Shown in pieces: positions 1-56,001 of a DNA stretch of 56,001 bases. The notes beneath the pieces were generated by a model. It did no database searches. It saw only the letters and a list, made by a program, of their open reading frames with translations, and had not been told where the DNA came from. Source of the DNA: a virus. The translations under genes were made by a program, and so were the position numbers. Position 1 is the first letter of the stretch. Every line of letters begins with the position of its first letter. The stretch lies in the IMG/VR virus record IMGVR_UViG_3300032282_003292, positions 1-56,001 of that record; one strand, written 5' to 3'.

Positions 1-201
1 CTCCAGTTCATCAAGTTTTTCTGAAACAAGACCAGTCAAATCAATCTGATTAACATCAACACCTTCATCATTACAATCAAGGATAAACTCCATGAATGAA
101 CCGAGAATGAGGCAAGCACGACGTTTATCATGCTTGGTGATAGCTGTATGAGGCATAGCAACGTAAGCAACAATGTGCTCGTAAAGTTGGTCGTAAGTCA
201 T
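1..201 (-). CDS. Partial hypothetical protein (3' end outside window)
   Basis: This open frame starts with ATG at 201 and runs off the left edge; 67 codons are visible (starting MTYDQLYEHIVAYVAM). Its ATG overlaps the stop of the upstream gene in an ATGA arrangement, so it is the next gene in a translationally coupled chain. I recognise no domain; the visible part is acidic and probably helical. Confidence 0.6.
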   Translation of the reverse strand, partial: MTYDQLYEHIVAYVAMPHTAITKHDKRRACLILGSFMEFILDCNDEGVDVNQIDLTGLVSEKLDELE

Positions 202-380
202 TGGTAATCTCCATCCTCAAAGCTAAAGTATTCGTAGATTTCAGACATCACACAATCCTCAATGCGCTCAGTAATAGCACTTTCGGTGGGATTTTCAACA
301 TGTTTGTGTGCCAGTCTATAACCACGACGCACACCTTGTTCAATCGCCATCTCTAAGATGACACGCATTTTAACTTTCAT
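198..380 (-). CDS. Small hypothetical protein, 60 aa
   Basis: Sixty residues with no recognised family. The N-terminal half is basic (MKVKMRVILEMAIEQGVRRG) and the C-terminal end is acidic. ATGA overlaps join it to both neighbours: its own ATG overlaps the stop of the gene at 377-619, and its stop overlaps the ATG at 201. Unbroken coupling of this kind argues for a real gene in one polycistronic early-type transcript. Confidence 0.6.
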   Translation of the reverse strand: MKVKMRVILEMAIEQGVRRGYRLAHKHVENPTESAITERIEDCVMSEIYEYFSFEDGDYQ

Positions 381-619
381 TCGAATACCTCAAAGTCAGC
401 AGTAATTTCCCAGTGGGAATCAGATTTATCACCAAAACGATTTGTGCCAGTGCGAGTGCTGACCCACATAAAGTATTTACGATTCTCAGAAGCGAGAAAC
501 AACTCACCTCCAGTATCCTGGTCTACAATACAAACAGGATTGCCTTCCATAATATTAGCAAGGCGATTCTTTGCCTTGCTACTCTTAGGTTTTACAATAA
601 CTTTTCTGACTTTTCTCAT
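377..619 (-). CDS. Hypothetical protein, 80 aa
   Basis: Eighty residues with a basic N-terminus (MRKVRKVIVKPKSSKAKNR), then a beta-rich segment with several aromatic residues. Its start overlaps the stop of the small membrane-protein gene upstream and its stop overlaps the next ATG. No family recognised. The plus-strand frames across it are shadows. Confidence 0.6.
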   Translation of the reverse strand: MRKVRKVIVKPKSSKAKNRLANIMEGNPVCIVDQDTGGELFLASENRKYFMWVSTRTGTNRFGDKSDSHWEITADFEVFE

Positions 620-813
620 TTTTGTCGAAGAAAAAGAATGATAAAAGCAAAACTAAAAAAGGCAATAGCAAGTAGAAAAGAAATCCAAAGAGGAGACAGC
701 ACCCACCACCAAGACCAAGTAATATGTCCTGTGAGTTTCAGACCAATAAACAATACAGTCAGAAGACCAGGGAATCCGATACCACTGGAAGAGGAAGAAT
801 TGTTGTTAGACAT
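616..813 (-). CDS. Small integral membrane protein, 65 aa
   Basis: Starting at the ATG at 813, the protein has a Ser-rich N-terminus (MSNNNSSSSSGIGFPG), then two hydrophobic segments of roughly 18-20 residues separated by a Trp cluster (WSWWWVLSPLW), ending in basic residues. Small two-helix membrane proteins with a Ser/Gly-rich N-terminus and this WSWWWVL signature recur in tailed-phage genomes; their function is unknown. The frame can be extended 24 codons upstream to 885, but a strong sigma-70-like promoter (839-867) lies inside that extension, so the shorter start is preferred. Confidence 0.7.
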   Translation of the reverse strand: MSNNNSSSSSGIGFPGLLTVLFIGLKLTGHITWSWWWVLSPLWISFLLAIAFFSFAFIILFLRQK

Positions 814-838
814 GAAGTGTCTTTCGTTGTATGAATAC

Positions 839-867
839 AATATAACATCCATTAACAGAATTGTCAA
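839..867 (-). promoter_or_regulatory. Sigma-70-type promoter
   Basis: Read on the minus strand: -35 TTGACA (862-867), 17-bp spacer, -10 TATATT (839-844). Transcription would begin near 832, just upstream of the 65-aa membrane-protein gene, and run through the coupled genes to the left. Confidence 0.75.
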
Positions 868-884
868 GGGATGATTGATAAGCA

Positions 885-1163
885 TTACTGATATGATTCT
901 CCATAACGATGGTATCTGTTATAATTGCGTGGTGAGAATGTTAGAAAATCACAGCGAATCTCAAACCACTTCCAGCGGAATGAGAATCCTGTGAGTGAGC
1001 GACTACCGAAGCTAATTAGTAGCATTGGAAATATATCAGTGGCAGGGTATTCATCCCACTGAATGACAACATCCATCAGTGCGAAATGTGGATACCATCC
1101 AAGCAGTTGGAAATACCATTCGTGCCCGTAATCTTCGTAGTGGTAGTAGTTAAAAAGTTTCAT
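885..1163 (-). CDS. Hypothetical protein, 92 aa
   Basis: Ninety-two residues rich in Tyr, Trp, Phe and His (MKLFNYYHYEDYGHEWYF at the start). A mixed beta-strand pattern is likely and there is no clear membrane segment. Its start overlaps the stop of the small membrane protein at 1160-1372. Similar aromatic-rich small ORFs are common in T4-like cyanophage early regions, but I cannot assign a function. Confidence 0.6.
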   Translation of the reverse strand: MKLFNYYHYEDYGHEWYFQLLGWYPHFALMDVVIQWDEYPATDIFPMLLISFGSRSLTGFSFRWKWFEIRCDFLTFSPRNYNRYHRYGESYQ

Positions 1164-1372
1164 TTTGGACAGTATAAAAAATATTTAAATTGGGCACCTA
1201 AATCTAGCCACCTCACAATCTCACACCCTTTGTATGAATCCACCACCTCAAAATTGCTTTGAGGTTTTTGTGATTTATTTTCTTTTTTGAAGACATAAAA
1301 CATAGAAAGAAAGAATGTAGCAACTACAGCACCAAATAATACTGCTTTTTCAATATCAGATTTGTAAGTCAT
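1160..1372 (-). CDS. Single-pass membrane protein, 70 aa (paralogue of 2692-2922)
   Basis: A short polar N-terminus is followed by one hydrophobic helix (about residues 10-28, VLFGAVVATFFLSMFYVF), a basic linker and a C-terminal domain. The C-terminal pattern FEVVDSYKGCEIVRW...YFLYC closely matches FEVVDTYNECSVVRY...YFLDC in the protein at 2692-2922. Both place one Cys after the FEVVD motif and another near the end. The pair looks like a duplicated membrane-anchored family of unknown role. An A/T run separates it from the gene at 1379. Confidence 0.65.
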   Translation of the reverse strand: MTYKSDIEKAVLFGAVVATFFLSMFYVFKKENKSQKPQSNFEVVDSYKGCEIVRWLDLGAQFKYFLYCPK

Positions 1373-1378
1373 TTTTTT

Positions 1379-1720
1379 TTAATCCCAAGGTGCTTTACGA
1401 TTCATAATTTCTTTAATTCTTTCTACCACAGCAGGGTCTGGTGGTTCATTGATTTGTCGCACAAGTTCATCGTATGCTTCTGCGGATACAATAATCCTTT
1501 CTGGTTCTTGCCCTAATCTCAACCTGCGTTCTGGACTGATAGTTGGATTGTAAGGGTCATCATAATCATAGATGTATTCTTGAAACCAACCAATACTCAA
1601 ACTCTCCCAGAACTCACCATATCCCCATTCATCACCGTCATTATAACAGTCAAGAATATACAGGACATTACGAAATCCATCAAGGAAATCTTGCCACTTT
1701 GATTGAGTTTCAAATCTCAT
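1379..1720 (-). CDS. Hypothetical protein with antitoxin-like C-terminus, 113 aa
   Basis: The N-terminal half is acidic and aromatic (YDYDDPYNPTISPERRLRL). The C-terminal 45 residues (IIVSAEAYDELVRQINEPPD, then a KAPWD ending) resemble the C-terminal half of DUF1778-type or similar antitoxins, where a helix of this kind precedes a Pro-rich tail. No toxin-like partner is adjacent, so a role in host toxin control is only a guess. The ATG at 1720 is preferred because GAGG lies just upstream; an ATG at 1732 is also in frame. The gene overlaps the one at 1710-1901. Confidence 0.6.
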   Translation of the reverse strand: MRFETQSKWQDFLDGFRNVLYILDCYNDGDEWGYGEFWESLSIGWFQEYIYDYDDPYNPTISPERRLRLGQEPERIIVSAEAYDELVRQINEPPDPAVVERIKEIMNRKAPWD

Positions 1721-1901
1721 TCCATTCCTCATATCTGGTATTTATTTTACCACAGTTGTTGAAGATATTCAAGTGCCCTGTGCGACCATCCTCAAAATAG
1801 AATGCCATCCACACATGCTCACCTTCATCCATCACCTCGTAATGGTATGATTTAATGTTATCAAGAAGAATCTCGTCTGGATTATAAAGTTCTTTATCCA
1901 T
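1710..1901 (-). CDS. Small hypothetical protein, 63 aa
   Basis: Sixty-three residues, acidic, with a beta-rich core (HVWMAFYFEDGRTGHLNIF). Its ATG overlaps the TAA of the upstream 100-aa gene (TAATG), which indicates coupling. No recognisable family. Confidence 0.55.
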   Translation of the reverse strand: MDKELYNPDEILLDNIKSYHYEVMDEGEHVWMAFYFEDGRTGHLNIFNNCGKINTRYEEWNEI

Positions 1902-2203
1902 TATGAATAGTTAACGTGTAAATGTGTTTGCCAAGTAAATGCTGGTTGATCTTCACGAGCAATCATCTCTATAACATAATCTGGAACTAATTTACCATAC
2001 TTGTTCAAGAATTCGTCTTGCGTGAGTTCATCAAATCCGTGCATATAATGATCGCAATCAACAAATTTTGCGAACTTTTCATACTCTCGGTCTCTATCAT
2101 CAATTTTTTGATAGTTACGGCAGATTGTTAAGAAATAAGACCTGCCCTCACCAGTTGCACAGTAATCAATCACAAAGAAACGATAAAAAGGTTTGTCATC
2201 CAT
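1901..2203 (-). CDS. Hypothetical protein, 100 aa
   Basis: One hundred residues beginning MDDKPFYRFFVIDYC, mixed alpha/beta in character, with an acidic, Tyr-rich middle. It overlaps the upstream gene by a few bases and is coupled to the downstream one. No family recognised. Confidence 0.6.
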   Translation of the reverse strand: MDDKPFYRFFVIDYCATGEGRSYFLTICRNYQKIDDRDREYEKFAKFVDCDHYMHGFDELTQDEFLNKYGKLVPDYVIEMIAREDQPAFTWQTHLHVNYS

Positions 2204-2522
2204 TCTTTTGGTTCCTCACTCTATTAAGAAATTCAGTTGCCTGATCATCCAATCCTTCAATCAAATCTTCAATATCAGAAATGGCAATTTCATTATACTC
2301 ACGGTTGAGGTTCTCACAACGCAAAGCATCAATCATAGATTGAAATGCAATCATTTGTTGGTGTTCTGGTGTGATTGGTGTCCCGTAAGGGAGACCAGAA
2401 CATTCCATATTGTAAAAGTCATTGTATCGTTGAAGAACACGATTACTTTTTTGTCTTCTTTCTGCTTCTTCAAGCATTTCTTCGTGTGTCATCTCAAGTT
2501 TTTTAATATTTGTTGTGTCCAT
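2196..2522 (-). CDS. Hypothetical helical protein, 108 aa
   Basis: A mostly helical, acidic protein (MTHEEMLEEAERRQKSNRVL near the start; SDIEDLIEGLDDQATEFLNR near the end). An upstream GTG at 2537 overlaps the stop of the 53-aa gene, but the ATG at 2522 is the simpler start. No family recognised. Confidence 0.55.
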   Translation of the reverse strand: MDTTNIKKLEMTHEEMLEEAERRQKSNRVLQRYNDFYNMECSGLPYGTPITPEHQQMIAFQSMIDALRCENLNREYNEIAISDIEDLIEGLDDQATEFLNRVRNQKNG

Positions 2523-2533
2523 TTCTTTTATTT

Positions 2534-2695
2534 TCACGTTGGTTGTTCTTGTTTTTGAGTATAGACTGTATCAAAAAGTTGATTCAAAATTTCATCACAT
2601 TCCCAATATTCTGAACCATCATGAACACATTTTTCTAATTGATACCTACGAACAGAATTGTAAATAAGTTTGTATTGATTTGTTGTAAAATTCAT
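2534..2695 (-). CDS. Small hypothetical protein, 53 aa
   Basis: A short frame starting MNFTTNQYKLIYNSVRRYQL and ending KQEQPT. Its ATG overlaps the stop of the upstream membrane-protein gene (ATGA), and its TGA overlaps a possible GTG start of the next gene. Predicted helical, with two Cys (residues 23 and 33). The tight coupling on both sides is the main evidence that it is real. Confidence 0.6.
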   Translation of the reverse strand: MNFTTNQYKLIYNSVRRYQLEKCVHDGSEYWECDEILNQLFDTVYTQKQEQPT

Positions 2696-2922
2696 AGTGT
2701 TTTTTTGTTACTGCAATCTAAAAAATAAATCCATTGATCACTTACACTTGTATACCTAACAACCGAACATTCATTATAAGTATCCACTACTTCAAATTTT
2801 GATATCGGTTTGTATGGAATTAAAATCTCTTTTAATGTTGCTACTGAAAAACATACCAAAAAAAGTATTATCAATCCAACAATTATTTTGTTTTTAATTT
2901 TTTCAAATTCTTCCTTCGTCAT
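2692..2922 (-). CDS. Single-pass membrane protein, 76 aa (paralogue of 1160-1372)
   Basis: Starting at the ATG at 2922 (MTKEEFEKIKNK), it has a charged N-terminus, one hydrophobic helix (IIVGLIILFLVCFSVATL), and a C-terminal domain with FEVVDTYNECSVVRY and a distal Cys, the pattern seen in the protein at 1160-1372. A longer frame to 2952 exists, but the promoter at 2952-2980 would lie at or inside that start. It overlaps the 73-aa gene upstream by about 20 nt. Confidence 0.6.
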   Translation of the reverse strand: MTKEEFEKIKNKIIVGLIILFLVCFSVATLKEILIPYKPISKFEVVDTYNECSVVRYTSVSDQWIYFLDCSNKKTL

Positions 2923-3124
2923 GATAATTTTCAATTTCGTTGGCAAGTGCAATCATATCATTTTTATCAATGACTGTCAAGTTATTCATTTTCTGAGCAA
3001 CCATAGTTCTACAATGTTCTGTTGCTTTTTTTAAAATAACAGATATTAATTTATTTTCTGTATTTGCCCAGATATTTCTTTCATTCCAAATTTCATCTAT
3101 TAATTTTTTAGCTCTATCAGTCAT
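2903..3124 (-). CDS. Hypothetical helical protein, 73 aa
   Basis: Seventy-three residues, predicted all-helical and amphipathic (MTDRAKKLIDEIWNERNIWA). It overlaps the upstream gene at 3117 by 8 nt. No family recognised. Confidence 0.55.
   Translation of the reverse strand: MTDRAKKLIDEIWNERNIWANTENKLISVILKKATEHCRTMVAQKMNNLTVIDKNDMIALANEIENYHDEGRI
2952..2980 (-). promoter_or_regulatory. Sigma-70-type promoter inside the upstream gene
   Basis: Minus strand: -35 TTGACA (2975-2980), 17-bp spacer, -10 TATGAT (2952-2957). It lies within the 3' part of the 73-aa gene and would direct transcription of the membrane-protein gene starting at 2922. Confidence 0.65.
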
Positions 3125-3491
3125 TTAATTCCACATCTTCTTCAAGATCTTTTAATTGTTTCATAAAATCTTCATCCATGGGATATACTTTTTCTTTACC
3201 AGTTTCAATATCATGCATCATTTTCATCAGATATTCAAGAAATTCTTTAGGATACACTTCATCTTCGCCAAGAGTTACCCAAAACCATTCAAGACATTCT
3301 TGTTCTGGATCTTCTACAGTTCTTAGTAGAGCATAATTCTCATAGTTTGATCCCATGAGATCTGCCCAGATTCGAAATGTTCCACGAATAGATTGCCATC
3401 CAGTCATCCAACAATGATCAATCCAGTATTCCCACCAATTGAGTGTAATGTTTTGTTTATCTGTTGCCAATACTTTTTTAGTATAAGTCAT
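3117..3491 (-). CDS. Hypothetical acidic protein, 124 aa
   Basis: One hundred and twenty-four residues, Trp-rich in the first third (NWWEYWIDHCWMTGW), acidic and helical at the C-terminus (QLKDLEEDVELND). Its stop overlaps the start of the 73-aa gene. No domain recognised. Confidence 0.6.
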   Translation of the reverse strand: MTYTKKVLATDKQNITLNWWEYWIDHCWMTGWQSIRGTFRIWADLMGSNYENYALLRTVEDPEQECLEWFWVTLGEDEVYPKEFLEYLMKMMHDIETGKEKVYPMDEDFMKQLKDLEEDVELND

Positions 3492-3494
3492 TTA

Positions 3495-3677
3495 TTAGTC
3501 AGAAGCTCTCCAAAATTTTATGGTAGGTGGCGATTGATATTCTTCAATCATTTCTAAAATTGATTGGGCAGATTTTTTTGCATGATTTTCATCCCAGTTT
3601 TCTTTTTTTTGACCACTATTATAGTAGTCATATAGATATTGTTTGATGCTATCCATAAGTCTATCGTATCTAGTCAT
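3495..3677 (-). CDS. Small hypothetical protein, 60 aa
   Basis: Sixty residues beginning MTRYDRLMDSIKQYLYDYYN, helical and Tyr-rich. It sits directly downstream of the promoter at 3702-3730 and three bases upstream of the next gene. Function unknown. Confidence 0.55.
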   Translation of the reverse strand: MTRYDRLMDSIKQYLYDYYNSGQKKENWDENHAKKSAQSILEMIEEYQSPPTIKFWRASD

Positions 3678-3701
3678 AAAAAAATTTGTTTCAATCGTGT
3701 T

Positions 3702-3730
3702 ATTGTAGCTTAATCATTTCTATCTGTCAA
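3702..3730 (-). promoter_or_regulatory. Sigma-70-type promoter
   Basis: Minus strand: -35 TTGACA (3725-3730), 17-bp spacer, -10 TACAAT (3702-3707). It overlaps the last codons of the 87-aa gene and would start transcription just before the gene at 3495-3677. Confidence 0.7.
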
Positions 3731-3973
3731 GTCCTTCGAGTCAAGGTTCAAATCTTTCTCTAACTGTCTTGTCATTTTATTAATTCTTCTTTCAAAATTC
3801 CATTTTGTGATTGGATTTTTGGGATGAAAATTAATTAACCACCAAGCTCTTTTTATCTGTATCCCCAAAAATTTAAATTGTAATACAATGTAATCTGCAA
3901 TATTTTTATCCATTACAATTAAATAACAGATAATTGCAAATACTGAAAATAGCGAGTAATAATAAATCATCAA
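3710..3973 (-). CDS. Small membrane protein, 87 aa
   Basis: An N-terminal hydrophobic helix (MIYYYSLFSVFAIICYLIV) is followed by an amphipathic region (DYIVLQFKFLGIQIKRAWW) and a basic then charged C-terminal tail. Proteins of this size with a similar HPKNPITKW-type segment are common beside uvsW in T4-like cyanophages; function unknown. A second in-frame ATG immediately follows the first. Confidence 0.6.
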   Translation of the reverse strand: MMIYYYSLFSVFAIICYLIVMDKNIADYIVLQFKFLGIQIKRAWWLINFHPKNPITKWNFERRINKMTRQLEKDLNLDSKDLTDRND

Positions 3974-3993
3974 TTAATTTGCTTGTAAAATAT

Positions 3994-4182
3994 TTAGGAT
4001 TGATCTTCCCAATTTTCTTTTTCTTTTTTACGAAGCTTTTTGAGTTCCTTTAACATATCTTTAATTTCTTGATATGCAATTTCTGGCTTCATTTTATTGC
4101 TGATCTCAAGACCAACAATGTATTGCACTTTATCTCCAAAACGGGCAAGGGCACGTTCAAATTCAGTAAGTGTTTCGTACAT
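3994..4182 (-). CDS. Small coiled-coil protein next to the helicase, 62 aa
   Basis: Sixty-two residues, helical, with a basic heptad-like C-terminus (KDMLKELKKLRKKEKENWED). It follows the helicase gene by 8 nt in the same operon, so it could assist helicase or recombination function, but there is no direct evidence. It is not clearly T4 UvsY. Confidence 0.6.
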   Translation of the reverse strand: MYETLTEFERALARFGDKVQYIVGLEISNKMKPEIAYQEIKDMLKELKKLRKKEKENWEDQS

Positions 4183-4190
4183 AAGATTAA

Positions 4191-5417
4191 TTAGCGAACA
4201 TCAATAGCGGGTTGACCTTTAACAAAAATGGTATCGACAACTTCTTCCAGACAACGCTGAGTTTTCTTACCATAGTTTTTGAACACAGGAACCGTCACGA
4301 AACCTGTGGGTTTTCGGTACATTTCAAAATTACCTGCTTCAATTTTACCACAAGAAATGTCTTTTGCGTCATCTTTGTTAAGACGAATGACACGACCAAT
4401 AGTTTGTGCCATTTCTACGATAGGAAGATTGCGAAGCAGAATAGTATGAGTCAGACCATGAACGTTGATACCTTCAGACAAGATGCTATAGTGGAAAATG
4501 ATAAATTTACGCTCAGGATCTTGACCCCAGGTGTTAAAAGTATCGAAAAAAGTTTCACGATCTACTTTAGTACCATTAACATAAGCACCAAATTTACTGG
4601 TGATATGCAAAACATCATAGCCACGCTCGGCAAGGTCTGTGAGGACCGTGGTGCGTGAAAGCATCTGCCACAAGACTTTGCTACTGGGAGATGCCACAAG
4701 CACCTTCTGGGCGTTCCTAGAGTCCAATCCGTCGATCATATCAATTAGAATGCTATGATCGTTATCTGATGCATTCAATCCCTTCTGACGCTCGTAATCA
4801 ACTTCGTGAATGTCAATAGTAGGTCGAAGAATACTTCCTTGAGAAACAAGTTCTGGTGCAGGAATATTAGCAATGATCTGTCCAAAAACAATTTTGTTAT
4901 TCATTCCAGTACCGAGAGAAGAACGTCGATGCTTGGGAGTAGCAGTAAAATAATAATAATTAGTAGCATTACAAGATGCCACAGAATCGAAAAAGTCAAT
5001 ACGAACCGCATTGTGTGCTTCATCATAGTAAGCAACATCAATGTCAATTTCTGATTCATTAATACGACGAAGAGAGTTGTAGGTGGTAAAAATTAATTTA
5101 TGATTATCAACAATTTTATCCCAAGCAGAAATCACTTTCGAGTCTGTTGTGTTTTTGTGGTGTGTTTCTCCACTATGAACGTGAAGAACGTTAGCATTAT
5201 CAATAAACTCAAGAAACTCATTTGATAGTTGTTCGGCAAGAAGAATACGGGGAGCACAGACAACAATAGTCTGTGGAGTAGATGCCTCACGCATACGACG
5301 GATGGCATCATAAATCATCATAAGAGTCTTGCCAGACCCAGTGGGAGCAATAATCTGCCCAAACTGATGACGAATCATCGCATCAAGTGCTCTTTGTTGA
5401 TGTGGGCGAAGTTTCAT
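4191..5417 (-). CDS. uvsW: UvsW-like superfamily II DNA helicase
   Basis: A 408-residue DEAH-type superfamily II helicase. Visible motifs are motif I (Walker A) APTGSGKT at residues 24-31, motif II DEAH near residue 134 (YYDEAHNAV), motif III FTATP, and motif VI QTIGRVIRLN near the C-terminus. In T4, UvsW unwinds branched DNA and R-loops and helps switch from origin- to recombination-dependent replication. This protein is shorter than T4 UvsW (503 aa) and appears to lack its N-terminal domain, so it could be a distinct Res-family helicase. ATG at 5417 is preferred over the TTG at 5429; a strong promoter lies upstream. Confidence 0.8.
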   Translation of the reverse strand: MKLRPHQQRALDAMIRHQFGQIIAPTGSGKTLMMIYDAIRRMREASTPQTIVVCAPRILLAEQLSNEFLEFIDNANVLHVHSGETHHKNTTDSKVISAWDKIVDNHKLIFTTYNSLRRINESEIDIDVAYYDEAHNAVRIDFFDSVASCNATNYYYFTATPKHRRSSLGTGMNNKIVFGQIIANIPAPELVSQGSILRPTIDIHEVDYERQKGLNASDNDHSILIDMIDGLDSRNAQKVLVASPSSKVLWQMLSRTTVLTDLAERGYDVLHITSKFGAYVNGTKVDRETFFDTFNTWGQDPERKFIIFHYSILSEGINVHGLTHTILLRNLPIVEMAQTIGRVIRLNKDDAKDISCGKIEAGNFEMYRKPTGFVTVPVFKNYGKKTQRCLEEVVDTIFVKGQPAIDVR

Positions 5418-5439
5418 AACAAAAATCAATTACTCAGAT

Positions 5440-5468
5440 ATTATACACGACAATCAGATGGCTGTCAG
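5440..5468 (-). promoter_or_regulatory. Sigma-70-type promoter for the helicase gene
   Basis: Minus strand: -35 CTGACA (5463-5468), 17-bp spacer, perfect -10 TATAAT (5440-5445). The start point would fall near 5433, about 16 nt before the ATG at 5417, giving a short leader. Confidence 0.75.
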
Positions 5469-5484
5469 TATCAAATGTGACAGT

Positions 5485-6312
5485 TTAAGATCTGGTCCAA
5501 ACTTTATGAAACTCATAAACACAAAATGATTCCAATTCTATATGAACAATTTCACTACCTTGCCATCTAAACTTTAAAATAGTTTTTTCTGCCCCAGGAG
5601 AAACTTCAAAAATATAATCATATTGATCTTGAGTTAAAATGCCCAAATCAACAAAATTTTGATACAATTCTTTTTTTAAATTCAAATAATACGAAGCATC
5701 GCGTTTGAAAAAAATGTTGTTGTTATTGTTATCAATTGGTATATTAAACGGATTAATATTTATTCCAAAATTTTGTTCATTTTCCAAATCAATTAAATGC
5801 AACGGAAAAATATTTTTTGCATTTTTTTGATCTATTATAGTCTGCATTTCATTATATTTTTCTAAGGAAGAAAAGTAATCAATTTCAGACAATTTGGAAT
5901 TTAATATAGCAACTTCCATAAATTTTCCATTTCCACCTTTTTCAAAGTAATTGGCGCCAACCAAAATAGGAATATTACTTTCGTGTAATGTTTTTAATAA
6001 TGAATTTTCTGGTGTGTTATAAAAACCACCTAATATTCCACAATCATGATAAGGAATTCCTTGAGTTAAAGATACAGTATATCCAAATATTTCTTCTTGA
6101 TTATCAGTATACCATGTTTTTAAATAATCCAAAATATTTGGATTATTGAATATTTTTTCGTATTCAAGTATTTTTTGATATGTTGTTTCGTCTACATATG
6201 GAGGCGAAATAGTTGCATATCGATAAGGAACTATCTTAGCATAAGATATTTTTTTCTTTAAGTTTAAGTCAAATATCTCAGATCCTATATAATGATCTAT
6301 TACTTCTTCCAT
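5485..6312 (-). CDS. Hypothetical protein, 275 aa
   Basis: Two hundred and seventy-five residues, acidic and Asn/Tyr/Ile-rich, with an Asn run (DNNNNNIFF). It belongs to the AT-rich set at 5485-9430 with the 2OG oxygenases and fibre genes. No domain recognised; a role in fibre assembly or modification is possible only from context. No promoter is visible directly upstream and the gene starts 6 nt after the preceding stop. Confidence 0.6.
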   Translation of the reverse strand: MEEVIDHYIGSEIFDLNLKKKISYAKIVPYRYATISPPYVDETTYQKILEYEKIFNNPNILDYLKTWYTDNQEEIFGYTVSLTQGIPYHDCGILGGFYNTPENSLLKTLHESNIPILVGANYFEKGGNGKFMEVAILNSKLSEIDYFSSLEKYNEMQTIIDQKNAKNIFPLHLIDLENEQNFGININPFNIPIDNNNNNIFFKRDASYYLNLKKELYQNFVDLGILTQDQYDYIFEVSPGAEKTILKFRWQGSEIVHIELESFCVYEFHKVWTRS

Positions 6313-6318
6313 TGGTAA

Positions 6319-6669
6319 TTAAATATCGTTTGCGTAAAATATATATCCTTCATTCGTAAATCCTCTAACAGAAACCCAAAGTTCTGGGTAAGAAACTTTA
6401 TTATTTAAAGGAAACAAATCAGTGGCAAATTCTTCTGCCTTTTCATAAGAATGAAAATTAACAGCAAACGTGTTTTCTTTTTCAAATACAGTATATACTT
6501 CAATTGGTAAAATTTCTTTATAGTGATTCAATGCTTTTTGTATATTTTCTTCGTCTACAGAATTCTTGATACCTATTTTTTTAATTATTAATGTAGGTTT
6601 ATCGACATGTTTCGAATATTTTTCAATAATATCAATATATTCATCTACTTTATAGAATTGATAATCCAT
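6319..6669 (-). CDS. Hypothetical protein, 116 aa
   Basis: A small alpha/beta protein of 116 residues (MDYQFYKVDEYIDIIEKYSK). It abuts the oxygenase gene upstream directly (stop to start) and precedes the 275-aa gene. No family recognised. Confidence 0.55.
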   Translation of the reverse strand: MDYQFYKVDEYIDIIEKYSKHVDKPTLIIKKIGIKNSVDEENIQKALNHYKEILPIEVYTVFEKENTFAVNFHSYEKAEEFATDLFPLNNKVSYPELWVSVRGFTNEGYIFYANDI

Positions 6670-7230
6670 TTACTTTTTCTCCATTTTCCAAACAACAACA
6701 GTTCTTAGTCCAGAATATAATCTAGTAACTTCTTCTGCATAATGAGGAATCAACCCAGGAAAATAAACTGCTCTATTTTTTGCTGGTAATATATATTTAT
6801 TTTTATTATCATCGTCAAAAATAAATGCAGTTTTTCCGCCAAACTCATGACTCCAAAAATTATTTGAATAATATAAAAATGTCATGTGTTTATTAATATT
6901 GCCATCTTGATGCAATTCACTAGGAAGACCAAAAGTATTGCCATTTGCATAGCATCTTCCAAAATTTAATTCATACCCAACAATATTTTGAATTTTATTA
7001 AAAAGATATTCGGTGAAAAATTTTTCTCCCTGCAAATCCATACTCCAAAAAGAAGTAGTTTTTTTTAAATCAGGATTTTTTTTGGATGTATGTCCCCAAA
7101 TCCAATTAGGTCTTTTTAAATAATTTTGTATAGTTTCAATATCTAAAGGAGAAAAAACATTTTCATATATTTTAATATCATCATTACTAAAATTATGAGG
7201 AATAAGATTATATTTTTCAAAAAATTCCAT
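6670..7230 (-). CDS. 2OG-Fe(II) oxygenase (prolyl 4-hydroxylase-like), 186 aa
   Basis: A double-stranded beta-helix dioxygenase of the 2-oxoglutarate/Fe(II) superfamily. The metal triad is visible as H107-x-D109 (SELHQDG) and H163 (IPHYAEE), with a 2OG-binding Arg at 176 (LRTVVVWKM). Such enzymes hydroxylate protein side chains or small molecules. Its 5' end overlaps the next oxygenase by 14 nt, and the fibre genes lie upstream in the same direction, so fibre proteins are plausible but unproven substrates. Confidence 0.75.
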   Translation of the reverse strand: MEFFEKYNLIPHNFSNDDIKIYENVFSPLDIETIQNYLKRPNWIWGHTSKKNPDLKKTTSFWSMDLQGEKFFTEYLFNKIQNIVGYELNFGRCYANGNTFGLPSELHQDGNINKHMTFLYYSNNFWSHEFGGKTAFIFDDDNKNKYILPAKNRAVYFPGLIPHYAEEVTRLYSGLRTVVVWKMEKK

Positions 7231-7864
7231 ATTCTCTTACTAGTTTAAATTTAATATTTTCAAAATCATAAACTTTCTCTCCCAAAATTTCTTTATTTTT
7301 GTAAAGTATTTCGCAATATTCTGTTATTATAGATCTTATACGAGAATCATGAATTAATGATTCCATCCAAAATACAACAACTTTTCTAGATCCAGATACA
7401 ATTTTATTAACTTTGTGTTCTAGACCAGTAGGATATATAACTGCTTGTCCAGGTTGCAATTTATATTCAAGTTCTTTTCCACCAACTTTTATGATTAATT
7501 CTCCGCCTTCATATTCATCAGGAGAATTTAAAAAACATGTCACACTATAATCAGATTTAATACCATCCATTACATACAAATCATAATGATAATTGTAATG
7601 CATTCCTGGTTCATATTTGACAAAAAGTGGATTAGTAAATCCTTTTGGACTAAAAAGATATTTTAGGTGCAGACAATTATCCACACATTCATCAAAATAT
7701 TTTCTCAATGTATTATAATGAGCTGGATCTAACATTTCTAAGTTATTTTTAATATTTTTGTCATCAGTTCCACTTACAGAACCATCGACAAAATCAGAAA
7801 TTTCATAATAATCTAAAATATTAGAAACTTGTTCTTCATTTAATAAATCAATCGTATGTATCAT
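7217..7864 (-). CDS. 2OG-Fe(II) oxygenase (PKHD/PiuC-like), 215 aa
   Basis: A second prolyl-hydroxylase-like enzyme. Numbering from the ATG at 7864, the triad is H93-x-D95 (YNYHYDLYV) and H150 (TGLEHKV), with R160 (SGSRKVVVFW) for the 2OG carboxylate. The segment YEGGELIIK before the distal His is typical of the PiuC/PKHD-type group. A TTG at 7873 is in frame, but the ATG is better placed. It overlaps the 186-aa oxygenase and could be co-translated with it. Confidence 0.8.
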   Translation of the reverse strand: MIHTIDLLNEEQVSNILDYYEISDFVDGSVSGTDDKNIKNNLEMLDPAHYNTLRKYFDECVDNCLHLKYLFSPKGFTNPLFVKYEPGMHYNYHYDLYVMDGIKSDYSVTCFLNSPDEYEGGELIIKVGGKELEYKLQPGQAVIYPTGLEHKVNKIVSGSRKVVVFWMESLIHDSRIRSIITEYCEILYKNKEILGEKVYDFENIKFKLVREYGIF

Positions 7865-7903
7865 ATATTTCAAAGCAAAGGGTTGTTTTAATTTTTATTT
7901 TAT

Positions 7904-8776
7904 TCAATTCCCAATTAATTTTTGTAATAAATCTGGGTAATAATTTCTTAATTTTAATTTTTTGATTAATTCAGTAGTTTCTGTAGATAATTTAATTTCA
8001 TTGTTTACATTTGATTGAATATATTCTTGAATATTGTATATATTTCTTGACATGTAATCAAAGGATGCGTTAAACTCATAGCTACTAAATTGATCTTCTG
8101 TAGATAAATATTCTACTTCTTGATTTGGATATTTTTCCAAATACATTTTTGGATCTATTGCAAATTTAAATTCATAACAAAATTTAAAAAGTTCATATGG
8201 CGTGGAGAATTGATCACTACTAGGTAAACACTCACGCAACCATTTTCTCCATTTAATCCACAAGTCAGTTTCTCCTGGAAATTTTTCAATTACATCAGGT
8301 AATACTCTCCAATCACTAAAATATAGCATTTCATTTATTTGTTTTTTTAATATAGACCATTTTTCATCAAAAAATGCTTGATTATTTGATATTAAAGTTT
8401 TTGCATCTTCAAGCCATTTATCAGTTTGTTCTTTTTGTTCAACAAATCCAACAGTTGTGAACATGTCATACACTTCTGTAGCTTGTTCTACTGATTTTTC
8501 ATTAAATTGATATGATTGCCAGTAATAACTTTGATTAGTGTAATCTAAACGTTTACGTTTTTTCTGACAAAAATATGAGTTATCATTATAAAATACAAAA
8601 AATTCAATTTCATCTTTACCAGGATCGTGCCATTCTGGTATTAAAAAATTTAAAACAACTTCATTCCAAATATCATCTGGAATTAAAGTAGAAGTATCAT
8701 AATTTCTAAAATATATTATTTTTTCCAAGCAATTTACTTCTAAAATTGCTTTTTTTTCTATAAATTGCTCTTCCAT
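7904..8776 (-). CDS. Protein with tail-assembly-chaperone-like segment, 290 aa
   Basis: An acidic protein of unknown overall fold. A central segment reads LYFSDWRVLPDVIEKF, followed by WIKWRKWLRECLP. This matches the pattern of phage tail (fibre) assembly chaperones (SDWTQLPD...W..YRQALRDLP, as in the Phage_tail_APC group), where it helps fold or attach fibres. It sits immediately downstream of the fibre block and between two oxygenase genes, which fits a fibre-assembly role. The N- and C-terminal regions are unassigned. Confidence 0.6.
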   Translation of the reverse strand: MEEQFIEKKAILEVNCLEKIIYFRNYDTSTLIPDDIWNEVVLNFLIPEWHDPGKDEIEFFVFYNDNSYFCQKKRKRLDYTNQSYYWQSYQFNEKSVEQATEVYDMFTTVGFVEQKEQTDKWLEDAKTLISNNQAFFDEKWSILKKQINEMLYFSDWRVLPDVIEKFPGETDLWIKWRKWLRECLPSSDQFSTPYELFKFCYEFKFAIDPKMYLEKYPNQEVEYLSTEDQFSSYEFNASFDYMSRNIYNIQEYIQSNVNNEIKLSTETTELIKKLKLRNYYPDLLQKLIGN

Positions 8777-8788
8777 TTTATTTTATTC

Positions 8789-9430
8789 TCAGGGAATTTT
8801 TAAATACCATCCAGTTACAATATATTTATCTTTAGTAAAAACAGTATTTCCTTTATGAACATGAGTTAATCCAGCTGGCCAAATTACTACAGTTCCTTGG
8901 GTGGGATTAATTCTTCTTTTTTGGTACATAAATTCGGTTTCTGCTTCATTTTCTGGCATCGTATTTAAATACAATATCCAAACTAATTCTCTATTGCAAA
9001 AATCATATCCAGAATTTTCATAATGCCAATGATGATAGCCTCCCTCAGGAGAAGTTTTTTGAACTTTTAAATCCGTAGATATTAATTTAGATGCCTTTAA
9101 TTGTGAATACTTATCCACATAATGTGCTGCTGTTGCTTGTAAATATTGATTTATATTACTAGAAAGAGGTTGACTAGTTTGATTCAATAATATAGATTGA
9201 TCAGATCTTCCTAATTTTCCATCATGAAATTGATTTTCTCCATCCATATATTCAATTTGTTGTTTTATGGTGCTAGAATTTATCACAATGTCATCGAAAT
9301 GATTTATAACAGATTCACATAAAACAGGGGGAACAAAGCCTTCCCAAACTCCAATAAAATCAGAAAATTCTGATTTAGTTATTGAAGAATCTTTCATTAA
9401 TTCTAATGGTCTAATTGGTTGTATTGTCAT
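8789..9430 (-). CDS. 2OG-Fe(II) oxygenase, 213 aa
   Basis: A third member of the 2OG/Fe(II) superfamily. The core shows YHHWHYEN (H136-x-E138, an HxE variant of the usual HxD), the segment QGTVVIWPAGLTHVHKGN carrying the distal His (190 or 192), and a closing strand KYIVTGWYL. Phage proteins of this type are common in cyanophages and pelagiphages beside tail genes. It lies 7 nt after the 1240-aa fibre gene in the same transcription direction. Substrate unknown. Confidence 0.7.
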   Translation of the reverse strand: MTIQPIRPLELMKDSSITKSEFSDFIGVWEGFVPPVLCESVINHFDDIVINSSTIKQQIEYMDGENQFHDGKLGRSDQSILLNQTSQPLSSNINQYLQATAAHYVDKYSQLKASKLISTDLKVQKTSPEGGYHHWHYENSGYDFCNRELVWILYLNTMPENEAETEFMYQKRRINPTQGTVVIWPAGLTHVHKGNTVFTKDKYIVTGWYLKIP

Positions 9431-9437
9431 AATTTTT

Positions 9438-12400
9438 TCAAAAAGCTTTTATAACATATTTTGCCCTATAATATTTAGTTATCAACGGAACAGTTATATT
9501 TGGTCTAAATTTTGCTGTAGGAACTATTGCTTTTTTAGTTGATAAAGTAAACGTTCCAGGATCTGAAATTATTGCAAGTTCAGAAGAAGTAAAAGAAACC
9601 TCGGCAGTTTCTTGCAAAGAAGAAATTGAACCATATTTAGTACCAGGACCATTAACATTTCCATAACCATACGTATAACCACCAAATGGAAGTGGAGAAA
9701 TATAGTGACTATGAGTTAATGTTCCCCCAGGGCTATATCCTATAACATTACCAGTGCCATTATCACCCAAATCTATAGCACCCAATCTTATAGATCCTCC
9801 TGTTGTTACTTTACCTGGAGCATCGCTATTATTTGAATTATTGAGAGGAATATTATTTGATACAGCGGAAGCCCAATAATTATTATATGTAACAGAAGCA
9901 TTCCAAGTATTACTACCTATACCTTGAGCTGGTGGACTTGGTGCCCCAGGATAATAAGCACCTACACCAGATTGACCAAGTGTTCTAGCACCTTGAAGAG
10001 GAAGAACACCAGGGCTTCCCCAAGCTATCAATCCATTTTTAGTTTCTGATAATGAACTAGAAACCAATTCATGAAAATGTTCTGGTGTTTTAACAATAGT
10101 TTCTTTAAGAGGTCCAACTGGAGCAGTACAATCACCAATGATAGTGAATAACGTATCTCCTGTAACATTTTGATAACCATTGGTTTTTATAGTTCCTATT
10201 CTAAAAAATTCACTAGTTATTTCATCTTCAAATAATTGTTCTCTTGGATAAGGTCCTCTGGGATCTATTTTGTCAATATACCAAAATCCCCCTTGAGATC
10301 CAACTGTTGTAGATGAACCAGCATCAGTTCCATCTGGTCCTATAAATGTAGGAACAGACACAGAAGAAGAAACATTTCCATCTACTCTTCCAGTTCCATA
10401 TAATTTTCTATTTCTATAATCAGGAAGATTGAAATCTCCACTATAAACATATGGAGATTCATCAGATTTATTACCTACTCCGCCATAAGTATTACCAATA
10501 ACATTGAATAGATCTGGATAATCAGAAACATTTAAAGTTCTGCCATCACATTCAATAAATCCTGGATATCTAGATTCTGGAGAACCATCTAAAACACCAA
10601 AAGATCCAGAAGAATCTCTAAAAACAGAAATAACAGTTCCTATACTATAACCATCTGCTTTTCCTAATGAACTATACCACGTAGAAGCTTGATCCGTTAC
10701 TGGAGGTTCTGGTAATGTAGTAACTGACCATTGATCTGTTACACCACCAATATTGACATTTATATTAGCAGAATTACTTCCATAACCGCCTGTACGCAAT
10801 CTCAACATTAAAGGATTATTATTAGATATAGATGATGGAGCAGGGGGTGCTGGATGTGTTAGGCCAGTTATATCATACCAATCAGTACCATTGTTAATGC
10901 TGAATTGTGCTTGTGATCCAGTAAAATCTGATGGTTTTGTAATTGAAAGCGAAGATGGAGATGTTATCCCACGAATAATAATTTGATTACTATAAACTAA
11001 AGTAGTTGCTTTTTGATTTGGTCTATCAACAAAAACAAAAGGATCTGGTATGGTATCTCCAGCTAAACTTGTAGTAATTTTCCATTCATCTGCCAAATAT
11101 CCATATTGATTTGTTCCAACAACAATTGTTGATCTAACAGTAGTGCTGGGTTGATTTGGTGCAGTAATTTTTAATTGCAAACTTTGTTGATTTTCTATAG
11201 TAACCGTTTCTGCTGCGGGATTTTTCCAATCACCACCATTAACAGAAACATAAACTGGAATATTTTCATCATTTGAAGTTGTTATATTAGCAGAATAATT
11301 TATGCCCGTAATTTGAACTATATTACTTTCTACGGTTGTGCCACCTACAACATCGGTAAGATTTGTGAAATTATAATATTCTGGTGCAGTATCAATAGTA
11401 GAAGTTGTTGTAACTAACCAGTCTACAACTGGAGAATCTCCAATTGTTATTAAAACAGTTATTTTATCTCCAGGAGTAGAAGATGATTTTACTTTAATTT
11501 GTATATAATCTCCGTTATATATTATTCCCGTGTTTCCTTCTTTTTTTATATTAGCGATGTACAAAGATAAATCACCACTAGCAATTGGAACGCCACTAAT
11601 AGTAGATGCACTAATTGTTACTCTAGCACTTCCATTAACAAGTCCTGTTATTTGAACAGAATCACTACTAATAACTGTATTAGGTAATGCATTCGTAACA
11701 TCAACAAAATCCCAAGGATTTACAATATCTGGTTGTCTATCTTTTGTTCTTATTATATATCTAGATTCTACTTGACTACCTACATCACCAACTCTTAAAT
11801 ATGTTGTTCTTTCTGTATTATATGTATTTGGAGATAATACATATAATTTTATAACAGCTCCATTGGTAACCTGTGCAGTTTTTCCAACCACAACAAGATT
11901 TCCATTTACAATTAATCTAGCATCATCACCAACTACAGTAGCTGAAACAGCTTTATTGATACCAAGAATAGTAACAGAATTTCTAGTAGTATAATAAGTA
12001 TTTAATTCGGCATCATACTCATTTAAAAATGTATCAATTTCATTTGGAGCCCCCTCTGTTCTTGTATATCTAACAGTTACCCTACCATTACCAGCCCCAG
12101 TTATAGGATCTCCAGGACCTCCATATTGAGACAAGCCTATTACTACATTTTTAGTGCCATCCATTCCTAAATTTTCATTACGCCAAGTCAATCCAGTTGT
12201 TCCATTAGGAACATTAGTAGAAGCCAAAGCTTTAGTTGTTCCCCTCCAGGCAATACCAGGATAAAGTTCAGGAGTTTCGTACCAATCTGCAGTACTGGTA
12301 TAATAACCATTTAATCCTGATTTACCCCCTTGACCACCATAAGCCGAAGTTTGGCCATAATAATATAAACGGCCACCACCATTACGAATATATGCAGAAG

Positions 12401-13160
12401 CATACTCATACGACGTAAATTCACCATATATAGAATCTGCAGCTCCTCCAGTTCCACCTCCCCCATAACCTGATCCACCTAAGTAAGCTGCTTGTTGAGC
12501 CCTATTTACCATATCGCCACCATTCGTCGTATTATAATAATAATAATAAGCTCTTCCATGTATAACATTTGTCATGCAATCTAGGCCACGAGCACCAGGG
12601 GCAGAATTATTTAAAACATTTGCTCCAGGACCACCACCACCGCCGCCAGCCCACATCAAAGGAGTAAAATTATTTGAAGTTACTGGAATAGTAGGATTTG
12701 GATCTCTTGGCCACGCATCAGCGTAAGAAAGATGTTCTTTAGTATAAATTGAATTGCTGGCCACAATCCCAACTGTTGTTAACGCTCCTCCTCCACCTCC
12801 TTGCACAGAACCATTATATGAATTGCCCTCACCTCCAGATCCTCCAGTAGCTGTCGTATAAAAACTTTCATTTCCCCATCCACTAATTACACCACCATTA
12901 AATACATTTCCAGAAATAGTTCCATTACCTCCACCATTACCAACGCCAATATGAAGTTCGGATCCACCAGGAACTCCAAACATTGCACCAATATAACCAC
13001 CAGATCCGCCATATCCTCCAGGTAAAAGTCCTACTGGAGTAGTTCCACCCCCACCTCCACCATGAGCATCTATTTGAATCAAACTAATATCCCCAGAAAT
13101 ACCAGGAAGTTTCAAATGATTCAATCCAGTATAATATATTGCCTTTTCTGTAATTGCCAT
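9438..13160 (-). CDS. Modular tail fibre with Gly-rich N-terminus and tail-collar domain, 1240 aa
   Basis: A large virion protein. Residues about 1-370 are a Gly-rich domain (repeated GGGG clusters, GGYGGSGGYIGAMFGVPGG) like those at the tips or stems of many phage fibres. Residues about 370-830 hold tandem beta-sandwich-like modules of roughly 100 residues, each with an aromatic F/Y strand, an I.GI strand and an exit strand such as DQWSVTT or DEWKITT. Residues about 850-940 show a phage tail-collar pattern (YPGFIECDGRTLNVSDYPDL, then GNTYGG and FNLPDYRNR). The C-terminus is beta-rich. It is probably a receptor-binding or fibre component. It shares collar motifs with the two genes upstream, suggesting fibre gene duplication. 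Confidence 0.75.
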   Translation of the reverse strand: MAITEKAIYYTGLNHLKLPGISGDISLIQIDAHGGGGGGTTPVGLLPGGYGGSGGYIGAMFGVPGGSELHIGVGNGGGNGTISGNVFNGGVISGWGNESFYTTATGGSGGEGNSYNGSVQGGGGGALTTVGIVASNSIYTKEHLSYADAWPRDPNPTIPVTSNNFTPLMWAGGGGGGPGANVLNNSAPGARGLDCMTNVIHGRAYYYYYNTTNGGDMVNRAQQAAYLGGSGYGGGGTGGAADSIYGEFTSYEYASAYIRNGGGRLYYYGQTSAYGGQGGKSGLNGYYTSTADWYETPELYPGIAWRGTTKALASTNVPNGTTGLTWRNENLGMDGTKNVVIGLSQYGGPGDPITGAGNGRVTVRYTRTEGAPNEIDTFLNEYDAELNTYYTTRNSVTILGINKAVSATVVGDDARLIVNGNLVVVGKTAQVTNGAVIKLYVLSPNTYNTERTTYLRVGDVGSQVESRYIIRTKDRQPDIVNPWDFVDVTNALPNTVISSDSVQITGLVNGSARVTISASTISGVPIASGDLSLYIANIKKEGNTGIIYNGDYIQIKVKSSSTPGDKITVLITIGDSPVVDWLVTTTSTIDTAPEYYNFTNLTDVVGGTTVESNIVQITGINYSANITTSNDENIPVYVSVNGGDWKNPAAETVTIENQQSLQLKITAPNQPSTTVRSTIVVGTNQYGYLADEWKITTSLAGDTIPDPFVFVDRPNQKATTLVYSNQIIIRGITSPSSLSITKPSDFTGSQAQFSINNGTDWYDITGLTHPAPPAPSSISNNNPLMLRLRTGGYGSNSANINVNIGGVTDQWSVTTLPEPPVTDQASTWYSSLGKADGYSIGTVISVFRDSSGSFGVLDGSPESRYPGFIECDGRTLNVSDYPDLFNVIGNTYGGVGNKSDESPYVYSGDFNLPDYRNRKLYGTGRVDGNVSSSVSVPTFIGPDGTDAGSSTTVGSQGGFWYIDKIDPRGPYPREQLFEDEITSEFFRIGTIKTNGYQNVTGDTLFTIIGDCTAPVGPLKETIVKTPEHFHELVSSSLSETKNGLIAWGSPGVLPLQGARTLGQSGVGAYYPGAPSPPAQGIGSNTWNASVTYNNYWASAVSNNIPLNNSNNSDAPGKVTTGGSIRLGAIDLGDNGTGNVIGYSPGGTLTHSHYISPLPFGGYTYGYGNVNGPGTKYGSISSLQETAEVSFTSSELAIISDPGTFTLSTKKAIVPTAKFRPNITVPLITKYYRAKYVIKAF

Positions 13161-13179
13161 GAGTAATTAAAAAAAATTA

Positions 13180-14058
13180 TTAATATTTTATTATATATTC
13201 TACTAATATAAATGGAGCTTGAGTATCATCAAAAGTAGTATGAGTAACAGGAGTTGCAATATTTACTGTAGTAACTAAATTATCTGCTCCTACATTAAAA
13301 GTATTATAAGACCACGAAAAATTATGAATATGTTCAGCAGCGGGAGGAATTGTTACATTATGTGAATGAGGAGAATCTGCCATCCCAAAAGTTGTAGTAA
13401 TTTCATAAGTATTGCCACCAATACATCTGCAATTATCTCCACTATGACTTTTTGATGGGGAAACTGGACCAGTTCCACCAGTAAGATAATAATTTCCTGT
13501 ATAATTTAATACGGATTGATTTCCTCCATGCCCGTGAGCTTGAAAATTTATGTCTGTTAAAGATACAGCATCAGTAGATTTATTAACAGTTTTGTATAAC
13601 GGAGATCCAGCAAGTTTTACTGGAGCTGAAGGACCTTGAACAATAAATCTTCCATTATAAGTTATTGTTTCGGTTTGTGTTACATTAGAAGATACATTGA
13701 ATTCAGATCCTACATGATATGTTTTTTCATCTTGTAAAAACATATCATTATATATTCCAGTTCCAGCCCCAGCAACAATATATTTTGACCCCAAATCTGG
13801 TAGCTGAATTTCATCATCAGCTAAAGTAACATTATCTTTTACGTATCTACATGCTTTTCCAATTCCAATTACATTCGCCAAATCTGGATATTCCGAAGCA
13901 GACAAAATACTACCATCACAACGCAAAAATCCAGCTGGCAATAATGATTTGAAAGCAGGATTATTAGGAGAATTTTGTTGTGGTAGTTGACTAGTAAATA
14001 TTTGAATAGTTCCAACCATTCCACCATATTTACTTTTTTCTTTTGTGTAATTTGCCAT
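13180..14058 (-). CDS. Tail-collar-domain fibre protein, 292 aa
   Basis: A short fibre protein. The N-terminal tail-collar motif is visible as GTIQIF...LPAGFLRCDGSILSASEYPDLANVIG at residues about 17-67, followed by LPDLGSKYIVAGAG. A His-rich central region (GHGGNQSV, SHNVTIPP, EHIHNF) resembles metal-binding fibre tips like T4 gp12/gp37. The C-terminus closes with a strand APFILVEYIIKY similar to the other fibre proteins here. It lies 2 nt from the 632-aa fibre gene, in one operon. Confidence 0.7.
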   Translation of the reverse strand: MANYTKEKSKYGGMVGTIQIFTSQLPQQNSPNNPAFKSLLPAGFLRCDGSILSASEYPDLANVIGIGKACRYVKDNVTLADDEIQLPDLGSKYIVAGAGTGIYNDMFLQDEKTYHVGSEFNVSSNVTQTETITYNGRFIVQGPSAPVKLAGSPLYKTVNKSTDAVSLTDINFQAHGHGGNQSVLNYTGNYYLTGGTGPVSPSKSHSGDNCRCIGGNTYEITTTFGMADSPHSHNVTIPPAAEHIHNFSWSYNTFNVGADNLVTTVNIATPVTHTTFDDTQAPFILVEYIIKY

Positions 14059-14060
14059 AT

Positions 14061-15959
14061 TTAATAAGCTCTAATTAAATACATCACTAATAAATTAGGA
14101 CTAGTAACGGCCACATTTATATTTAGCGCACCTGGAAGATTATTTGGCTCTATATCTGCAATAACATTATTTGTAACAATTGAAGAAGGCATTCTTAAAG
14201 TTCCATTTGTATAGTCAATATCAAATTGACCATGATCATGACCTTCGATTACTGTAACTGATTGACCTAGATTTGAATTAGTAGTAAAATTTATTGCAGA
14301 ATTATTAAAAGAAACTTTGTATGGTCTATGCTCATCTCCACTTGTAGGCAATCCTGGATCATAATTGGTATTTTCTAAGTATACTCTACCATATAATCCA
14401 AATGGAACATCATCTTTTACTTCCAATTCTTTTTGTTGAAAAAGAGGATTTGATGGAGTTCCATATGGTCTAGAAAATTGAGTATCATTACCAAACCAAT
14501 AAGCTATGGGGTGTGAAGTAGTTCCATATGGTTTTAATACACTAGCTTCTGTAGATATATTAGCTAAAATAACAGGACTGATTCCAGTTCCTACAGCAGT
14601 ACTATTGGCACTAGGAATACTACCATAGTTTGCAGATGTATCTGGCCCATCAAAAACAATTCCAAGTAATTTATCTGCCCATTCATCCCATCTTGGTGAT
14701 GAAAATTTGTATTCTATTTCTCTTGAACAAGACACTCCTCGTCCTGGTTTTGGCTCTTCTACCCCAGAAATAGATACAACACTTCCTGCGTGTGTATGAG
14801 GTTGTAAATGTTTTCTTCCTAATTTTCTTGGAGCGGTGTATAGAGATTTAGTTCCAACTCCCCCATCAATTCTAGCACCAGTTATTGTTCCAGAAAATTC
14901 ACTATCAATTGCATATTCAAATAATATATCCGTAGGAGCTTCCCAATTAGTTGTAATACTATTATCAATATCAGAAGCTGCTACTAACGATCCAATATTT
15001 CCAATAACAATAGTCTTATTAGTTTGAAATCTAGGATTTGATAAATTTTCGATAGGTACATCATTAAGACTTGGAGCTGGATATTTAAATTGCAACGATT
15101 GAGTTAAAACAGAACTAGTTGCTCCTGCTAATATAGCACTAATAGTTAATCTATATGTATGAGATTCTCCGATTGGTGGTTGGGGACCAGAATATCCCAC
15201 TGCACTTACCCCAGAAGTGCCTATTGATCCTAAATAATTTGGTCTGACTGAAGTTCCGACAGGAAGAGTGGTTGCATCGGCAGAAATAAAATTAGTATTA
15301 GCTGGAATATTTGTCAAATACCACAAAGTTAAATTAGTTCCATTAATAGTTTCAGAAAGATCTTCTAGTAAAAGTGTAAAACTAGAAATATTAACTCCAG
15401 GTGGAAATTGATTGGTATTAAATGACCAAGAAAGTGAAGGATTTTTATTTTGCGCTCCAGTTCTTTGAGCCCTAGTCGAAGAAGTGCCGACCATAGAAAG
15501 TGGAGCAACATCATTATTTGTTAATGGAATACCACTACTAGGCGTCACCACAAATGTGCTTCCATTAACAGTTATAACAGTGGTAGTTCCGCCAGTAGAA
15601 CCAACTCCAGTTCCAATATATTTAGCTACTATGTCAGCTGCTTCTGCTGTATCAATATTTTGTCTTTTTGTTCCCAAGGCTCCAGCACCAAAATGTGCCA
15701 CATCCATATCAACTAATGGTCTGGAAATAATTTTTGGCAAAGTAATATTTCCAGAATAATTTGGAAAATTTCCAGAAAATGTAGAACCACCATAAGTATT
15801 TCCAATAATTTGCGCTAAAAGTGGATATTTAGATGCTGATATAGAAGTACCATCACAAATTAACCAACCTTTTGGCAAATCTGTAGTTCCACCCACCCAA
15901 GGTATGATAGTGCCGATAGCGGCAGCTTTCATAGTTTTTAATTTTCCGTAATTTGCCAT
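14061..15959 (-). CDS. Tail-collar fibre protein with inserted PEBP-like domain, 632 aa
   Basis: The N-terminus carries a tail-collar domain (GTIIPWVGG, then LPKGWLICDGTSISASKYPL and IGNTYGG, residues about 14-65). Residues about 176-286 read like a phosphatidylethanolamine-binding protein (PEBP/YbhB) fold: LSWSFNTNQFPPGVNISSF, LTLWYLTNIPANT, then SAVGYSGPQPPIGESHTYRL. The same module recurs in the giant protein next door. A His/Gly motif (LGRKHLQPHTHAGSVV) and a C-terminal HDHGQF segment may bind metal. It is a probable virion fibre; PEBP folds elsewhere bind lipids or small ligands, so a host-surface ligand is conceivable but unproven. Confidence 0.7.
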   Translation of the reverse strand: MANYGKLKTMKAAAIGTIIPWVGGTTDLPKGWLICDGTSISASKYPLLAQIIGNTYGGSTFSGNFPNYSGNITLPKIISRPLVDMDVAHFGAGALGTKRQNIDTAEAADIVAKYIGTGVGSTGGTTTVITVNGSTFVVTPSSGIPLTNNDVAPLSMVGTSSTRAQRTGAQNKNPSLSWSFNTNQFPPGVNISSFTLLLEDLSETINGTNLTLWYLTNIPANTNFISADATTLPVGTSVRPNYLGSIGTSGVSAVGYSGPQPPIGESHTYRLTISAILAGATSSVLTQSLQFKYPAPSLNDVPIENLSNPRFQTNKTIVIGNIGSLVAASDIDNSITTNWEAPTDILFEYAIDSEFSGTITGARIDGGVGTKSLYTAPRKLGRKHLQPHTHAGSVVSISGVEEPKPGRGVSCSREIEYKFSSPRWDEWADKLLGIVFDGPDTSANYGSIPSANSTAVGTGISPVILANISTEASVLKPYGTTSHPIAYWFGNDTQFSRPYGTPSNPLFQQKELEVKDDVPFGLYGRVYLENTNYDPGLPTSGDEHRPYKVSFNNSAINFTTNSNLGQSVTVIEGHDHGQFDIDYTNGTLRMPSSIVTNNVIADIEPNNLPGALNINVAVTSPNLLVMYLIRAY

Positions 15960-15963
15960 ATTT

Positions 15964-18900
15964 TTAGATCTCCATTAACCACCAACCAATTTTTTCACTT
16001 GGAACTATAGTTTGACCTTCTGCGTTTGCACCAGCATATATTAATCCTAAAGCTGCATTTGGAGTATTTACAATCAATTCTCCTCCATTATGTAGTGCAA
16101 GATTAATTGAATTTGGAGCAGATGTATTACTAGAATCTGCTTGTATTGCAACTCCAGTGCTCGCTCTTATAATTAATTTAACATCATATTTTAAATTACC
16201 ACTCAAATCTACAAATCTTATCATATCACCATTAATTGGATTTGTTGGCAATTTAACATATAATGTGCTAATTGGATTTACAAAATAATTTATATTAGAT
16301 TTTAAAGTTCCGCCATCACCAGATAAAGTATTAATATAATCCCATCTTCTACCGCCAGAAGGAGTATTATATCCCGCAATTCCAGCAAAATCTATAGATC
16401 CAGAAGGATTTATACTATAATGATTATAATATTGTAATCTAGTAGTGCCATTATCAAACAAATCATCACTAGTTCTAGTGGGAGGACTAGTTCCCAAATT
16501 ACCACCAATAATTACTTTATAAGTATTTTCATCGGTACGTATATAAGAACCAGTTGCTGCGGCAGCACCAGCTACCCAAGGATCTCCTCTATTTACTCTA
16601 AGATTTCCGCCATTAACTAGTAATGAAGAATTAAATCTATTTGTTCCTTCTGTTGCCGTGCTTAAGAAATTACCATATATAGTTAGATTTCCAGTTCCAT
16701 TTTGTAAATACAATCTATTAGAAGATCCAGAAGAATCTTTTATGGTCAAATCACCACCATTCATGGTAACATGACCAAACTCAGAATTTACTGTCAATTT
16801 ATTATAACTAGAATTTTTACCTACATTTAAATTACCATAGATATTTGTTTTTCCTGTAGCACTATCCACAGAGAATGTTGTGGTTGATGTATCAGTATTA
16901 TAAGAATTTGTGATAATAGTACTATTTGCAACAAAATTAGATCCGCCAGCAGGAACTTCTGTTCCAGAGCCATATTTAAAATCTAATATTTTGGTTAAAA
17001 TATTATTTGTTTGAATATTTCCAGATCCTTGTAAGACTGCACTAATAGATAATCTATAATTATGAATAAATGTAGATGGTGGTTGTGGTGAAGTATATCC
17101 TATGGAATTAACTCCAGAAGTTCCAGGTAATCCAATGTAATTTCTTTGTATCACAGAACCAAAAGGAACTGTAGTAGAATTTGCATTAAATGAAGTTACT
17201 GTATTTGGAATTTCTGTGATCATCCACAATATATTTGGTTTCCCAGAAGTTCCAGAAACACTTAGATTTTCTAAACAAATTGTATAACTTGCTATAGTAT
17301 ATCCAGTAGGAAGTGTTCCAAAAGACCAAGATAATTGCGGGTTAGTCGTAAGACCAGTGGTATATGTAGTTCCATTAGTTATTTGAGCAGATGTAAATGT
17401 TCCTCCAGTTACTGTATTTGTAACTGCTTGAGTTACTGTAATTTGCCCATTATTAATTTTTAAATATTTGGAATTTTCAACTTCAGAACCATGTAATATT
17501 ACAGAATTATAAGAATCTATTTTTCCTTTTACTAAAGTATTGCCAGTTGTAGATTCCACATTAAATAATGTTACGGCAGAATTGCCTCCACCATCATTTA
17601 TATTTAATGATTGTATTTCACTCAATGCTTGATTTATAGATTCAATTTTAACTATTTCTGTACCGTCAATTCTTATGAAATCTCCAGAATTTAAAGATCC
17701 CCCAAATTCTGCTGTTTTAAGAACAGATACTGCTCCAGCAGTATTTGATCCCATAGGAGAAGTAATATAACTCACATTAGCAGATTTATCTAATCTCTTA
17801 ATAGGTGTTTTATCTGGATGAGTTCTTACAGTAGTTCCTTCAGCTCCACGTTCAACTTTAATTCTAATACCTTCTGCATCATTTATATTAAATAAATTAG
17901 TTAATTCAATTACACGCACGATTTCTGATTGGGAAGCATCAGTAGAACTCCTATCAATTAAAATATAAGATCCTAGAGTAATATCACTTGCAAATGGTAC
18001 TATATCCAAAGGAAGATATATGTTAGTACTTTGCCAATTTCCAGTACCTTGTGTATCTACAGCATTTCCAATAGAAACAGTTCTATAAACATCAATATTT
18101 AAGTTATCTGCATCACCAGCCAAATGAGAAGAAACTGGAGTATTAAATTGACCTCTTTTTACATTAAGTGCTCCAGTTCCTAAGCCACCATTCAATATAA
18201 TATTTCCTTCTATTTTTGCAGAACCTTTTACACCCAAACTATTGTTAATTGAAGTTTGACCAGAATCAGCTCCTAAACTTAATGTAGAAGCACCTCTAGC
18301 TATTGTAACATAAGATGGAGAAGAAGAATTAGACAAAAATTCAAAATATCTATTAAATGATGTTATTTTTCCAGTAGAACCAGAAACAAATCCAGATCCA
18401 ACTTCAATATCACCATCTACACGTAAAAGTCTATTTTTAATATTAAATAAACTGTTAGAATTTGAAAAAGCACCACCAACAATAACTGATGACAAATAAG
18501 AATTATTGTCATTTGGTACAGTACCTATCCTAACAGTAGAATTTTGAGAATTTTCATGTATTTTTAAAATACTATAAGTAGCATTAGATCCACTAACAAT
18601 ACTTTGTGAAAGTGCGCTATTTCCAATATTAATTAATTGGGCTTGAGTCGTAGTGTTTGCTAATTGCAAAGTACTAGCATTTTTTGCAAAAGTAATACTT
18701 GTTGGAGTATCAAATGCTACAATAGATGCACTCGTTGTATCTATTTTACTCGAAACTGTCAAATCTCCAATTACTTTCAATGGTCCACCAAAAAAGCTAT
18801 TACCACGAACAAAAAGATTTGATTTTCCAGAAAATGCCGCGTCTAATGCCAAATCTTCAACGCTAGCATTAATAGATACACGTCCTAAAGTACCAGTATA

Positions 18901-21900
18901 GGGATCTACAGGTAAAGTACTACTTACTCTAAATATTGAGGTATCATTAAGAGAAGCACTATTTCCACCAACAACTAAAGCATTATCTAAGTTGGTAGTT
19001 GTTTTTTGTTGCACTCCACCAGAAACAATAATGTTAGTGGTTTTTCCACTAATAATTGTATTACCAACTACATCTAAATTAGCTCTAGGAGCAGTTGTAT
19101 CTTCAATAAAGGCTGTTTTATATCCATCATCAGTAGCTCTAGCAAGAGTATTAATACCTAATTTATAATCTCCAAATATTTCTGTGCTGGTTCTTATTGA
19201 TTCTGATCCAATTATTCCAACTTCTTTCCAACTAGATCTGGATACTTCCATTTTATATGCAGATAACCAATTATATAATTGACCACTAGCAGGAACTGTT
19301 GGTATTGAAATTTTAAAGAATCCAAAATTTGAATTATAATCAGTTTGAAGAACAGTCCATGTTCCATTTAATGGAGCATGAGGAGTAAATCCAGAAATTC
19401 TAACTTGAGATCCAGGAGATATAAATTTATCAACATTTTTAATCCCAGTTACAAATGTTATTGTAACATAAATTCCATCACTGCTAACATTTTGAATGTC
19501 GCCATCAGCAATTTCTGTATAATAATTCGCATATATCCATCCTAAAGGACCAGAAAGACTAACTTCTTTACCTTTTAATAAAACATCTCCTGGTATTGGT
19601 TTGTAAAAATTACTGTATTGAATTATTTGATTTGCACTAAACTTACCAGTTTGATCTGGAGAAATATTAGTTGGTCCTTGAGATGATATAAAATGTGTTC
19701 TGAATGTATAAGGTTGTCCATTAACTTGAGATTGTTGCCTTGGGGAAATTGAGAAAATTGCAGCATTAACTCTATTTTTACTTAAAGTAATATCACCATC
19801 TTGATTATTTGGGTAATTAGTTCTTGATAATGATTGATCGTCATCAGAATTAACTGCACTATAAATCCTTAAAGGAACTCCTTCATTTGGTTCTACATTT
19901 ATTTCTACTGGATTATTGAATGTTGCATTTCCCTCTACAGTAATTCTATCATTAAAAGTTACTGGATCTGGGAAAGTAGTTACAATTCCACCAAGAGAAC
20001 CTTTATCTTCATCTATTGATTGCACCACACCAGCTTGTTCTAGGTATGTTTCTTCGCCAGTAATAGCGTTGATTTTACGGTTACCAATGTATAGGTCACC
20101 GTTAGAGTTTAGACCAGTATAGAATACTACCCCGCCATCTTCTTTTTTAGATTGTGCATAGAAATTTTGAGCATCCGCTAAAACAACATCTTGGCGTAAT
20201 GGGAAGCCAGTTGAATAGTTACCAGGACCAAAACCAAGATATTCGAATGTGTGATTACCAGAACGAGCAATAGATGGTCTGCGAAGTTCTACATATAATC
20301 TCTTTTCTGTTGGATAATCTGAATTTCCAGAAATAGGAATTCTTCTATTTTCAGCCCCCGAAGTAGCATTCCCAACTTGAGCTTCGATGATTGTAGATCC
20401 AGATGATGGATTTATAGTAGCAGTTACTAAATCTTCAGATTTAGTAAAAGTATTTCTATTTAATGGTGGTTGTGTTATTAATTCATATACAACTTCTTTA
20501 GTTTCACTTCTTTTAGAATCATCTGTATATACTAAACCATGTATATAATTATCAGCTACAGAAACAGTATTAGGAACATCATTATAACTAGATTTTATTT
20601 GTTTGAACCATACAGGATCATTTTTATAGTCTATTGGATATAATTGAGAAATTGGTTGTGAGAATTTATAATTTCTAAAATTAGTTCCAACTCCAGTTCC
20701 AGTTGGATATGGAGAAATATTTCCTTTAACACAAGTTAAATAATAAATTCCATCTTGCTGACCAGATATTCTTCTTTGAATTTGTTCAATATCAAAAATA
20801 TAAAAAGTATCTTCAATATCTCCAAGATCAGTAACACTTGTTATTTTATAAGAATTAGCTCCTATTGTTACAGTATCTCCTGGAACAACAGTATATACAT
20901 TAGCTCCATCAATTCTATAGAGAAAATCTTTTCTATTAGATTTATCTCTACCTAAAGAATCTCCAATACTATTTGGTTTTGTTAATAATGTTGCAGTTAC
21001 ACTTCCCTGGGTAAAAGTTGTGGTAATTGAAGAATCGTATTTAATTCCATCTCTAGAAACATTTTTAAGTAGTAAATAATAATTGGATCCATCAACAAAA
21101 TATCCTTGGACATTACCAGTTCCATTTGTCGTACCAGACCAAGTAATTGCATTAGATGAATCTGATAGATCTTTATTTGAAACAAATGTTCCATCTCCTC
21201 CAGAAGGAGCACTTATTTTTACGGCTACAAAATTTTCTCCTCTAATTCCATCCAAATTAATGTTGTGATCAAATACAGTTAATTCTAATCTGTTGGCTTG
21301 AGAAACAGAAACTATTCTTGCTGATTGAATGGAAAATGAAATTCCACTAGCAGTTTGAGAACTATTAATGATTGCAGGATTTAAATAAGGATCATAATTT
21401 GAAGTTACTCCATATGTTTGATTCAAAACAGTAGAAGTATATCCCAACCTTTCTTCTGGTTGTGCTGGATTCTCTATTTGAGCAACTGCAGGAGCATTTC
21501 CGATTGGTGTTAGTACAAATCTTTGAGGAACTAATCTTCTTTTTTCATCTGTTCTTAATTTAATAGTAAATCCATTCAGTGGATCACGAACTGTTTCCAA
21601 ATACTTAGGTATTACATAACGCAATCTATAGACCCTATCCCCATCAGATCTATCATCATTAACTCTATTAAACCAAGTATCTAAAGTTCTAATTTTATTA
21701 GCACTTGGTCCATAAGCATTGACATCATGAAATCTTGTTAAAATACTATTGGATCTTGGGCTACCGCCAGAAGATTCATCAGTAACTTGTAAATACCACA
21801 AGCCAGTGGTGTTTGTATTATCTCTATACGATGGATCAAATCTTAATGGACTTAATCTTTTATTTGCATAAACGTAAAAATTACCACCGCCATTAAAAGT

Positions 21901-24900
21901 TAATGCATTTCCAGAAATTGCATCAGCATAAGTATTATGCACTGTGAATTGATTAGGAGCTACATATTTAACATAATAAAATCTATTTGTTTGTATAACA
22001 CCAGTTCCAGTTATTGATGGTAAAGTAGATCCTTGTATGTCAGAAGCTACACTGAAAAATACTCTTTGAGGAGTAATAGAAGCATTAGGAACATCAAAAA
22101 TATGATTAGTATCAGTAGTAATTATTTGCGAAGCTCCGCCAACAAAATTACACGTATACTTATGTAAATCATAAACTTCATCTAAAATATATTGATGAAC
22201 TTCTATTTCCACATTAGTGTCAATTGCATCAGTTTCTGAAGAATATATGTATATTCCAGCAGTTGCATTTTCTTTAGTTGCTGCCAAAAGTAATTTTGTT
22301 TGTGCTGTCCCATTGAAAGACGAAGTTCCAGAAAAATCATATGGTTGAGTAGTTCTTCCAGGAGCAATAACATAATATGTTTGATTTGGTTCAAATCCTT
22401 TTGGCAATCTAATTAATTTTTTGTTTGGATTTGTGCCAGATTTTGCTCTAGGTACAAGTCTTACTGGTGTTCCAGTTTCAAATTGATGTGGATCTGTATT
22501 TCCATTTCCCGTATTAATTGTAAATAAAGTAGCTCTCTTATATTGAGAATTTAATCCACCTGGATCTAATGTAGATAAAGAAGCTTTATATACAGTAAAA
22601 CCTGTTGGTGTTAGAGTAGAATAACATGTACCTGTATCTAATTTAACATATATTTTTTCTTGATTTCTAGCACCCAATCTATAACCAGTTACACTTGCAG
22701 CTGGTTTAATGTTAGGATCATTTGCAGTATCTACACCAAGATAAAGTTTTGTGTGATTACTTTCACCTCTAGATGCAGGAATATTTAAAGTATAATATTG
22801 TATTTTAGTTTGATTTGTTTCCTTGACGACTTTAGGTGGAATAATATCCGTTATGTATCCACCCTTATCTTGATTAAATGCAAACCCCTTAAATCCTTTT
22901 GCGTGTAAAGAAGTATTACCAAAGTTAGAGTTTGAGTTGGTGATAGACATATCACCTCCACTTTCCATCAAGAAGTGATCATGAAAACCAACAGCAAAAA
23001 CAGAAACGCACTGAATAAATGAGTCATCAGAAGCGCGAATGTGGAAGTTTCTCCAATCATCTTTCCAATAAGAATCGCCTTTGGTGTGATAAGGTACTGA
23101 AGCAAATGCACTAGTTAAAGGTGCTTGATTCCAAGTATTAGTAAATTCATCGTAGCGAATAAAAGCACGATCATCTTTTTGAAGTGAAACACCAGTATAC
23201 TGAGCAACAACCATTGATTTGAATCCAGTTGCTTTGGATCCATCCGCCCACATACCACAAATACCCCACGTAGAACGAATAGAGCAGTTGAATACATATG
23301 GAGAGGCAGATTCTACAGAGTCAATTTCTGCTTGAGATACTGCATTAGAATTCAATCCATTTGTAATATAATATGTTGTATTATTAACAAGAGCATTATT
23401 GCCCATTTCACTTATAGTAGCATCTACTTCATATTCAAATATTCTTGGATTTTGTGCATCCAAAGCAGTTACTTTAAATGTTCCATTTAAAGTATCACTC
23501 AATCCAGTATTTAAAATAGCAATATATTGATCAATAAAGTAACCATGATCAATTTTTGTGGTTACAATTGCTCTAGTTTTACCAGATACCTCAATTAATT
23601 TTATACTTTCAATTCTTCTAGTATCGGAAAGTGGACCCACAATTCTATTTTCTTGTACGAGAGATTCAAATTCCCCATCATCAATTTCTGGCTGGAATCT
23701 AGAAAAAGCTCTACCAACTTTTTCATAATAATTATCAAGCTCTTCTGTATCCGCATATTCCATAATACAAATTTTATGGTGCGAATATTCAGGAATTGCT
23801 TTTTGAATACTATTATTATATTGATAATATACTTTACCTACTCTAGCTACTTCATCATATAAAGGAGAATTTGCGGACAAATCTCCATCTTTAATAGTAA
23901 ATTGCCATAAATAACAACCACCAGTTAAATTGAATACAGAAGTTCTTGGTTGAGTTGAATCTGCTGGATCTGGTACATATAATGGACGCACAACAGTTCT
24001 GCGAAGATCATATCCAATTAAAGAACATCCTCTAGGTACAATAGCGCCACCAGTGGAAGCATTAAATTTATATAAAACGTTATTGGGATTCGAAAGATCA
24101 AGGATTGAATTATCAGTCCATTCTTCCAATGCTTTGTTATAATTAAATATAGGAACATCACCAGTAACAGTAATTGCATTGAAATATGAAACTACATCGT
24201 TTGCCGTAGTTTTTGTCAATGCAGTTGTTACAATAGCAATTAATGTGGTGATTGTATTTTGTACATCAACACAAGATAAAGAATTTCCTGATGGAGATAC
24301 TGGTTGAATTGGTCCAGTGCCACCATATTCCGAAGGACCTGCTTGTAAAGTCAAATCTTTAGAATATAATTGATTAGTAACCGCTTTTTTCATCATATCT
24401 CTAGCGGCATTAAATGCAAATGTCGCTTGAGTTACTTCACCAATCAACCCATTGGTCAATGGTAAATTATTTGAACCAAAATAAGCTCTGGCAGCTTGAA
24501 CTGAGTTGCTATTTCCACCAGATTTTAGATCAGAAATTACAGCATCAACAATATAACCAATATCTCTCTTACAAATAGATTCTCCATCTCCTAAAGGAGG
24601 AGCAGACTCTTCTACAATTCCAGAAAGATTGCCAGTAGTAAGAGTAGTTGTTACAATAGTGGTTAAATTGTCAATAAAAGTTCTTACATTAGCACAAGAA
24701 TTAACACTAATATTAGATCCAGTAGCACTATCAGCGGTTATTGATGTATCTTTATAAGTAAGCTGATTAGTTACAGCTTTTCTCATTTCATTTCTAGCTG
24801 TTTCAAAAGCAGCATTTGATTGACTTACTTCACCTTCTAATGAAGCATCTATCCAATCATCGCCAGTAGAATTGAAATAATTTCTTAAAAATTTAACTGT

Positions 24901-25518
24901 ATATGTGTTTCCACCGCCAAGAAGTACATCAAGAGAAACTGCATCTATAAAATATCCAATATCTCTTTTGCATTTAGTTTCTAAATTTGCTGGTGCTGGA
25001 GATGGAGGATTAGCAGATACGGTAGCATATGCAGTGTTTATAATATCTGCTCTATTTTTTTGAATTAAACGATATGAATCAAAATATCTAGATTTGTCAG
25101 TAGTTACTCCATCACCAGGGGGTATCCAATTATTACCCCACGTAGATTCGTTATATTCAATGGCAATTTGACCATAGGCACGATCAACAATTTCTTGATA
25201 ATTAGCTTCAATTAAATTAGACGCATCATAATAACGCTGAATTGGATTAACAATATTTACAGATCCTGGTCTATTATCAATATAATGATTACCAGGCATC
25301 AACATGATGCTGAATTGATCAAATCTATCGTTGCCCTTTCCTGGCAAATATGAATATCTTGCTACTTCAATAAAAGCTCTTTGAATAGTTTTAAAAGGTC
25401 TTAAGGGAGAATTTCCCCTATTATCAAGTTCATCTGTAGCGTTAAAATCATCTGGTGATACATATAGATATTTTCCAGTTTTACTTGAATAGAGATTATC
25501 AAGTCTTGTAAGAGACAT
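15964..25518 (-). CDS. Giant virion structural / tail fibre protein, 3184 aa
   Basis: One uninterrupted frame. The N-terminus (MSLTRLDNLYSSKTGKYLYV, then PFKTIQRAFIEVARYSYLPG and IMLMPGNHYIDN) looks like a right-handed beta-helix virion protein known from T4-like cyanophages. Residues about 178-290 and 314-440 are a duplicated insert, each starting CKRDIGY and containing KAVTNQL. Residues about 650-850 are rich in aromatic and Asp residues. A long beta-rich stalk follows with repeated GN.TF/V.G modules. Residues about 2728-2829 are a PEBP-like domain (LSWSFGTLPTGYTIASY, YTSPQPPSTFIHNYRLSI). A T4-type late promoter lies just upstream. It probably forms a long fibre or baseplate-attached spike. 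Confidence 0.75.
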   Translation of the reverse strand: MSLTRLDNLYSSKTGKYLYVSPDDFNATDELDNRGNSPLRPFKTIQRAFIEVARYSYLPGKGNDRFDQFSIMLMPGNHYIDNRPGSVNIVNPIQRYYDASNLIEANYQEIVDRAYGQIAIEYNESTWGNNWIPPGDGVTTDKSRYFDSYRLIQKNRADIINTAYATVSANPPSPAPANLETKCKRDIGYFIDAVSLDVLLGGGNTYTVKFLRNYFNSTGDDWIDASLEGEVSQSNAAFETARNEMRKAVTNQLTYKDTSITADSATGSNISVNSCANVRTFIDNLTTIVTTTLTTGNLSGIVEESAPPLGDGESICKRDIGYIVDAVISDLKSGGNSNSVQAARAYFGSNNLPLTNGLIGEVTQATFAFNAARDMMKKAVTNQLYSKDLTLQAGPSEYGGTGPIQPVSPSGNSLSCVDVQNTITTLIAIVTTALTKTTANDVVSYFNAITVTGDVPIFNYNKALEEWTDNSILDLSNPNNVLYKFNASTGGAIVPRGCSLIGYDLRRTVVRPLYVPDPADSTQPRTSVFNLTGGCYLWQFTIKDGDLSANSPLYDEVARVGKVYYQYNNSIQKAIPEYSHHKICIMEYADTEELDNYYEKVGRAFSRFQPEIDDGEFESLVQENRIVGPLSDTRRIESIKLIEVSGKTRAIVTTKIDHGYFIDQYIAILNTGLSDTLNGTFKVTALDAQNPRIFEYEVDATISEMGNNALVNNTTYYITNGLNSNAVSQAEIDSVESASPYVFNCSIRSTWGICGMWADGSKATGFKSMVVAQYTGVSLQKDDRAFIRYDEFTNTWNQAPLTSAFASVPYHTKGDSYWKDDWRNFHIRASDDSFIQCVSVFAVGFHDHFLMESGGDMSITNSNSNFGNTSLHAKGFKGFAFNQDKGGYITDIIPPKVVKETNQTKIQYYTLNIPASRGESNHTKLYLGVDTANDPNIKPAASVTGYRLGARNQEKIYVKLDTGTCYSTLTPTGFTVYKASLSTLDPGGLNSQYKRATLFTINTGNGNTDPHQFETGTPVRLVPRAKSGTNPNKKLIRLPKGFEPNQTYYVIAPGRTTQPYDFSGTSSFNGTAQTKLLLAATKENATAGIYIYSSETDAIDTNVEIEVHQYILDEVYDLHKYTCNFVGGASQIITTDTNHIFDVPNASITPQRVFFSVASDIQGSTLPSITGTGVIQTNRFYYVKYVAPNQFTVHNTYADAISGNALTFNGGGNFYVYANKRLSPLRFDPSYRDNTNTTGLWYLQVTDESSGGSPRSNSILTRFHDVNAYGPSANKIRTLDTWFNRVNDDRSDGDRVYRLRYVIPKYLETVRDPLNGFTIKLRTDEKRRLVPQRFVLTPIGNAPAVAQIENPAQPEERLGYTSTVLNQTYGVTSNYDPYLNPAIINSSQTASGISFSIQSARIVSVSQANRLELTVFDHNINLDGIRGENFVAVKISAPSGGDGTFVSNKDLSDSSNAITWSGTTNGTGNVQGYFVDGSNYYLLLKNVSRDGIKYDSSITTTFTQGSVTATLLTKPNSIGDSLGRDKSNRKDFLYRIDGANVYTVVPGDTVTIGANSYKITSVTDLGDIEDTFYIFDIEQIQRRISGQQDGIYYLTCVKGNISPYPTGTGVGTNFRNYKFSQPISQLYPIDYKNDPVWFKQIKSSYNDVPNTVSVADNYIHGLVYTDDSKRSETKEVVYELITQPPLNRNTFTKSEDLVTATINPSSGSTIIEAQVGNATSGAENRRIPISGNSDYPTEKRLYVELRRPSIARSGNHTFEYLGFGPGNYSTGFPLRQDVVLADAQNFYAQSKKEDGGVVFYTGLNSNGDLYIGNRKINAITGEETYLEQAGVVQSIDEDKGSLGGIVTTFPDPVTFNDRITVEGNATFNNPVEINVEPNEGVPLRIYSAVNSDDDQSLSRTNYPNNQDGDITLSKNRVNAAIFSISPRQQSQVNGQPYTFRTHFISSQGPTNISPDQTGKFSANQIIQYSNFYKPIPGDVLLKGKEVSLSGPLGWIYANYYTEIADGDIQNVSSDGIYVTITFVTGIKNVDKFISPGSQVRISGFTPHAPLNGTWTVLQTDYNSNFGFFKISIPTVPASGQLYNWLSAYKMEVSRSSWKEVGIIGSESIRTSTEIFGDYKLGINTLARATDDGYKTAFIEDTTAPRANLDVVGNTIISGKTTNIIVSGGVQQKTTTNLDNALVVGGNSASLNDTSIFRVSSTLPVDPYTGTLGRVSINASVEDLALDAAFSGKSNLFVRGNSFFGGPLKVIGDLTVSSKIDTTSASIVAFDTPTSITFAKNASTLQLANTTTQAQLINIGNSALSQSIVSGSNATYSILKIHENSQNSTVRIGTVPNDNNSYLSSVIVGGAFSNSNSLFNIKNRLLRVDGDIEVGSGFVSGSTGKITSFNRYFEFLSNSSSPSYVTIARGASTLSLGADSGQTSINNSLGVKGSAKIEGNIILNGGLGTGALNVKRGQFNTPVSSHLAGDADNLNIDVYRTVSIGNAVDTQGTGNWQSTNIYLPLDIVPFASDITLGSYILIDRSSTDASQSEIVRVIELTNLFNINDAEGIRIKVERGAEGTTVRTHPDKTPIKRLDKSANVSYITSPMGSNTAGAVSVLKTAEFGGSLNSGDFIRIDGTEIVKIESINQALSEIQSLNINDGGGNSAVTLFNVESTTGNTLVKGKIDSYNSVILHGSEVENSKYLKINNGQITVTQAVTNTVTGGTFTSAQITNGTTYTTGLTTNPQLSWSFGTLPTGYTIASYTICLENLSVSGTSGKPNILWMITEIPNTVTSFNANSTTVPFGSVIQRNYIGLPGTSGVNSIGYTSPQPPSTFIHNYRLSISAVLQGSGNIQTNNILTKILDFKYGSGTEVPAGGSNFVANSTIITNSYNTDTSTTTFSVDSATGKTNIYGNLNVGKNSSYNKLTVNSEFGHVTMNGGDLTIKDSSGSSNRLYLQNGTGNLTIYGNFLSTATEGTNRFNSSLLVNGGNLRVNRGDPWVAGAAAATGSYIRTDENTYKVIIGGNLGTSPPTRTSDDLFDNGTTRLQYYNHYSINPSGSIDFAGIAGYNTPSGGRRWDYINTLSGDGGTLKSNINYFVNPISTLYVKLPTNPINGDMIRFVDLSGNLKYDVKLIIRASTGVAIQADSSNTSAPNSINLALHNGGELIVNTPNAALGLIYAGANAEGQTIVPSEKIGWWLMEI

Positions 25519-25554
25519 AATTACTCAAACCTATGGTGTGCTTCTTCTTCAATA

Positions 25555-25562
25555 TATTTATA
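25555..25562 (-). promoter_or_regulatory. T4-type late promoter for the giant fibre gene
   Basis: Perfect TATAAATA on the minus strand, the T4-family late promoter element recognised by gp55/gp33/sliding-clamp-modified polymerase. It lies 36 nt before the ATG at 25518, giving a leader of roughly 25 nt and placing the fibre operon in the late class. Confidence 0.75.
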
Positions 25563-25565
25563 CAA

Positions 25566-25592
25566 CAAATCCTCCCCTGAAAGGAGGATTTG
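25566..25592 (-). terminator. Ten-base-pair hairpin between tRNA-Tyr and the late fibre operon
   Basis: CAAATCCTCC pairs perfectly with GGAGGATTTG around a 7-nt loop. On the minus strand it is followed by a short T/G-rich stretch rather than a pure T run, so it may be a weak terminator, an RNA 3'-end stabiliser for the tRNA transcript, or a processing site. The late promoter sits immediately after it. Confidence 0.5.
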
Positions 25593-25631
25593 AGGCACAC
25601 GGAAGGGGTTGATTCTTGGCAGTATCGCCAA

Positions 25632-25713
25632 TGGGCAGGGAGGGATTTGAACCCCCGTAGGCAGAGCCAAACGGTTTACAGCCGTTCTCCATTAACCACT
25701 CGGACACCTACCC
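25632..25713 (-). tRNA. tRNA-Tyr (GTA)
   Basis: Acceptor GGGTAGG pairs with CCTGCCC (one T-G wobble), discriminator A. The anticodon arm is AACGG-CTGTAAA-CCGTT with anticodon GTA. The long variable arm is typical of bacterial tRNA-Tyr, and the T-loop is TTCAAAT. CCA is not encoded. Total 82 nt. Confidence 0.9.
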
Positions 25714-25723
25714 AAGTTAACTC

Positions 25724-26506
25724 TTAAGAGAAAATAATTTTTTGAAGTGAAGTAACAATATAAACAATACCAATAAAACAAACCGAAAAACCAAAAATAA
25801 TTTTCAGCAATCTGTCAGGAAGATATGGCGATAATAATGCACCAATTTGAGCGCCAATCAATGTACCACTTACACTAAAAATTAAAATATCAAAATTGAT
25901 ATTACCTAATTTTAAATTTATCAAAGTAATTAACCAATCACCAAGAGCTTCAATTACAATAGCAGAAGCATTTGCTCGTTTAGTTTCAAGATTACCTTGT
26001 TGCTCAAACAATGGTTGATGTATTTCTGCAATACCAGTGCCAGTGCAAGCAGATCCTATTCCCGCAAAAAATTGTTTAATTCGACTTGGAATTGTCGAAA
26101 GTGCTTTAAGATCTGCCAAATAAGAATTGCCAAAATGATTAAAATATGCAAGATAAAGTTGATATGATGCAATTGAAAAAATTACAAGACCAACCGTAAG
26201 ACGCAAATATTGTTTAGGCAAATGCAAAAATATAAAAATACCAGAAATAACGCCAGCTAGAACAAAAGGTATTACTTTTTTAACTGCAGAAATATCAATT
26301 TTATTCATAAAATAATAACGTACCGCACCACTGGTCATCCCAATAGTTTCAGTTGCAATTCCTGTTGCAATTGATTGTGCAATAGGAACTTTTAAAACAA
26401 AATTAAAAAATGGTTGAAATAAAACACCACCAGAAAATCCAGAAGCATTTGCAAGAATAGCAACAATAATTGCTACGGGAAATACATACCAATATTCAAA
26501 TGTCAT
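25724..26506 (-). CDS. TauE/SafE-family membrane permease, 260 aa
   Basis: A polytopic membrane protein with about seven or eight hydrophobic helices. Two Gly-rich repeat halves have the TauE/SafE look: N-terminal ANASGFSGGVLFQPFFNFVL and IATGIATETIGMTSGAVRY, and C-terminal GTGIAEIHQPLFEQQGNLE with SGTLIGAQIGALLSPYL. The family contains putative exporters of sulfite, sulfoacetate or other organosulfonates. The gene sits between tRNA-Asn and tRNA-Tyr, so it is a probable auxiliary metabolic cargo gene. The transported substrate and whether it serves sulfur or another anion cannot be read from sequence. Confidence 0.75.
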   Translation of the reverse strand: MTFEYWYVFPVAIIVAILANASGFSGGVLFQPFFNFVLKVPIAQSIATGIATETIGMTSGAVRYYFMNKIDISAVKKVIPFVLAGVISGIFIFLHLPKQYLRLTVGLVIFSIASYQLYLAYFNHFGNSYLADLKALSTIPSRIKQFFAGIGSACTGTGIAEIHQPLFEQQGNLETKRANASAIVIEALGDWLITLINLKLGNINFDILIFSVSGTLIGAQIGALLSPYLPDRLLKIIFGFSVCFIGIVYIVTSLQKIIFS

Positions 26507-26553
26507 ATTTTTTTATATATCAATAAATGAGAATAATTTATCTTTTACTCAAA

Positions 26554-26625
26554 CTGCCCCGACTGGATTCGAACCAGTAACCTTGGAGTTAACAGCTCCC
26601 TGCACTGCCGTTGTGCTACAGGGCA
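26554..26625 (-). tRNA. tRNA-Asn (GTT)
   Basis: Acceptor TGCCCTG pairs with CGGGGCA (one T-G wobble), discriminator G as usual for tRNA-Asn. The D-arm is GCACAACGGCAGTGC. The anticodon loop is CTGTTAA with anticodon GTT; the outermost anticodon-stem pair is mismatched (G-A). T-arm ACTGG-TTCGAAT-CCAGT. Total 72 nt, CCA not encoded. Confidence 0.9.
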
Positions 26626-26631
26626 ATAAAA

Positions 26632-26793
26632 TCAGTTGTTTAACATGTATTCAACTGTATTTGCTACATCATTCATAGCAGTTCTTAAATCTGGTTGTTG
26701 ACCAGATTCCTGTTTTATGATTGGTCTAGAATCATCAGTCAATGTCCAACGCCATTGTCCCAAAATTTTACAATACCACAATTTAATGTTCAT
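26632..26793 (-). CDS. Small conserved-type protein, 53 aa
   Basis: A short frame starting MNIKLWYCKILGQWRWTLTD and ending EYMLNN. It is beta-rich at the N-terminus with a Trp cluster, then helical. Its ATG directly follows the TAA of the 47-aa gene with no gap. It ends 7 nt before tRNA-Asn. Function unknown. Confidence 0.65.
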   Translation of the reverse strand: MNIKLWYCKILGQWRWTLTDDSRPIIKQESGQQPDLRTAMNDVANTVEYMLNN

Positions 26794-26937
26794 TTAAAAT
26801 TTATCTTTTGATTTTATTTTTACCCAATTTAATAAATTATTGTATTCAATTGTATCGCTTTGTTCTCGTTTTGCTTGTATCAAAGCCTCTAATGCTTCAA
26901 TAACCATTTCGTGATCTTTTTTTGAAAGTAAGCTCAT
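26794..26937 (-). CDS. Small hypothetical protein, 47 aa
   Basis: Starts MSLLSKKDHEMVIEALEALI and ends KIKSKDKF: amphipathic helix plus basic tail. A GAGGGC-type ribosome binding site precedes the ATG, and the stop abuts the ATG of the 53-aa gene. It lies between tRNA-Leu and tRNA-Asn. Function unknown. Confidence 0.6.
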   Translation of the reverse strand: MSLLSKKDHEMVIEALEALIQAKREQSDTIEYNNLLNWVKIKSKDKF

Positions 26938-27012
26938 TTATTTGCCCTCGACTTTTTTGGCGATTTTTTGGCGGGGATTTTTTTCCCGATTTCATGGATT
27001 TGGTTTTTGAAT

Positions 27013-27032
27013 TTCGGATTTTATAATCCGAA
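27013..27032 (-). repeat. Hairpin directly 3' of tRNA-Leu
   Basis: TTCGGATT pairs perfectly with AATCCGAA around a 4-nt loop, one base from the tRNA-Leu 3' end. There is no T run after it. A processing stop or RNA stabiliser is likely. The 27-bp A/T- and G-run-rich stretch beyond it shows nothing further that I can name. Confidence 0.5.
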
Positions 27033-27033
27033 G

Positions 27034-27113
27034 TGCCCAAGAGAGGACTCGAACCCCCACGCCGAAGCACATGATCCTAAGTCATGCGTGTATACCAATT
27101 TCACCACTTGGGC
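27034..27113 (-). tRNA. tRNA-Leu (TAG)
   Basis: Acceptor GCCCAAG pairs with CTTGGGC, discriminator A. D-loop region GGTGAAATTGGTATACAC is typical of class II tRNA-Leu. The anticodon arm is CATGA-CTTAGGA-TCATG with anticodon TAG. Variable arm TGCTTCGGCG, T-loop TTCGAGT. Total 80 nt. It would read CUA and possibly other CUN codons. Confidence 0.88.
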
Positions 27114-27255
27114 AGTGACCCCTCTGTTTGAGCATCATTCGGCGTCCCGAGATAGGCTTGAGGGGTGTTCTTAATAAGGCAGGTGCGGTATCCGTCGTGC
27201 GTTTCAGAAGTGTCACCGACTCCCATGCTCCTTTTTCTTTCCTTACCTTATTGTT
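27114..27255. other. Non-coding GC-rich spacer with a 7-bp stem
   Basis: No credible gene. ACCCCTC (27118-27124) pairs with GAGGGGT (27160-27166), enclosing a smaller TCGG/CCGA stem. The base composition is much richer in G+C than the surrounding genome. There is no T-loop consensus, so it does not read as an intact tRNA. It may be part of an RNA structure or a decayed tRNA. Confidence 0.4.
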
Positions 27256-27327
27256 ACCTCTGTCTAGGAATCGAACCTAGTTTCCAAGTGCATTGTCTGC
27301 CTGTCCTTACCAATAGACTACCAGAGG
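27256..27327 (-). tRNA. tRNA-like element, anticodon arm does not fold (possible decayed tRNA)
   Basis: The ends look like a tRNA: acceptor CCTCTGG against ACAGAGG (one mismatch), T8-A9, D-arm GTCTATTGGTAAGGAC, and a perfect T-arm CTAGG-TTCGATT-CCTAG. The total length is right. However, the 27-43 region (GGCAG ACAATGC ACTTG) forms no anticodon stem and lacks T33, so no anticodon can be assigned. Either the gene is a pseudogene, or the RNA needs editing or has another function. Confidence 0.5.
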
Positions 27328-27499
27328 TTGTGGTAGGAGGGGGGAGCATCACCTTAAGCCCCCCTCTTTACTTCACTTGGACACAGAATACTAAGACCAA
27401 GGAGAGGTTTTGGTTCCTACATTTGGAGGGAAGATTCGGATATTTCCAACCCCCCCCTCCATCAATCTCCTTCTAGGCTATCTGCCTAGCGAGTATTGA
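27328..27499. other. Non-coding GC-rich spacer with three hairpins
   Basis: Three stems are visible: GAGGGGGG/CCCCCCTC (27337-27344 with 27359-27366), TGGAGGG/CCCTCCA (27424-27430 with 27455-27461), and CTAGGC/GCCTAG (27473-27478 with 27484-27489). No ORF on either strand has a plausible start and ribosome binding site. It may be a structured RNA between tRNAs or tRNA remnants. Confidence 0.4.
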
Positions 27500-27572
27500 A
27501 GCCCTCGACAAGACTTGAACTTGCGACATCAGCTTTACAAAAGCTGCGCTCTACCAGCTGAGCTACAAGGGC
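27500..27572 (-). tRNA. tRNA-Thr (TGT)
   Basis: Acceptor GCCCTTG pairs with CGAGGGC (one T-G wobble), discriminator T. D-arm GCTCAGCTGGTAGAGC. Anticodon arm CAGCT-TTTGTAA-AGCTG with anticodon TGT. T-loop TTCAAGT. Total 73 nt. Its first 10 nt overlap the 3' end of the cpeT-like gene. Confidence 0.9.
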
Positions 27573-28087
27573 ATTCTAACAAATTCAAACCTATCATATT
27601 TAGATCCCCAAAGTTGATGTCCATGCTGAGCACAGAAACCACGATCCATAACATAGTAGTGAGTTGGGGTCAACTCAATTTCATTTTGAAGATAAGTTTC
27701 ACGACCATTCCATTCTACCATACAATTACATCCAGTAAGACCACCTTTAAATATCTCACGCTCTTGTGTTAAAATAATATCACAACCAGATTTCAATTCC
27801 AAATCTTTATAATTTAGAGTATATAAATTTTTAAAATTTACAAATTCTTGTGGATTTTTTAATTTATAATTTATAATTTTTATATAATTGTCTTCTTGAA
27901 TAGGTTGCAAAACAAATTGGCGATATGGAGTTTTTAAATCATAGTTATATGCTTGTTCTCCATAAAATAATCCGTTACCTATATTGATATGAGTAACTCT
28001 TATGTGTGCATATTTAGATGGGTGAGAAAATGCTTGATACTGATTTTCAAACTTGCCTTCAACTAATTTAAAGAAATATTCAATCAT
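27563..28087 (-). CDS. cpeT: CpeT/CpcT-family phycobiliprotein lyase-like protein, 174 aa
   Basis: The CpeT/CpcT signature is present: HPSKYAHIRVTHINIGNGLF, YGEQAYNYDLKTPYRQFVL, a GCD...GGLTGCNC region, and a C-terminal DRG...QLWGSKYDRFEFVR. In cyanobacteria these T-type lyases attach bilins to a beta-subunit Cys of phycoerythrin or phycocyanin. Cyanophages carry homologues as auxiliary genes thought to alter light harvesting during infection; whether this one has lyase activity is unknown. Length is near the family norm (about 200 aa, slightly short at the N-terminus). Its stop codon lies inside the first 10 nt of tRNA-Thr. Confidence 0.85.
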   Translation of the reverse strand: MIEYFFKLVEGKFENQYQAFSHPSKYAHIRVTHINIGNGLFYGEQAYNYDLKTPYRQFVLQPIQEDNYIKIINYKLKNPQEFVNFKNLYTLNYKDLELKSGCDIILTQEREIFKGGLTGCNCMVEWNGRETYLQNEIELTPTHYYVMDRGFCAQHGHQLWGSKYDRFEFVRMPL

Positions 28088-28346
28088 CTTTAGGCAACAA
28101 TTCAGGATTTAGACATTCAACTTCATACATCAAAGGATGCATTTCTTCCATTACTAGATAATTTGATACTCTAAATAACTCTTCGTCATCATAATCTTTG
28201 TGTGATAATGCTTCGGTTTGAACAGATGGATGTTCTTGAATTATTAGTGGTAACTCATCAAAAGTATAGGGAAGATCTTGTATGAAATACATACGCACAA
28301 CCTCACCCATATAAAAACAATATGCCTGAGATAGTGTGTATTTCAT
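28080..28346 (-). CDS. Hypothetical protein upstream of cpeT, 88 aa
   Basis: Eighty-eight residues with a Tyr-rich N-terminus (MKYTLSQAYCFYMGEVVRMY) and an acidic C-terminus. It overlaps the cpeT start by 8 nt, so the two are probably co-translated. No family recognised; it may be a helper of the cpeT product or an unrelated neighbour. Confidence 0.6.
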   Translation of the reverse strand: MKYTLSQAYCFYMGEVVRMYFIQDLPYTFDELPLIIQEHPSVQTEALSHKDYDDEELFRVSNYLVMEEMHPLMYEVECLNPELLPKDD

Positions 28347-28380
28347 TACGTTTTCCCACTACTAGTGTATTTAGTGAGAA

Positions 28381-28453
28381 TAGGAGTGGTGGGATTCGAA
28401 CCCACCCTTGAACGATTTTAAGTCGTTTGCCTCTTCCGCTGGGCTACACTCCC
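28381..28453 (-). tRNA. tRNA with TAA anticodon on a class I body (Leu-UUA?)
   Basis: Acceptor GGGAGTG pairs with CACTCCT (terminal G-T), discriminator A. D-arm GCCCAGCGGAAGAGGC. Anticodon arm AACGA-CTTAAAA-TCGTT, anticodon TAA. Variable loop CAAGG is only 5 nt, T-arm GTGGG-TTCGAAT-CCCAC. Anticodon TAA means leucine, yet bacterial tRNA-Leu normally has a long variable arm. Charging identity is therefore uncertain. A separate sigma-70-like promoter lies just upstream. Confidence 0.85.
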
Positions 28454-28462
28454 GATAGAACA

Positions 28463-28491
28463 ATCATAGCAGGTGGTGCTGAGATTGTCAA
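28463..28491 (-). promoter_or_regulatory. Sigma-70-type promoter between tRNA genes
   Basis: Minus strand: -35 TTGACA (28486-28491), 17-bp spacer, -10 TATGAT (28463-28468). It fills almost the whole gap between tRNA-Met and the TAA-anticodon tRNA and would start transcription within a few nt of that tRNA's 5' end, then continue into the 88-aa gene and cpeT. Confidence 0.7.
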
Positions 28492-28492
28492 G

Positions 28493-28565
28493 TGCTGGTT
28501 GTCGGGATCGAACCGACCTGTCTTGCCTTATGAGGGCAGTGCTTTCTCCAGAGAGCTAAACCAGC
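28493..28565 (-). tRNA. tRNA-Met (CAT)
   Basis: Acceptor GCTGGTT pairs with AACCAGC, discriminator A. Anticodon arm CTGCC-CTCATAA-GGCAA with anticodon CAT and one mismatched outer pair. T-arm GTCGG-TTCGATC-CCGAC. Total 73 nt. The first base pair is Watson-Crick, so it does not look like an initiator. A CAT-anticodon tRNA could instead be modified to read AUA, but separate TAT tRNAs are present. Confidence 0.85.
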
Positions 28566-28590
28566 ATTTGCTATTTGCAAATAGCAAATG
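28565..28590. repeat. Perfect 26-bp palindrome between tRNA-Met and tRNA-Ile
   Basis: CATTTGCTATTTG is followed immediately by its exact reverse complement with no loop. It fills the entire 23-nt spacer and reaches into the terminal bases of both tRNAs. In the transcript it would form a hairpin holding the 3' end of the Ile tRNA next to the 5' end of the Met tRNA, a plausible RNase processing signal. Confidence 0.85.
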
Positions 28591-28660
28591 GGAATACTGG
28601 GAGTTGAACCCAGACTAAGCCCTTATAAGGAGCCCGCTCTAACCATTAAGCTATACTCCC
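28589..28660 (-). tRNA. tRNA-Ile (TAT)
   Basis: Acceptor GGGAGTA pairs with TATTCCC (one G-T), discriminator A. Anticodon arm GGCTC-CTTATAA-GGGCT, anticodon TAT, with two wobble pairs. T-arm CTGGG-TTCAACT-CCCAG. Total 72 nt. It would read AUA, a codon that AT-rich phage genes use more than their hosts do. Confidence 0.88.
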
Positions 28661-28664
28661 TTGG

Positions 28665-28736
28665 TAGGACTGCAGGGAATTGAACCCCGTTCACACCGTT
28701 ATAAGCAGTGGGCTTTAACCAATAAGCAACAATCCC
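28665..28736 (-). tRNA. Second tRNA with TAT anticodon (Ile)
   Basis: Acceptor GGGATTG pairs with CAGTCCT (terminal G-T plus one T-G wobble), discriminator A. Anticodon arm CACTG-CTTATAA-CGGTG, anticodon TAT. T-arm CGGGG-TTCAATT-CCCTG. Total 72 nt, 4 nt from the other TAT tRNA but with a different body, so it is not a recent duplicate. First tRNA after the promoter at 28753-28782. Confidence 0.85.
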
Positions 28737-28752
28737 ATGTCATTATCTGATG

Positions 28753-28782
28753 ATTGTATCATATTCGGCCCGTTGCTGTCAA
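28753..28782 (-). promoter_or_regulatory. Sigma-70-type promoter of the tRNA cluster
   Basis: Minus strand: -35 TTGACA (28777-28782), 18-bp spacer, -10 TACAAT (28753-28758). The -35 lies inside the last codons of the 43-aa gene and the -10 starts right after its stop. Transcription would begin about 10 nt before the first tRNA. Confidence 0.75.
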
Positions 28783-28890
28783 GAGGTTTTTCAGTGCCTG
28801 TCTGCGCTTTTTAGCACTTCGTAACGCTTGGGGCTTGAGGTGCCTCTTCTGTTCTTTTTTGCTGTGGTGTTGCCAATTTGGAACTTTCAT
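28759..28890 (-). CDS. Small basic protein, 43 aa
   Basis: A short frame starting MKVPNWQHHSKKEQKRHLKP and ending LLTATGRI, with about 14 Lys/Arg/His in the first 35 residues. A good ribosome binding site (GAGG, 5 nt spacing) precedes the ATG. A perfect late promoter and a sigma-70-like promoter sit 20-55 nt upstream. The stop codon abuts the -10 of the tRNA promoter. It could be a small nucleic-acid-binding or internal virion protein; no family recognised. Confidence 0.6.
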   Translation of the reverse strand: MKVPNWQHHSKKEQKRHLKPQALRSAKKRRQALKNLLTATGRI

Positions 28891-28911
28891 GGTTTCCTCG
28901 ACCCGTGTATG

Positions 28912-28945
28912 TATTTATAGTACCACAGAATCTCTCCCGTGTCAA
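28912..28945 (-). promoter_or_regulatory. Overlapping late and sigma-70-type promoters
   Basis: On the minus strand a T4-type late element TATAAATA lies at 28912-28919. Overlapping it, -35 TTGACA (28940-28945), 17-bp spacer and -10 TACTAT (28917-28922) form a sigma-70-type promoter. Both drive the 43-aa gene and probably read on into the tRNAs, so the unit could be expressed in both early and late phases. Confidence 0.65.
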
Positions 28946-28973
28946 TCCCATGTGCCAGATCAATAACTGTCTA

Positions 28974-30059
28974 CTAATTTAAATATATTTGCTTTCCTTT
29001 AATTGTCATATTTTCAACAGCTTTAAATTCTGCAGTTGATTTAGAAGAAATTACCATCTTTTTGGTTGATTCTATTTCAATTTGACCCACTGTAGAAGTT
29101 TTAATATCTGCATTTGCTTTTGTTTGCATAGAAACAGTGCCACCATCTGACGGAGAACCTACATCAAGAAGATAAGTTTCTTTCTGTTGTGTTTTATAGG
29201 GATCAATACCTTTAATTTTAACTGTTTTTTTGCCTTCAATTTCTTCTACGTAATTACCTTTTGTGGATAGAAAATAATTTTTTTTACCAGCAATTGAACA
29301 AGCACCAGCAATATTCAAATTATAATCTCCAGTAACACCAACAGTATAATTGCCATTAACAATATAATTGATACTTCCAGGTGTAGATATTTCTGTTACA
29401 GCTCCTGGTTTAGTTTGTTCTACTTTAAATTCTCCAGATCCTTTAGAATATTCCCCACCAGTTATTTTTTTATTAAAATTCATAGCAGTCAAATTTAAAT
29501 TTCCAGTAAAAATATTTAAATTTCCAGCTCCCGATCCAGAACTTATTTTAACTGCTTCTCCTGCTTCTAGTATTAAATTATTATTTGCTTTTATAGAAAC
29601 ATTATCTCCTTTTATACCAACTTCTCCACCTATAGCTTCTATAGCTATATCACCAAAAACAGCTAAAGAATATGCAGGAGTTTTTTCTTTGGTACTATTT
29701 CCTTTGTTGTCTTTTTTAGAAGTTTCTTTCTCATCATTACCTGAAACTTCAATAGCAACTGATCCTGTTTTTTGCAAAAATTCAGAAGAACTTATAATTG
29801 CTTTTCCACCACAGCCACCCAAGGGTTTTCCAGTAGCTAAAATCATATTTCCACTGGAATCAAAATGAAAAGCTGTTTGTCCATTAGTCAACATAAATCC
29901 AGACGAATCATCTTCGTTTGTATATGTAGCTAATGTCCATCCTTTATCTTTAAATACTACATTACAACTAGCAGGAGGAACACCAGGAGATGGTGGCGTT
30001 CCTCCTTGAGGTTTTGCTGCTGGAGTTCCTTTATTTTTTCCTGTTGCTGGTTTAGTCAT
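28974..30059 (-). CDS. Baseplate needle/spike-like beta-helix protein, 361 aa
   Basis: A Pro/Gly/Lys-rich N-terminal tail leads to repeated short strands such as SLAVFGDIAIEAIGGEVGIK, NLILEAGEAVKISSGSG, VNGNYTVGVTGDYNLNIAG, ending MTIKGKQIYLN. This is the octad-like (V.G..) pattern of the triple beta-helix needle of T4 gp5. Here the needle is a separate gene downstream of the OB-fold hub protein, overlapping it by one base (TAATG). The ATG at 30059 is preferred over an upstream TTG. No zinc- or PAAR-like tip motif is seen. Confidence 0.7.
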   Translation of the reverse strand: MTKPATGKNKGTPAAKPQGGTPPSPGVPPASCNVVFKDKGWTLATYTNEDDSSGFMLTNGQTAFHFDSSGNMILATGKPLGGCGGKAIISSSEFLQKTGSVAIEVSGNDEKETSKKDNKGNSTKEKTPAYSLAVFGDIAIEAIGGEVGIKGDNVSIKANNNLILEAGEAVKISSGSGAGNLNIFTGNLNLTAMNFNKKITGGEYSKGSGEFKVEQTKPGAVTEISTPGSINYIVNGNYTVGVTGDYNLNIAGACSIAGKKNYFLSTKGNYVEEIEGKKTVKIKGIDPYKTQQKETYLLDVGSPSDGGTVSMQTKANADIKTSTVGQIEIESTKKMVISSKSTAEFKAVENMTIKGKQIYLN

Positions 30060-33000
30060 TACGGACAATCAATATATTTACCTGTACCAATCTTAGCGTA
30101 TCCTTTTGCTTCCAAATCTTTCGAATCTAAACAGCTTAAACTTGCTAAAAATTTTGCTCCCATTCCACCGCCACCCATAATTACAACCGATGGCAACTTA
30201 TTATATTTAACTGTTCTATCCAAAATATTTATGCCCTTAACAAAACCGTCTTCAATTATAGCTGTTGCTATAGTAGGATCTCCATTAATATAAACAGTTG
30301 GTTCTGAAGTATAATTTTGTCCTGGTCTTATCATAGTAAAAGAATCTATAATACAATTCAAATTTGTAGGCACATTTTTTTTATAATTTAATCCTGTTCT
30401 AGTAATTCTTATTTCGGAAACATATCCTTTATCATCAAGTAATGGAATAGCTGCTGCTCCATATCCATCTCCAGTAATAATAACTTCTGGTTTAACTACA
30501 TATGGGCATCCTTTATCATCAATTTTTATACTTATAATTTTTCCATCTTCGTCTGTTAAAGCAGTGGCTATAGGAGATTTTAAACAAGGTTCAACTGGTT
30601 TTTTATCTTTATCAGCAAATGTACCTTCTATAATAACATCAGCAAATGCATTTGTTTTGTCAATAGAAAAAGTTACAGTTTCATTATTTTCAATTGCAGT
30701 ATCTTCTTCAATACCAATTTGAACTATTGCTTGATTATTTTTAATAACAAATTGACCATATAATGAATTCAAAATAAAATCAGAAGAAGTTATATTAGCT
30801 CCATACAATCTATAAGTTAATATAGTATCATCCGAAACATTTTCTGTTGTAATAGTGTAAATTATAGTTTCTCCTTCTTTGTAAGAAAGTTTATCTGTAG
30901 AAATGGAATATCTTTTATCTAAAACATTTACTACATTTTGCTCAGGAAAAACTTGATCTGCATTTATTACTACATTCACATAAACATTTGTATCCACTAA
31001 AGAAAATTTTAAAATTTTTGAATAAATTTCTATAATATTATCTTGATTAATTTGAACACTTACCTTAGCTTGATTAGATGTAATTGTAACTGTTCCGCTT
31101 AATACACCACCAAAAATATCACTTTGAGTAATATTTTCCCCAGATAAAGTATAATTTAATATTGTGCCATCAGAAACATTTGTTGTAGTAATAGTATAAA
31201 CAATAGTTTCTCCTTCATTTACAGAAACTTTATCTGCATTTACATTATAAGTTGGAGATGTAGAAATTGTTTGACTAATTACAACAGTTTTACTAGCATT
31301 AGTGTCATCTATGCTAAAAGTTAAACTTTCGTCATCTGTATTTCCATCATTATTAGTTGCTATTTGAATCGTAACAGTGGAACTATTAGAAGATATTACA
31401 AAAGATCCAGTCAAAGATCCACCAACAATATCGGAATTAGTAATATTAATACCAGATAAGGTATAGTTTAATACTGTACCATCGGAAACATTTGTAGTTA
31501 TTATATTAAATACTACACTATCTCCTTCCAAAACTTGTTCTTTATTTGAGGTAACATTGTAAGTTGGGAGTTCAATTATTGGAGAATTTGGAGATGAACT
31601 TCCAGAAATTTCCGTCAAAGAAATATTAGGAGTATTAATAATTGGAGGATTTTCTGCATCCACAACATTATTTTCAATGTTATCTTCAATGTTATCTTTT
31701 ATAGTACATCTTAAATAATTTGTAGTTTCAAACACCACATAATGCCCATCAGGTGTTGATGCTTCATTCAATTCAACTTCAAATATTTCATTACCTTCTA
31801 TTAAATTATCAATAAAAGTATTAAATTCTAATGTTTTGCTAGATTCTCCAGGAGCAAAAGCAATAATACCACTTGTTTCTAATGGTTCATAATCAAGATT
31901 AAGAGTTGCTCCTATATTAGTATTGCCTTCATTTATTTTATATCTAAGACTACTTGCAACATCTATAGATCCAGATCTTTTAATTGTAAATACAGCTGTC
32001 TCCCCTTCATAAACTTCTATATCAGATGAAGAATAATTTATACTTCCAAATGTAGTTCCATTAAATCTATCCTCATCAGTAGCAATATTATCTGTATTAT
32101 CTGGTAATGTATTTGGATTATCAGGTGGTTCATATACTCCCCCAACAAATATTATATCGGTAGGCAACTGCGATGGATATTTTTTAGCATCATTACATAT
32201 ACCACTACTATAATCTAAATTTCCGTCTTCAATTGTTTTAATTAATTTATCAAGATCATCTTCATTATCTCCAGATGTAGCACAATCAGTGCATGTAATT
32301 TGAATTTTTTCGCATTGTGCAGAACCACTACAACTAATACCAAGTAAATCCATTATTTTTTTAAGAGCGGTTCCAAGAATGTTTAATGGAGATGCTATTA
32401 CACTCAATAACATTTCAACACCACCTAGTATATCATTAATTAAAGTATCAATATAACCTAATATTTGATTTAATATACCATTTACAAGTTGATCTACCAA
32501 ACATGTAGCTGCACTAAAAGCATTCTGTATATAACCAAGCAATAAATTAGTTAGCCATTGTGCTAATCGATCTGTAAGATCTTCCATCTTACAACCAAGC
32601 TCTTTAAGTATATTATCAAGCCATGTTTGTATGCCTTTGATTCTAGACTTTCTTTTTTTTACTCCAGGATGACCTCTACTTTCGTTAATTTGTTTAACAA
32701 CACGATCATATTCTTCTAACGCAGCTTTAGCAGAAGCAGTATCTCCATTTGCTTCTGCAATAGCCAATACTTCTTTAGCTCCTTCTAAAGCATTTTTTTC
32801 TTCTGTAGTTAATGGCTTATTGATATCGTCAGGAATTATAGAAGTATCTTTTGTATATAATGTAGCATTAATTAATTTTGTGGTAGCCTCTTTCATTAAA
32901 CTAATAATTTCTCCTTTAGCTCTAGCCATAAGACTTCTAATTAGTCTAACAGCTCGATTGATATGATATCTTCCCACTGATATTTGATCCTGCAAATACC

Positions 33001-33757
33001 CAGTAGCTTTACTGACATAAAAATCTCCAAGTTGTCCACCAGATTGTTGATTTGCTCGAAGCATATCTCCAATAATATGAGTCAACGAAGATTTTAAATT
33101 TTTTTCAGTTCCACAATTTGGATTAGCAACAACTACACAAAGTTTTCCTCCAGTGGGATTTGTTTCGGAATTTTCCCCAAAGGCTGCCATTAATGCTGGG
33201 GGCCAGCCACCTTCTTCTCCTGCTCTGCTAGATGCAATCGGATCTCCGCCTAAAATATTAGTTCCTTCTTCATATCCAGGACCGTTATCAGCAGATGCTT
33301 TTCCTTTAGATTCTTTTTGTGGTAAATCTGTTGCTGGATTTATTTCAGATGCATACCTCGTAAAAGATTTACATGTACCTGAAGGATTTGGGTCTTCATT
33401 CATTATAGTTGTAGATCCAGGAACATGCCCAACGGATCCCATTATAATTGGTTTTTGTTTATCATTATCTAAATAAAAACCAATTACCCAATCACCTTGA
33501 TCTAAATTTACAGAAGCTCCTGTACTATTTGAACTACTTCTAGGAGTTGTTACTGGCATCATAGTAGATGCCCATGGTAGATCTTTAGTTGGCATTGCAT
33601 CGCAATTTTTTAAATGCTGACCTACAATTCTTACTTTATATCTACCCGCTTTTTTTGGATCTCCATTTCTTTTTGTTTCTACTTGCCCAATCCACCAATT
33701 AAAACCATCTGATCCTATTTGATTTAATGGAAATAGAGATGCTAATGTTTGATCCAT
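30059..33757 (-). CDS. gp5-like baseplate hub protein with Calx-beta repeats, 1232 aa
   Basis: Residues about 17-120 match the gp5 N-terminal OB-fold (NWWIGQVETKRNGDPKKAGRYK, GDWVIGFYLDNDKQKPIIMG). Residues about 230-470 are amphipathic helices. From about 574 there are four Calx-beta-like modules with the EGE motif (VYEGETAVFTIKRSG, VLEGDSVVFNI, VNEGETIVYTI, YKEGETIIYTI), at about 574, 734, 837 and 950. A C-terminal beta-repeat region follows (IITGDGYGAAAIPLLDDKG). The lysozyme domain of T4 gp5 is not seen and the needle is encoded separately. It probably forms the membrane-penetrating hub above the needle. A near-consensus late promoter lies upstream. Confidence 0.75.
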   Translation of the reverse strand: MDQTLASLFPLNQIGSDGFNWWIGQVETKRNGDPKKAGRYKVRIVGQHLKNCDAMPTKDLPWASTMMPVTTPRSSSNSTGASVNLDQGDWVIGFYLDNDKQKPIIMGSVGHVPGSTTIMNEDPNPSGTCKSFTRYASEINPATDLPQKESKGKASADNGPGYEEGTNILGGDPIASSRAGEEGGWPPALMAAFGENSETNPTGGKLCVVVANPNCGTEKNLKSSLTHIIGDMLRANQQSGGQLGDFYVSKATGYLQDQISVGRYHINRAVRLIRSLMARAKGEIISLMKEATTKLINATLYTKDTSIIPDDINKPLTTEEKNALEGAKEVLAIAEANGDTASAKAALEEYDRVVKQINESRGHPGVKKRKSRIKGIQTWLDNILKELGCKMEDLTDRLAQWLTNLLLGYIQNAFSAATCLVDQLVNGILNQILGYIDTLINDILGGVEMLLSVIASPLNILGTALKKIMDLLGISCSGSAQCEKIQITCTDCATSGDNEDDLDKLIKTIEDGNLDYSSGICNDAKKYPSQLPTDIIFVGGVYEPPDNPNTLPDNTDNIATDEDRFNGTTFGSINYSSSDIEVYEGETAVFTIKRSGSIDVASSLRYKINEGNTNIGATLNLDYEPLETSGIIAFAPGESSKTLEFNTFIDNLIEGNEIFEVELNEASTPDGHYVVFETTNYLRCTIKDNIEDNIENNVVDAENPPIINTPNISLTEISGSSSPNSPIIELPTYNVTSNKEQVLEGDSVVFNIITTNVSDGTVLNYTLSGINITNSDIVGGSLTGSFVISSNSSTVTIQIATNNDGNTDDESLTFSIDDTNASKTVVISQTISTSPTYNVNADKVSVNEGETIVYTITTTNVSDGTILNYTLSGENITQSDIFGGVLSGTVTITSNQAKVSVQINQDNIIEIYSKILKFSLVDTNVYVNVVINADQVFPEQNVVNVLDKRYSISTDKLSYKEGETIIYTITTENVSDDTILTYRLYGANITSSDFILNSLYGQFVIKNNQAIVQIGIEEDTAIENNETVTFSIDKTNAFADVIIEGTFADKDKKPVEPCLKSPIATALTDEDGKIISIKIDDKGCPYVVKPEVIITGDGYGAAAIPLLDDKGYVSEIRITRTGLNYKKNVPTNLNCIIDSFTMIRPGQNYTSEPTVYINGDPTIATAIIEDGFVKGINILDRTVKYNKLPSVVIMGGGGMGAKFLASLSCLDSKDLEAKGYAKIGTGKYIDCP

Positions 33758-33780
33758 ATCAAAAAATGATTTTTATTTTA

Positions 33781-33788
33781 TATTTATC
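33781..33788 (-). promoter_or_regulatory. Probable late promoter (GATAAATA)
   Basis: A seven-of-eight match to TATAAATA on the minus strand, overlapping the stop of the gp27-like gene and about 24 nt before the ATG of the gp5-like hub gene. The spacing fits a T4-type late promoter. Confidence 0.5.
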
Positions 33789-35196
33789 TAACATTCGAAA
33801 CAGTTTTTCCATAAGAATCTCGTATTAAAGTTAAAAATGTAAATGTTTTTTTAGATTTAGGCATGAATACATTGTTTACAGATTTAATTAAATATACTCC
33901 GCTATGTGTTTCGTCATATGGTTGTTGTGATCTATTTGCAGTTGGAATTTGATTGGGTATTCTGATTTCAATTTTATCACCAGCAACTAAAGATGGATTG
34001 CCTGGAATTTTTATATTTACTTGTTGATTGACCAAGGAATTTATTCTTGATATTGATTGAGCCATGAAATATTTTTGAAAATCTTGATAGGGAGCAGAAG
34101 AAGTTGAATTAATTCCTTTTCTGTCATTAGTTTCTGCTGAAGCTATAGTTGCTTCATTAAACCATAATTCATGATCAAGAACCACACTCATTATTCTAGT
34201 AGGATATTTAGATAGCTCACGTTGACCCTGAGGTAATTTTTCTTGCTTTCCTAAATGAGCCATGTTGTCATAACTATTTGCTAATGAATAAGTATATTCT
34301 TCATAAGATCCTGTACTGTGATTGTAAAAACAAATTAGTGAAGAAAATGCTCCTGTTCGTAGTTTACTTAAAATATCAATTTCTTCCACGAAATCAATGT
34401 CCAAAATTTTATACGCTGGATTACCACCAACACTAATATTTTCTTGAGTGTAAATAGCTACAGGTGGAGTACCATTAAATTTACTAGTAGTAGAACAAAG
34501 ACTATCAATTGATCTAAAATTAAATCCATTTTTATTTTCATAAAATAAATATCCTCCAGTTCCCATCAATTTATTTTCAGAAGAATTTATTAATGAAGAA
34601 GCAGAATTGGATTCTGTTTTATTTAAATTTAGATTAGAATTGGTTGTCTGTTGATTGGTGCTATCATTCGGCACCGCTTTGTTTTTTATAGAATCTATAA
34701 TTGAAAATGGAGTTCTTTTTCCAGGATTATATTTTATATCGAATTTTGTTTTATCATAGTTAAAATCTTTATTTGTTTTTATATTATCTTTCAACATTTG
34801 GCTAATTATAGTTTCTGCCTTTCCACTTAATGTTTTTGGTATTCTTATTCCTTCATTCAATAATGCTTCCAAAGACATTAAACCTAATGTATATTTTTGA
34901 AATCTGTCAGCGGTGAATCTATTATAAATTTTATACACTCTAAATTCATATCTATGCTTTTTATCAAATGAATCTTGCAATTCAATTTTAACTTTCTCAA
35001 ATCCTTGAATAGAAGAAACCAAATTATAACCAGTATCAACTAAATCTAAAGTAGCAGATATAGTTGGCATTAATATATCTTCAAAATAATCAAACCTAAC
35101 AATTAAATCCATAATATTTTTGTAGCCAGTGTCACCTATTAGTTGAATTTGAGCATCAATTAAATAAAAATTACTAGAAAATTGTATTTGTGCCAT
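33784..35196 (-). CDS. Baseplate hub subunit, gp27-like, 470 aa
   Basis: The layout resembles T4 gp27: an N-terminal tube-like beta domain (MAQIQFSSNFYLIDAQIQL, RFDYFEDILMPTISATLDLV, VKIELQDSFDKKHRYEFRVY), a second domain with RFQKYTLGLMSLEALLNEGI, a low-complexity Asn/Ser loop around residues 195-225, and a C-terminal beta domain ending GVYLIKSVNNVF and TFTFLTLIRD. gp27 trimers connect the tail tube to gp5. The gene follows the SleB-domain tail gene and precedes the gp5-like hub, as expected for a hub operon. The ATG at 35196 is used because the longer frame overlaps the upstream gene. Confidence 0.7.
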   Translation of the reverse strand: MAQIQFSSNFYLIDAQIQLIGDTGYKNIMDLIVRFDYFEDILMPTISATLDLVDTGYNLVSSIQGFEKVKIELQDSFDKKHRYEFRVYKIYNRFTADRFQKYTLGLMSLEALLNEGIRIPKTLSGKAETIISQMLKDNIKTNKDFNYDKTKFDIKYNPGKRTPFSIIDSIKNKAVPNDSTNQQTTNSNLNLNKTESNSASSLINSSENKLMGTGGYLFYENKNGFNFRSIDSLCSTTSKFNGTPPVAIYTQENISVGGNPAYKILDIDFVEEIDILSKLRTGAFSSLICFYNHSTGSYEEYTYSLANSYDNMAHLGKQEKLPQGQRELSKYPTRIMSVVLDHELWFNEATIASAETNDRKGINSTSSAPYQDFQKYFMAQSISRINSLVNQQVNIKIPGNPSLVAGDKIEIRIPNQIPTANRSQQPYDETHSGVYLIKSVNNVFMPKSKKTFTFLTLIRDSYGKTVSNVR

Positions 35197-35200
35197 GAGT

Positions 35201-37756
35201 TTATGCGTTAATAAAATCTGAATAATGACCGCTATTTGATAAAGGATTGAGCCCACGACTTGTATTATCAGTTGCAGGCAAAGCAGAAGAAGATGTTTTA
35301 GTTTGTTGACTTGAAGGTAAAGTTAATGCAACTATATTGGGTACACCAGAAATAAAATTATCAGTAGCTATATCACCAGAAGAAGTTCTAGCAGAATTCC
35401 TAGGATTAAAAGAAACTTTATCGTCTGGTTTACTTATAGAATCGGTTTGCATATATTGTTCAAATGCTTGTAATATTTTTGGTGCCTGAACAGTATTAGA
35501 TTTCATATCAATTTTTTGATTGTTTGAATTATAAAAATCAAAACCATGTGTTGTTTTATATGCCTGCACTTTACCGTAGCCAGGAACATTAAAATATTTT
35601 TTTACATTGGGTTGAATAATATTGTCATAACTAATAAGTTGTTGACCAAGATCAACTGGAGCTATTGGGGTAGTGGGTGTTTGTTGTACTGGGGCTAAAG
35701 ATCCAACTTGAGTTCCTATAGGCATAACTCTTTGCAGAAATTTATGTTTATTAGCAGTAGAAGCAGTCGGCAAAGGTGCTCCAGATATATGGTCAGTGAA
35801 TGGTATGCTGTTAGCACTTGTTGGATTATAATAAGTTTCAGATAAAGCTAATGCATTAGCTTCTGCTTCCGATTTCCCAGACGCTATAGCATTTTGTTTT
35901 ATTTTAGCTGGATCTAATCCACCTCCTCTAATCGCAGCGTTTAAAGAAGTAAGAGCTTGTTTTTCACTAATACCAGGAAGTTTTGGTATTGATTGACTAT
36001 ACTGACCAGTGGCCATTAAAATATCACTTATAGTAACTTCTGATGCTTTTTTTCCAGTAACCCCCCATGCTTCTGGAGTTACTAATCCTTGTTTTATTTC
36101 TCTTTGTCTATTCAAAATAGAATTTAAAACATGAGCAGTTCCTTCTTGTGAAGTTCCTGCTTCAGCATTTAACATTTTACCCAACAAAATGGTGTCCTGT
36201 TGACTCATTCCTTGTAGACTAACTGGAGATAAATCAGGATTGTCACCTGGAGGTGGAGGAGGATTAGTAGGAATTTCATCAACTTTTTTACCAAAGCTTT
36301 CGAGAAGTTTAGAAAACCCTTCAGTAAGTTTAGCTATGATATCTTTTTTGCCAAGAGAATCTTCTTCTGGTTTTTTGATATTTGTCAATCCAGATTTTGC
36401 TTTACGTGTTAGCGATGCAGGTAATCCAAAAGAATCTGCAATTGGTTTTGTTATTTTTTCTATTTCTGGAGAAATATTTTCCCCAGCAGAACCCATTGAT
36501 TTCATCATTTGTGTAGTTGTTGCTAATATAGTTCCGCCAGTAGCCATCATTGGAAGAGACATAGCATCAACAAGTGGTTGAGCTATTTTAGAACCAGAAG
36601 TTGTTCCTCCACCAGCAATTCCCATCATATTAGTAATACCAAATCCCATTCTTCCTCCAACAGGAGAATAACCAGTTCCTCTTTCGTATGGTTTTGGTCT
36701 TCTAATTCCATCAACGGCACTTGGCTTTCCTTCTGTGTATCTATTTTTCAAAGGCACAACCATCTCATCTCCATGAAGCTTTGCCAGATATCCAGTATCT
36801 GGTCCAGAAATTATTCCACCTCTTTCCGCTTGAGGATAACCATAAGCTTCCATCTGTTTCATTTCTGCTTCTCTAGCAGATCCAACACCAATATTTTGAA
36901 TATTAGTTATAGAAGTAGTTGGTGTTATAGTTTCTGTTGTATTAGATTCATTAACTTTTGTTGATAAATTATCTGGAGTTTCTGATGCAGCAACATCTCT
37001 TTGCTGAGCTAGTTTTTGTTTTTGTTCATAATCTTTTGATGTATCAATAGTTTGTTTTTGGAATTGAGTTTGATTGTTAATAGCATTTATTAATGCGTCA
37101 AGTTTATCTTCTATAGTATTATTTCTAACTTTTAATTGCTCTGCTATATCTGCTTGAGCAACAGAAGATCTCATAATACCAGAAGAAACTTGCTCACTAT
37201 TTTTTCCAAGTTTTTCTGCTGTTTTATTTAATGAATCTATTAATATATTAAATGTACTTAATATTTCTTCTCTTGATATTCTGCTTGTTCTTCTAGTAGT
37301 TGCTTTTTGTATTTTTTTAGCAGTACTAGGAATTTTTTTATCTACTGCCTTTACTGAAGGATTTCCATCAGTATAATCAAATAATTTTCTAAAACTTTTT
37401 ACCTTTTTGGGTTTTACTTCAACATTTATAAATTTTCTTTTTAATAAAGCTCCAATAGCTTTGGGATTGTTTTTTATTCTATTTGCTAATTTTATATTTT
37501 TACCAATTCCTTTTACTTTAGAAATTTTTTCTCCAATTTTTTCTCCGCCAAATTCATGCTTTAAAGCTTTCTTGAAAAAATGTCCTTCTTTTATTCCAAG
37601 TTCTTCTAAAGTTACTCCTTGTTCTAATGCTTTCTTTTCAGCATAATTTCTTTCATCTTCTGCCAGTTGTCTTGCAATAAGAACTTTTTGCACTAGATTT
37701 CCTACGGGATTTTTATATCCTCTAGTATCTTGTGGGGTTTCTAATCCAGCAGTCAT
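35201..37756 (-). CDS. Tail protein with tape-measure motif and SleB-like cell-wall hydrolase, 851 aa
   Basis: The N-terminus (MTAGLETPQDTRGYKNPVGN) is basic and helical, with coiled-coil potential near residues 160-240. A tape-measure-type motif (GGIISGPDTGY, LHGDEMVVPL) lies near residue 334. Residues about 527-677 resemble SleB/Hydrolase_2: LGKMLNAEAGTSQEGTAHVL, PEAWGV and LALSETYYNP, so peptidoglycan cleavage during DNA entry is likely. It shares GLETP.DTR and the LHG motif with the 1540-aa protein, suggesting divergence by duplication. It lies between that gene and the gp27-like hub. Confidence 0.75.
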   Translation of the reverse strand: MTAGLETPQDTRGYKNPVGNLVQKVLIARQLAEDERNYAEKKALEQGVTLEELGIKEGHFFKKALKHEFGGEKIGEKISKVKGIGKNIKLANRIKNNPKAIGALLKRKFINVEVKPKKVKSFRKLFDYTDGNPSVKAVDKKIPSTAKKIQKATTRRTSRISREEILSTFNILIDSLNKTAEKLGKNSEQVSSGIMRSSVAQADIAEQLKVRNNTIEDKLDALINAINNQTQFQKQTIDTSKDYEQKQKLAQQRDVAASETPDNLSTKVNESNTTETITPTTSITNIQNIGVGSAREAEMKQMEAYGYPQAERGGIISGPDTGYLAKLHGDEMVVPLKNRYTEGKPSAVDGIRRPKPYERGTGYSPVGGRMGFGITNMMGIAGGGTTSGSKIAQPLVDAMSLPMMATGGTILATTTQMMKSMGSAGENISPEIEKITKPIADSFGLPASLTRKAKSGLTNIKKPEEDSLGKKDIIAKLTEGFSKLLESFGKKVDEIPTNPPPPPGDNPDLSPVSLQGMSQQDTILLGKMLNAEAGTSQEGTAHVLNSILNRQREIKQGLVTPEAWGVTGKKASEVTISDILMATGQYSQSIPKLPGISEKQALTSLNAAIRGGGLDPAKIKQNAIASGKSEAEANALALSETYYNPTSANSIPFTDHISGAPLPTASTANKHKFLQRVMPIGTQVGSLAPVQQTPTTPIAPVDLGQQLISYDNIIQPNVKKYFNVPGYGKVQAYKTTHGFDFYNSNNQKIDMKSNTVQAPKILQAFEQYMQTDSISKPDDKVSFNPRNSARTSSGDIATDNFISGVPNIVALTLPSSQQTKTSSSALPATDNTSRGLNPLSNSGHYSDFINA

Positions 37757-37780
37757 TTATGTATTCCTATACTTGTGTAT

Positions 37781-40700
37781 TTAGTTAGCACCAAGACGAA
37801 GCATAAGTAAATTTCTAGCAGAAGAATTAAGTTCAGTAGTGGATCTCCAAGAACCATCTCCGATAGATTCAAAACTAGTTGAAGTAGAACCATTAATTGT
37901 TGGAGCTGATGCTTGATTAATAATTAAAAATTTTGTATCTTCCTTTTTATCAGGTCCTTGTAGAGTTTGAAATTTAGTTTTTTGAGATGGAGGGTGTAAA
38001 TTTAATCCAACTGCAATAGATCTTTCAAGAGGAGCAGTTAATGCATTTAATTGATCAGCAGAAACTTTATTAGATTTTACATTTTTTTGTAATTCAGGAG
38101 ACATATTACCCAATTCAAATATACCTCCACCTCTATTACTCAAAGCAAGATCTCTAAATCCTCTATCATATGCTCCATAATTTTTAGCAAAATAAGCTTC
38201 AACAGGATTCATTTCAGACTTAGAAGTAATAACTCCTCTACCCTTTCCCTCACCAGATTCAATAGAAGCATCCATATGCACTTCTAAAATTTCCCACCCT
38301 TCTTTTTCTTTTTGTTTGTACCAATCTTTTTGTTTATTCCAACCAGAATCATCATCAGTAAACATTGAATCTGGATCCATATATTGAATATTTGCAGAAG
38401 GGTATTTGGATTTTAAATTATCATAAGCATTTTTTGCCAACATTCTTACAAGAGATTTTTCTTCTGGAGCACCACCACCAGAAGCATGACCAGGAACAAT
38501 TAAATAACCCTTATTTCCTACCCCAGAAGTTTGACCAAAATCTTGATTGCTCACGACACCTTGTTTACCAAGACCTTTTGCAGTTGGTAATGATTTATTT
38601 GCAGTTGTTTGTTGAGCTTGGTATGCTTGTTGCCTTGTTTTTTCAATTTCACCTTGAGGACCTTTTCTAAGTTCTTTTAAAATATAATCACCAATTTCTC
38701 TTGCTTTCGAATGTGCTTGGTGTGATCCTGGTTTAAAAAAATCTAAACTTGTATGAGCACCAGTACCACTTCCAACTTGTGGTCTAGTTCTAGGATCAGC
38801 AAATTCTTGTTCTGTTGCCATTCTACCAAGATCTTGACCAACTGATACTTGATCTCCTTGATTAACTTTTATTTCTCCTTGCGGGAAATGTGCATATAAC
38901 ATATCAACTTGAGATCCATCAACAGGATTTGTGGATCTTATTACAACATAATTACCATACCCAGCACCCTTCCTATTATCCCCACCCGTTACATTTGGAT
39001 TATATTGATGATCAATTTCAACCACAGTACCAGCAAAAATTGCTCTATTTTGAGTGCCTTTTAAAGTAAAATCAATTCCTGCTTGCCCAGGATCTTGACT
39101 ACCACCAAGCAATACAAACGGTTCAGCACCTACTTGTCCTGGGGGACCAGGGGGTAATAAAGGATTTCTAAAATTCAAAAATTTTGTTTTAATATCATCA
39201 ATTATTTTTAAAAATTTTCCTTCGGGATCTATCATTTTATAAAGCATCTCAGAAAATATAGTTTCATTAGGAGTATTCATAAGATCTTTTTCTTCCAAAG
39301 ATAATTCATCAGTAGAAGTTTTTGTTTTGAATTGTTTAAATGTAGAAGATAATCCTGACATATTTCCACCAACAGGAGTAGTAACAACTACATTTGGAAC
39401 ATCATATATTTTTGTTAAAGGAGATGCCACTTGTTTTATCATTGGCGCTATAGAACTTGCTTCTGGACCAGCATTTTTCATGTAATTGAGAGTTGCTGAT
39501 AATAAGATTCCTCCAATAGGATCAACTGGTGTTGTACGATTCTTAGGAATAACCGCTTCGGTGCCATGAAGCATAGATATTCCTGGTTTAGTAAGACCAC
39601 CAACTTCATAATCTCCTTCTTTTATTCCTAATGCATCGGCAAAGAAGGCTGCTATGTGTTCATTACCATTTCCAGTAGTAATATCACTTAAATTAGACTC
39701 AATATGTTTTGTGTATGCTGTAGTATCTAAATCTCTAAGCACATCAATCGCAGCAAATCCCCATCCAGCTACTGGAATCGCACTACCAAAAGATAAAAAT
39801 CCTCCTTTAATATCACCCATAGCCATACGAGCAAGACCTTCCCCAAGACCATAAACAGTAGAAATTCCAGGAATTAATTTACCAGCTAGTTTAACAGATA
39901 GTTTTTCTGCACCTTCTTTTCCTAATTTTTTAACTAATGCTTCCTGAACCTTACGACTTTTTAAGATTTTAATTAAAATATTATCTGTTTGAGTAGAAAA
40001 TGCTTTGGCTATTGGTTTATCTACAGAAGAAGCAACTGATTTTTCTACTCCAGGTAATGCAATATGTTCCCATCCCTTTACTACTCCTGTTCTTGCTACT
40101 GTTGTTGCTACCTTTGGAGCTAATCTTTGAGAAGCTTTATTAATTATTGATCTAGAAATTTTAGATGCTATTTTTGATGGTAGTTTAGCAATTTTATTAA
40201 TTCCAAATAAAACTGATTTTAATCTAGCTGGTATATGTTTTTCTATCAAACGCCACAAAAATTTACCAACATTAGTTTTAAAGAATTTTCTCAGTTTACT
40301 AATAAAACCAGAACCATTAGAAGAATTATTTAAATTTCTAGTATCAATTGGAGTTTCTAATCCAGAAACTTTTCTTGATCTTTCCAATGCAGTTTCATTT
40401 CTTTTAAATTCTTGTTTATCATATACTTCTTTTGCTAAGTGATTTTGATTTAAATATGCATCAGTTAAAGCATCAATTTTGTTCGCTAAAATTTGATCCT
40501 GTTCTTCTACTCTTTCAATTGCTTTAAAAGATAACTCTATAGAATTCCTTAATAAATTATTTTGTTCTTGTAAAGAAGCATCTATAGAATTTAATTTATT
40601 TTGTATCTGTGTTATTCCAGTAGTCAAAAATTTATATATTTTACTATTACTTACTGAAGATGATTTGTTAGTTTTTTCTTGTTGTGGTATAACTTCCCTA

Positions 40701-42403
40701 CCAGTTTTTTTATTGATGTGATTTGCCAAAGCTTCTCGCAATCCTTCTGGCAAATCATCAAGAACATCCTCATTGATTTCTTCGGTAGTTTTTTCTTGAG
40801 CAATATCATTCAATAATTCATCAAGCCCTTCAGGTTCTTCTTCGTTTTCATCATCTTGAGCATCAGTTTCATAAATTTTTTTAATTCTTTCTTCTAGTCT
40901 TTTTGCTTCTTCTTCTTTAAATTTTTCTAGTTTTTCTTGGTCTTTTCTAAGAAGTTCATCAATAGCATCCATGATGCCATCAGAAGTTTCTTCTAAAGCA
41001 TCTTCTGCTTTATGAATAATATTATCAAAAATTTCTTTTTGATCATCTACAAATTTTTCTCCAGGTTTATATACAGAAGTTTCTGATCCCATGTAGACTT
41101 CCATTTCAAACTTAGGATCTATCCTAGGAATTTTAAGATAAGGATAATTTCCTCCTTCCCACGCTCCTGGAGTTAGTTCTCTAATCTTATCGAGAATTTT
41201 TTCTCTATGCTCAGAAATTTCTTTGTATGTTAATCCTAAAGTATCCTGAAGCCAATCTAATATTTCTGCTTGCTTTGCTCCTTTAGGAAACGGAGATTTG
41301 CCTGCAAAATATATTGCGTGATCTAAAATAGATTCAAAGTCTAATTCCCAAACTCCTGATTGCCCCTGAATATATCGTGCAGCAGGAACGTTAATATCGT
41401 CCAGAGGAATTACTGCCTCCGTTCCATGTAGTATTATCGGATATCCAGATTCAGGACCAGAGAATACTCCTCCTTCTGATGCTTGTGGAATAGTACCTTT
41501 GAAACTATACTTTTTATTAATAGAAGAAGCAATTCCAGAAGTTTTAGATGCAATAGATGTTTTAGGTACAATAGTTCGTATTTTTTTAGGATTTTTTGTA
41601 TTAATTTTGAGTGTTTTATCTAAAGCACTATAAAAATTTCCAACATCAGTATAGTCATTTTCAACATGATGAGCTATGATTTCTAAATTATCAAAATATT
41701 CTCTTTCTTTTTTATCGTCACCTTCAATAGCTTCATATCCTCGTAATATAATATTGAAATCAACTCCTTTCTTTTTACAAATAACTTTTATAGCATTTAT
41801 TAATATTTTTTTATATACTTTATATGAATTAGTATCAGTAAATAAATGTGCAATTAATCCCAATGATCCTTCAGTTGGATCATTGTTATTTCCAAAAAAG
41901 GTTTCAAAAAAAGTTATTGCATAACCTTTACGTGCTTGTCCGTAATCAAGAATTTTAACTTGATAATCATTAGTAATAAAAATATTACCAGCATGAAGAT
42001 CTCGTTGAGCAATATTTTTCCTATGTAAAGCTCCAATTGCTTCTACAATTTTTCTAAAAATATAATCAGCAAAAACAGGATCATTTTTTATTTTCTTCAA
42101 CCATTCCGAAAGAGGTTTGCCTTCAAATTTTTGCATCGTAGCAAATCCTTTTCCAGATCCAAGTAACTTAGGAGCAACTCCTATGCCACTAGTTTCTTGA
42201 AGCATTTGTATTTCATTTTCTAGGCTCGGTAACCCTCGTGAGTGAGATACTTTTACAGCATTACCCTTAGAAGAATATACTGTGCCAAAAGCTCCTTGAC
42301 CAAGTTTTTTATCTCCAAATATACTAAAAGCCGTATTGTAGCCAAAAAGTTTCCCAGCTAATCTAATTCTTTTTGATAGTTTAAACTGTGTGGAAGATTT
42401 CAT
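37781..42403 (-). CDS. Giant tape-measure-like protein with kinase, M23 peptidase and amidase-like domains, 1540 aa
   Basis: Residues about 22-200 form a protein kinase domain with key residues intact: LGQGAFGTVY (34-43), K51 (AVKVS), Glu in LENEIQML, D135 and N140 in QRDLHAGN, D153 in DYG. Tape-measure motifs GGVFSGPESGYPIILHGTEA and GISMLHGTEAVIP lie near 328 and 948, with long helical, coiled-coil and hydrophobic stretches between. M23 (LytM)-like residues about 1110-1225 include YGNYVVI, LYAHF and GAHTSLDF. An amidase-like segment (about 1295-1470) has VPGHASGGG and EVHMDAS. It probably sets tail length and digests peptidoglycan at entry; the kinase may act on host proteins or the phage tail. 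ATG overlaps the predicted gp26 frameshift stop. Confidence 0.8.
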   Translation of the reverse strand: MKSSTQFKLSKRIRLAGKLFGYNTAFSIFGDKKLGQGAFGTVYSSKGNAVKVSHSRGLPSLENEIQMLQETSGIGVAPKLLGSGKGFATMQKFEGKPLSEWLKKIKNDPVFADYIFRKIVEAIGALHRKNIAQRDLHAGNIFITNDYQVKILDYGQARKGYAITFFETFFGNNNDPTEGSLGLIAHLFTDTNSYKVYKKILINAIKVICKKKGVDFNIILRGYEAIEGDDKKEREYFDNLEIIAHHVENDYTDVGNFYSALDKTLKINTKNPKKIRTIVPKTSIASKTSGIASSINKKYSFKGTIPQASEGGVFSGPESGYPIILHGTEAVIPLDDINVPAARYIQGQSGVWELDFESILDHAIYFAGKSPFPKGAKQAEILDWLQDTLGLTYKEISEHREKILDKIRELTPGAWEGGNYPYLKIPRIDPKFEMEVYMGSETSVYKPGEKFVDDQKEIFDNIIHKAEDALEETSDGIMDAIDELLRKDQEKLEKFKEEEAKRLEERIKKIYETDAQDDENEEEPEGLDELLNDIAQEKTTEEINEDVLDDLPEGLREALANHINKKTGREVIPQQEKTNKSSSVSNSKIYKFLTTGITQIQNKLNSIDASLQEQNNLLRNSIELSFKAIERVEEQDQILANKIDALTDAYLNQNHLAKEVYDKQEFKRNETALERSRKVSGLETPIDTRNLNNSSNGSGFISKLRKFFKTNVGKFLWRLIEKHIPARLKSVLFGINKIAKLPSKIASKISRSIINKASQRLAPKVATTVARTGVVKGWEHIALPGVEKSVASSVDKPIAKAFSTQTDNILIKILKSRKVQEALVKKLGKEGAEKLSVKLAGKLIPGISTVYGLGEGLARMAMGDIKGGFLSFGSAIPVAGWGFAAIDVLRDLDTTAYTKHIESNLSDITTGNGNEHIAAFFADALGIKEGDYEVGGLTKPGISMLHGTEAVIPKNRTTPVDPIGGILLSATLNYMKNAGPEASSIAPMIKQVASPLTKIYDVPNVVVTTPVGGNMSGLSSTFKQFKTKTSTDELSLEEKDLMNTPNETIFSEMLYKMIDPEGKFLKIIDDIKTKFLNFRNPLLPPGPPGQVGAEPFVLLGGSQDPGQAGIDFTLKGTQNRAIFAGTVVEIDHQYNPNVTGGDNRKGAGYGNYVVIRSTNPVDGSQVDMLYAHFPQGEIKVNQGDQVSVGQDLGRMATEQEFADPRTRPQVGSGTGAHTSLDFFKPGSHQAHSKAREIGDYILKELRKGPQGEIEKTRQQAYQAQQTTANKSLPTAKGLGKQGVVSNQDFGQTSGVGNKGYLIVPGHASGGGAPEEKSLVRMLAKNAYDNLKSKYPSANIQYMDPDSMFTDDDSGWNKQKDWYKQKEKEGWEILEVHMDASIESGEGKGRGVITSKSEMNPVEAYFAKNYGAYDRGFRDLALSNRGGGIFELGNMSPELQKNVKSNKVSADQLNALTAPLERSIAVGLNLHPPSQKTKFQTLQGPDKKEDTKFLIINQASAPTINGSTSTSFESIGDGSWRSTTELNSSARNLLMLRLGAN

Positions 42404-43295
42404 CTTTTATTATTTGCTTCCCGTTTTGCTTCTTGTTCTTGTAAATATTGTTTTAATAAAGCAATGTAAACTTCTCGTTCCCAAGGGATTAAATTTTCAA
42501 CTTCAGTCAAAGAATACTTATGATATTGTAATAGAGCAAAATTAGTTTTATAATACCCTTCCAAACTATTTTGAAAGAGTGCTATGCGAAAAAATTCTGA
42601 AGCCCCTCAATAGTATACGATGATTTTATATTAGTGTTTGGATTAACAACTTCAAACTCATGTTTTAATCTAGGCATTGTATCATAAAATTTTTGTACTT
42701 GTTCAAATTGTTTTATAGTTAATGTGTCAAGAAATTCCAAAAATTCTTTTTTTGTTGTTGTACTTGAATCGTATACTACATCTTTATCAAAAATTTGTTC
42801 CATATGATCAGCAATAAAATCAAAAACTTCAGTAGTTTTCAAATCTTTTCCTAAAAATTCGGCTTCTATAAATCTTTTCATACTAGGATATTTCATAATA
42901 ATACCAGTATCATCAGATAACATAATTTTATTTGTATGCCCCTCTGGTTTATAAATTTGAACATCATTTATATTAATATCAACATCAACTTGAGTAGTGT
43001 TATCATCTTGACACGTAACTTTCATATTGATAATTTCTCCCACAGAAGCAGCTCTAATTTTCAAAAACAAATATTCTAAATCAAATGAAGGAAGATCATC
43101 AACCTTAATTCTAGTAATAACACAATTTTTTAATAGCTCTTTGACTGCACTAGTAATTTGAGCATCATCTTCAGATTCCAATGCAAGTAAAAGAATTTTT
43201 TCTTCTTTAACGAGAAAAGGTCTATATTTAATATCCTTTCCAGAAGAAGGCAATTTCAATTCAAGAGAAGGAATTCCAATTTTAGGTAAAGTCAT
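42400..43295 (-). CDS. Predicted -1 frameshift product of gp26 (gp51-like extension), 298 aa
   Basis: Zero-frame codons at the end of gp26 read AAT TTT TTC GCA TAG, which contains the slippery heptamer T TTT TTC in the correct register. A -1 slip opens a 62-codon extension with no start codon of its own (RIALFQNSLEGYYKTNFAL, then SLTEVENLIPWEREVYIALL, ending ANNKR). It stops at 42400, overlapping the ATG of the tape-measure gene. This is the classic position of the gpG-gpT tail-assembly chaperone frameshift in other tailed phages. The extension may be the counterpart of T4 gp51. Coordinates include both frames. Confidence 0.6.
42582..43295 (-). CDS. 26: Baseplate hub / tail-assembly protein gp26, 237 aa
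   Basis: Resembles the T4_baseplate (gp26) family: MTLPKIGIPSLELKLPSSGK, YRPFLVKEEKILLLALESED, VDDLPSFDLEYLFLKIRAAS, then a C-terminal SMKRFIEAEF and FEQVQKFYDTMPRL. T4 gp26 acts in hub assembly. It lies directly upstream of the tape-measure gene, so it probably behaves as a chaperone for it. A slippery T TTT TTC sits two codons before its stop (see the frameshift entry). Confidence 0.8.
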   Translation of the reverse strand: MTLPKIGIPSLELKLPSSGKDIKYRPFLVKEEKILLLALESEDDAQITSAVKELLKNCVITRIKVDDLPSFDLEYLFLKIRAASVGEIINMKVTCQDDNTTQVDVDININDVQIYKPEGHTNKIMLSDDTGIIMKYPSMKRFIEAEFLGKDLKTTEVFDFIADHMEQIFDKDVVYDSSTTTKKEFLEFLDTLTIKQFEQVQKFYDTMPRLKHEFEVVNPNTNIKSSYTIEGLQNFFA

Positions 43296-43323
43296 ACGAT
43301 TAGTAAAGATTTCATATCATTAT

Positions 43324-44052
43324 TTATCCAGTATAACCATTAGATATATTGTTGTATATTATAGTATGTTTTCTATAATAAAAATTGGCACTGACTTTTG
43401 TTATTTGCGAAGTGCCATATGAAAGTGGAATAGCATCTATTGAATATGGATAACACTCTTGAATCAAATAACTAATTGGTGCTCTACTATTTGGAGCACT
43501 TTTACCTTTTTCTGTTTTAGTAATTCTAACGTCACACAAATATCGTTCTGGAAAATTTAATCTTACTGCTCTATCAATTTGATTAGCTTTAAGTGATTTT
43601 ATTTTTTCTAAATTTTTTGCAGTAGTAGTATTATTAGTAATAGCTTCATCTTTTGAATATGCACCAAAGATATAATCATACCATGCAGTCAAAAATTTTA
43701 ACGGTGTCATATTTGAATCACACATCCAAGATAAACTAAAATCACTATAAAGTTTTGTGTGTGGATAACTAATTGCACCTTCTCCCATTATAACTCCAGT
43801 AACTTGTCCAGTAGCAGATTGAACATTTGGCAACTGAGCTTCATCACACAAATGTTTTATTAAATATCCTGGTGAAGATGGGTCGGAATTTTTAGTTGGA
43901 TCTCCCCCAATTGCTCTAGTAATAGCTCCAAGCAATCCTGCTGTCTTTGGATTACTACTTAGTTGAAACTCAACATCATATCCATTTGTCATGGACATGC
44001 CACCAGCTTTTGATATTGCTGTTAGAAAACTACTTATTGATGATTGAGCCAC
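43324..44052 (-). CDS. Tail-tube-related baseplate protein (gp54-like), 242 aa
   Basis: Starts with GTG at 44052 (MAQSSISSFLTAISKAGGMS). The beta-rich middle (GYDVEFQLSS, YSDFSLSWMCDSNMTPLKFL, AVRLNFPERYLCDVRITKTE) and C-terminal KVSANFYYRKH follow a tail-tube/tube-initiator layout. Gene order beside gp26 and divergent from gp4/gp48/gp53 fits T4-like gp54, the tube initiator, but a tail-tube relative such as a gp19 paralogue is possible. A consensus late promoter lies upstream. Confidence 0.6.
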   Translation of the reverse strand: MAQSSISSFLTAISKAGGMSMTNGYDVEFQLSSNPKTAGLLGAITRAIGGDPTKNSDPSSPGYLIKHLCDEAQLPNVQSATGQVTGVIMGEGAISYPHTKLYSDFSLSWMCDSNMTPLKFLTAWYDYIFGAYSKDEAITNNTTTAKNLEKIKSLKANQIDRAVRLNFPERYLCDVRITKTEKGKSAPNSRAPISYLIQECYPYSIDAIPLSYGTSQITKVSANFYYRKHTIIYNNISNGYTG

Positions 44053-44053
44053 T

Positions 44054-44080
44054 CTAAATATCTTTGAAGACCTATTTATA
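44054..44080. promoter_or_regulatory. Divergent late-promoter region between gp54-like gene and gp4
   Basis: The 31-nt gap between the divergent genes holds a perfect TATAAATA for the minus strand (complement at 44073-44080) and TCTAAATA (6 of 8) for the plus strand at 44054-44061. If both work, two late operons are started back to back from one very short spacer. The plus-strand element is weaker and unproven. Confidence 0.5.
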
Positions 44081-44083
44081 TTT

Positions 44084-44521
44084 ATGGCTTATTCTGGTAT
44101 TTACAAACCATCAAATCCAAAAAAATATAAGGGCAATCCCCAAAGAATTATCTATCGTTCTTTGTGGGAAAGAAAGTTATTTGTTTATTGCGACACAAAT
44201 AAAAATGTGGTCGAATGGGGTAGCGAAGAAATTATAGTGCCATATATTTGTCCAACTGATGGTAAAGCACATAGATATTACCCAGATGTTTATATAAAAA
44301 TATTAAGTAATACAGGTGAATACAAAAAATATATTATTGAAGTAAAACCAAAGCGTCAAGTTGAAGGACCAGATCCCAATCCAAAAAGAAAAACTGCTAA
44401 TTGGAAAAAAGAAATTAAAACATTTATAAAAAATCAAGCTAAATGGAAAGCTGCTAGAAAATATTGTGAAGATAGAAAAATGGAATTTGTAATATTAACA
44501 GAAGACCACCTAAAGGTATAA
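44084..44521 (+). CDS. 4: Head completion protein gp4 (TnsA-like nuclease fold), 145 aa
   Basis: The sequence has the gp4/gp50 head-completion pattern: YRSLWERKLFVYCD, then VEWGSEEIIVPYICP, YYPDVYI and KYIIEVKPK. Candidate PD-(D/E)xK residues are E29, D68, E86 and K88, so this is a TnsA-type nuclease fold. T4 gp4 is needed to finish DNA-filled heads. First gene of the only plus-strand operon in the window. The ATG follows the divergent promoter region directly. Confidence 0.85.
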   Translation: MAYSGIYKPSNPKKYKGNPQRIIYRSLWERKLFVYCDTNKNVVEWGSEEIIVPYICPTDGKAHRYYPDVYIKILSNTGEYKKYIIEVKPKRQVEGPDPNPKRKTANWKKEIKTFIKNQAKWKAARKYCEDRKMEFVILTEDHLKV

Positions 44522-44524
44522 AAA

Positions 44525-45421
44525 ATGTCAGAAAGAAAGAATGATTTAAAGCCAAAACCATATGCAAAAACCAACCCAGAAAAATGGGGGTATCTTACTG
44601 GGTATGAATTAGAAGGAGGTCTATCAGCAGATACTTATACTAGAGATCAAATAAGAGCATTAGCATCAAAATATGGTGTACCTAGATATTCGTCAGAAAA
44701 AAATATGCATACTTTGGTTGAAGTAATAAAAAAAACCAAAGGTTACATTGAAGCAAATCCAAATCCCAAACAATCATCTAGAGAAAATAATTATAAAACA
44801 ATATTTGAAATCATAAGAGATAAATCAAAAGGATCGGCAAGACCATTTAGTTGGTACAAAAATACAATCAAAACTTTATCGAATTCTTTTTCTAGAGAAC
44901 CAACTAAATTAATTCTCAGTGAAAAAAGAGATGCATTAGATGATTTAATTTATCAAGATAGAAATATAAACAGAAAATTTGTTTATACTGGTCATTTATA
45001 TTTTTTTGATTACAGAGCAGAAACAAAAGAACTACCTTACTATGACAAATTTCCTTTAGTATATGTTCTGAAAGTTGAAAATGATTGTTTTTATGGAGCA
45101 AATTTACATTATGTAGAACCAAAAAAAAGATTGAAAATTATTTTAAATTTAGAACACGACAAAATAGACATCCCTAAAAAAATCATACATAAATATTTAA
45201 AGACTAGATGCGGTGAATATTACTTAGATCTAGCAAAACAAGAATGGCAGTCTGCAATTCTTTTGCCAGTTGAAGATTTTGTTTTGATGCGTGGTAATGG
45301 AAGCATATCTTACGATAAAGAATTGGTTTGGGAAGAAATGAAACAATACTACAGCAATAGATTGTTAGGAACTAGAATCGTAAGAGGAAAAAACAAAAAA
45401 GATATCGAGAGAGTTGACTAA
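44525..45421 (+). CDS. 2: DNA end protector gp2-like protein, 298 aa
   Basis: The N-terminus is basic and Pro/Lys-rich (YTRDQIRALASKYGVPRYSS). The C-terminal two thirds contain FVYTGHLYFFDYRAETKELP, YYDKFPLVYVL, NDCFYGANLHYVEPKKRL and NRLLGTRIVRGKN. This motif set is what T4-like phages annotate as gp2 (DNA end protector, protects packaged DNA ends from RecBCD). The neighbour gp4 supports it, because genes 2 and 4 are adjacent in T4. Identification by memory of motifs only. Confidence 0.6.
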   Translation: MSERKNDLKPKPYAKTNPEKWGYLTGYELEGGLSADTYTRDQIRALASKYGVPRYSSEKNMHTLVEVIKKTKGYIEANPNPKQSSRENNYKTIFEIIRDKSKGSARPFSWYKNTIKTLSNSFSREPTKLILSEKRDALDDLIYQDRNINRKFVYTGHLYFFDYRAETKELPYYDKFPLVYVLKVENDCFYGANLHYVEPKKRLKIILNLEHDKIDIPKKIIHKYLKTRCGEYYLDLAKQEWQSAILLPVEDFVLMRGNGSISYDKELVWEEMKQYYSNRLLGTRIVRGKNKKDIERVD

Positions 45422-46521
45422 TGCCACAACTAGGAGAAAGAAAAGCAAATGGAGCAGGAACAGTAGATGGATACTGGGATGGTAGTAAGTATGTGCCTAA
45501 AGAAGTCTGGGATAAAAATCCATCTAATCCCGACAATAAATCATCTTCAAATAAAGAAGATATACATACTGATAAAATAACTATTAGAACTCCAGCAGTT
45601 AATAATTCAACTCCCGTATCAGGTTCATTAAGATATCCCCACGATTATAAAATAGCATCTTCAAGTGATTACATAGTATTTGAATTTTTTGAATACACAC
45701 CTCCATTCGGAAGAGCTGCAGGGGAAAGTTTCGGAACTCTTGGAGACAATCTTTTTGCGAAAGATGGTTATGATTTATATAACCTATCAGGTGTAGTGGG
45801 AAAGCACACTAGAGTATCAAAAGAAGTGAAGCCTATTGTGATGTATATGCCAGAAGATTTACAATCACAATATGGTTCTAGATGGGGAGGAGCAGACTTT
45901 GCTACAGGTGCAGTTGGCGCTATGAGAACTTTTGGGGGGAAAGCAGATTTAAATCCAAATGTGGCACTAACAAATGTGGCAGGAATGGTAAAAAACACTT
46001 TATACGATGCACTATTAAAACAAATAAATGAATATACAGGATCAAATATAAATTTAAATCAAATACTTGGTGCTGTTTCTGGGACAATTTTAAATCCAAA
46101 TACAGAAATGCTTTATCAAGGTCAAGATTTAAGAACTCTTTCTTTGTCTTTTAAAATGACTCCAAGATCAGATAAAGAAGCAAAAGTAATAAAACAAATA
46201 TGCAATAGATTCAAAAAAGCTTCTATGCCTTATGTGGGAGGACAAGCATTGGGAGGAACAGTTACTGCAGCAAATTTATTAAAAGTTCCTTTAGTTTGTC
46301 AAGTAACATTCATGAAGGGAAATACAGTTCATGAATATTTACCACAATATAAATTGTGTGCTATAACTGGAGTAGAAGTAAATTACACACCAGATGGATC
46401 ATATGCAACTGTTGGAGTAAATGGATCTCCAGTTTCTACACAACTAACAATAAGTTTTAAAGAGACTAAGATTTTATTTGGTAATGATATAAATATCGAC
46501 GAAACGGGAGCAAGTTATTGA
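45421..46521 (+). CDS. 48: Baseplate tail-tube cap gp48-like, 366 aa
   Basis: Begins MPQLGERKANGAGTVDGYWD with a low-complexity Ser/Asn region to about residue 60. Residues about 65-366 resemble the gp48 tube cap: YIVFEFFEYTPPFGRAAGES, a loop with MPEDLQSQYGSRWGGADFAT, and LNPNTEMLYQGQDLRTLSLS, followed by FKMTPRSDKEAKVIKQICNR, a conserved signature of phage tube-cap and tail-tube proteins. It ends with a tube-like C-terminal strand (QLTISFKETKILF). T4 gp48 caps the baseplate and starts the tail tube. Stop/start contact with gp2. Confidence 0.8.
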   Translation: MPQLGERKANGAGTVDGYWDGSKYVPKEVWDKNPSNPDNKSSSNKEDIHTDKITIRTPAVNNSTPVSGSLRYPHDYKIASSSDYIVFEFFEYTPPFGRAAGESFGTLGDNLFAKDGYDLYNLSGVVGKHTRVSKEVKPIVMYMPEDLQSQYGSRWGGADFATGAVGAMRTFGGKADLNPNVALTNVAGMVKNTLYDALLKQINEYTGSNINLNQILGAVSGTILNPNTEMLYQGQDLRTLSLSFKMTPRSDKEAKVIKQICNRFKKASMPYVGGQALGGTVTAANLLKVPLVCQVTFMKGNTVHEYLPQYKLCAITGVEVNYTPDGSYATVGVNGSPVSTQLTISFKETKILFGNDINIDETGASY

Positions 46522-46522
46522 T

Positions 46523-47170
46523 ATGTATTTTAAAAACATACCAGCTATTCAATACGATACAAAACCAATAAGCTATCCATTCTCAAATTCGGATTATGTT
46601 TTAGCGAAAAATTTTTTTAGAAGATATCAAGTCAATCCAGATGTCTTTTCTTATGCAATATTCTTCAAAAAATATGCAATTGTTGATGGAGAAAGGTTAG
46701 ATCAGATAGCACAAAAAGCATATGACGATCCATTTTTAGATTGGATTATAATACTAACAAACAATATAATCAATCCATCATTTACAATGCCAATGACAAA
46801 CAGTGAACTTAGAAAATATTGTGAACAGGTTTACGAAGATCCATATTCTTCTATACATCATTACAAAACATATGAAGTAAAAAATTCATTGGGTCAGGTT
46901 GTATTACCAAAAGATCTAATTGTAGATTCATATTTTAAAAATAAACCATTCAAATATTGGGACAATGGATCAGTTACACAAAAAGCAGGAAGTCAAATCA
47001 CAACGCCAGTAACTATATTTGAATACGAAGAAGAAAAAAATGAAAAGAAAAGAAATATATATTTACTTAAAGGAGAATATATAGAACCTTTTATGTCTGA
47101 TTTTAGAAATACTATGTTGTATAAAAAATCAAATAGTTATATTTCAGCAACAGTCAAAAAAACAAACTAA
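46523..47170 (+). CDS. 53: Baseplate wedge gp53-like, 215 aa
   Basis: Starts MYFKNIPAIQYDTKPISYPF. The LysM-like or wedge signature KKYAIVDGERLDQIAQKAYD, DPFLDWIIILTNNIINP, and a C-terminal KGEYIEPFMSDFR match gp53 baseplate wedge proteins of T4-like phages. It ends just before a bidirectional terminator. Follows gp48 after 1 nt. Confidence 0.85.
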   Translation: MYFKNIPAIQYDTKPISYPFSNSDYVLAKNFFRRYQVNPDVFSYAIFFKKYAIVDGERLDQIAQKAYDDPFLDWIIILTNNIINPSFTMPMTNSELRKYCEQVYEDPYSSIHHYKTYEVKNSLGQVVLPKDLIVDSYFKNKPFKYWDNGSVTQKAGSQITTPVTIFEYEEEKNEKKRNIYLLKGEYIEPFMSDFRNTMLYKKSNSYISATVKKTN

Positions 47171-47171
47171 A

Positions 47172-47193
47172 AAAGGGGGCGTAAGCCCCCTTT
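47172..47193. terminator. Bidirectional terminator between gp53 and gp32
   Basis: AAAGGGGGC pairs perfectly with GCCCCCTTT around a GTAA loop. Both sides have A/T runs, so it can terminate the plus-strand gp53 transcript and the minus-strand gp32 transcript at the convergent junction. Confidence 0.85.
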
Positions 47194-47199
47194 AAACTA

Positions 47200-48081
47200 T
47201 CAATCTTCTTCAGCCAAACGAGCAAAGTAACTCAGGGCATCATCGTCATCATTGGTTGATGATGTAGAAGCAGAAGTTTTCCTAGTAGCAAAGGATTCTG
47301 CAACCGAAACTGGCTCTTCTTCCTCTTCTGCTTGTGTTGCTTGACTACTAGCAGAAGCACCTAGAACTGCATTCAATCGAGTTTCCAGTTCATCATAAGT
47401 TTTAAATTCAGAAGCAGAAGTGAACGCTGTAAGTGAGTGTTCTTGTTTCCAAATCTGTTCCATTTCATCATCATCAGAACTCAATGCAGTTGGAGCAGAA
47501 AATTCAGAACTATCATAGTTCCAATATCCACCAACAGTTTTGATCTTGACTTTGAAGTTAGCTCCTTCCCAAAAATCAAAAACATTTACAGGAGTTTCAT
47601 CTTGAAATTGTGGTTTCATAGCTGCCAAAATTTTATCATGAATTTTCTTGCCGTATTTAAACAAGAATGTTTTACCTTCGTTATGAGGATTTTTGGGGTC
47701 CTTCACTACATATATATTGCTATAATAAGAAAGCTTGCGTTTGCGTTGGCGAGCAATTTCTTTATCAGGTTCAAAACCACTGTTCCAAAGTTTAGTGTTT
47801 TCTGCACAGATTGGACAACGTTCCCCATTTGTAGTTAGGCAGTTATCAATCAGCCATCCACCAGGACCTTGAAAGGCATGGGAATAAACTTTAGCCCAGG
47901 GAACAGATTCTCCTTCTGGAGCTGGTAGAAAACGAATGACAGCATATCCATTTCCAGAAGAATCAAGTTCTGGTTTCCAGAGCCTATCATCGGAATTGTT
48001 TTGTGTTGTAGATTTCTCCAATTCTTTTTGAAGAAATTCAAAATTATTTTGGTTTTTGCGCTTAAGTTCAGCAAAAGACAT
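47200..48081 (-). CDS. 32: Single-stranded DNA-binding protein gp32, 293 aa
   Basis: N-terminal SFAELKRKNQNNFEFLQKEL resembles the cooperative-binding basic region. The T4-type zinc site is visible as H68...C81...C89-x2-C92 (VYSHAF, DNCLTTNGERCPICAEN). An OB-fold core contains PVNVFDFWEGANFKVKIKTV. The C-terminus is acidic and Ser-rich with TNDDDDALSYFARLAEED, the part that recruits replication proteins in T4. Downstream of a sigma-70-like promoter and with a good GAGG ribosome binding site. Function: coats and organises ssDNA in replication, repair and recombination. Confidence 0.95.
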   Translation of the reverse strand: MSFAELKRKNQNNFEFLQKELEKSTTQNNSDDRLWKPELDSSGNGYAVIRFLPAPEGESVPWAKVYSHAFQGPGGWLIDNCLTTNGERCPICAENTKLWNSGFEPDKEIARQRKRKLSYYSNIYVVKDPKNPHNEGKTFLFKYGKKIHDKILAAMKPQFQDETPVNVFDFWEGANFKVKIKTVGGYWNYDSSEFSAPTALSSDDDEMEQIWKQEHSLTAFTSASEFKTYDELETRLNAVLGASASSQATQAEEEEEPVSVAESFATRKTSASTSSTNDDDDALSYFARLAEED

Positions 48082-48133
48082 ATATTACCTCGGATTTTTT
48101 GGATTCGGCTTGTGTGACTCCCATCACTTTATT

Positions 48134-48162
48134 AGTATATCATGGGTTGGGCTGGGTGTCAA
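48134..48162 (-). promoter_or_regulatory. Sigma-70-type promoter of gp32
   Basis: Minus strand: -35 TTGACA (48157-48162), 17-bp spacer, -10 TATACT (48134-48139). The start point would be near 48127, about 46 nt before the gp32 ATG. The -35 overlaps the stop of the DUF1825 gene. Confidence 0.7.
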
Positions 48163-48500
48163 GTGCCCTCTTGATTCAATTTTTTACGCATATCAAGTAC
48201 TTTATTTAGTAGGCTGTCAAACATAACATTTATATTATCTGATGGATTTGCGCCTAACATAACAGCAGCTTGTTTCATACTATTCAACATATCAATTGCT
48301 TCTGGATCATCACTTAAAGACAATCTAGCATTAAATATTTTTTGTTTTTCGATTAATGTTTCTAGAACATCAAAGTATTCTAATTTTTTTTCTTTAGCAA
48401 GAACGGGGAATGCTGATGCAGATTGAAAACAATAACGTTGTAATTCCATTATCTGCTGTAAATCTCCACGTACCATTTCCGATTTAAAAAATTCAGACAT
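48159..48500 (-). CDS. DUF1825-family protein, 113 aa
   Basis: A helical protein with FFKSEMVRGDLQQIMELQRY, VLETLIEKQKIFNARLSLSD and MFDSLLNKVLDMRKKL, the recognisable pattern of DUF1825 proteins encoded by cyanobacteria and some of their phages. Function unknown. The likely cyanobacterial origin suggests a host-derived regulator or adaptor. It lies between gp33 and gp32, the position occupied by gene 59 in T4. Confidence 0.75.
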   Translation of the reverse strand: MSEFFKSEMVRGDLQQIMELQRYCFQSASAFPVLAKEKKLEYFDVLETLIEKQKIFNARLSLSDDPEAIDMLNSMKQAAVMLGANPSDNINVMFDSLLNKVLDMRKKLNQEGT

Positions 48501-48501
48501 A

Positions 48502-48720
48502 TTATACTAGCATTAGTTTTGCTCTAGATGTTTTTTTCATGTAATTTAATTTTTGTGCATCATATTTTAGTTTTTCTTTCAAAGGTTTAGAAACTAATTT
48601 AGATACAGATTCTATTTCTATTTCATTAATTTCGCAATAGTGAATTATTGCATCAATATAATTCATTGAATTATTGAGTGCTAATTTTTCAATCTCCTGC
48701 GAAAATTTCGCAGTGGTCAT
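48502..48720 (-). CDS. 33: Late promoter transcription accessory protein gp33, 72 aa
   Basis: With the ATG at 48720 (MTTAKFSQEIEKLALNN), the body SMNYIDAIIHYCEINEIEIE, LVSKPLKEKLKYDAQKL aligns well with T4 gp33 (its GMSYLEATTAFLEENSIPE ... IPSGIIEKIQSEA region). gp33 bridges RNA polymerase to the gp45 sliding clamp in late transcription, which fits the TATAAATA elements here. T4 gp33 is 112 aa; this one lacks the N-terminal 40. GGAGG precedes this ATG. The frame also runs upstream to 48840, overlapping the nuclease gene, but that extension lacks similarity. Confidence 0.8.
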   Translation of the reverse strand: MTTAKFSQEIEKLALNNSMNYIDAIIHYCEINEIEIESVSKLVSKPLKEKLKYDAQKLNYMKKTSRAKLMLV

Positions 48721-48724
48721 AAAT

Positions 48725-49414
48725 TTATCCTCCAGATTTTCTGGCGTAATTTTCTTCATACTCCTTAAGGTATTTTTGTAATGTGATAAAATATTCTTTT
48801 CTAGGAGGAACGATGCTAACTTGAACATCGCCATTTTCACAAGCGACTATTGTTACAAGTTGCTCAACTTTCAAACCATATAATTCCTGCAACATACAAG
48901 CATAGGTTATTTCTTGTACATAATAATCATATAGGTATTCTTCTTTTTTTTCTTCTGCCGAAGTTTTAAAATCAATAATTGAAAGTTTTCCGTTGTATTC
49001 AGCTATACAATCTACCCGACCAGCGATTTTCAAGTAATCAGAATATAACGCAGCCTCCTGAAGGTATATATTATTTATATTATCAAGAATCTTTAAGGAA
49101 GAATTAAACATGATCCATATTAAAGGTTGATCCCTATATAAGTTTGGATCATGTTTATTGTTTAAATAGTTTTCCACAAGTTTGTGATACTTGTTTCCTC
49201 TATTTGTGGAATAAGCAGATATTCGATTAGCTTCTTCTACTCCAACTCGTTTTCTCCATCGATTAATAATTTCAACTTTTTTCGGATTATTACTAATCAC
49301 GGTGGTTGCTGAGGCATACTTATTTCCAGAAGGAGTAAGGTAATGACGTTTGCCATTTATATTAATAGTTTTTAATTGAATTGGCTCTAAACCGACGTGA
49401 TTAAATATTTTCAT
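48725..49414 (-). CDS. PD-(D/E)xK exonuclease-like protein, 229 aa
   Basis: Core of a RecB/MGME1-type nuclease: the N-terminal half has ATTVISNNP and RGNKYHKLVENYL, then AGRVDCIAEYNGKLSIIDFK with the D...D-x-K motif, and YVQEITYACMLQELYG, a QxxxY-type motif. It likely trims DNA ends in recombination or repair. It overlaps the phoH stop (ATGA). Widely found beside phoH in T4-like cyanophages. Confidence 0.85.
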   Translation of the reverse strand: MKIFNHVGLEPIQLKTININGKRHYLTPSGNKYASATTVISNNPKKVEIINRWRKRVGVEEANRISAYSTNRGNKYHKLVENYLNNKHDPNLYRDQPLIWIMFNSSLKILDNINNIYLQEAALYSDYLKIAGRVDCIAEYNGKLSIIDFKTSAEEKKEEYLYDYYVQEITYACMLQELYGLKVEQLVTIVACENGDVQVSIVPPRKEYFITLQKYLKEYEENYARKSGG

Positions 49415-50163
49415 AAACCCAAATTAATTTTTGCAATGATATACGATTTAATTAATCCAGAGCGGACAATATCTTCAACACCAAATTCAACAAGAGATAC
49501 TTCTTTCATTTGCTGAAGAATTTTTTGAAAATCAATAATTCCAGAACGTTCGTTATTACGTTGAAGATCAGATTGAGTAGCATCACCACAAAAAATAATC
49601 TTAGTATCTTCGCCAACACGAGTAATAATAGAATCAAGTTCGTGAAAATTTAAATTTTGACATTCATCTACAATAACAATAGCTTTATCTAAAGTAGTAC
49701 CACGAAGAAAAGAGGTTGACCAAAAAGAAATTGTTTCTTGATGTTTTAAGTTTTCATAAAGCATTTCAAAGCTACTATCATCTGGCATCTCAAACATATA
49801 CTTTACCATATTCTTATATGGAATTTGATAAAGGGATGATTTATCTTCATGTGTTCCAGGAAGGAATCCAATCTCTCTAGTAGCAACTAGAGAACGAACA
49901 ACATATACTTTTTCATATGGTGTGTTTTCATCTAACACATCACGGAGAGCTAGATACATAGCAACAAATGTTTTACCAGTACCTGCAGCTCCATAAACAA
50001 ATAAGTTTTGGCCTTTACCATACTCCTCAAACATAACACGTTGGTTATCTGTAAGAGGTTCAATGTTTAGAAGATAATCATAATTGATTGGTTTTCTTCT
50101 TTTTAATTGTTTGGTACTCATACCATTAATATCAGGTTGATTTCTTTTTCTTGCTCTAGGCAT
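49411..50163 (-). CDS. phoH: PhoH-like ATPase, 250 aa
   Basis: A P-loop ATPase of the PhoH family. Walker A is GAAGTGKT at residues 58-65; Walker B is VIVDECQN; FCGDATQSD and YVVRSLVATREIGFLPGTHE are typical. PhoH is widely used as a cyanophage marker and is sometimes regulated by phosphate starvation in hosts; its molecular role is unclear. It starts MPRARKRNQPDIN after a 1-nt gap from the 82-aa gene. Confidence 0.9.
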   Translation of the reverse strand: MPRARKRNQPDINGMSTKQLKRRKPINYDYLLNIEPLTDNQRVMFEEYGKGQNLFVYGAAGTGKTFVAMYLALRDVLDENTPYEKVYVVRSLVATREIGFLPGTHEDKSSLYQIPYKNMVKYMFEMPDDSSFEMLYENLKHQETISFWSTSFLRGTTLDKAIVIVDECQNLNFHELDSIITRVGEDTKIIFCGDATQSDLQRNNERSGIIDFQKILQQMKEVSLVEFGVEDIVRSGLIKSYIIAKINLGL

Positions 50164-50164
50164 A

Positions 50165-50413
50165 TTACCACTCCACTTGTGATCTAGGCATTTTTGACAC
50201 TCTATTCATAATATCATTCCATCCAGGATGTGTTTTCCCCATTTTATTTCTCCAATCTCCAACTTCCCCAACACCAGCAACACCAGCGGTCCAATCTTTA
50301 TCCCATTCGGGATTGTCTTTTTTCCACTGTTCGTATTGTAACATCGACATATAAAGTTCTTGTTTTTCTCCAGTTTCTTTATGTACAACAGGATATGTAG
50401 GCATTAGTTCCAC
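50165..50413 (-). CDS. Hypothetical protein between thyX and phoH, 82 aa
   Basis: Eighty-two residues (MELMPTYPVVHKETGEKQEL) with Trp/Pro/Gly-rich segments (WDKDWTAGVAGVGEVGDWRN). The start overlaps the thyX stop by 10 nt. Small proteins of this kind are common beside phoH. Function unknown; a zinc ribbon or nucleotide-binding motif is not visible. Confidence 0.6.
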   Translation of the reverse strand: MELMPTYPVVHKETGEKQELYMSMLQYEQWKKDNPEWDKDWTAGVAGVGEVGDWRNKMGKTHPGWNDIMNRVSKMPRSQVEW

Positions 50414-51048
50414 TCCAAAGCATTAGCGACTGTCGGAAATTGTGTAGAGAAAATTTTCTTAGACATCTGAGCAATTTCCATGTGCTCTTTTTGAGTGCCA
50501 TTTGCTGAACGCAATTCTATATAATGTATCCAAGAACGAACAGAACCAGTCATGTAAATTCTTGTCGGTACTGCCAAAGGAAGCACAAACCTTGAACATT
50601 CCTTAGCAATTCCAGCATCAAGCATATCATCATATAGTTCTTGTGCTTCAGCAAACAACATTCGAATTCGTTGTTGGAAAGCAATTACAAGTTCAGTATC
50701 AAGATCATCGATAGAGTTTTGGCGATTTTTTGTATCTTGGCGACGAAGTTCTGGTACAGGAATCTCTTCTGATAAAAGATTTGTATCAGCATATCGCTGA
50801 GAAAATTCTTGATAAGTAAAGCTTCTGTGACGAAGAATTTGTGCAGCAAGACCCCTGGTTGTATTAATTTCAAGAGTCATGTGTGCTTGTTCAAACACAC
50901 TCCAATGACCATGTTCAATACAATATTTAAGTAGTCCCGAAATCTTCGGGTTTTCCTGATTGTTCGGATTGCTCACCCTCGCTATGTACGCCATTGCTTC
51001 CTCCGCCTTCGGAGTCGATGTTATCAATTTCACTGATTGATGATTCAT
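50404..51048 (-). CDS. thyX: Flavin-dependent thymidylate synthase ThyX, 214 aa
   Basis: The ThyX signature RHRSFTYQEFSQRY is present (RHRx7S). The N-terminal region has VKLITSTPKAEEAMAYIARV and HWSVFEQAHMTLEIN. ThyX makes dTMP from dUMP with FAD, NADPH and methylene-THF, and is a standard cyanophage gene supporting DNA synthesis. Length is normal with the ATG at 51048; upstream in-frame ATGs at 51096 and 51132 give N-terminal extensions without similarity. The start overlaps the 3' end of the 100-aa gene by about 120 nt. Confidence 0.85.
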   Translation of the reverse strand: MNHQSVKLITSTPKAEEAMAYIARVSNPNNQENPKISGLLKYCIEHGHWSVFEQAHMTLEINTTRGLAAQILRHRSFTYQEFSQRYADTNLLSEEIPVPELRRQDTKNRQNSIDDLDTELVIAFQQRIRMLFAEAQELYDDMLDAGIAKECSRFVLPLAVPTRIYMTGSVRSWIHYIELRSANGTQKEHMEIAQMSKKIFSTQFPTVANALEWN

Positions 51049-51229
51049 AGAGAGATGAGTCAAGTTTGTATCCAAATCCACGGGTTGATCGCTCATATTC
51101 TTGTAGGTTTTTACGAAGTTTTTTAATCTCATGACGACGTTTCAAAATTTCAACGTATTGATCATGGTTGTAGTTTGGGTTATCTAGTGCTTTTGAAAGC
51201 ATTTTAGTAGCCCGTTTTAATGATGGCAT
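50927..51229 (-). CDS. Small protein overlapping the thyX start, 100 aa
   Basis: Residues 1-50 are basic and helical (MPSLKRATKMLSKALDN, RHEIKKLRKNLQEYERS). The C-terminal 45 are Ser/Gly/Glu-rich low complexity (DNIDSEGGGSNGVHSEGEQS). The latter lie in the region shared with the thyX N-terminus in another frame, so the sequence is constrained by two readings. It sits just after a promoter at 51253-51281. The helical half may be a real coiled-coil protein; function unknown. Confidence 0.5.
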   Translation of the reverse strand: MPSLKRATKMLSKALDNPNYNHDQYVEILKRRHEIKKLRKNLQEYERSTRGFGYKLDSSLYESSISEIDNIDSEGGGSNGVHSEGEQSEQSGKPEDFGTT

Positions 51230-51252
51230 ATAATCAAAATAGATCTATACAC

Positions 51253-51281
51253 ATCATAACACAAAAAAAGAGGGGTGTCAA
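51253..51281 (-). promoter_or_regulatory. Sigma-70-type promoter overlapping a terminator hairpin
   Basis: Minus strand: -35 TTGACA (51276-51281), 17-bp spacer, -10 TATGAT (51253-51258). The -35 occupies the loop and inner bases of the terminator stem at 51270-51287 and the spacer contains its T run. It would drive the 100-aa gene and thyX. Confidence 0.7.
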
Positions 51282-51287
51282 CCCCTC
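51262..51287 (-). terminator. Rho-independent terminator after the 26-aa ORF
   Basis: On the minus strand GAGGGGT pairs perfectly with ACCCCTC around a 4-nt loop, followed by seven T. It closes the small transcription unit that starts at 51496-51525, ending six bases after the ORF stop. Confidence 0.85.
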
Positions 51288-51292
51288 AGTTA

Positions 51293-51373
51293 TTAACGCA
51301 TTGCCATATGAAGTTGTGCCTCTTTGAGGCGCTTCTCCTTCAGCATTTTTTGTTTAATTAATATAAGTGCCAT
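51293..51373 (-). CDS. 26-aa ORF in a mini transcription unit
   Basis: Encodes a 26-residue basic peptide, reading MALILIKQKMLKEKR and then LKEAQLHMAMR. A strong ribosome binding site (AAGGAG, 7 nt spacing) precedes the ATG. It lies between a strong promoter (51496-51525) with a ~116-nt leader and a terminator 6 nt after its stop. It could be an amphipathic helical effector peptide, a leader peptide, or the coding part of a dual-function small RNA. No family known to me. Confidence 0.5.
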   Translation of the reverse strand: MALILIKQKMLKEKRLKEAQLHMAMR

Positions 51374-51425
51374 AGGTTTTCTCCTTAGTTGTTTAGGTTA
51401 AAGAGCGTTCCTTCAAACAACGTTG

Positions 51426-51490
51426 CGTCCTAAAAGGATGAACGTTCCGTTCCTAGTCGTTTTACTTCCGTCCCATATGGGATGAACGTT
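51426..51490. repeat. Two direct repeats with internal palindromes in the leader of the mini unit
   Basis: On the plus strand, CGTCC-TAAAA-GGATGAACGTT (51426-51446) and CGTCC-CATATG-GGATGAACGTT (51469-51490) are near-identical outside the central loop. Each central part can form a small stem (TCCT..AGGA; TCCCAT/ATGGGA). They lie in the untranslated leader between promoter and 26-aa ORF; a third partial copy (AACGTT) is near 51420. Confidence 0.6.
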
Positions 51491-51495
51491 GGTGT

Positions 51496-51525
51496 ATTAT
51501 AGCATACGCCAATGTATATAGTCAA
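51496..51525 (-). promoter_or_regulatory. Strong sigma-70-type promoter of the mini unit
   Basis: Minus strand: -35 TTGACT (51520-51525), 18-bp spacer, perfect -10 TATAAT (51496-51501). It starts 18 nt downstream of the speD stop and initiates near 51489, inside the second leader repeat. Together with the terminator at 51262-51287 it defines a transcript of about 220 nt. Confidence 0.75.
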
Positions 51526-51543
51526 ATAATTTTGTATCGTATG

Positions 51544-51870
51544 TTACCGTTCAATATAATCAATTCTGTGTGTTTTAGCTTGTAACTGTTTGATAATCAT
51601 ATCACAAGCAATTTTTGGATTTGAATCGCCACATGTAAAAACATCTACTGCTGCTTCCCCTTTCTCTGGCCAAGTATGAATGCTAATATGACTTTCAGAA
51701 AGTAAACAAATAGCAGTAACTCCTTGGGGATTAAATTGATGTGACATTGTTTGCAAAACTTGGGCTCCACACGATACGGCAGCATTTTCAAGTAAATTAC
51801 ACAGAAAAATTTCATTGTTTAATAAAAACAATGAACAATCATATAAATTTAATAAGTAATGCTTTCCCAT
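51544..51870 (-). CDS. speD: S-adenosylmethionine decarboxylase proenzyme SpeD, 108 aa
   Basis: The class 1B AdoMetDC pattern is complete: self-cleavage before S60 in LLSESHISIH, with H65 (HTWPE) and C80 (VFTCGD) at the expected spacing. The cleaved Ser becomes the pyruvoyl cofactor; the enzyme supplies decarboxylated SAM for spermidine synthesis, thought to support DNA condensation or host photosystem maintenance. Length is close to the roughly 110-130 aa bacterial/archaeal type. It is a known cyanophage gene. Confidence 0.9.
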   Translation of the reverse strand: MGKHYLLNLYDCSLFLLNNEIFLCNLLENAAVSCGAQVLQTMSHQFNPQGVTAICLLSESHISIHTWPEKGEAAVDVFTCGDSNPKIACDMIIKQLQAKTHRIDYIER

Positions 51871-52146
51871 TTATTTTTTCTTTTTTTCAGTTTTTTTCTC
51901 ATTGGGCCAAAGCCTTGGATTAACACGTCCTTCAGTTTGTTTAAAAGATTTTAATCCTTCTCTGTAACGATCCCAATAATAATCAAATATGTCAGCCCTT
52001 TTATTGCAAGTTACAATATCATAATTTATATTATTGTTTATTTCATATGTTACCAAAAAAGCATTATATGGAAGTGTTCGATCATCAGCTAATTTTTTTT
52101 CACACTTCTCGTGAAGTATAGTAATCTTCAAGAACGACCACCCCAT
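51871..52146 (-). CDS. Hypothetical protein upstream of speD, 91 aa
   Basis: Ninety-one residues: a beta-rich N-terminal part (MGWSFLKITILHEKCEKKLA; YNAFLVTYEI) and a basic C-terminus ending in a Lys run. It overlaps the upstream gene by 19 nt and abuts speD. No family recognised. Confidence 0.6.
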   Translation of the reverse strand: MGWSFLKITILHEKCEKKLADDRTLPYNAFLVTYEINNNINYDIVTCNKRADIFDYYWDRYREGLKSFKQTEGRVNPRLWPNEKKTEKKKK

Positions 52147-52559
52147 TTAATTTGAGGGAAAGCTTCTTCTACACATGCTCTAGTAATTTTATATCTTTTG
52201 CCCAATTCTTTATCTTTAACTAAAATTAAAACTTGAGCTTCTTCTTCATGCAATCCTTCTAACATTTGTATAAAAAGATTTTCACGTTGAGCTTGTCTCA
52301 AAGATGAACCGCCCTTAAAGAAAACATAAAGGCGACGATATTCTTTTTCCAAAACAGTATGTTCAGTTCCTTTAGGTGCATCATTTACAACAAATGGTAC
52401 TTCACCTTCAGGAAGAACTGAAACAACACTTTCGTCAAAATTTGCAATGAGTATAGCTCTTAGTGCTGGGGTATTATATTGATTAAGCAGATTTATTTTT
52501 TCTGCTTTTGTTTTAGCATTACTTACTTTTTGTAATACTTCGGAAATTAATAGTTTCAT
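52128..52559 (-). CDS. Conserved T4-like phage protein (DUF6433-type), 143 aa
   Basis: A helical protein starting MKLLISEVLQKVSNAKTKAE, with KINLLNQYNTPALRAILIAN, GTEHTVLEKEYRRLYVFFKG, LRQAQRENLFIQMLEGLHEE and a C-terminal ITRACVEEAFPQIKWGG. It matches, from memory, a family found in many T4-like phages and annotated only as DUF6433. It precedes rnh in the replication cluster; T4 clamp-loader gp62 was considered, but the motifs differ. ATGA overlap with the RNase H gene. Confidence 0.7.
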   Translation of the reverse strand: MKLLISEVLQKVSNAKTKAEKINLLNQYNTPALRAILIANFDESVVSVLPEGEVPFVVNDAPKGTEHTVLEKEYRRLYVFFKGGSSLRQAQRENLFIQMLEGLHEEEAQVLILVKDKELGKRYKITRACVEEAFPQIKWGGRS

Positions 52560-53419
52560 TTTTCAAATGGCGATTTATTAGTACGAAAAAAATAATCTTG
52601 CATTAAGTCATTCAATTTATGTTTAGAAAAATAATCTAATGGTAGTTTTTTCTCACCTATATTTATAGAACTATATTCTTCTAGTATTTTATTTTCTATC
52701 TCTTCTGGTATGCAATCAAAATCAATTAAAACTTTATTTCTACAATAATTTCTATATTGTTCTTCCGTTTCACAAAATTTAGAAGGCTCTGTCTCCAACC
52801 ATTTGGAAATTTTTTTCTGGCTTATGGGCTTTTGTCTTTCTCCAGAAACAAATACATCATCTTTAGATAAAATATTTGGTATCCCATCTGATTTATCGCC
52901 CCTTATTATATGTTCTTTTATAAACATATAAGGATCATCAGAAAAAATATAAGATTTGGTAGCTGGATTATATTGTTTTACTCCAGGATATTTTTGTAAC
53001 TGAATAAAATCTTTATCTCCCGAAAGAATCAATATTTTTTCTTTAGATTTATTTTTACACAAAACAGAAACAACATCATCTGCTTCTGCTCCATCTACTT
53101 CGACAACTTTATATGGAAAATATAATTTTATTTCATCTCTTATTTTATTTAATAATTCAAATATAGATTTCCAATCGTGAGAAGATTTTTCTCGATCTTT
53201 TTTTCTATTTTGTTTATAAAAACTAAAATGAATTTTTCTCCAATAATGTTTAGAATCATATGCTAAAACAACTTCACCATATTCAGATTCAAATTGTTTT
53301 TCATATGCTCTTAAACTAGAGAGTACCATATGACGAACAAGATCTTCGTCCATTTCTTTATTTTTTATCTGCATCATCAGATTTGATATCATAATCTGAT
53401 TCATATCAATAATAATCAT
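52556..53419 (-). CDS. rnh: RNase H / 5'-3' exonuclease (T4 Rnh-like), 287 aa
   Basis: FEN/T4 RNase H family: MIIIDMNQIMIS (metal-ligand Asp), YGEVVLAYDSKHYWRK, YKVVEVDGAEADDVV, EKILILSGDKDFIQLQ, then IIRGDKSDGIPNIL in the helix-hairpin region. It removes RNA primers and trims lagging-strand fragments with gp32. Length and order of motifs fit T4 RNase H (305 aa). Confidence 0.9.
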   Translation of the reverse strand: MIIIDMNQIMISNLMMQIKNKEMDEDLVRHMVLSSLRAYEKQFESEYGEVVLAYDSKHYWRKIHFSFYKQNRKKDREKSSHDWKSIFELLNKIRDEIKLYFPYKVVEVDGAEADDVVSVLCKNKSKEKILILSGDKDFIQLQKYPGVKQYNPATKSYIFSDDPYMFIKEHIIRGDKSDGIPNILSKDDVFVSGERQKPISQKKISKWLETEPSKFCETEEQYRNYCRNKVLIDFDCIPEEIENKILEEYSSINIGEKKLPLDYFSKHKLNDLMQDYFFRTNKSPFEK

Positions 53420-53425
53420 TTAATT

Positions 53426-53656
53426 TTATTCCTCTTCGTCTTCAAATTCATCTTCGTCCACAAATCTAACTGACAAAAGTTCTTCGTTAATCCAAATACC
53501 ATCTTCATCATACATTTCGGGATGAAATTGAACTGTGTTAGGTTTAATCAAATAATTATAAGCAAACTCATTTAATGTCCACCCAATCATAAGTCCTACC
53601 ATCAAACAAAGAATCATAAAAAATGCAGAAAAAAATAATACTACTGAGATAGACAT
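53426..53656 (-). CDS. Small membrane protein, 76 aa
   Basis: A hydrophobic N-terminal segment (MSISVVLFFSAFFMILCLMV, GLMIGW) is followed by an acidic C-terminal tail (DEDGIWINEELLSVRFVDED). A good GGAGAAAC ribosome binding site precedes the ATG. It lies 6 nt before the RNase H gene. Function unknown. Confidence 0.65.
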   Translation of the reverse strand: MSISVVLFFSAFFMILCLMVGLMIGWTLNEFAYNYLIKPNTVQFHPEMYDEDGIWINEELLSVRFVDEDEFEDEEE

Positions 53657-53671
53657 TTGTTTCTCCTATTA

Positions 53672-53836
53672 CTACAGGTTTTTTTGTCCTTCCCATGTAA
53701 ATTCAAATTTTATAGTATATTTTTTGCTTAGGAAAGAAATTGTTTTTTCTATTAGAAATTGTTTTTTATTAGATTTTTTAATTTCCCTCCTGAGCATTAG
53801 CTCCATACCTCTATTTATTCCAGTTTGTTCATTCAT
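53672..53836 (-). CDS. Small basic protein, 54 aa
   Basis: A short frame starting MNEQTGINRGMELMLRREIK and ending EGQKNL, rich in Lys/Arg in the first half and aromatic later. The ATG overlaps the glutaredoxin stop by 8 nt, indicating coupling. Function unknown. Confidence 0.6.
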   Translation of the reverse strand: MNEQTGINRGMELMLRREIKKSNKKQFLIEKTISFLSKKYTIKFEFTWEGQKNL

Positions 53837-54083
53837 TTTTTTTAGACGAAACTAATTTTTTTTCTACAAATAATTTTACTACATCGACTAATCCACCCAC
53901 AGGATTCCCATCTATTATAGTATAAGGAAACCCTGTGGCATTAGGGTACATAGAAGAAAATTCATTTCTACTAATATCTTTTCCGACATGAACTGTTTTG
54001 TATTGAACATTTGCCCTATGCATAAGTTCTTCAATTTTTACACAGTATGAACATCCAGATACTTTATAAATTATTATTTCCAT
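53829..54083 (-). CDS. Glutaredoxin, 84 aa
   Basis: A CxxC active site, C11-S-Y-C14, follows a first beta strand (MEIIIYKVSG). The cis-Pro segment TGFPYTIIDGNPVGGLVDV supplies the glutathione/partner-binding loop. T4-like phages use such glutaredoxins (NrdC) as electron donors for ribonucleotide reductase. Start is 1 nt after the upstream stop. Confidence 0.85.
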   Translation of the reverse strand: MEIIIYKVSGCSYCVKIEELMHRANVQYKTVHVGKDISRNEFSSMYPNATGFPYTIIDGNPVGGLVDVVKLFVEKKLVSSKKNE

Positions 54084-54084
54084 T

Positions 54085-54753
54085 TTAATTAAAATCCTTC
54101 AATTCTCCTTTGTAGTAAACATACCAATCAATTCCTTTACCAATCGTATCTCCATCGCAATATATATCCTCTCCATCATATTCAATTCCAGATACAATAG
54201 TCCAACATTCGGCAACTTCATTAAGAGTTACAACCAGTTTAGATGAATCGAATTCTTCGTCGTCAGGCAATTCCAACTCACCAATATAACTACCACGTTC
54301 ATAAGAATTATAAAAAATCCAAACACCTTCTGTATTATCCATTTCATAATGAATTCTAGCAAAAGGTCCTTTATATTCTTCATCTTCTGGAAGACCTTCT
54401 TCAATATCTTCTTTTGTATAATATGGAAGTTCTGTAATTGATTTCATCCAAATTTGATTTTCTTCGTCATCTGCTAAACAAACCCCGATGTTTTGATCTG
54501 CTGAATCTGGACCCCAACAAATGCATCCATCAGTAATAGTATCCCACGTAGGAAAATCTCTTTCTGAATCATCCCAATCGCGGTTTATTTCTTCAGATAA
54601 AATATCTGCATCAAATTCAATATCTCCATTTTCATCAAAAGAAAAGTATTTTTCTATTTGTTCTTTATGTAGTTGAACAGCACCCAATTCATTGAAATAA
54701 GTTCTGTGCCATGGGCTATCGCCACAGCTAATCCAAACTTTATATTTTGTCAT
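54085..54753 (-). CDS. Acidic hypothetical protein, 222 aa
   Basis: Strongly acidic, with a repeated look of beta strands (YKVWISCGDSPWHRTYFNEL, PFARIHYEMDNTEGVWIFYN, GELELPDDEEFDSSKLVVTL). The ATG at 54753 is preferred to a TTG at 54759. No family recognised. Driven by the promoter at 54779-54807. Confidence 0.65.
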   Translation of the reverse strand: MTKYKVWISCGDSPWHRTYFNELGAVQLHKEQIEKYFSFDENGDIEFDADILSEEINRDWDDSERDFPTWDTITDGCICWGPDSADQNIGVCLADDEENQIWMKSITELPYYTKEDIEEGLPEDEEYKGPFARIHYEMDNTEGVWIFYNSYERGSYIGELELPDDEEFDSSKLVVTLNEVAECWTIVSGIEYDGEDIYCDGDTIGKGIDWYVYYKGELKDFN

Positions 54754-54760
54754 ATTCAAT

Positions 54761-54793
54761 AAAAAAAATCACCTACGTATTGTAGGTGATTTT
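54761..54793 (-). terminator. Terminator hairpin overlapping the next promoter
   Basis: ATCACCTAC pairs perfectly with GTAGGTGAT around a 5-nt loop, extended by three A-T pairs, with eight T after it on the minus strand. It ends the HNH transcript. The -10 of the promoter at 54779-54807 covers part of its loop and arm. Confidence 0.85.
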
Positions 54794-54943
54794 AAGAGAT
54801 TTGTCAAGTACTTTGGGCGATGGTAAGAAATCTGATTTCAAATATTTTGATGGTGGTTTAAAATCTTTAAAAGGTCTATAAAGATTTGGCCAAGTGTCTC
54901 GAATAATTTCATCTAATTTGTACGGTGTTTTTTCATCAATCAT
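54773..54943 (-). CDS. Small protein after the HNH gene, 56 aa
   Basis: A frame starting MIDEKTPYKLDEIIRDTWPN one base after the HNH stop and ending LKITYNT, whose last codons lie inside the terminator stem. The sequence is Lys/Pro-rich (FKDFKPPSKYLKSDFLPSPK). Coupling to the HNH gene makes it plausible; function unknown. Confidence 0.5.
   Translation of the reverse strand: MIDEKTPYKLDEIIRDTWPNLYRPFKDFKPPSKYLKSDFLPSPKVLDKSLKITYNT
54779..54807 (-). promoter_or_regulatory. Sigma-70-type promoter overlapping a terminator
   Basis: Minus strand: -35 TTGACA (54802-54807), 17-bp spacer, -10 TACAAT (54779-54784). Transcription would begin near 54772, in the 3' arm of the terminator, so its RNA lacks the 5' arm and would not terminate there. 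It would drive the 222-aa gene and then glutaredoxin and others. Confidence 0.7.
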
Positions 54944-54944
54944 T

Positions 54945-55313
54945 TCAATTAATTTTTCTTCTTGGAGGATATCGATATAAATTAGATGGAGCTTCTGGTT
55001 TCATCCAGTTTTTAATTTTTTTACAATTCTCTTCAGAAAAAAACTCTTGATTATAATACCATTCCTCCCAAGGAGTATGTCCCTTAGATTGATTACATGA
55101 ATGGCAACATGCCACCACATTGGTTTTGATATCTAAACCACCTTTACACTGAGGAAGGATATGGTCTAGTGTAATATTTTCTTCTGATCTACAATAAGCA
55201 CATTCGTTGTTCCAAGCATCTTTTATATTTCGTCTCCACAATCGTTTTGCTTCACTTTTAGATGTTGTATGAAGGTTAAACACGTAATCCTTAGGCGAAT
55301 GTAAGGGAACCAT
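54945..55313 (-). CDS. HNH endonuclease, 122 aa
   Basis: An HNH/McrA-like zinc nuclease: C38-x2-C41 (NECAYCRSE), the catalytic ITLDHILPQ (D50-H51), N65 (TNVVACC), and C70-x2-C73-N74 with K77 (CCHSCNQSKG). Such stand-alone HNH genes next to psbA are common in cyanophages and may be homing endonucleases or packaging-type nucleases; which applies is not known here. It lies between psbA and the acidic 222-aa gene. Confidence 0.85.
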   Translation of the reverse strand: MVPLHSPKDYVFNLHTTSKSEAKRLWRRNIKDAWNNECAYCRSEENITLDHILPQCKGGLDIKTNVVACCHSCNQSKGHTPWEEWYYNQEFFSEENCKKIKNWMKPEAPSNLYRYPPRRKIN

Positions 55314-55333
55314 AAGTGCTTGCGACTTATTGA

Positions 55334-55341
55334 TATTTATT
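55334..55341 (-). promoter_or_regulatory. Possible late promoter upstream of HNH (AATAAATA)
   Basis: A seven-of-eight match to TATAAATA, 21 nt before the HNH ATG and after the psbA terminator. Weaker than the perfect elements elsewhere. Confidence 0.4.
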
Positions 55342-55407
55342 TCACAATAGAGACATTAGAAAGAGGAACACTCCGAAGAGTTGGAAGAACAGGAGGATGA
55401 GGAGCAT

Positions 55408-55434
55408 AAAAAAAGGAGTCCTTTTAGAACTCCT
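55408..55434 (-). terminator. Terminator downstream of psbA
   Basis: AGGAGT pairs with ACTCCT around a 9-nt loop, followed by seven T on the minus strand. It lies about 20 nt after the psbA stop and would insulate psbA from the HNH gene. Confidence 0.8.
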
Positions 55435-55456
55435 CTATTTATTTTTGGGTTTTATA

Positions 55457-56001
55457 TCAACCGATAGAAGGTGCAGTCAAAGCAACTTGAGTTGTTTCAG
55501 CAGCAGCAAGATCTAGGGGAAAGTTGTGGGCATTACGTTCGTGCATAACTTCGAATCCCAACCCAGCAGAATTTAAAATATCTGCCCAAGTTTTGATAAC
55601 GTGATTTTGATTATCCAGAATACTCTGGTTAAAATTCAGTCCGTTGAGATTAAAAGCCATAGTGCTCACACCGAGAGCAGCAAACCAGATGCCTACAACA
55701 GGCCAGGCAGCAAGGAAGAAGTGAAGTGAACGTGAGTTATTAAAGGACGCATATTGGAAAATAAGACGACCAAAATACCCGTGAGCCGCAATTATGTTAT
55801 ATGTTTCCTCCTCTTGTCCGAACTTATAACCATAATTCTGTGACTCAGTTTCTGTTGTTTCACGAACGAGTGATGAAGTAACCAAAGAACCATGCATCGC
55901 AGAGAACAATGAACCACCGAAGACACCAGCAACTCCAAGCATGTGGAAGGGGTGCATCAGAATGTTATGTTCTGCTTGGAAGACAAGCATATAGTTAAAA
56001 G
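55457..56001 (-). CDS. psbA: Photosystem II D1 protein (psbA), 3' part
   Basis: The C-terminal part of a D1 protein, running off the right edge (181 complete codons visible of about 359). [40 protein letters not shown] and [20 protein letters not shown] are D1. The manganese-cluster ligands are present in [15 protein letters not shown] (D1 H332, E333, H337, D342 and A344), and processing after that Ala would release the [15 protein letters not shown] tail. Cyanophage D1 replaces damaged host D1 to maintain photosynthesis during infection. No frameshift or stop is seen in the visible part. Confidence 0.95.

Follow-up and report, generated by a model that had tools for sequence, protein, structure and literature searches.

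The PEBP (phosphatidylethanolamine-binding protein) family is characterized by five near-invariant polar residues, D71, D73, H87, H118 and R119 in the numbering of Arabidopsis FT. Substitutions at these positions are exceedingly rare, and multiple replacements have been named only for the mitoribosomal L35/L38 proteins and plant PYBHB (PMC8793217). The closest described relatives of the domains reported here are the bacterial proteins YbhB and YbcL (PF01161; PDB 1fjj, 1vi3 and 1fux), which are their best matches in both sequence and structure and share the fold and the core motifs W, IP, GP.PP and H.Y. However, YbhB and YbcL occur free in the cytosol or periplasm and have an intact D-D-H-H-R set, whereas the domains analyzed in this study are embedded in fibres of 600-3184 aa and have a broken centre. 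The L35/L38 clade is similar in that a PEBP was recruited into a large assembly and lost near-invariant residues (PMC8793217), but it is eukaryotic, is fused to an N-terminal extension and resides in a ribosome, not in a virus.

Viral PEBPs have been described as well. A review of the family mentions giant-virus members, e.g. of Tupanvirus, and does not contain the word "phage" in its main text (PMC8793217). These giant-virus proteins are not known as fibre domains and are weak structural matches of the domain described here (E ~0.01). YbcL- and YbhB-like genes are present in GenBank phage genomes too, but they encode free proteins (in a transduced bio locus or as stand-alone hypothetical proteins) and not fibre domains. 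With respect to the virion, the most similar cases are the Ig-like and BACON domains, which are promiscuous beta-sandwiches of tail proteins with horizontal spread and suspected surface binding (PMC6949934). They belong to another fold and family, and BACON domains often occur in tandem, whereas the PEBP domain was single in every carrier protein found. PEBP domains as such are already known, and so are promiscuous beta-sandwich domains of phage tails (PMC6949934). A search of the open-access literature yielded neither a description of PEBP domains within phage fibres nor the combination seen here, a PEBP clade with a dismantled active centre on the tails of uncultured phages.

Fibre cassette and identification of the PEBP domains

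The analyzed stretch, here referred to as the window, is the IMG/VR virus record IMGVR_UViG_3300032282_003292 of 56,001 bases, the sole contig of this record. Judged by its genes it is a fragment of a T4-like cyanophage, an uncultured cyanobacterial virus. The late genes on the minus strand resemble those of T4-like cyanophages, and a 24-kb stretch had its best DNA similarity to S-RIM32 and S-PM2. In the order of transcription the fibre cassette consists of the giant fibre, the short tail fibre, a collar protein and a collar fibre (Table 1). This order is conserved at its start in Kyanoviridae cyanophages, and the short tail fibre gene is syntenic with their short tail fibre genes. The carrier genes show the features of the tail fibre and collar type, namely PF07484, phrog_4591 and phrog_4527 and the cyanophage gene order. 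A first-pass annotation of the window had proposed PEBP-like domains within the two neighbouring fibres, and both ORFs are present as described there.

Table 1. Positions of the fibre genes, PEBP domains and insertions within the window
Feature	Position	Strand	Basis
Collar fibre, 1240 aa, phrog_4924/30655, without PEBP	9438..13160	-	PHROG, Pfam
Collar protein, 292 aa, phrog_4714, next cassette gene, without PEBP	13180..14058	-	PHROG, Pfam
Short tail fibre gene, 632 aa, phrog_4591, gp12-like, carrier of copy A	14061..15959	-	ORF, Pfam, PHROG, synteny
Phage tail collar domain PF07484 of short fibre, residues 16-71	15747..15914	-	Pfam E=4.6e-15
Whole insertion with copy A, residues ~117-329	14973..15611	-	Absent from ten aligned orthologues
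Predicted PEBP domain copy A, residues ~138-300	15060..15548	-	PF01161 41.8 bits, A2 profile, AlphaFold, fold YbcL/YbhB
Giant tail fibre gene, 3184 aa, phrog_4527, carrier of copy B near C-terminus	15964..25518	-	ORF, Pfam, PHROG
Whole insertion with copy B, residues ~2692-2874	16897..17445	-	Absent from giant fibre of nine cyanophages, among them Sf-CH1b
Predicted PEBP domain copy B, residues ~2687-2858	16945..17460	-	PF01161 25.2/31.1 bits, A2 profile

The two segments have the motifs LSWSF, LWYLTNIP or LWMITEIP, GTSGV...GY..PQPP and H.YRL.ISA in common and are 43-46% identical (BLASTP: 46% over 125 aa, E=4e-26). Both exceeded the gathering score of PF01161 (24 bits), copy A with a match over residues 168-276 (E=1.7e-10) and copy B over residues 2721-2828 (E=2.3e-5; the higher score in Table 1 was obtained in a single-genome search). 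A third copy was absent from the whole record in the PF01161 search. The location of the module was thereby confirmed; its proposed limits (residues about 176-286 and 2728-2829) had to be revised, since the profile of the relatives covers the wider ranges given in Table 1. All 21 members of the domain alignment matched PF01161 at E<=0.01, including the 19 fibre members each on its own. The match ends at profile position 101-102 of 135 and leaves the last ~34 positions unmatched. This holds for both copies, and the model of copy A closes with a beta strand instead.

Structure prediction was carried out for copy A. The AlphaFold model built on the alignment of 21 domains reached a pLDDT of 89.3 and a pTM of 0.87. 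Free PEBPs make up two of the 21 rows, which may favour a PEBP-like model, and the model obtained without any alignment was poor (pLDDT 44). A Foldseek search of the PDB returned YbcL first (3.2e-8), followed by YbhB (1.7e-7). All 13 PDB matches at E<=1e-3 were members of the PEBP family, the TM values with YbcL/YbhB were 0.65-0.71, and the mitoribosome entry 9hch_6 was among the matches of the fold search. No viral structure was found in BFVD at E<=1e-3. Additionally, a profile of six fibre domains alone retrieved YbcL (2e-5) and HP0218 (2e-4) from the PDB, and neither fibre had a Pfam match to Ig or BACON domains. The assignment as PEBP-like domains is thus supported by Pfam, by the fibre-only profile search and by the fold predicted for copy A, which was that of a PEBP and not an unrelated one. 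By profile similarity and predicted fold we regard both segments as PEBP homologues that lack the canonical active centre.

Insertion into the fibres and spread among tail proteins

The window fibres were aligned with those of nine sequenced cyanophages and of one locus from IMG/VR; for locus L018 only part of the giant fibre was included. The short fibre contains an extra segment of ~213 aa between "YIG" and "DNG/DNS", whereas in ten orthologues YIG is directly joined to the DNG segment. In the giant fibre a segment of ~183 aa is located between "KINNG" and "TDTSTTTF". In both cases the flanks align without the segment. Nine sequenced cyanophages have these fibre genes in synteny but without the domain, which is therefore an insertion. 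Sequence, predicted fold and domain-less orthologues together show that the predicted PEBP domains were inserted as whole folding units into the short and the giant fibre. A different insert of ~100 residues near the site of copy A was present in the short fibre of Synechococcus phage Sf-FR1 (L084:3796-5508); this region therefore tolerates insertions.

Both copies were found at the same places in IMGVR_UViG_3300010354_004719, with domain identities of 79% and 81%. Degenerate DNA patterns on the C-terminal motif, validated on the window before use, revealed fibre-type copies in another 31 virus contigs, in one case only a partial copy. A profile-based scan found most of these contigs again and added one new contig. 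About 30 of the additional contigs have a single copy, located in other kinds of tail protein. Beyond the two orthologue pairs 26 distinct domain sequences were obtained; this number refers to relatives chosen by motif, and more divergent fibre PEBPs may exist. The pattern matches at L040 and L044 were judged by eye not to be PEBPs.

The carriers differed. In collar-type fibres of ~1500-2176 aa the domain, as judged by eye, splits the collar region into two halves, and in other marine phages it was present in proteins matching the PHROGs of the 1240-aa collar fibre. In L018 a domain-less phrog_4591 gene lies before the carrier gene and a tail assembly chaperone after it. At L012 (2-2641, minus strand) the domain is located near the C-terminus of a T7-like tail nozzle protein (PF25675), which adjoins a tail protein and a major head protein. 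At L029 it is part of a lectin-like fibre with a Laminin_G_3 domain. One collar fibre (L026:975-6521) showed a weak PA14-like match below the cut-off (E=0.0057) ahead of its PEBP domain.

No PEBP domain within a tail protein was found in 50,697 GenBank phage records by four different queries; the PEBPs of these records are free proteins. The only "phage" match to copy A, MT835538.1 (L005, "Bacteriophage sp."), was rejected. It looks like an actinobacterial scaffold, encodes glycosyltransferases, a MerR/HspR-like regulator and a free PEBP, has the appearance of a bacterial chromosome and is probably mislabelled as phage. Among 84,980 genomes of bacteria and archaea no recent host donor was seen; the scan yielded only four distant matches, from lactobacilli and an archaeon (26-29% identity, with one short piece of 48%). 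Taken together, a phage-specific PEBP clade, known here from metagenomic virus contigs only, moves among the tail proteins of unrelated phages.

Active centre, selection and relationship of the two copies

The signature of the family is broken in all 30 fibre domains. D73 and R119 are lost in each of them, H87 in 19 (kept in 11/30) and D71 in four (kept in 26/30). Copy A retains only D71 and H118, and copy B only H118. Three free PEBPs in the same alignment retain all five residues. H118, Y120 and the prolines (P-Q-P-P) were required by the search patterns and are not counted as conservation; positions 71, 73, 87 and 119 lie outside the patterns. The broader of the two patterns admits an intact centre, and it returned free PEBPs and no fibre with such a centre. 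In canonical PEBPs, D73 and R119 form a salt bridge, and their joint loss is therefore coherent. Judged from the alignment, the clade has lost the salt-bridge pair Asp73/Arg119 and often a pocket histidine.

These replacements bear on the question of whether the PEBP pocket still binds a host-envelope molecule that contains phosphate, lipid or sugar. The frequent retention of Asp71 and the partial retention of His87 would be in line with such a binder, and genome context ties bacterial YbhB fusions to carbohydrate modules (PMC8793217). However, Asp73 and Arg119 are gone from every fibre domain, His87 is missing in copy A, and both His87 and Asp71 are missing in copy B. We consider this explanation quite improbable for the fibre domains in general. 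Asp71, His87 and His118 are all kept in 10/30 domains (e.g. L008 and L012), and in these members the pocket could still accommodate a small ligand. Binding of host lipids, for which tests had been suggested in the first-pass annotation, is the least supported part of its idea of a host-surface binding module because the usual pocket is partly dismantled.

In the maximum likelihood tree copy A grouped with its orthologue (support 99/97) and copy B with its own (100/100), and a joint branch of A and B received 85/77. An alternative tree, in which A groups with the nozzle, LamG and L028 copies and B stands apart, was not rejected (AU p=0.257). As a family the domain evidently moves between tail proteins; for the pair A and B, the suggested copying between fibres is compatible with the tree, and so are two separate acquisitions. 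In the pairwise comparison dN was 0.575 between A and B versus ~0.15-0.16 between orthologues. A and B separated far earlier than the window phage and its nearest relative did. If one copy arose from the other, the event would have taken place well before the divergence of the two phages.

The dN/dS ratio was 0.24 for copy A and 0.25 for copy B, similar to the flanking fibre sequence. Both copies are under purifying selection. A functionless passenger that was captured accidentally and is now decaying might be suspected from the degraded pocket residues of the window copies and from the absence of the domain in cultured relatives. But two diverged phages have both copies in intact form, at a dN/dS of ~0.25 and free of frameshifts. 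Purifying selection in both copies already largely refutes this reading, and we regard it as extremely improbable.

Putative role on the virion and further genes of the window

We propose that the PEBP domain is a mobile, non-enzymatic beta-sandwich module displayed on the virion, which would bind some host-envelope molecule in a weak, multivalent manner, as is supposed for Ig-like and BACON domains. We assign this reading a probability of roughly 0.6. A non-enzymatic module is the most likely one because of the loss of Asp73, Arg119 and often the pocket histidine. Host-surface binding, as suggested in the first-pass annotation, fits the positions of the domain.

The data fit a purely structural role almost as well as they fit adhesion. 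In this case the domain would be an inert beta-sandwich spacer that lengthens or stiffens the fibre or aids its folding or trimerisation without any ligand. The canonical residues are lost, the insertions lie within the fibre shafts between alignable segments, and the mitoribosomal L35/L38 proteins, in which the same residues are broken, became a structural component (PMC8793217). Purifying selection is as strong as in the remaining fibre sequence and does not discriminate between these roles, since folding alone could explain it. However, the domain is found mainly in proteins thought to touch the host. We prefer adhesion over spacing because the carriers appear to be mostly host-recognition fibres and one domain lies beside a lectin-like domain, and we rate a mere spacer as unlikely.

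More tentatively, and with slightly less than even confidence, a presumed small-molecule protein may have given rise, in a PEBP lineage of uncultured phages, to a mobile receptor-binding tail module that T4-like and T7-like phages share. This lineage would represent a third PEBP clade with a dismantled centre beside L35/L38 and PYBHB. The PEBP fold is added to the short list of folds which phages carry on their tails, here seen in unrelated phages. Furthermore, a fold kept under selection with its residues lost provides a natural experiment on the disputed role of the conserved PEBP residues, and the domain may mark host-recognition regions of uncultured cyanophages.

Several other genes of the window were recorded. 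Nine tRNA genes (25631-28736, minus strand), including two adjacent tRNA-Ile(tat), interrupt the structural region. A TauE/SafE sulfite-exporter membrane protein (25724-26506, minus strand; PF01925, E=4.8e-29) is encoded directly upstream of the giant fibre and had no tblastn match among the 50,697 GenBank phage records. A 1232-aa protein (30059-33757, minus strand) contains a Gp5 OB domain, and its match to Calx-beta lay slightly under the cut-off. A 1540-aa protein (37781-42403, minus strand) carries a protein-kinase match (PF00069, E=3.8e-11, residues 32-170) and an M23 peptidase (residues 1107-1200). Its kinase part matched S-CBWM1 weakly and no other GenBank phage; the protein is perhaps a tail or lysis protein.
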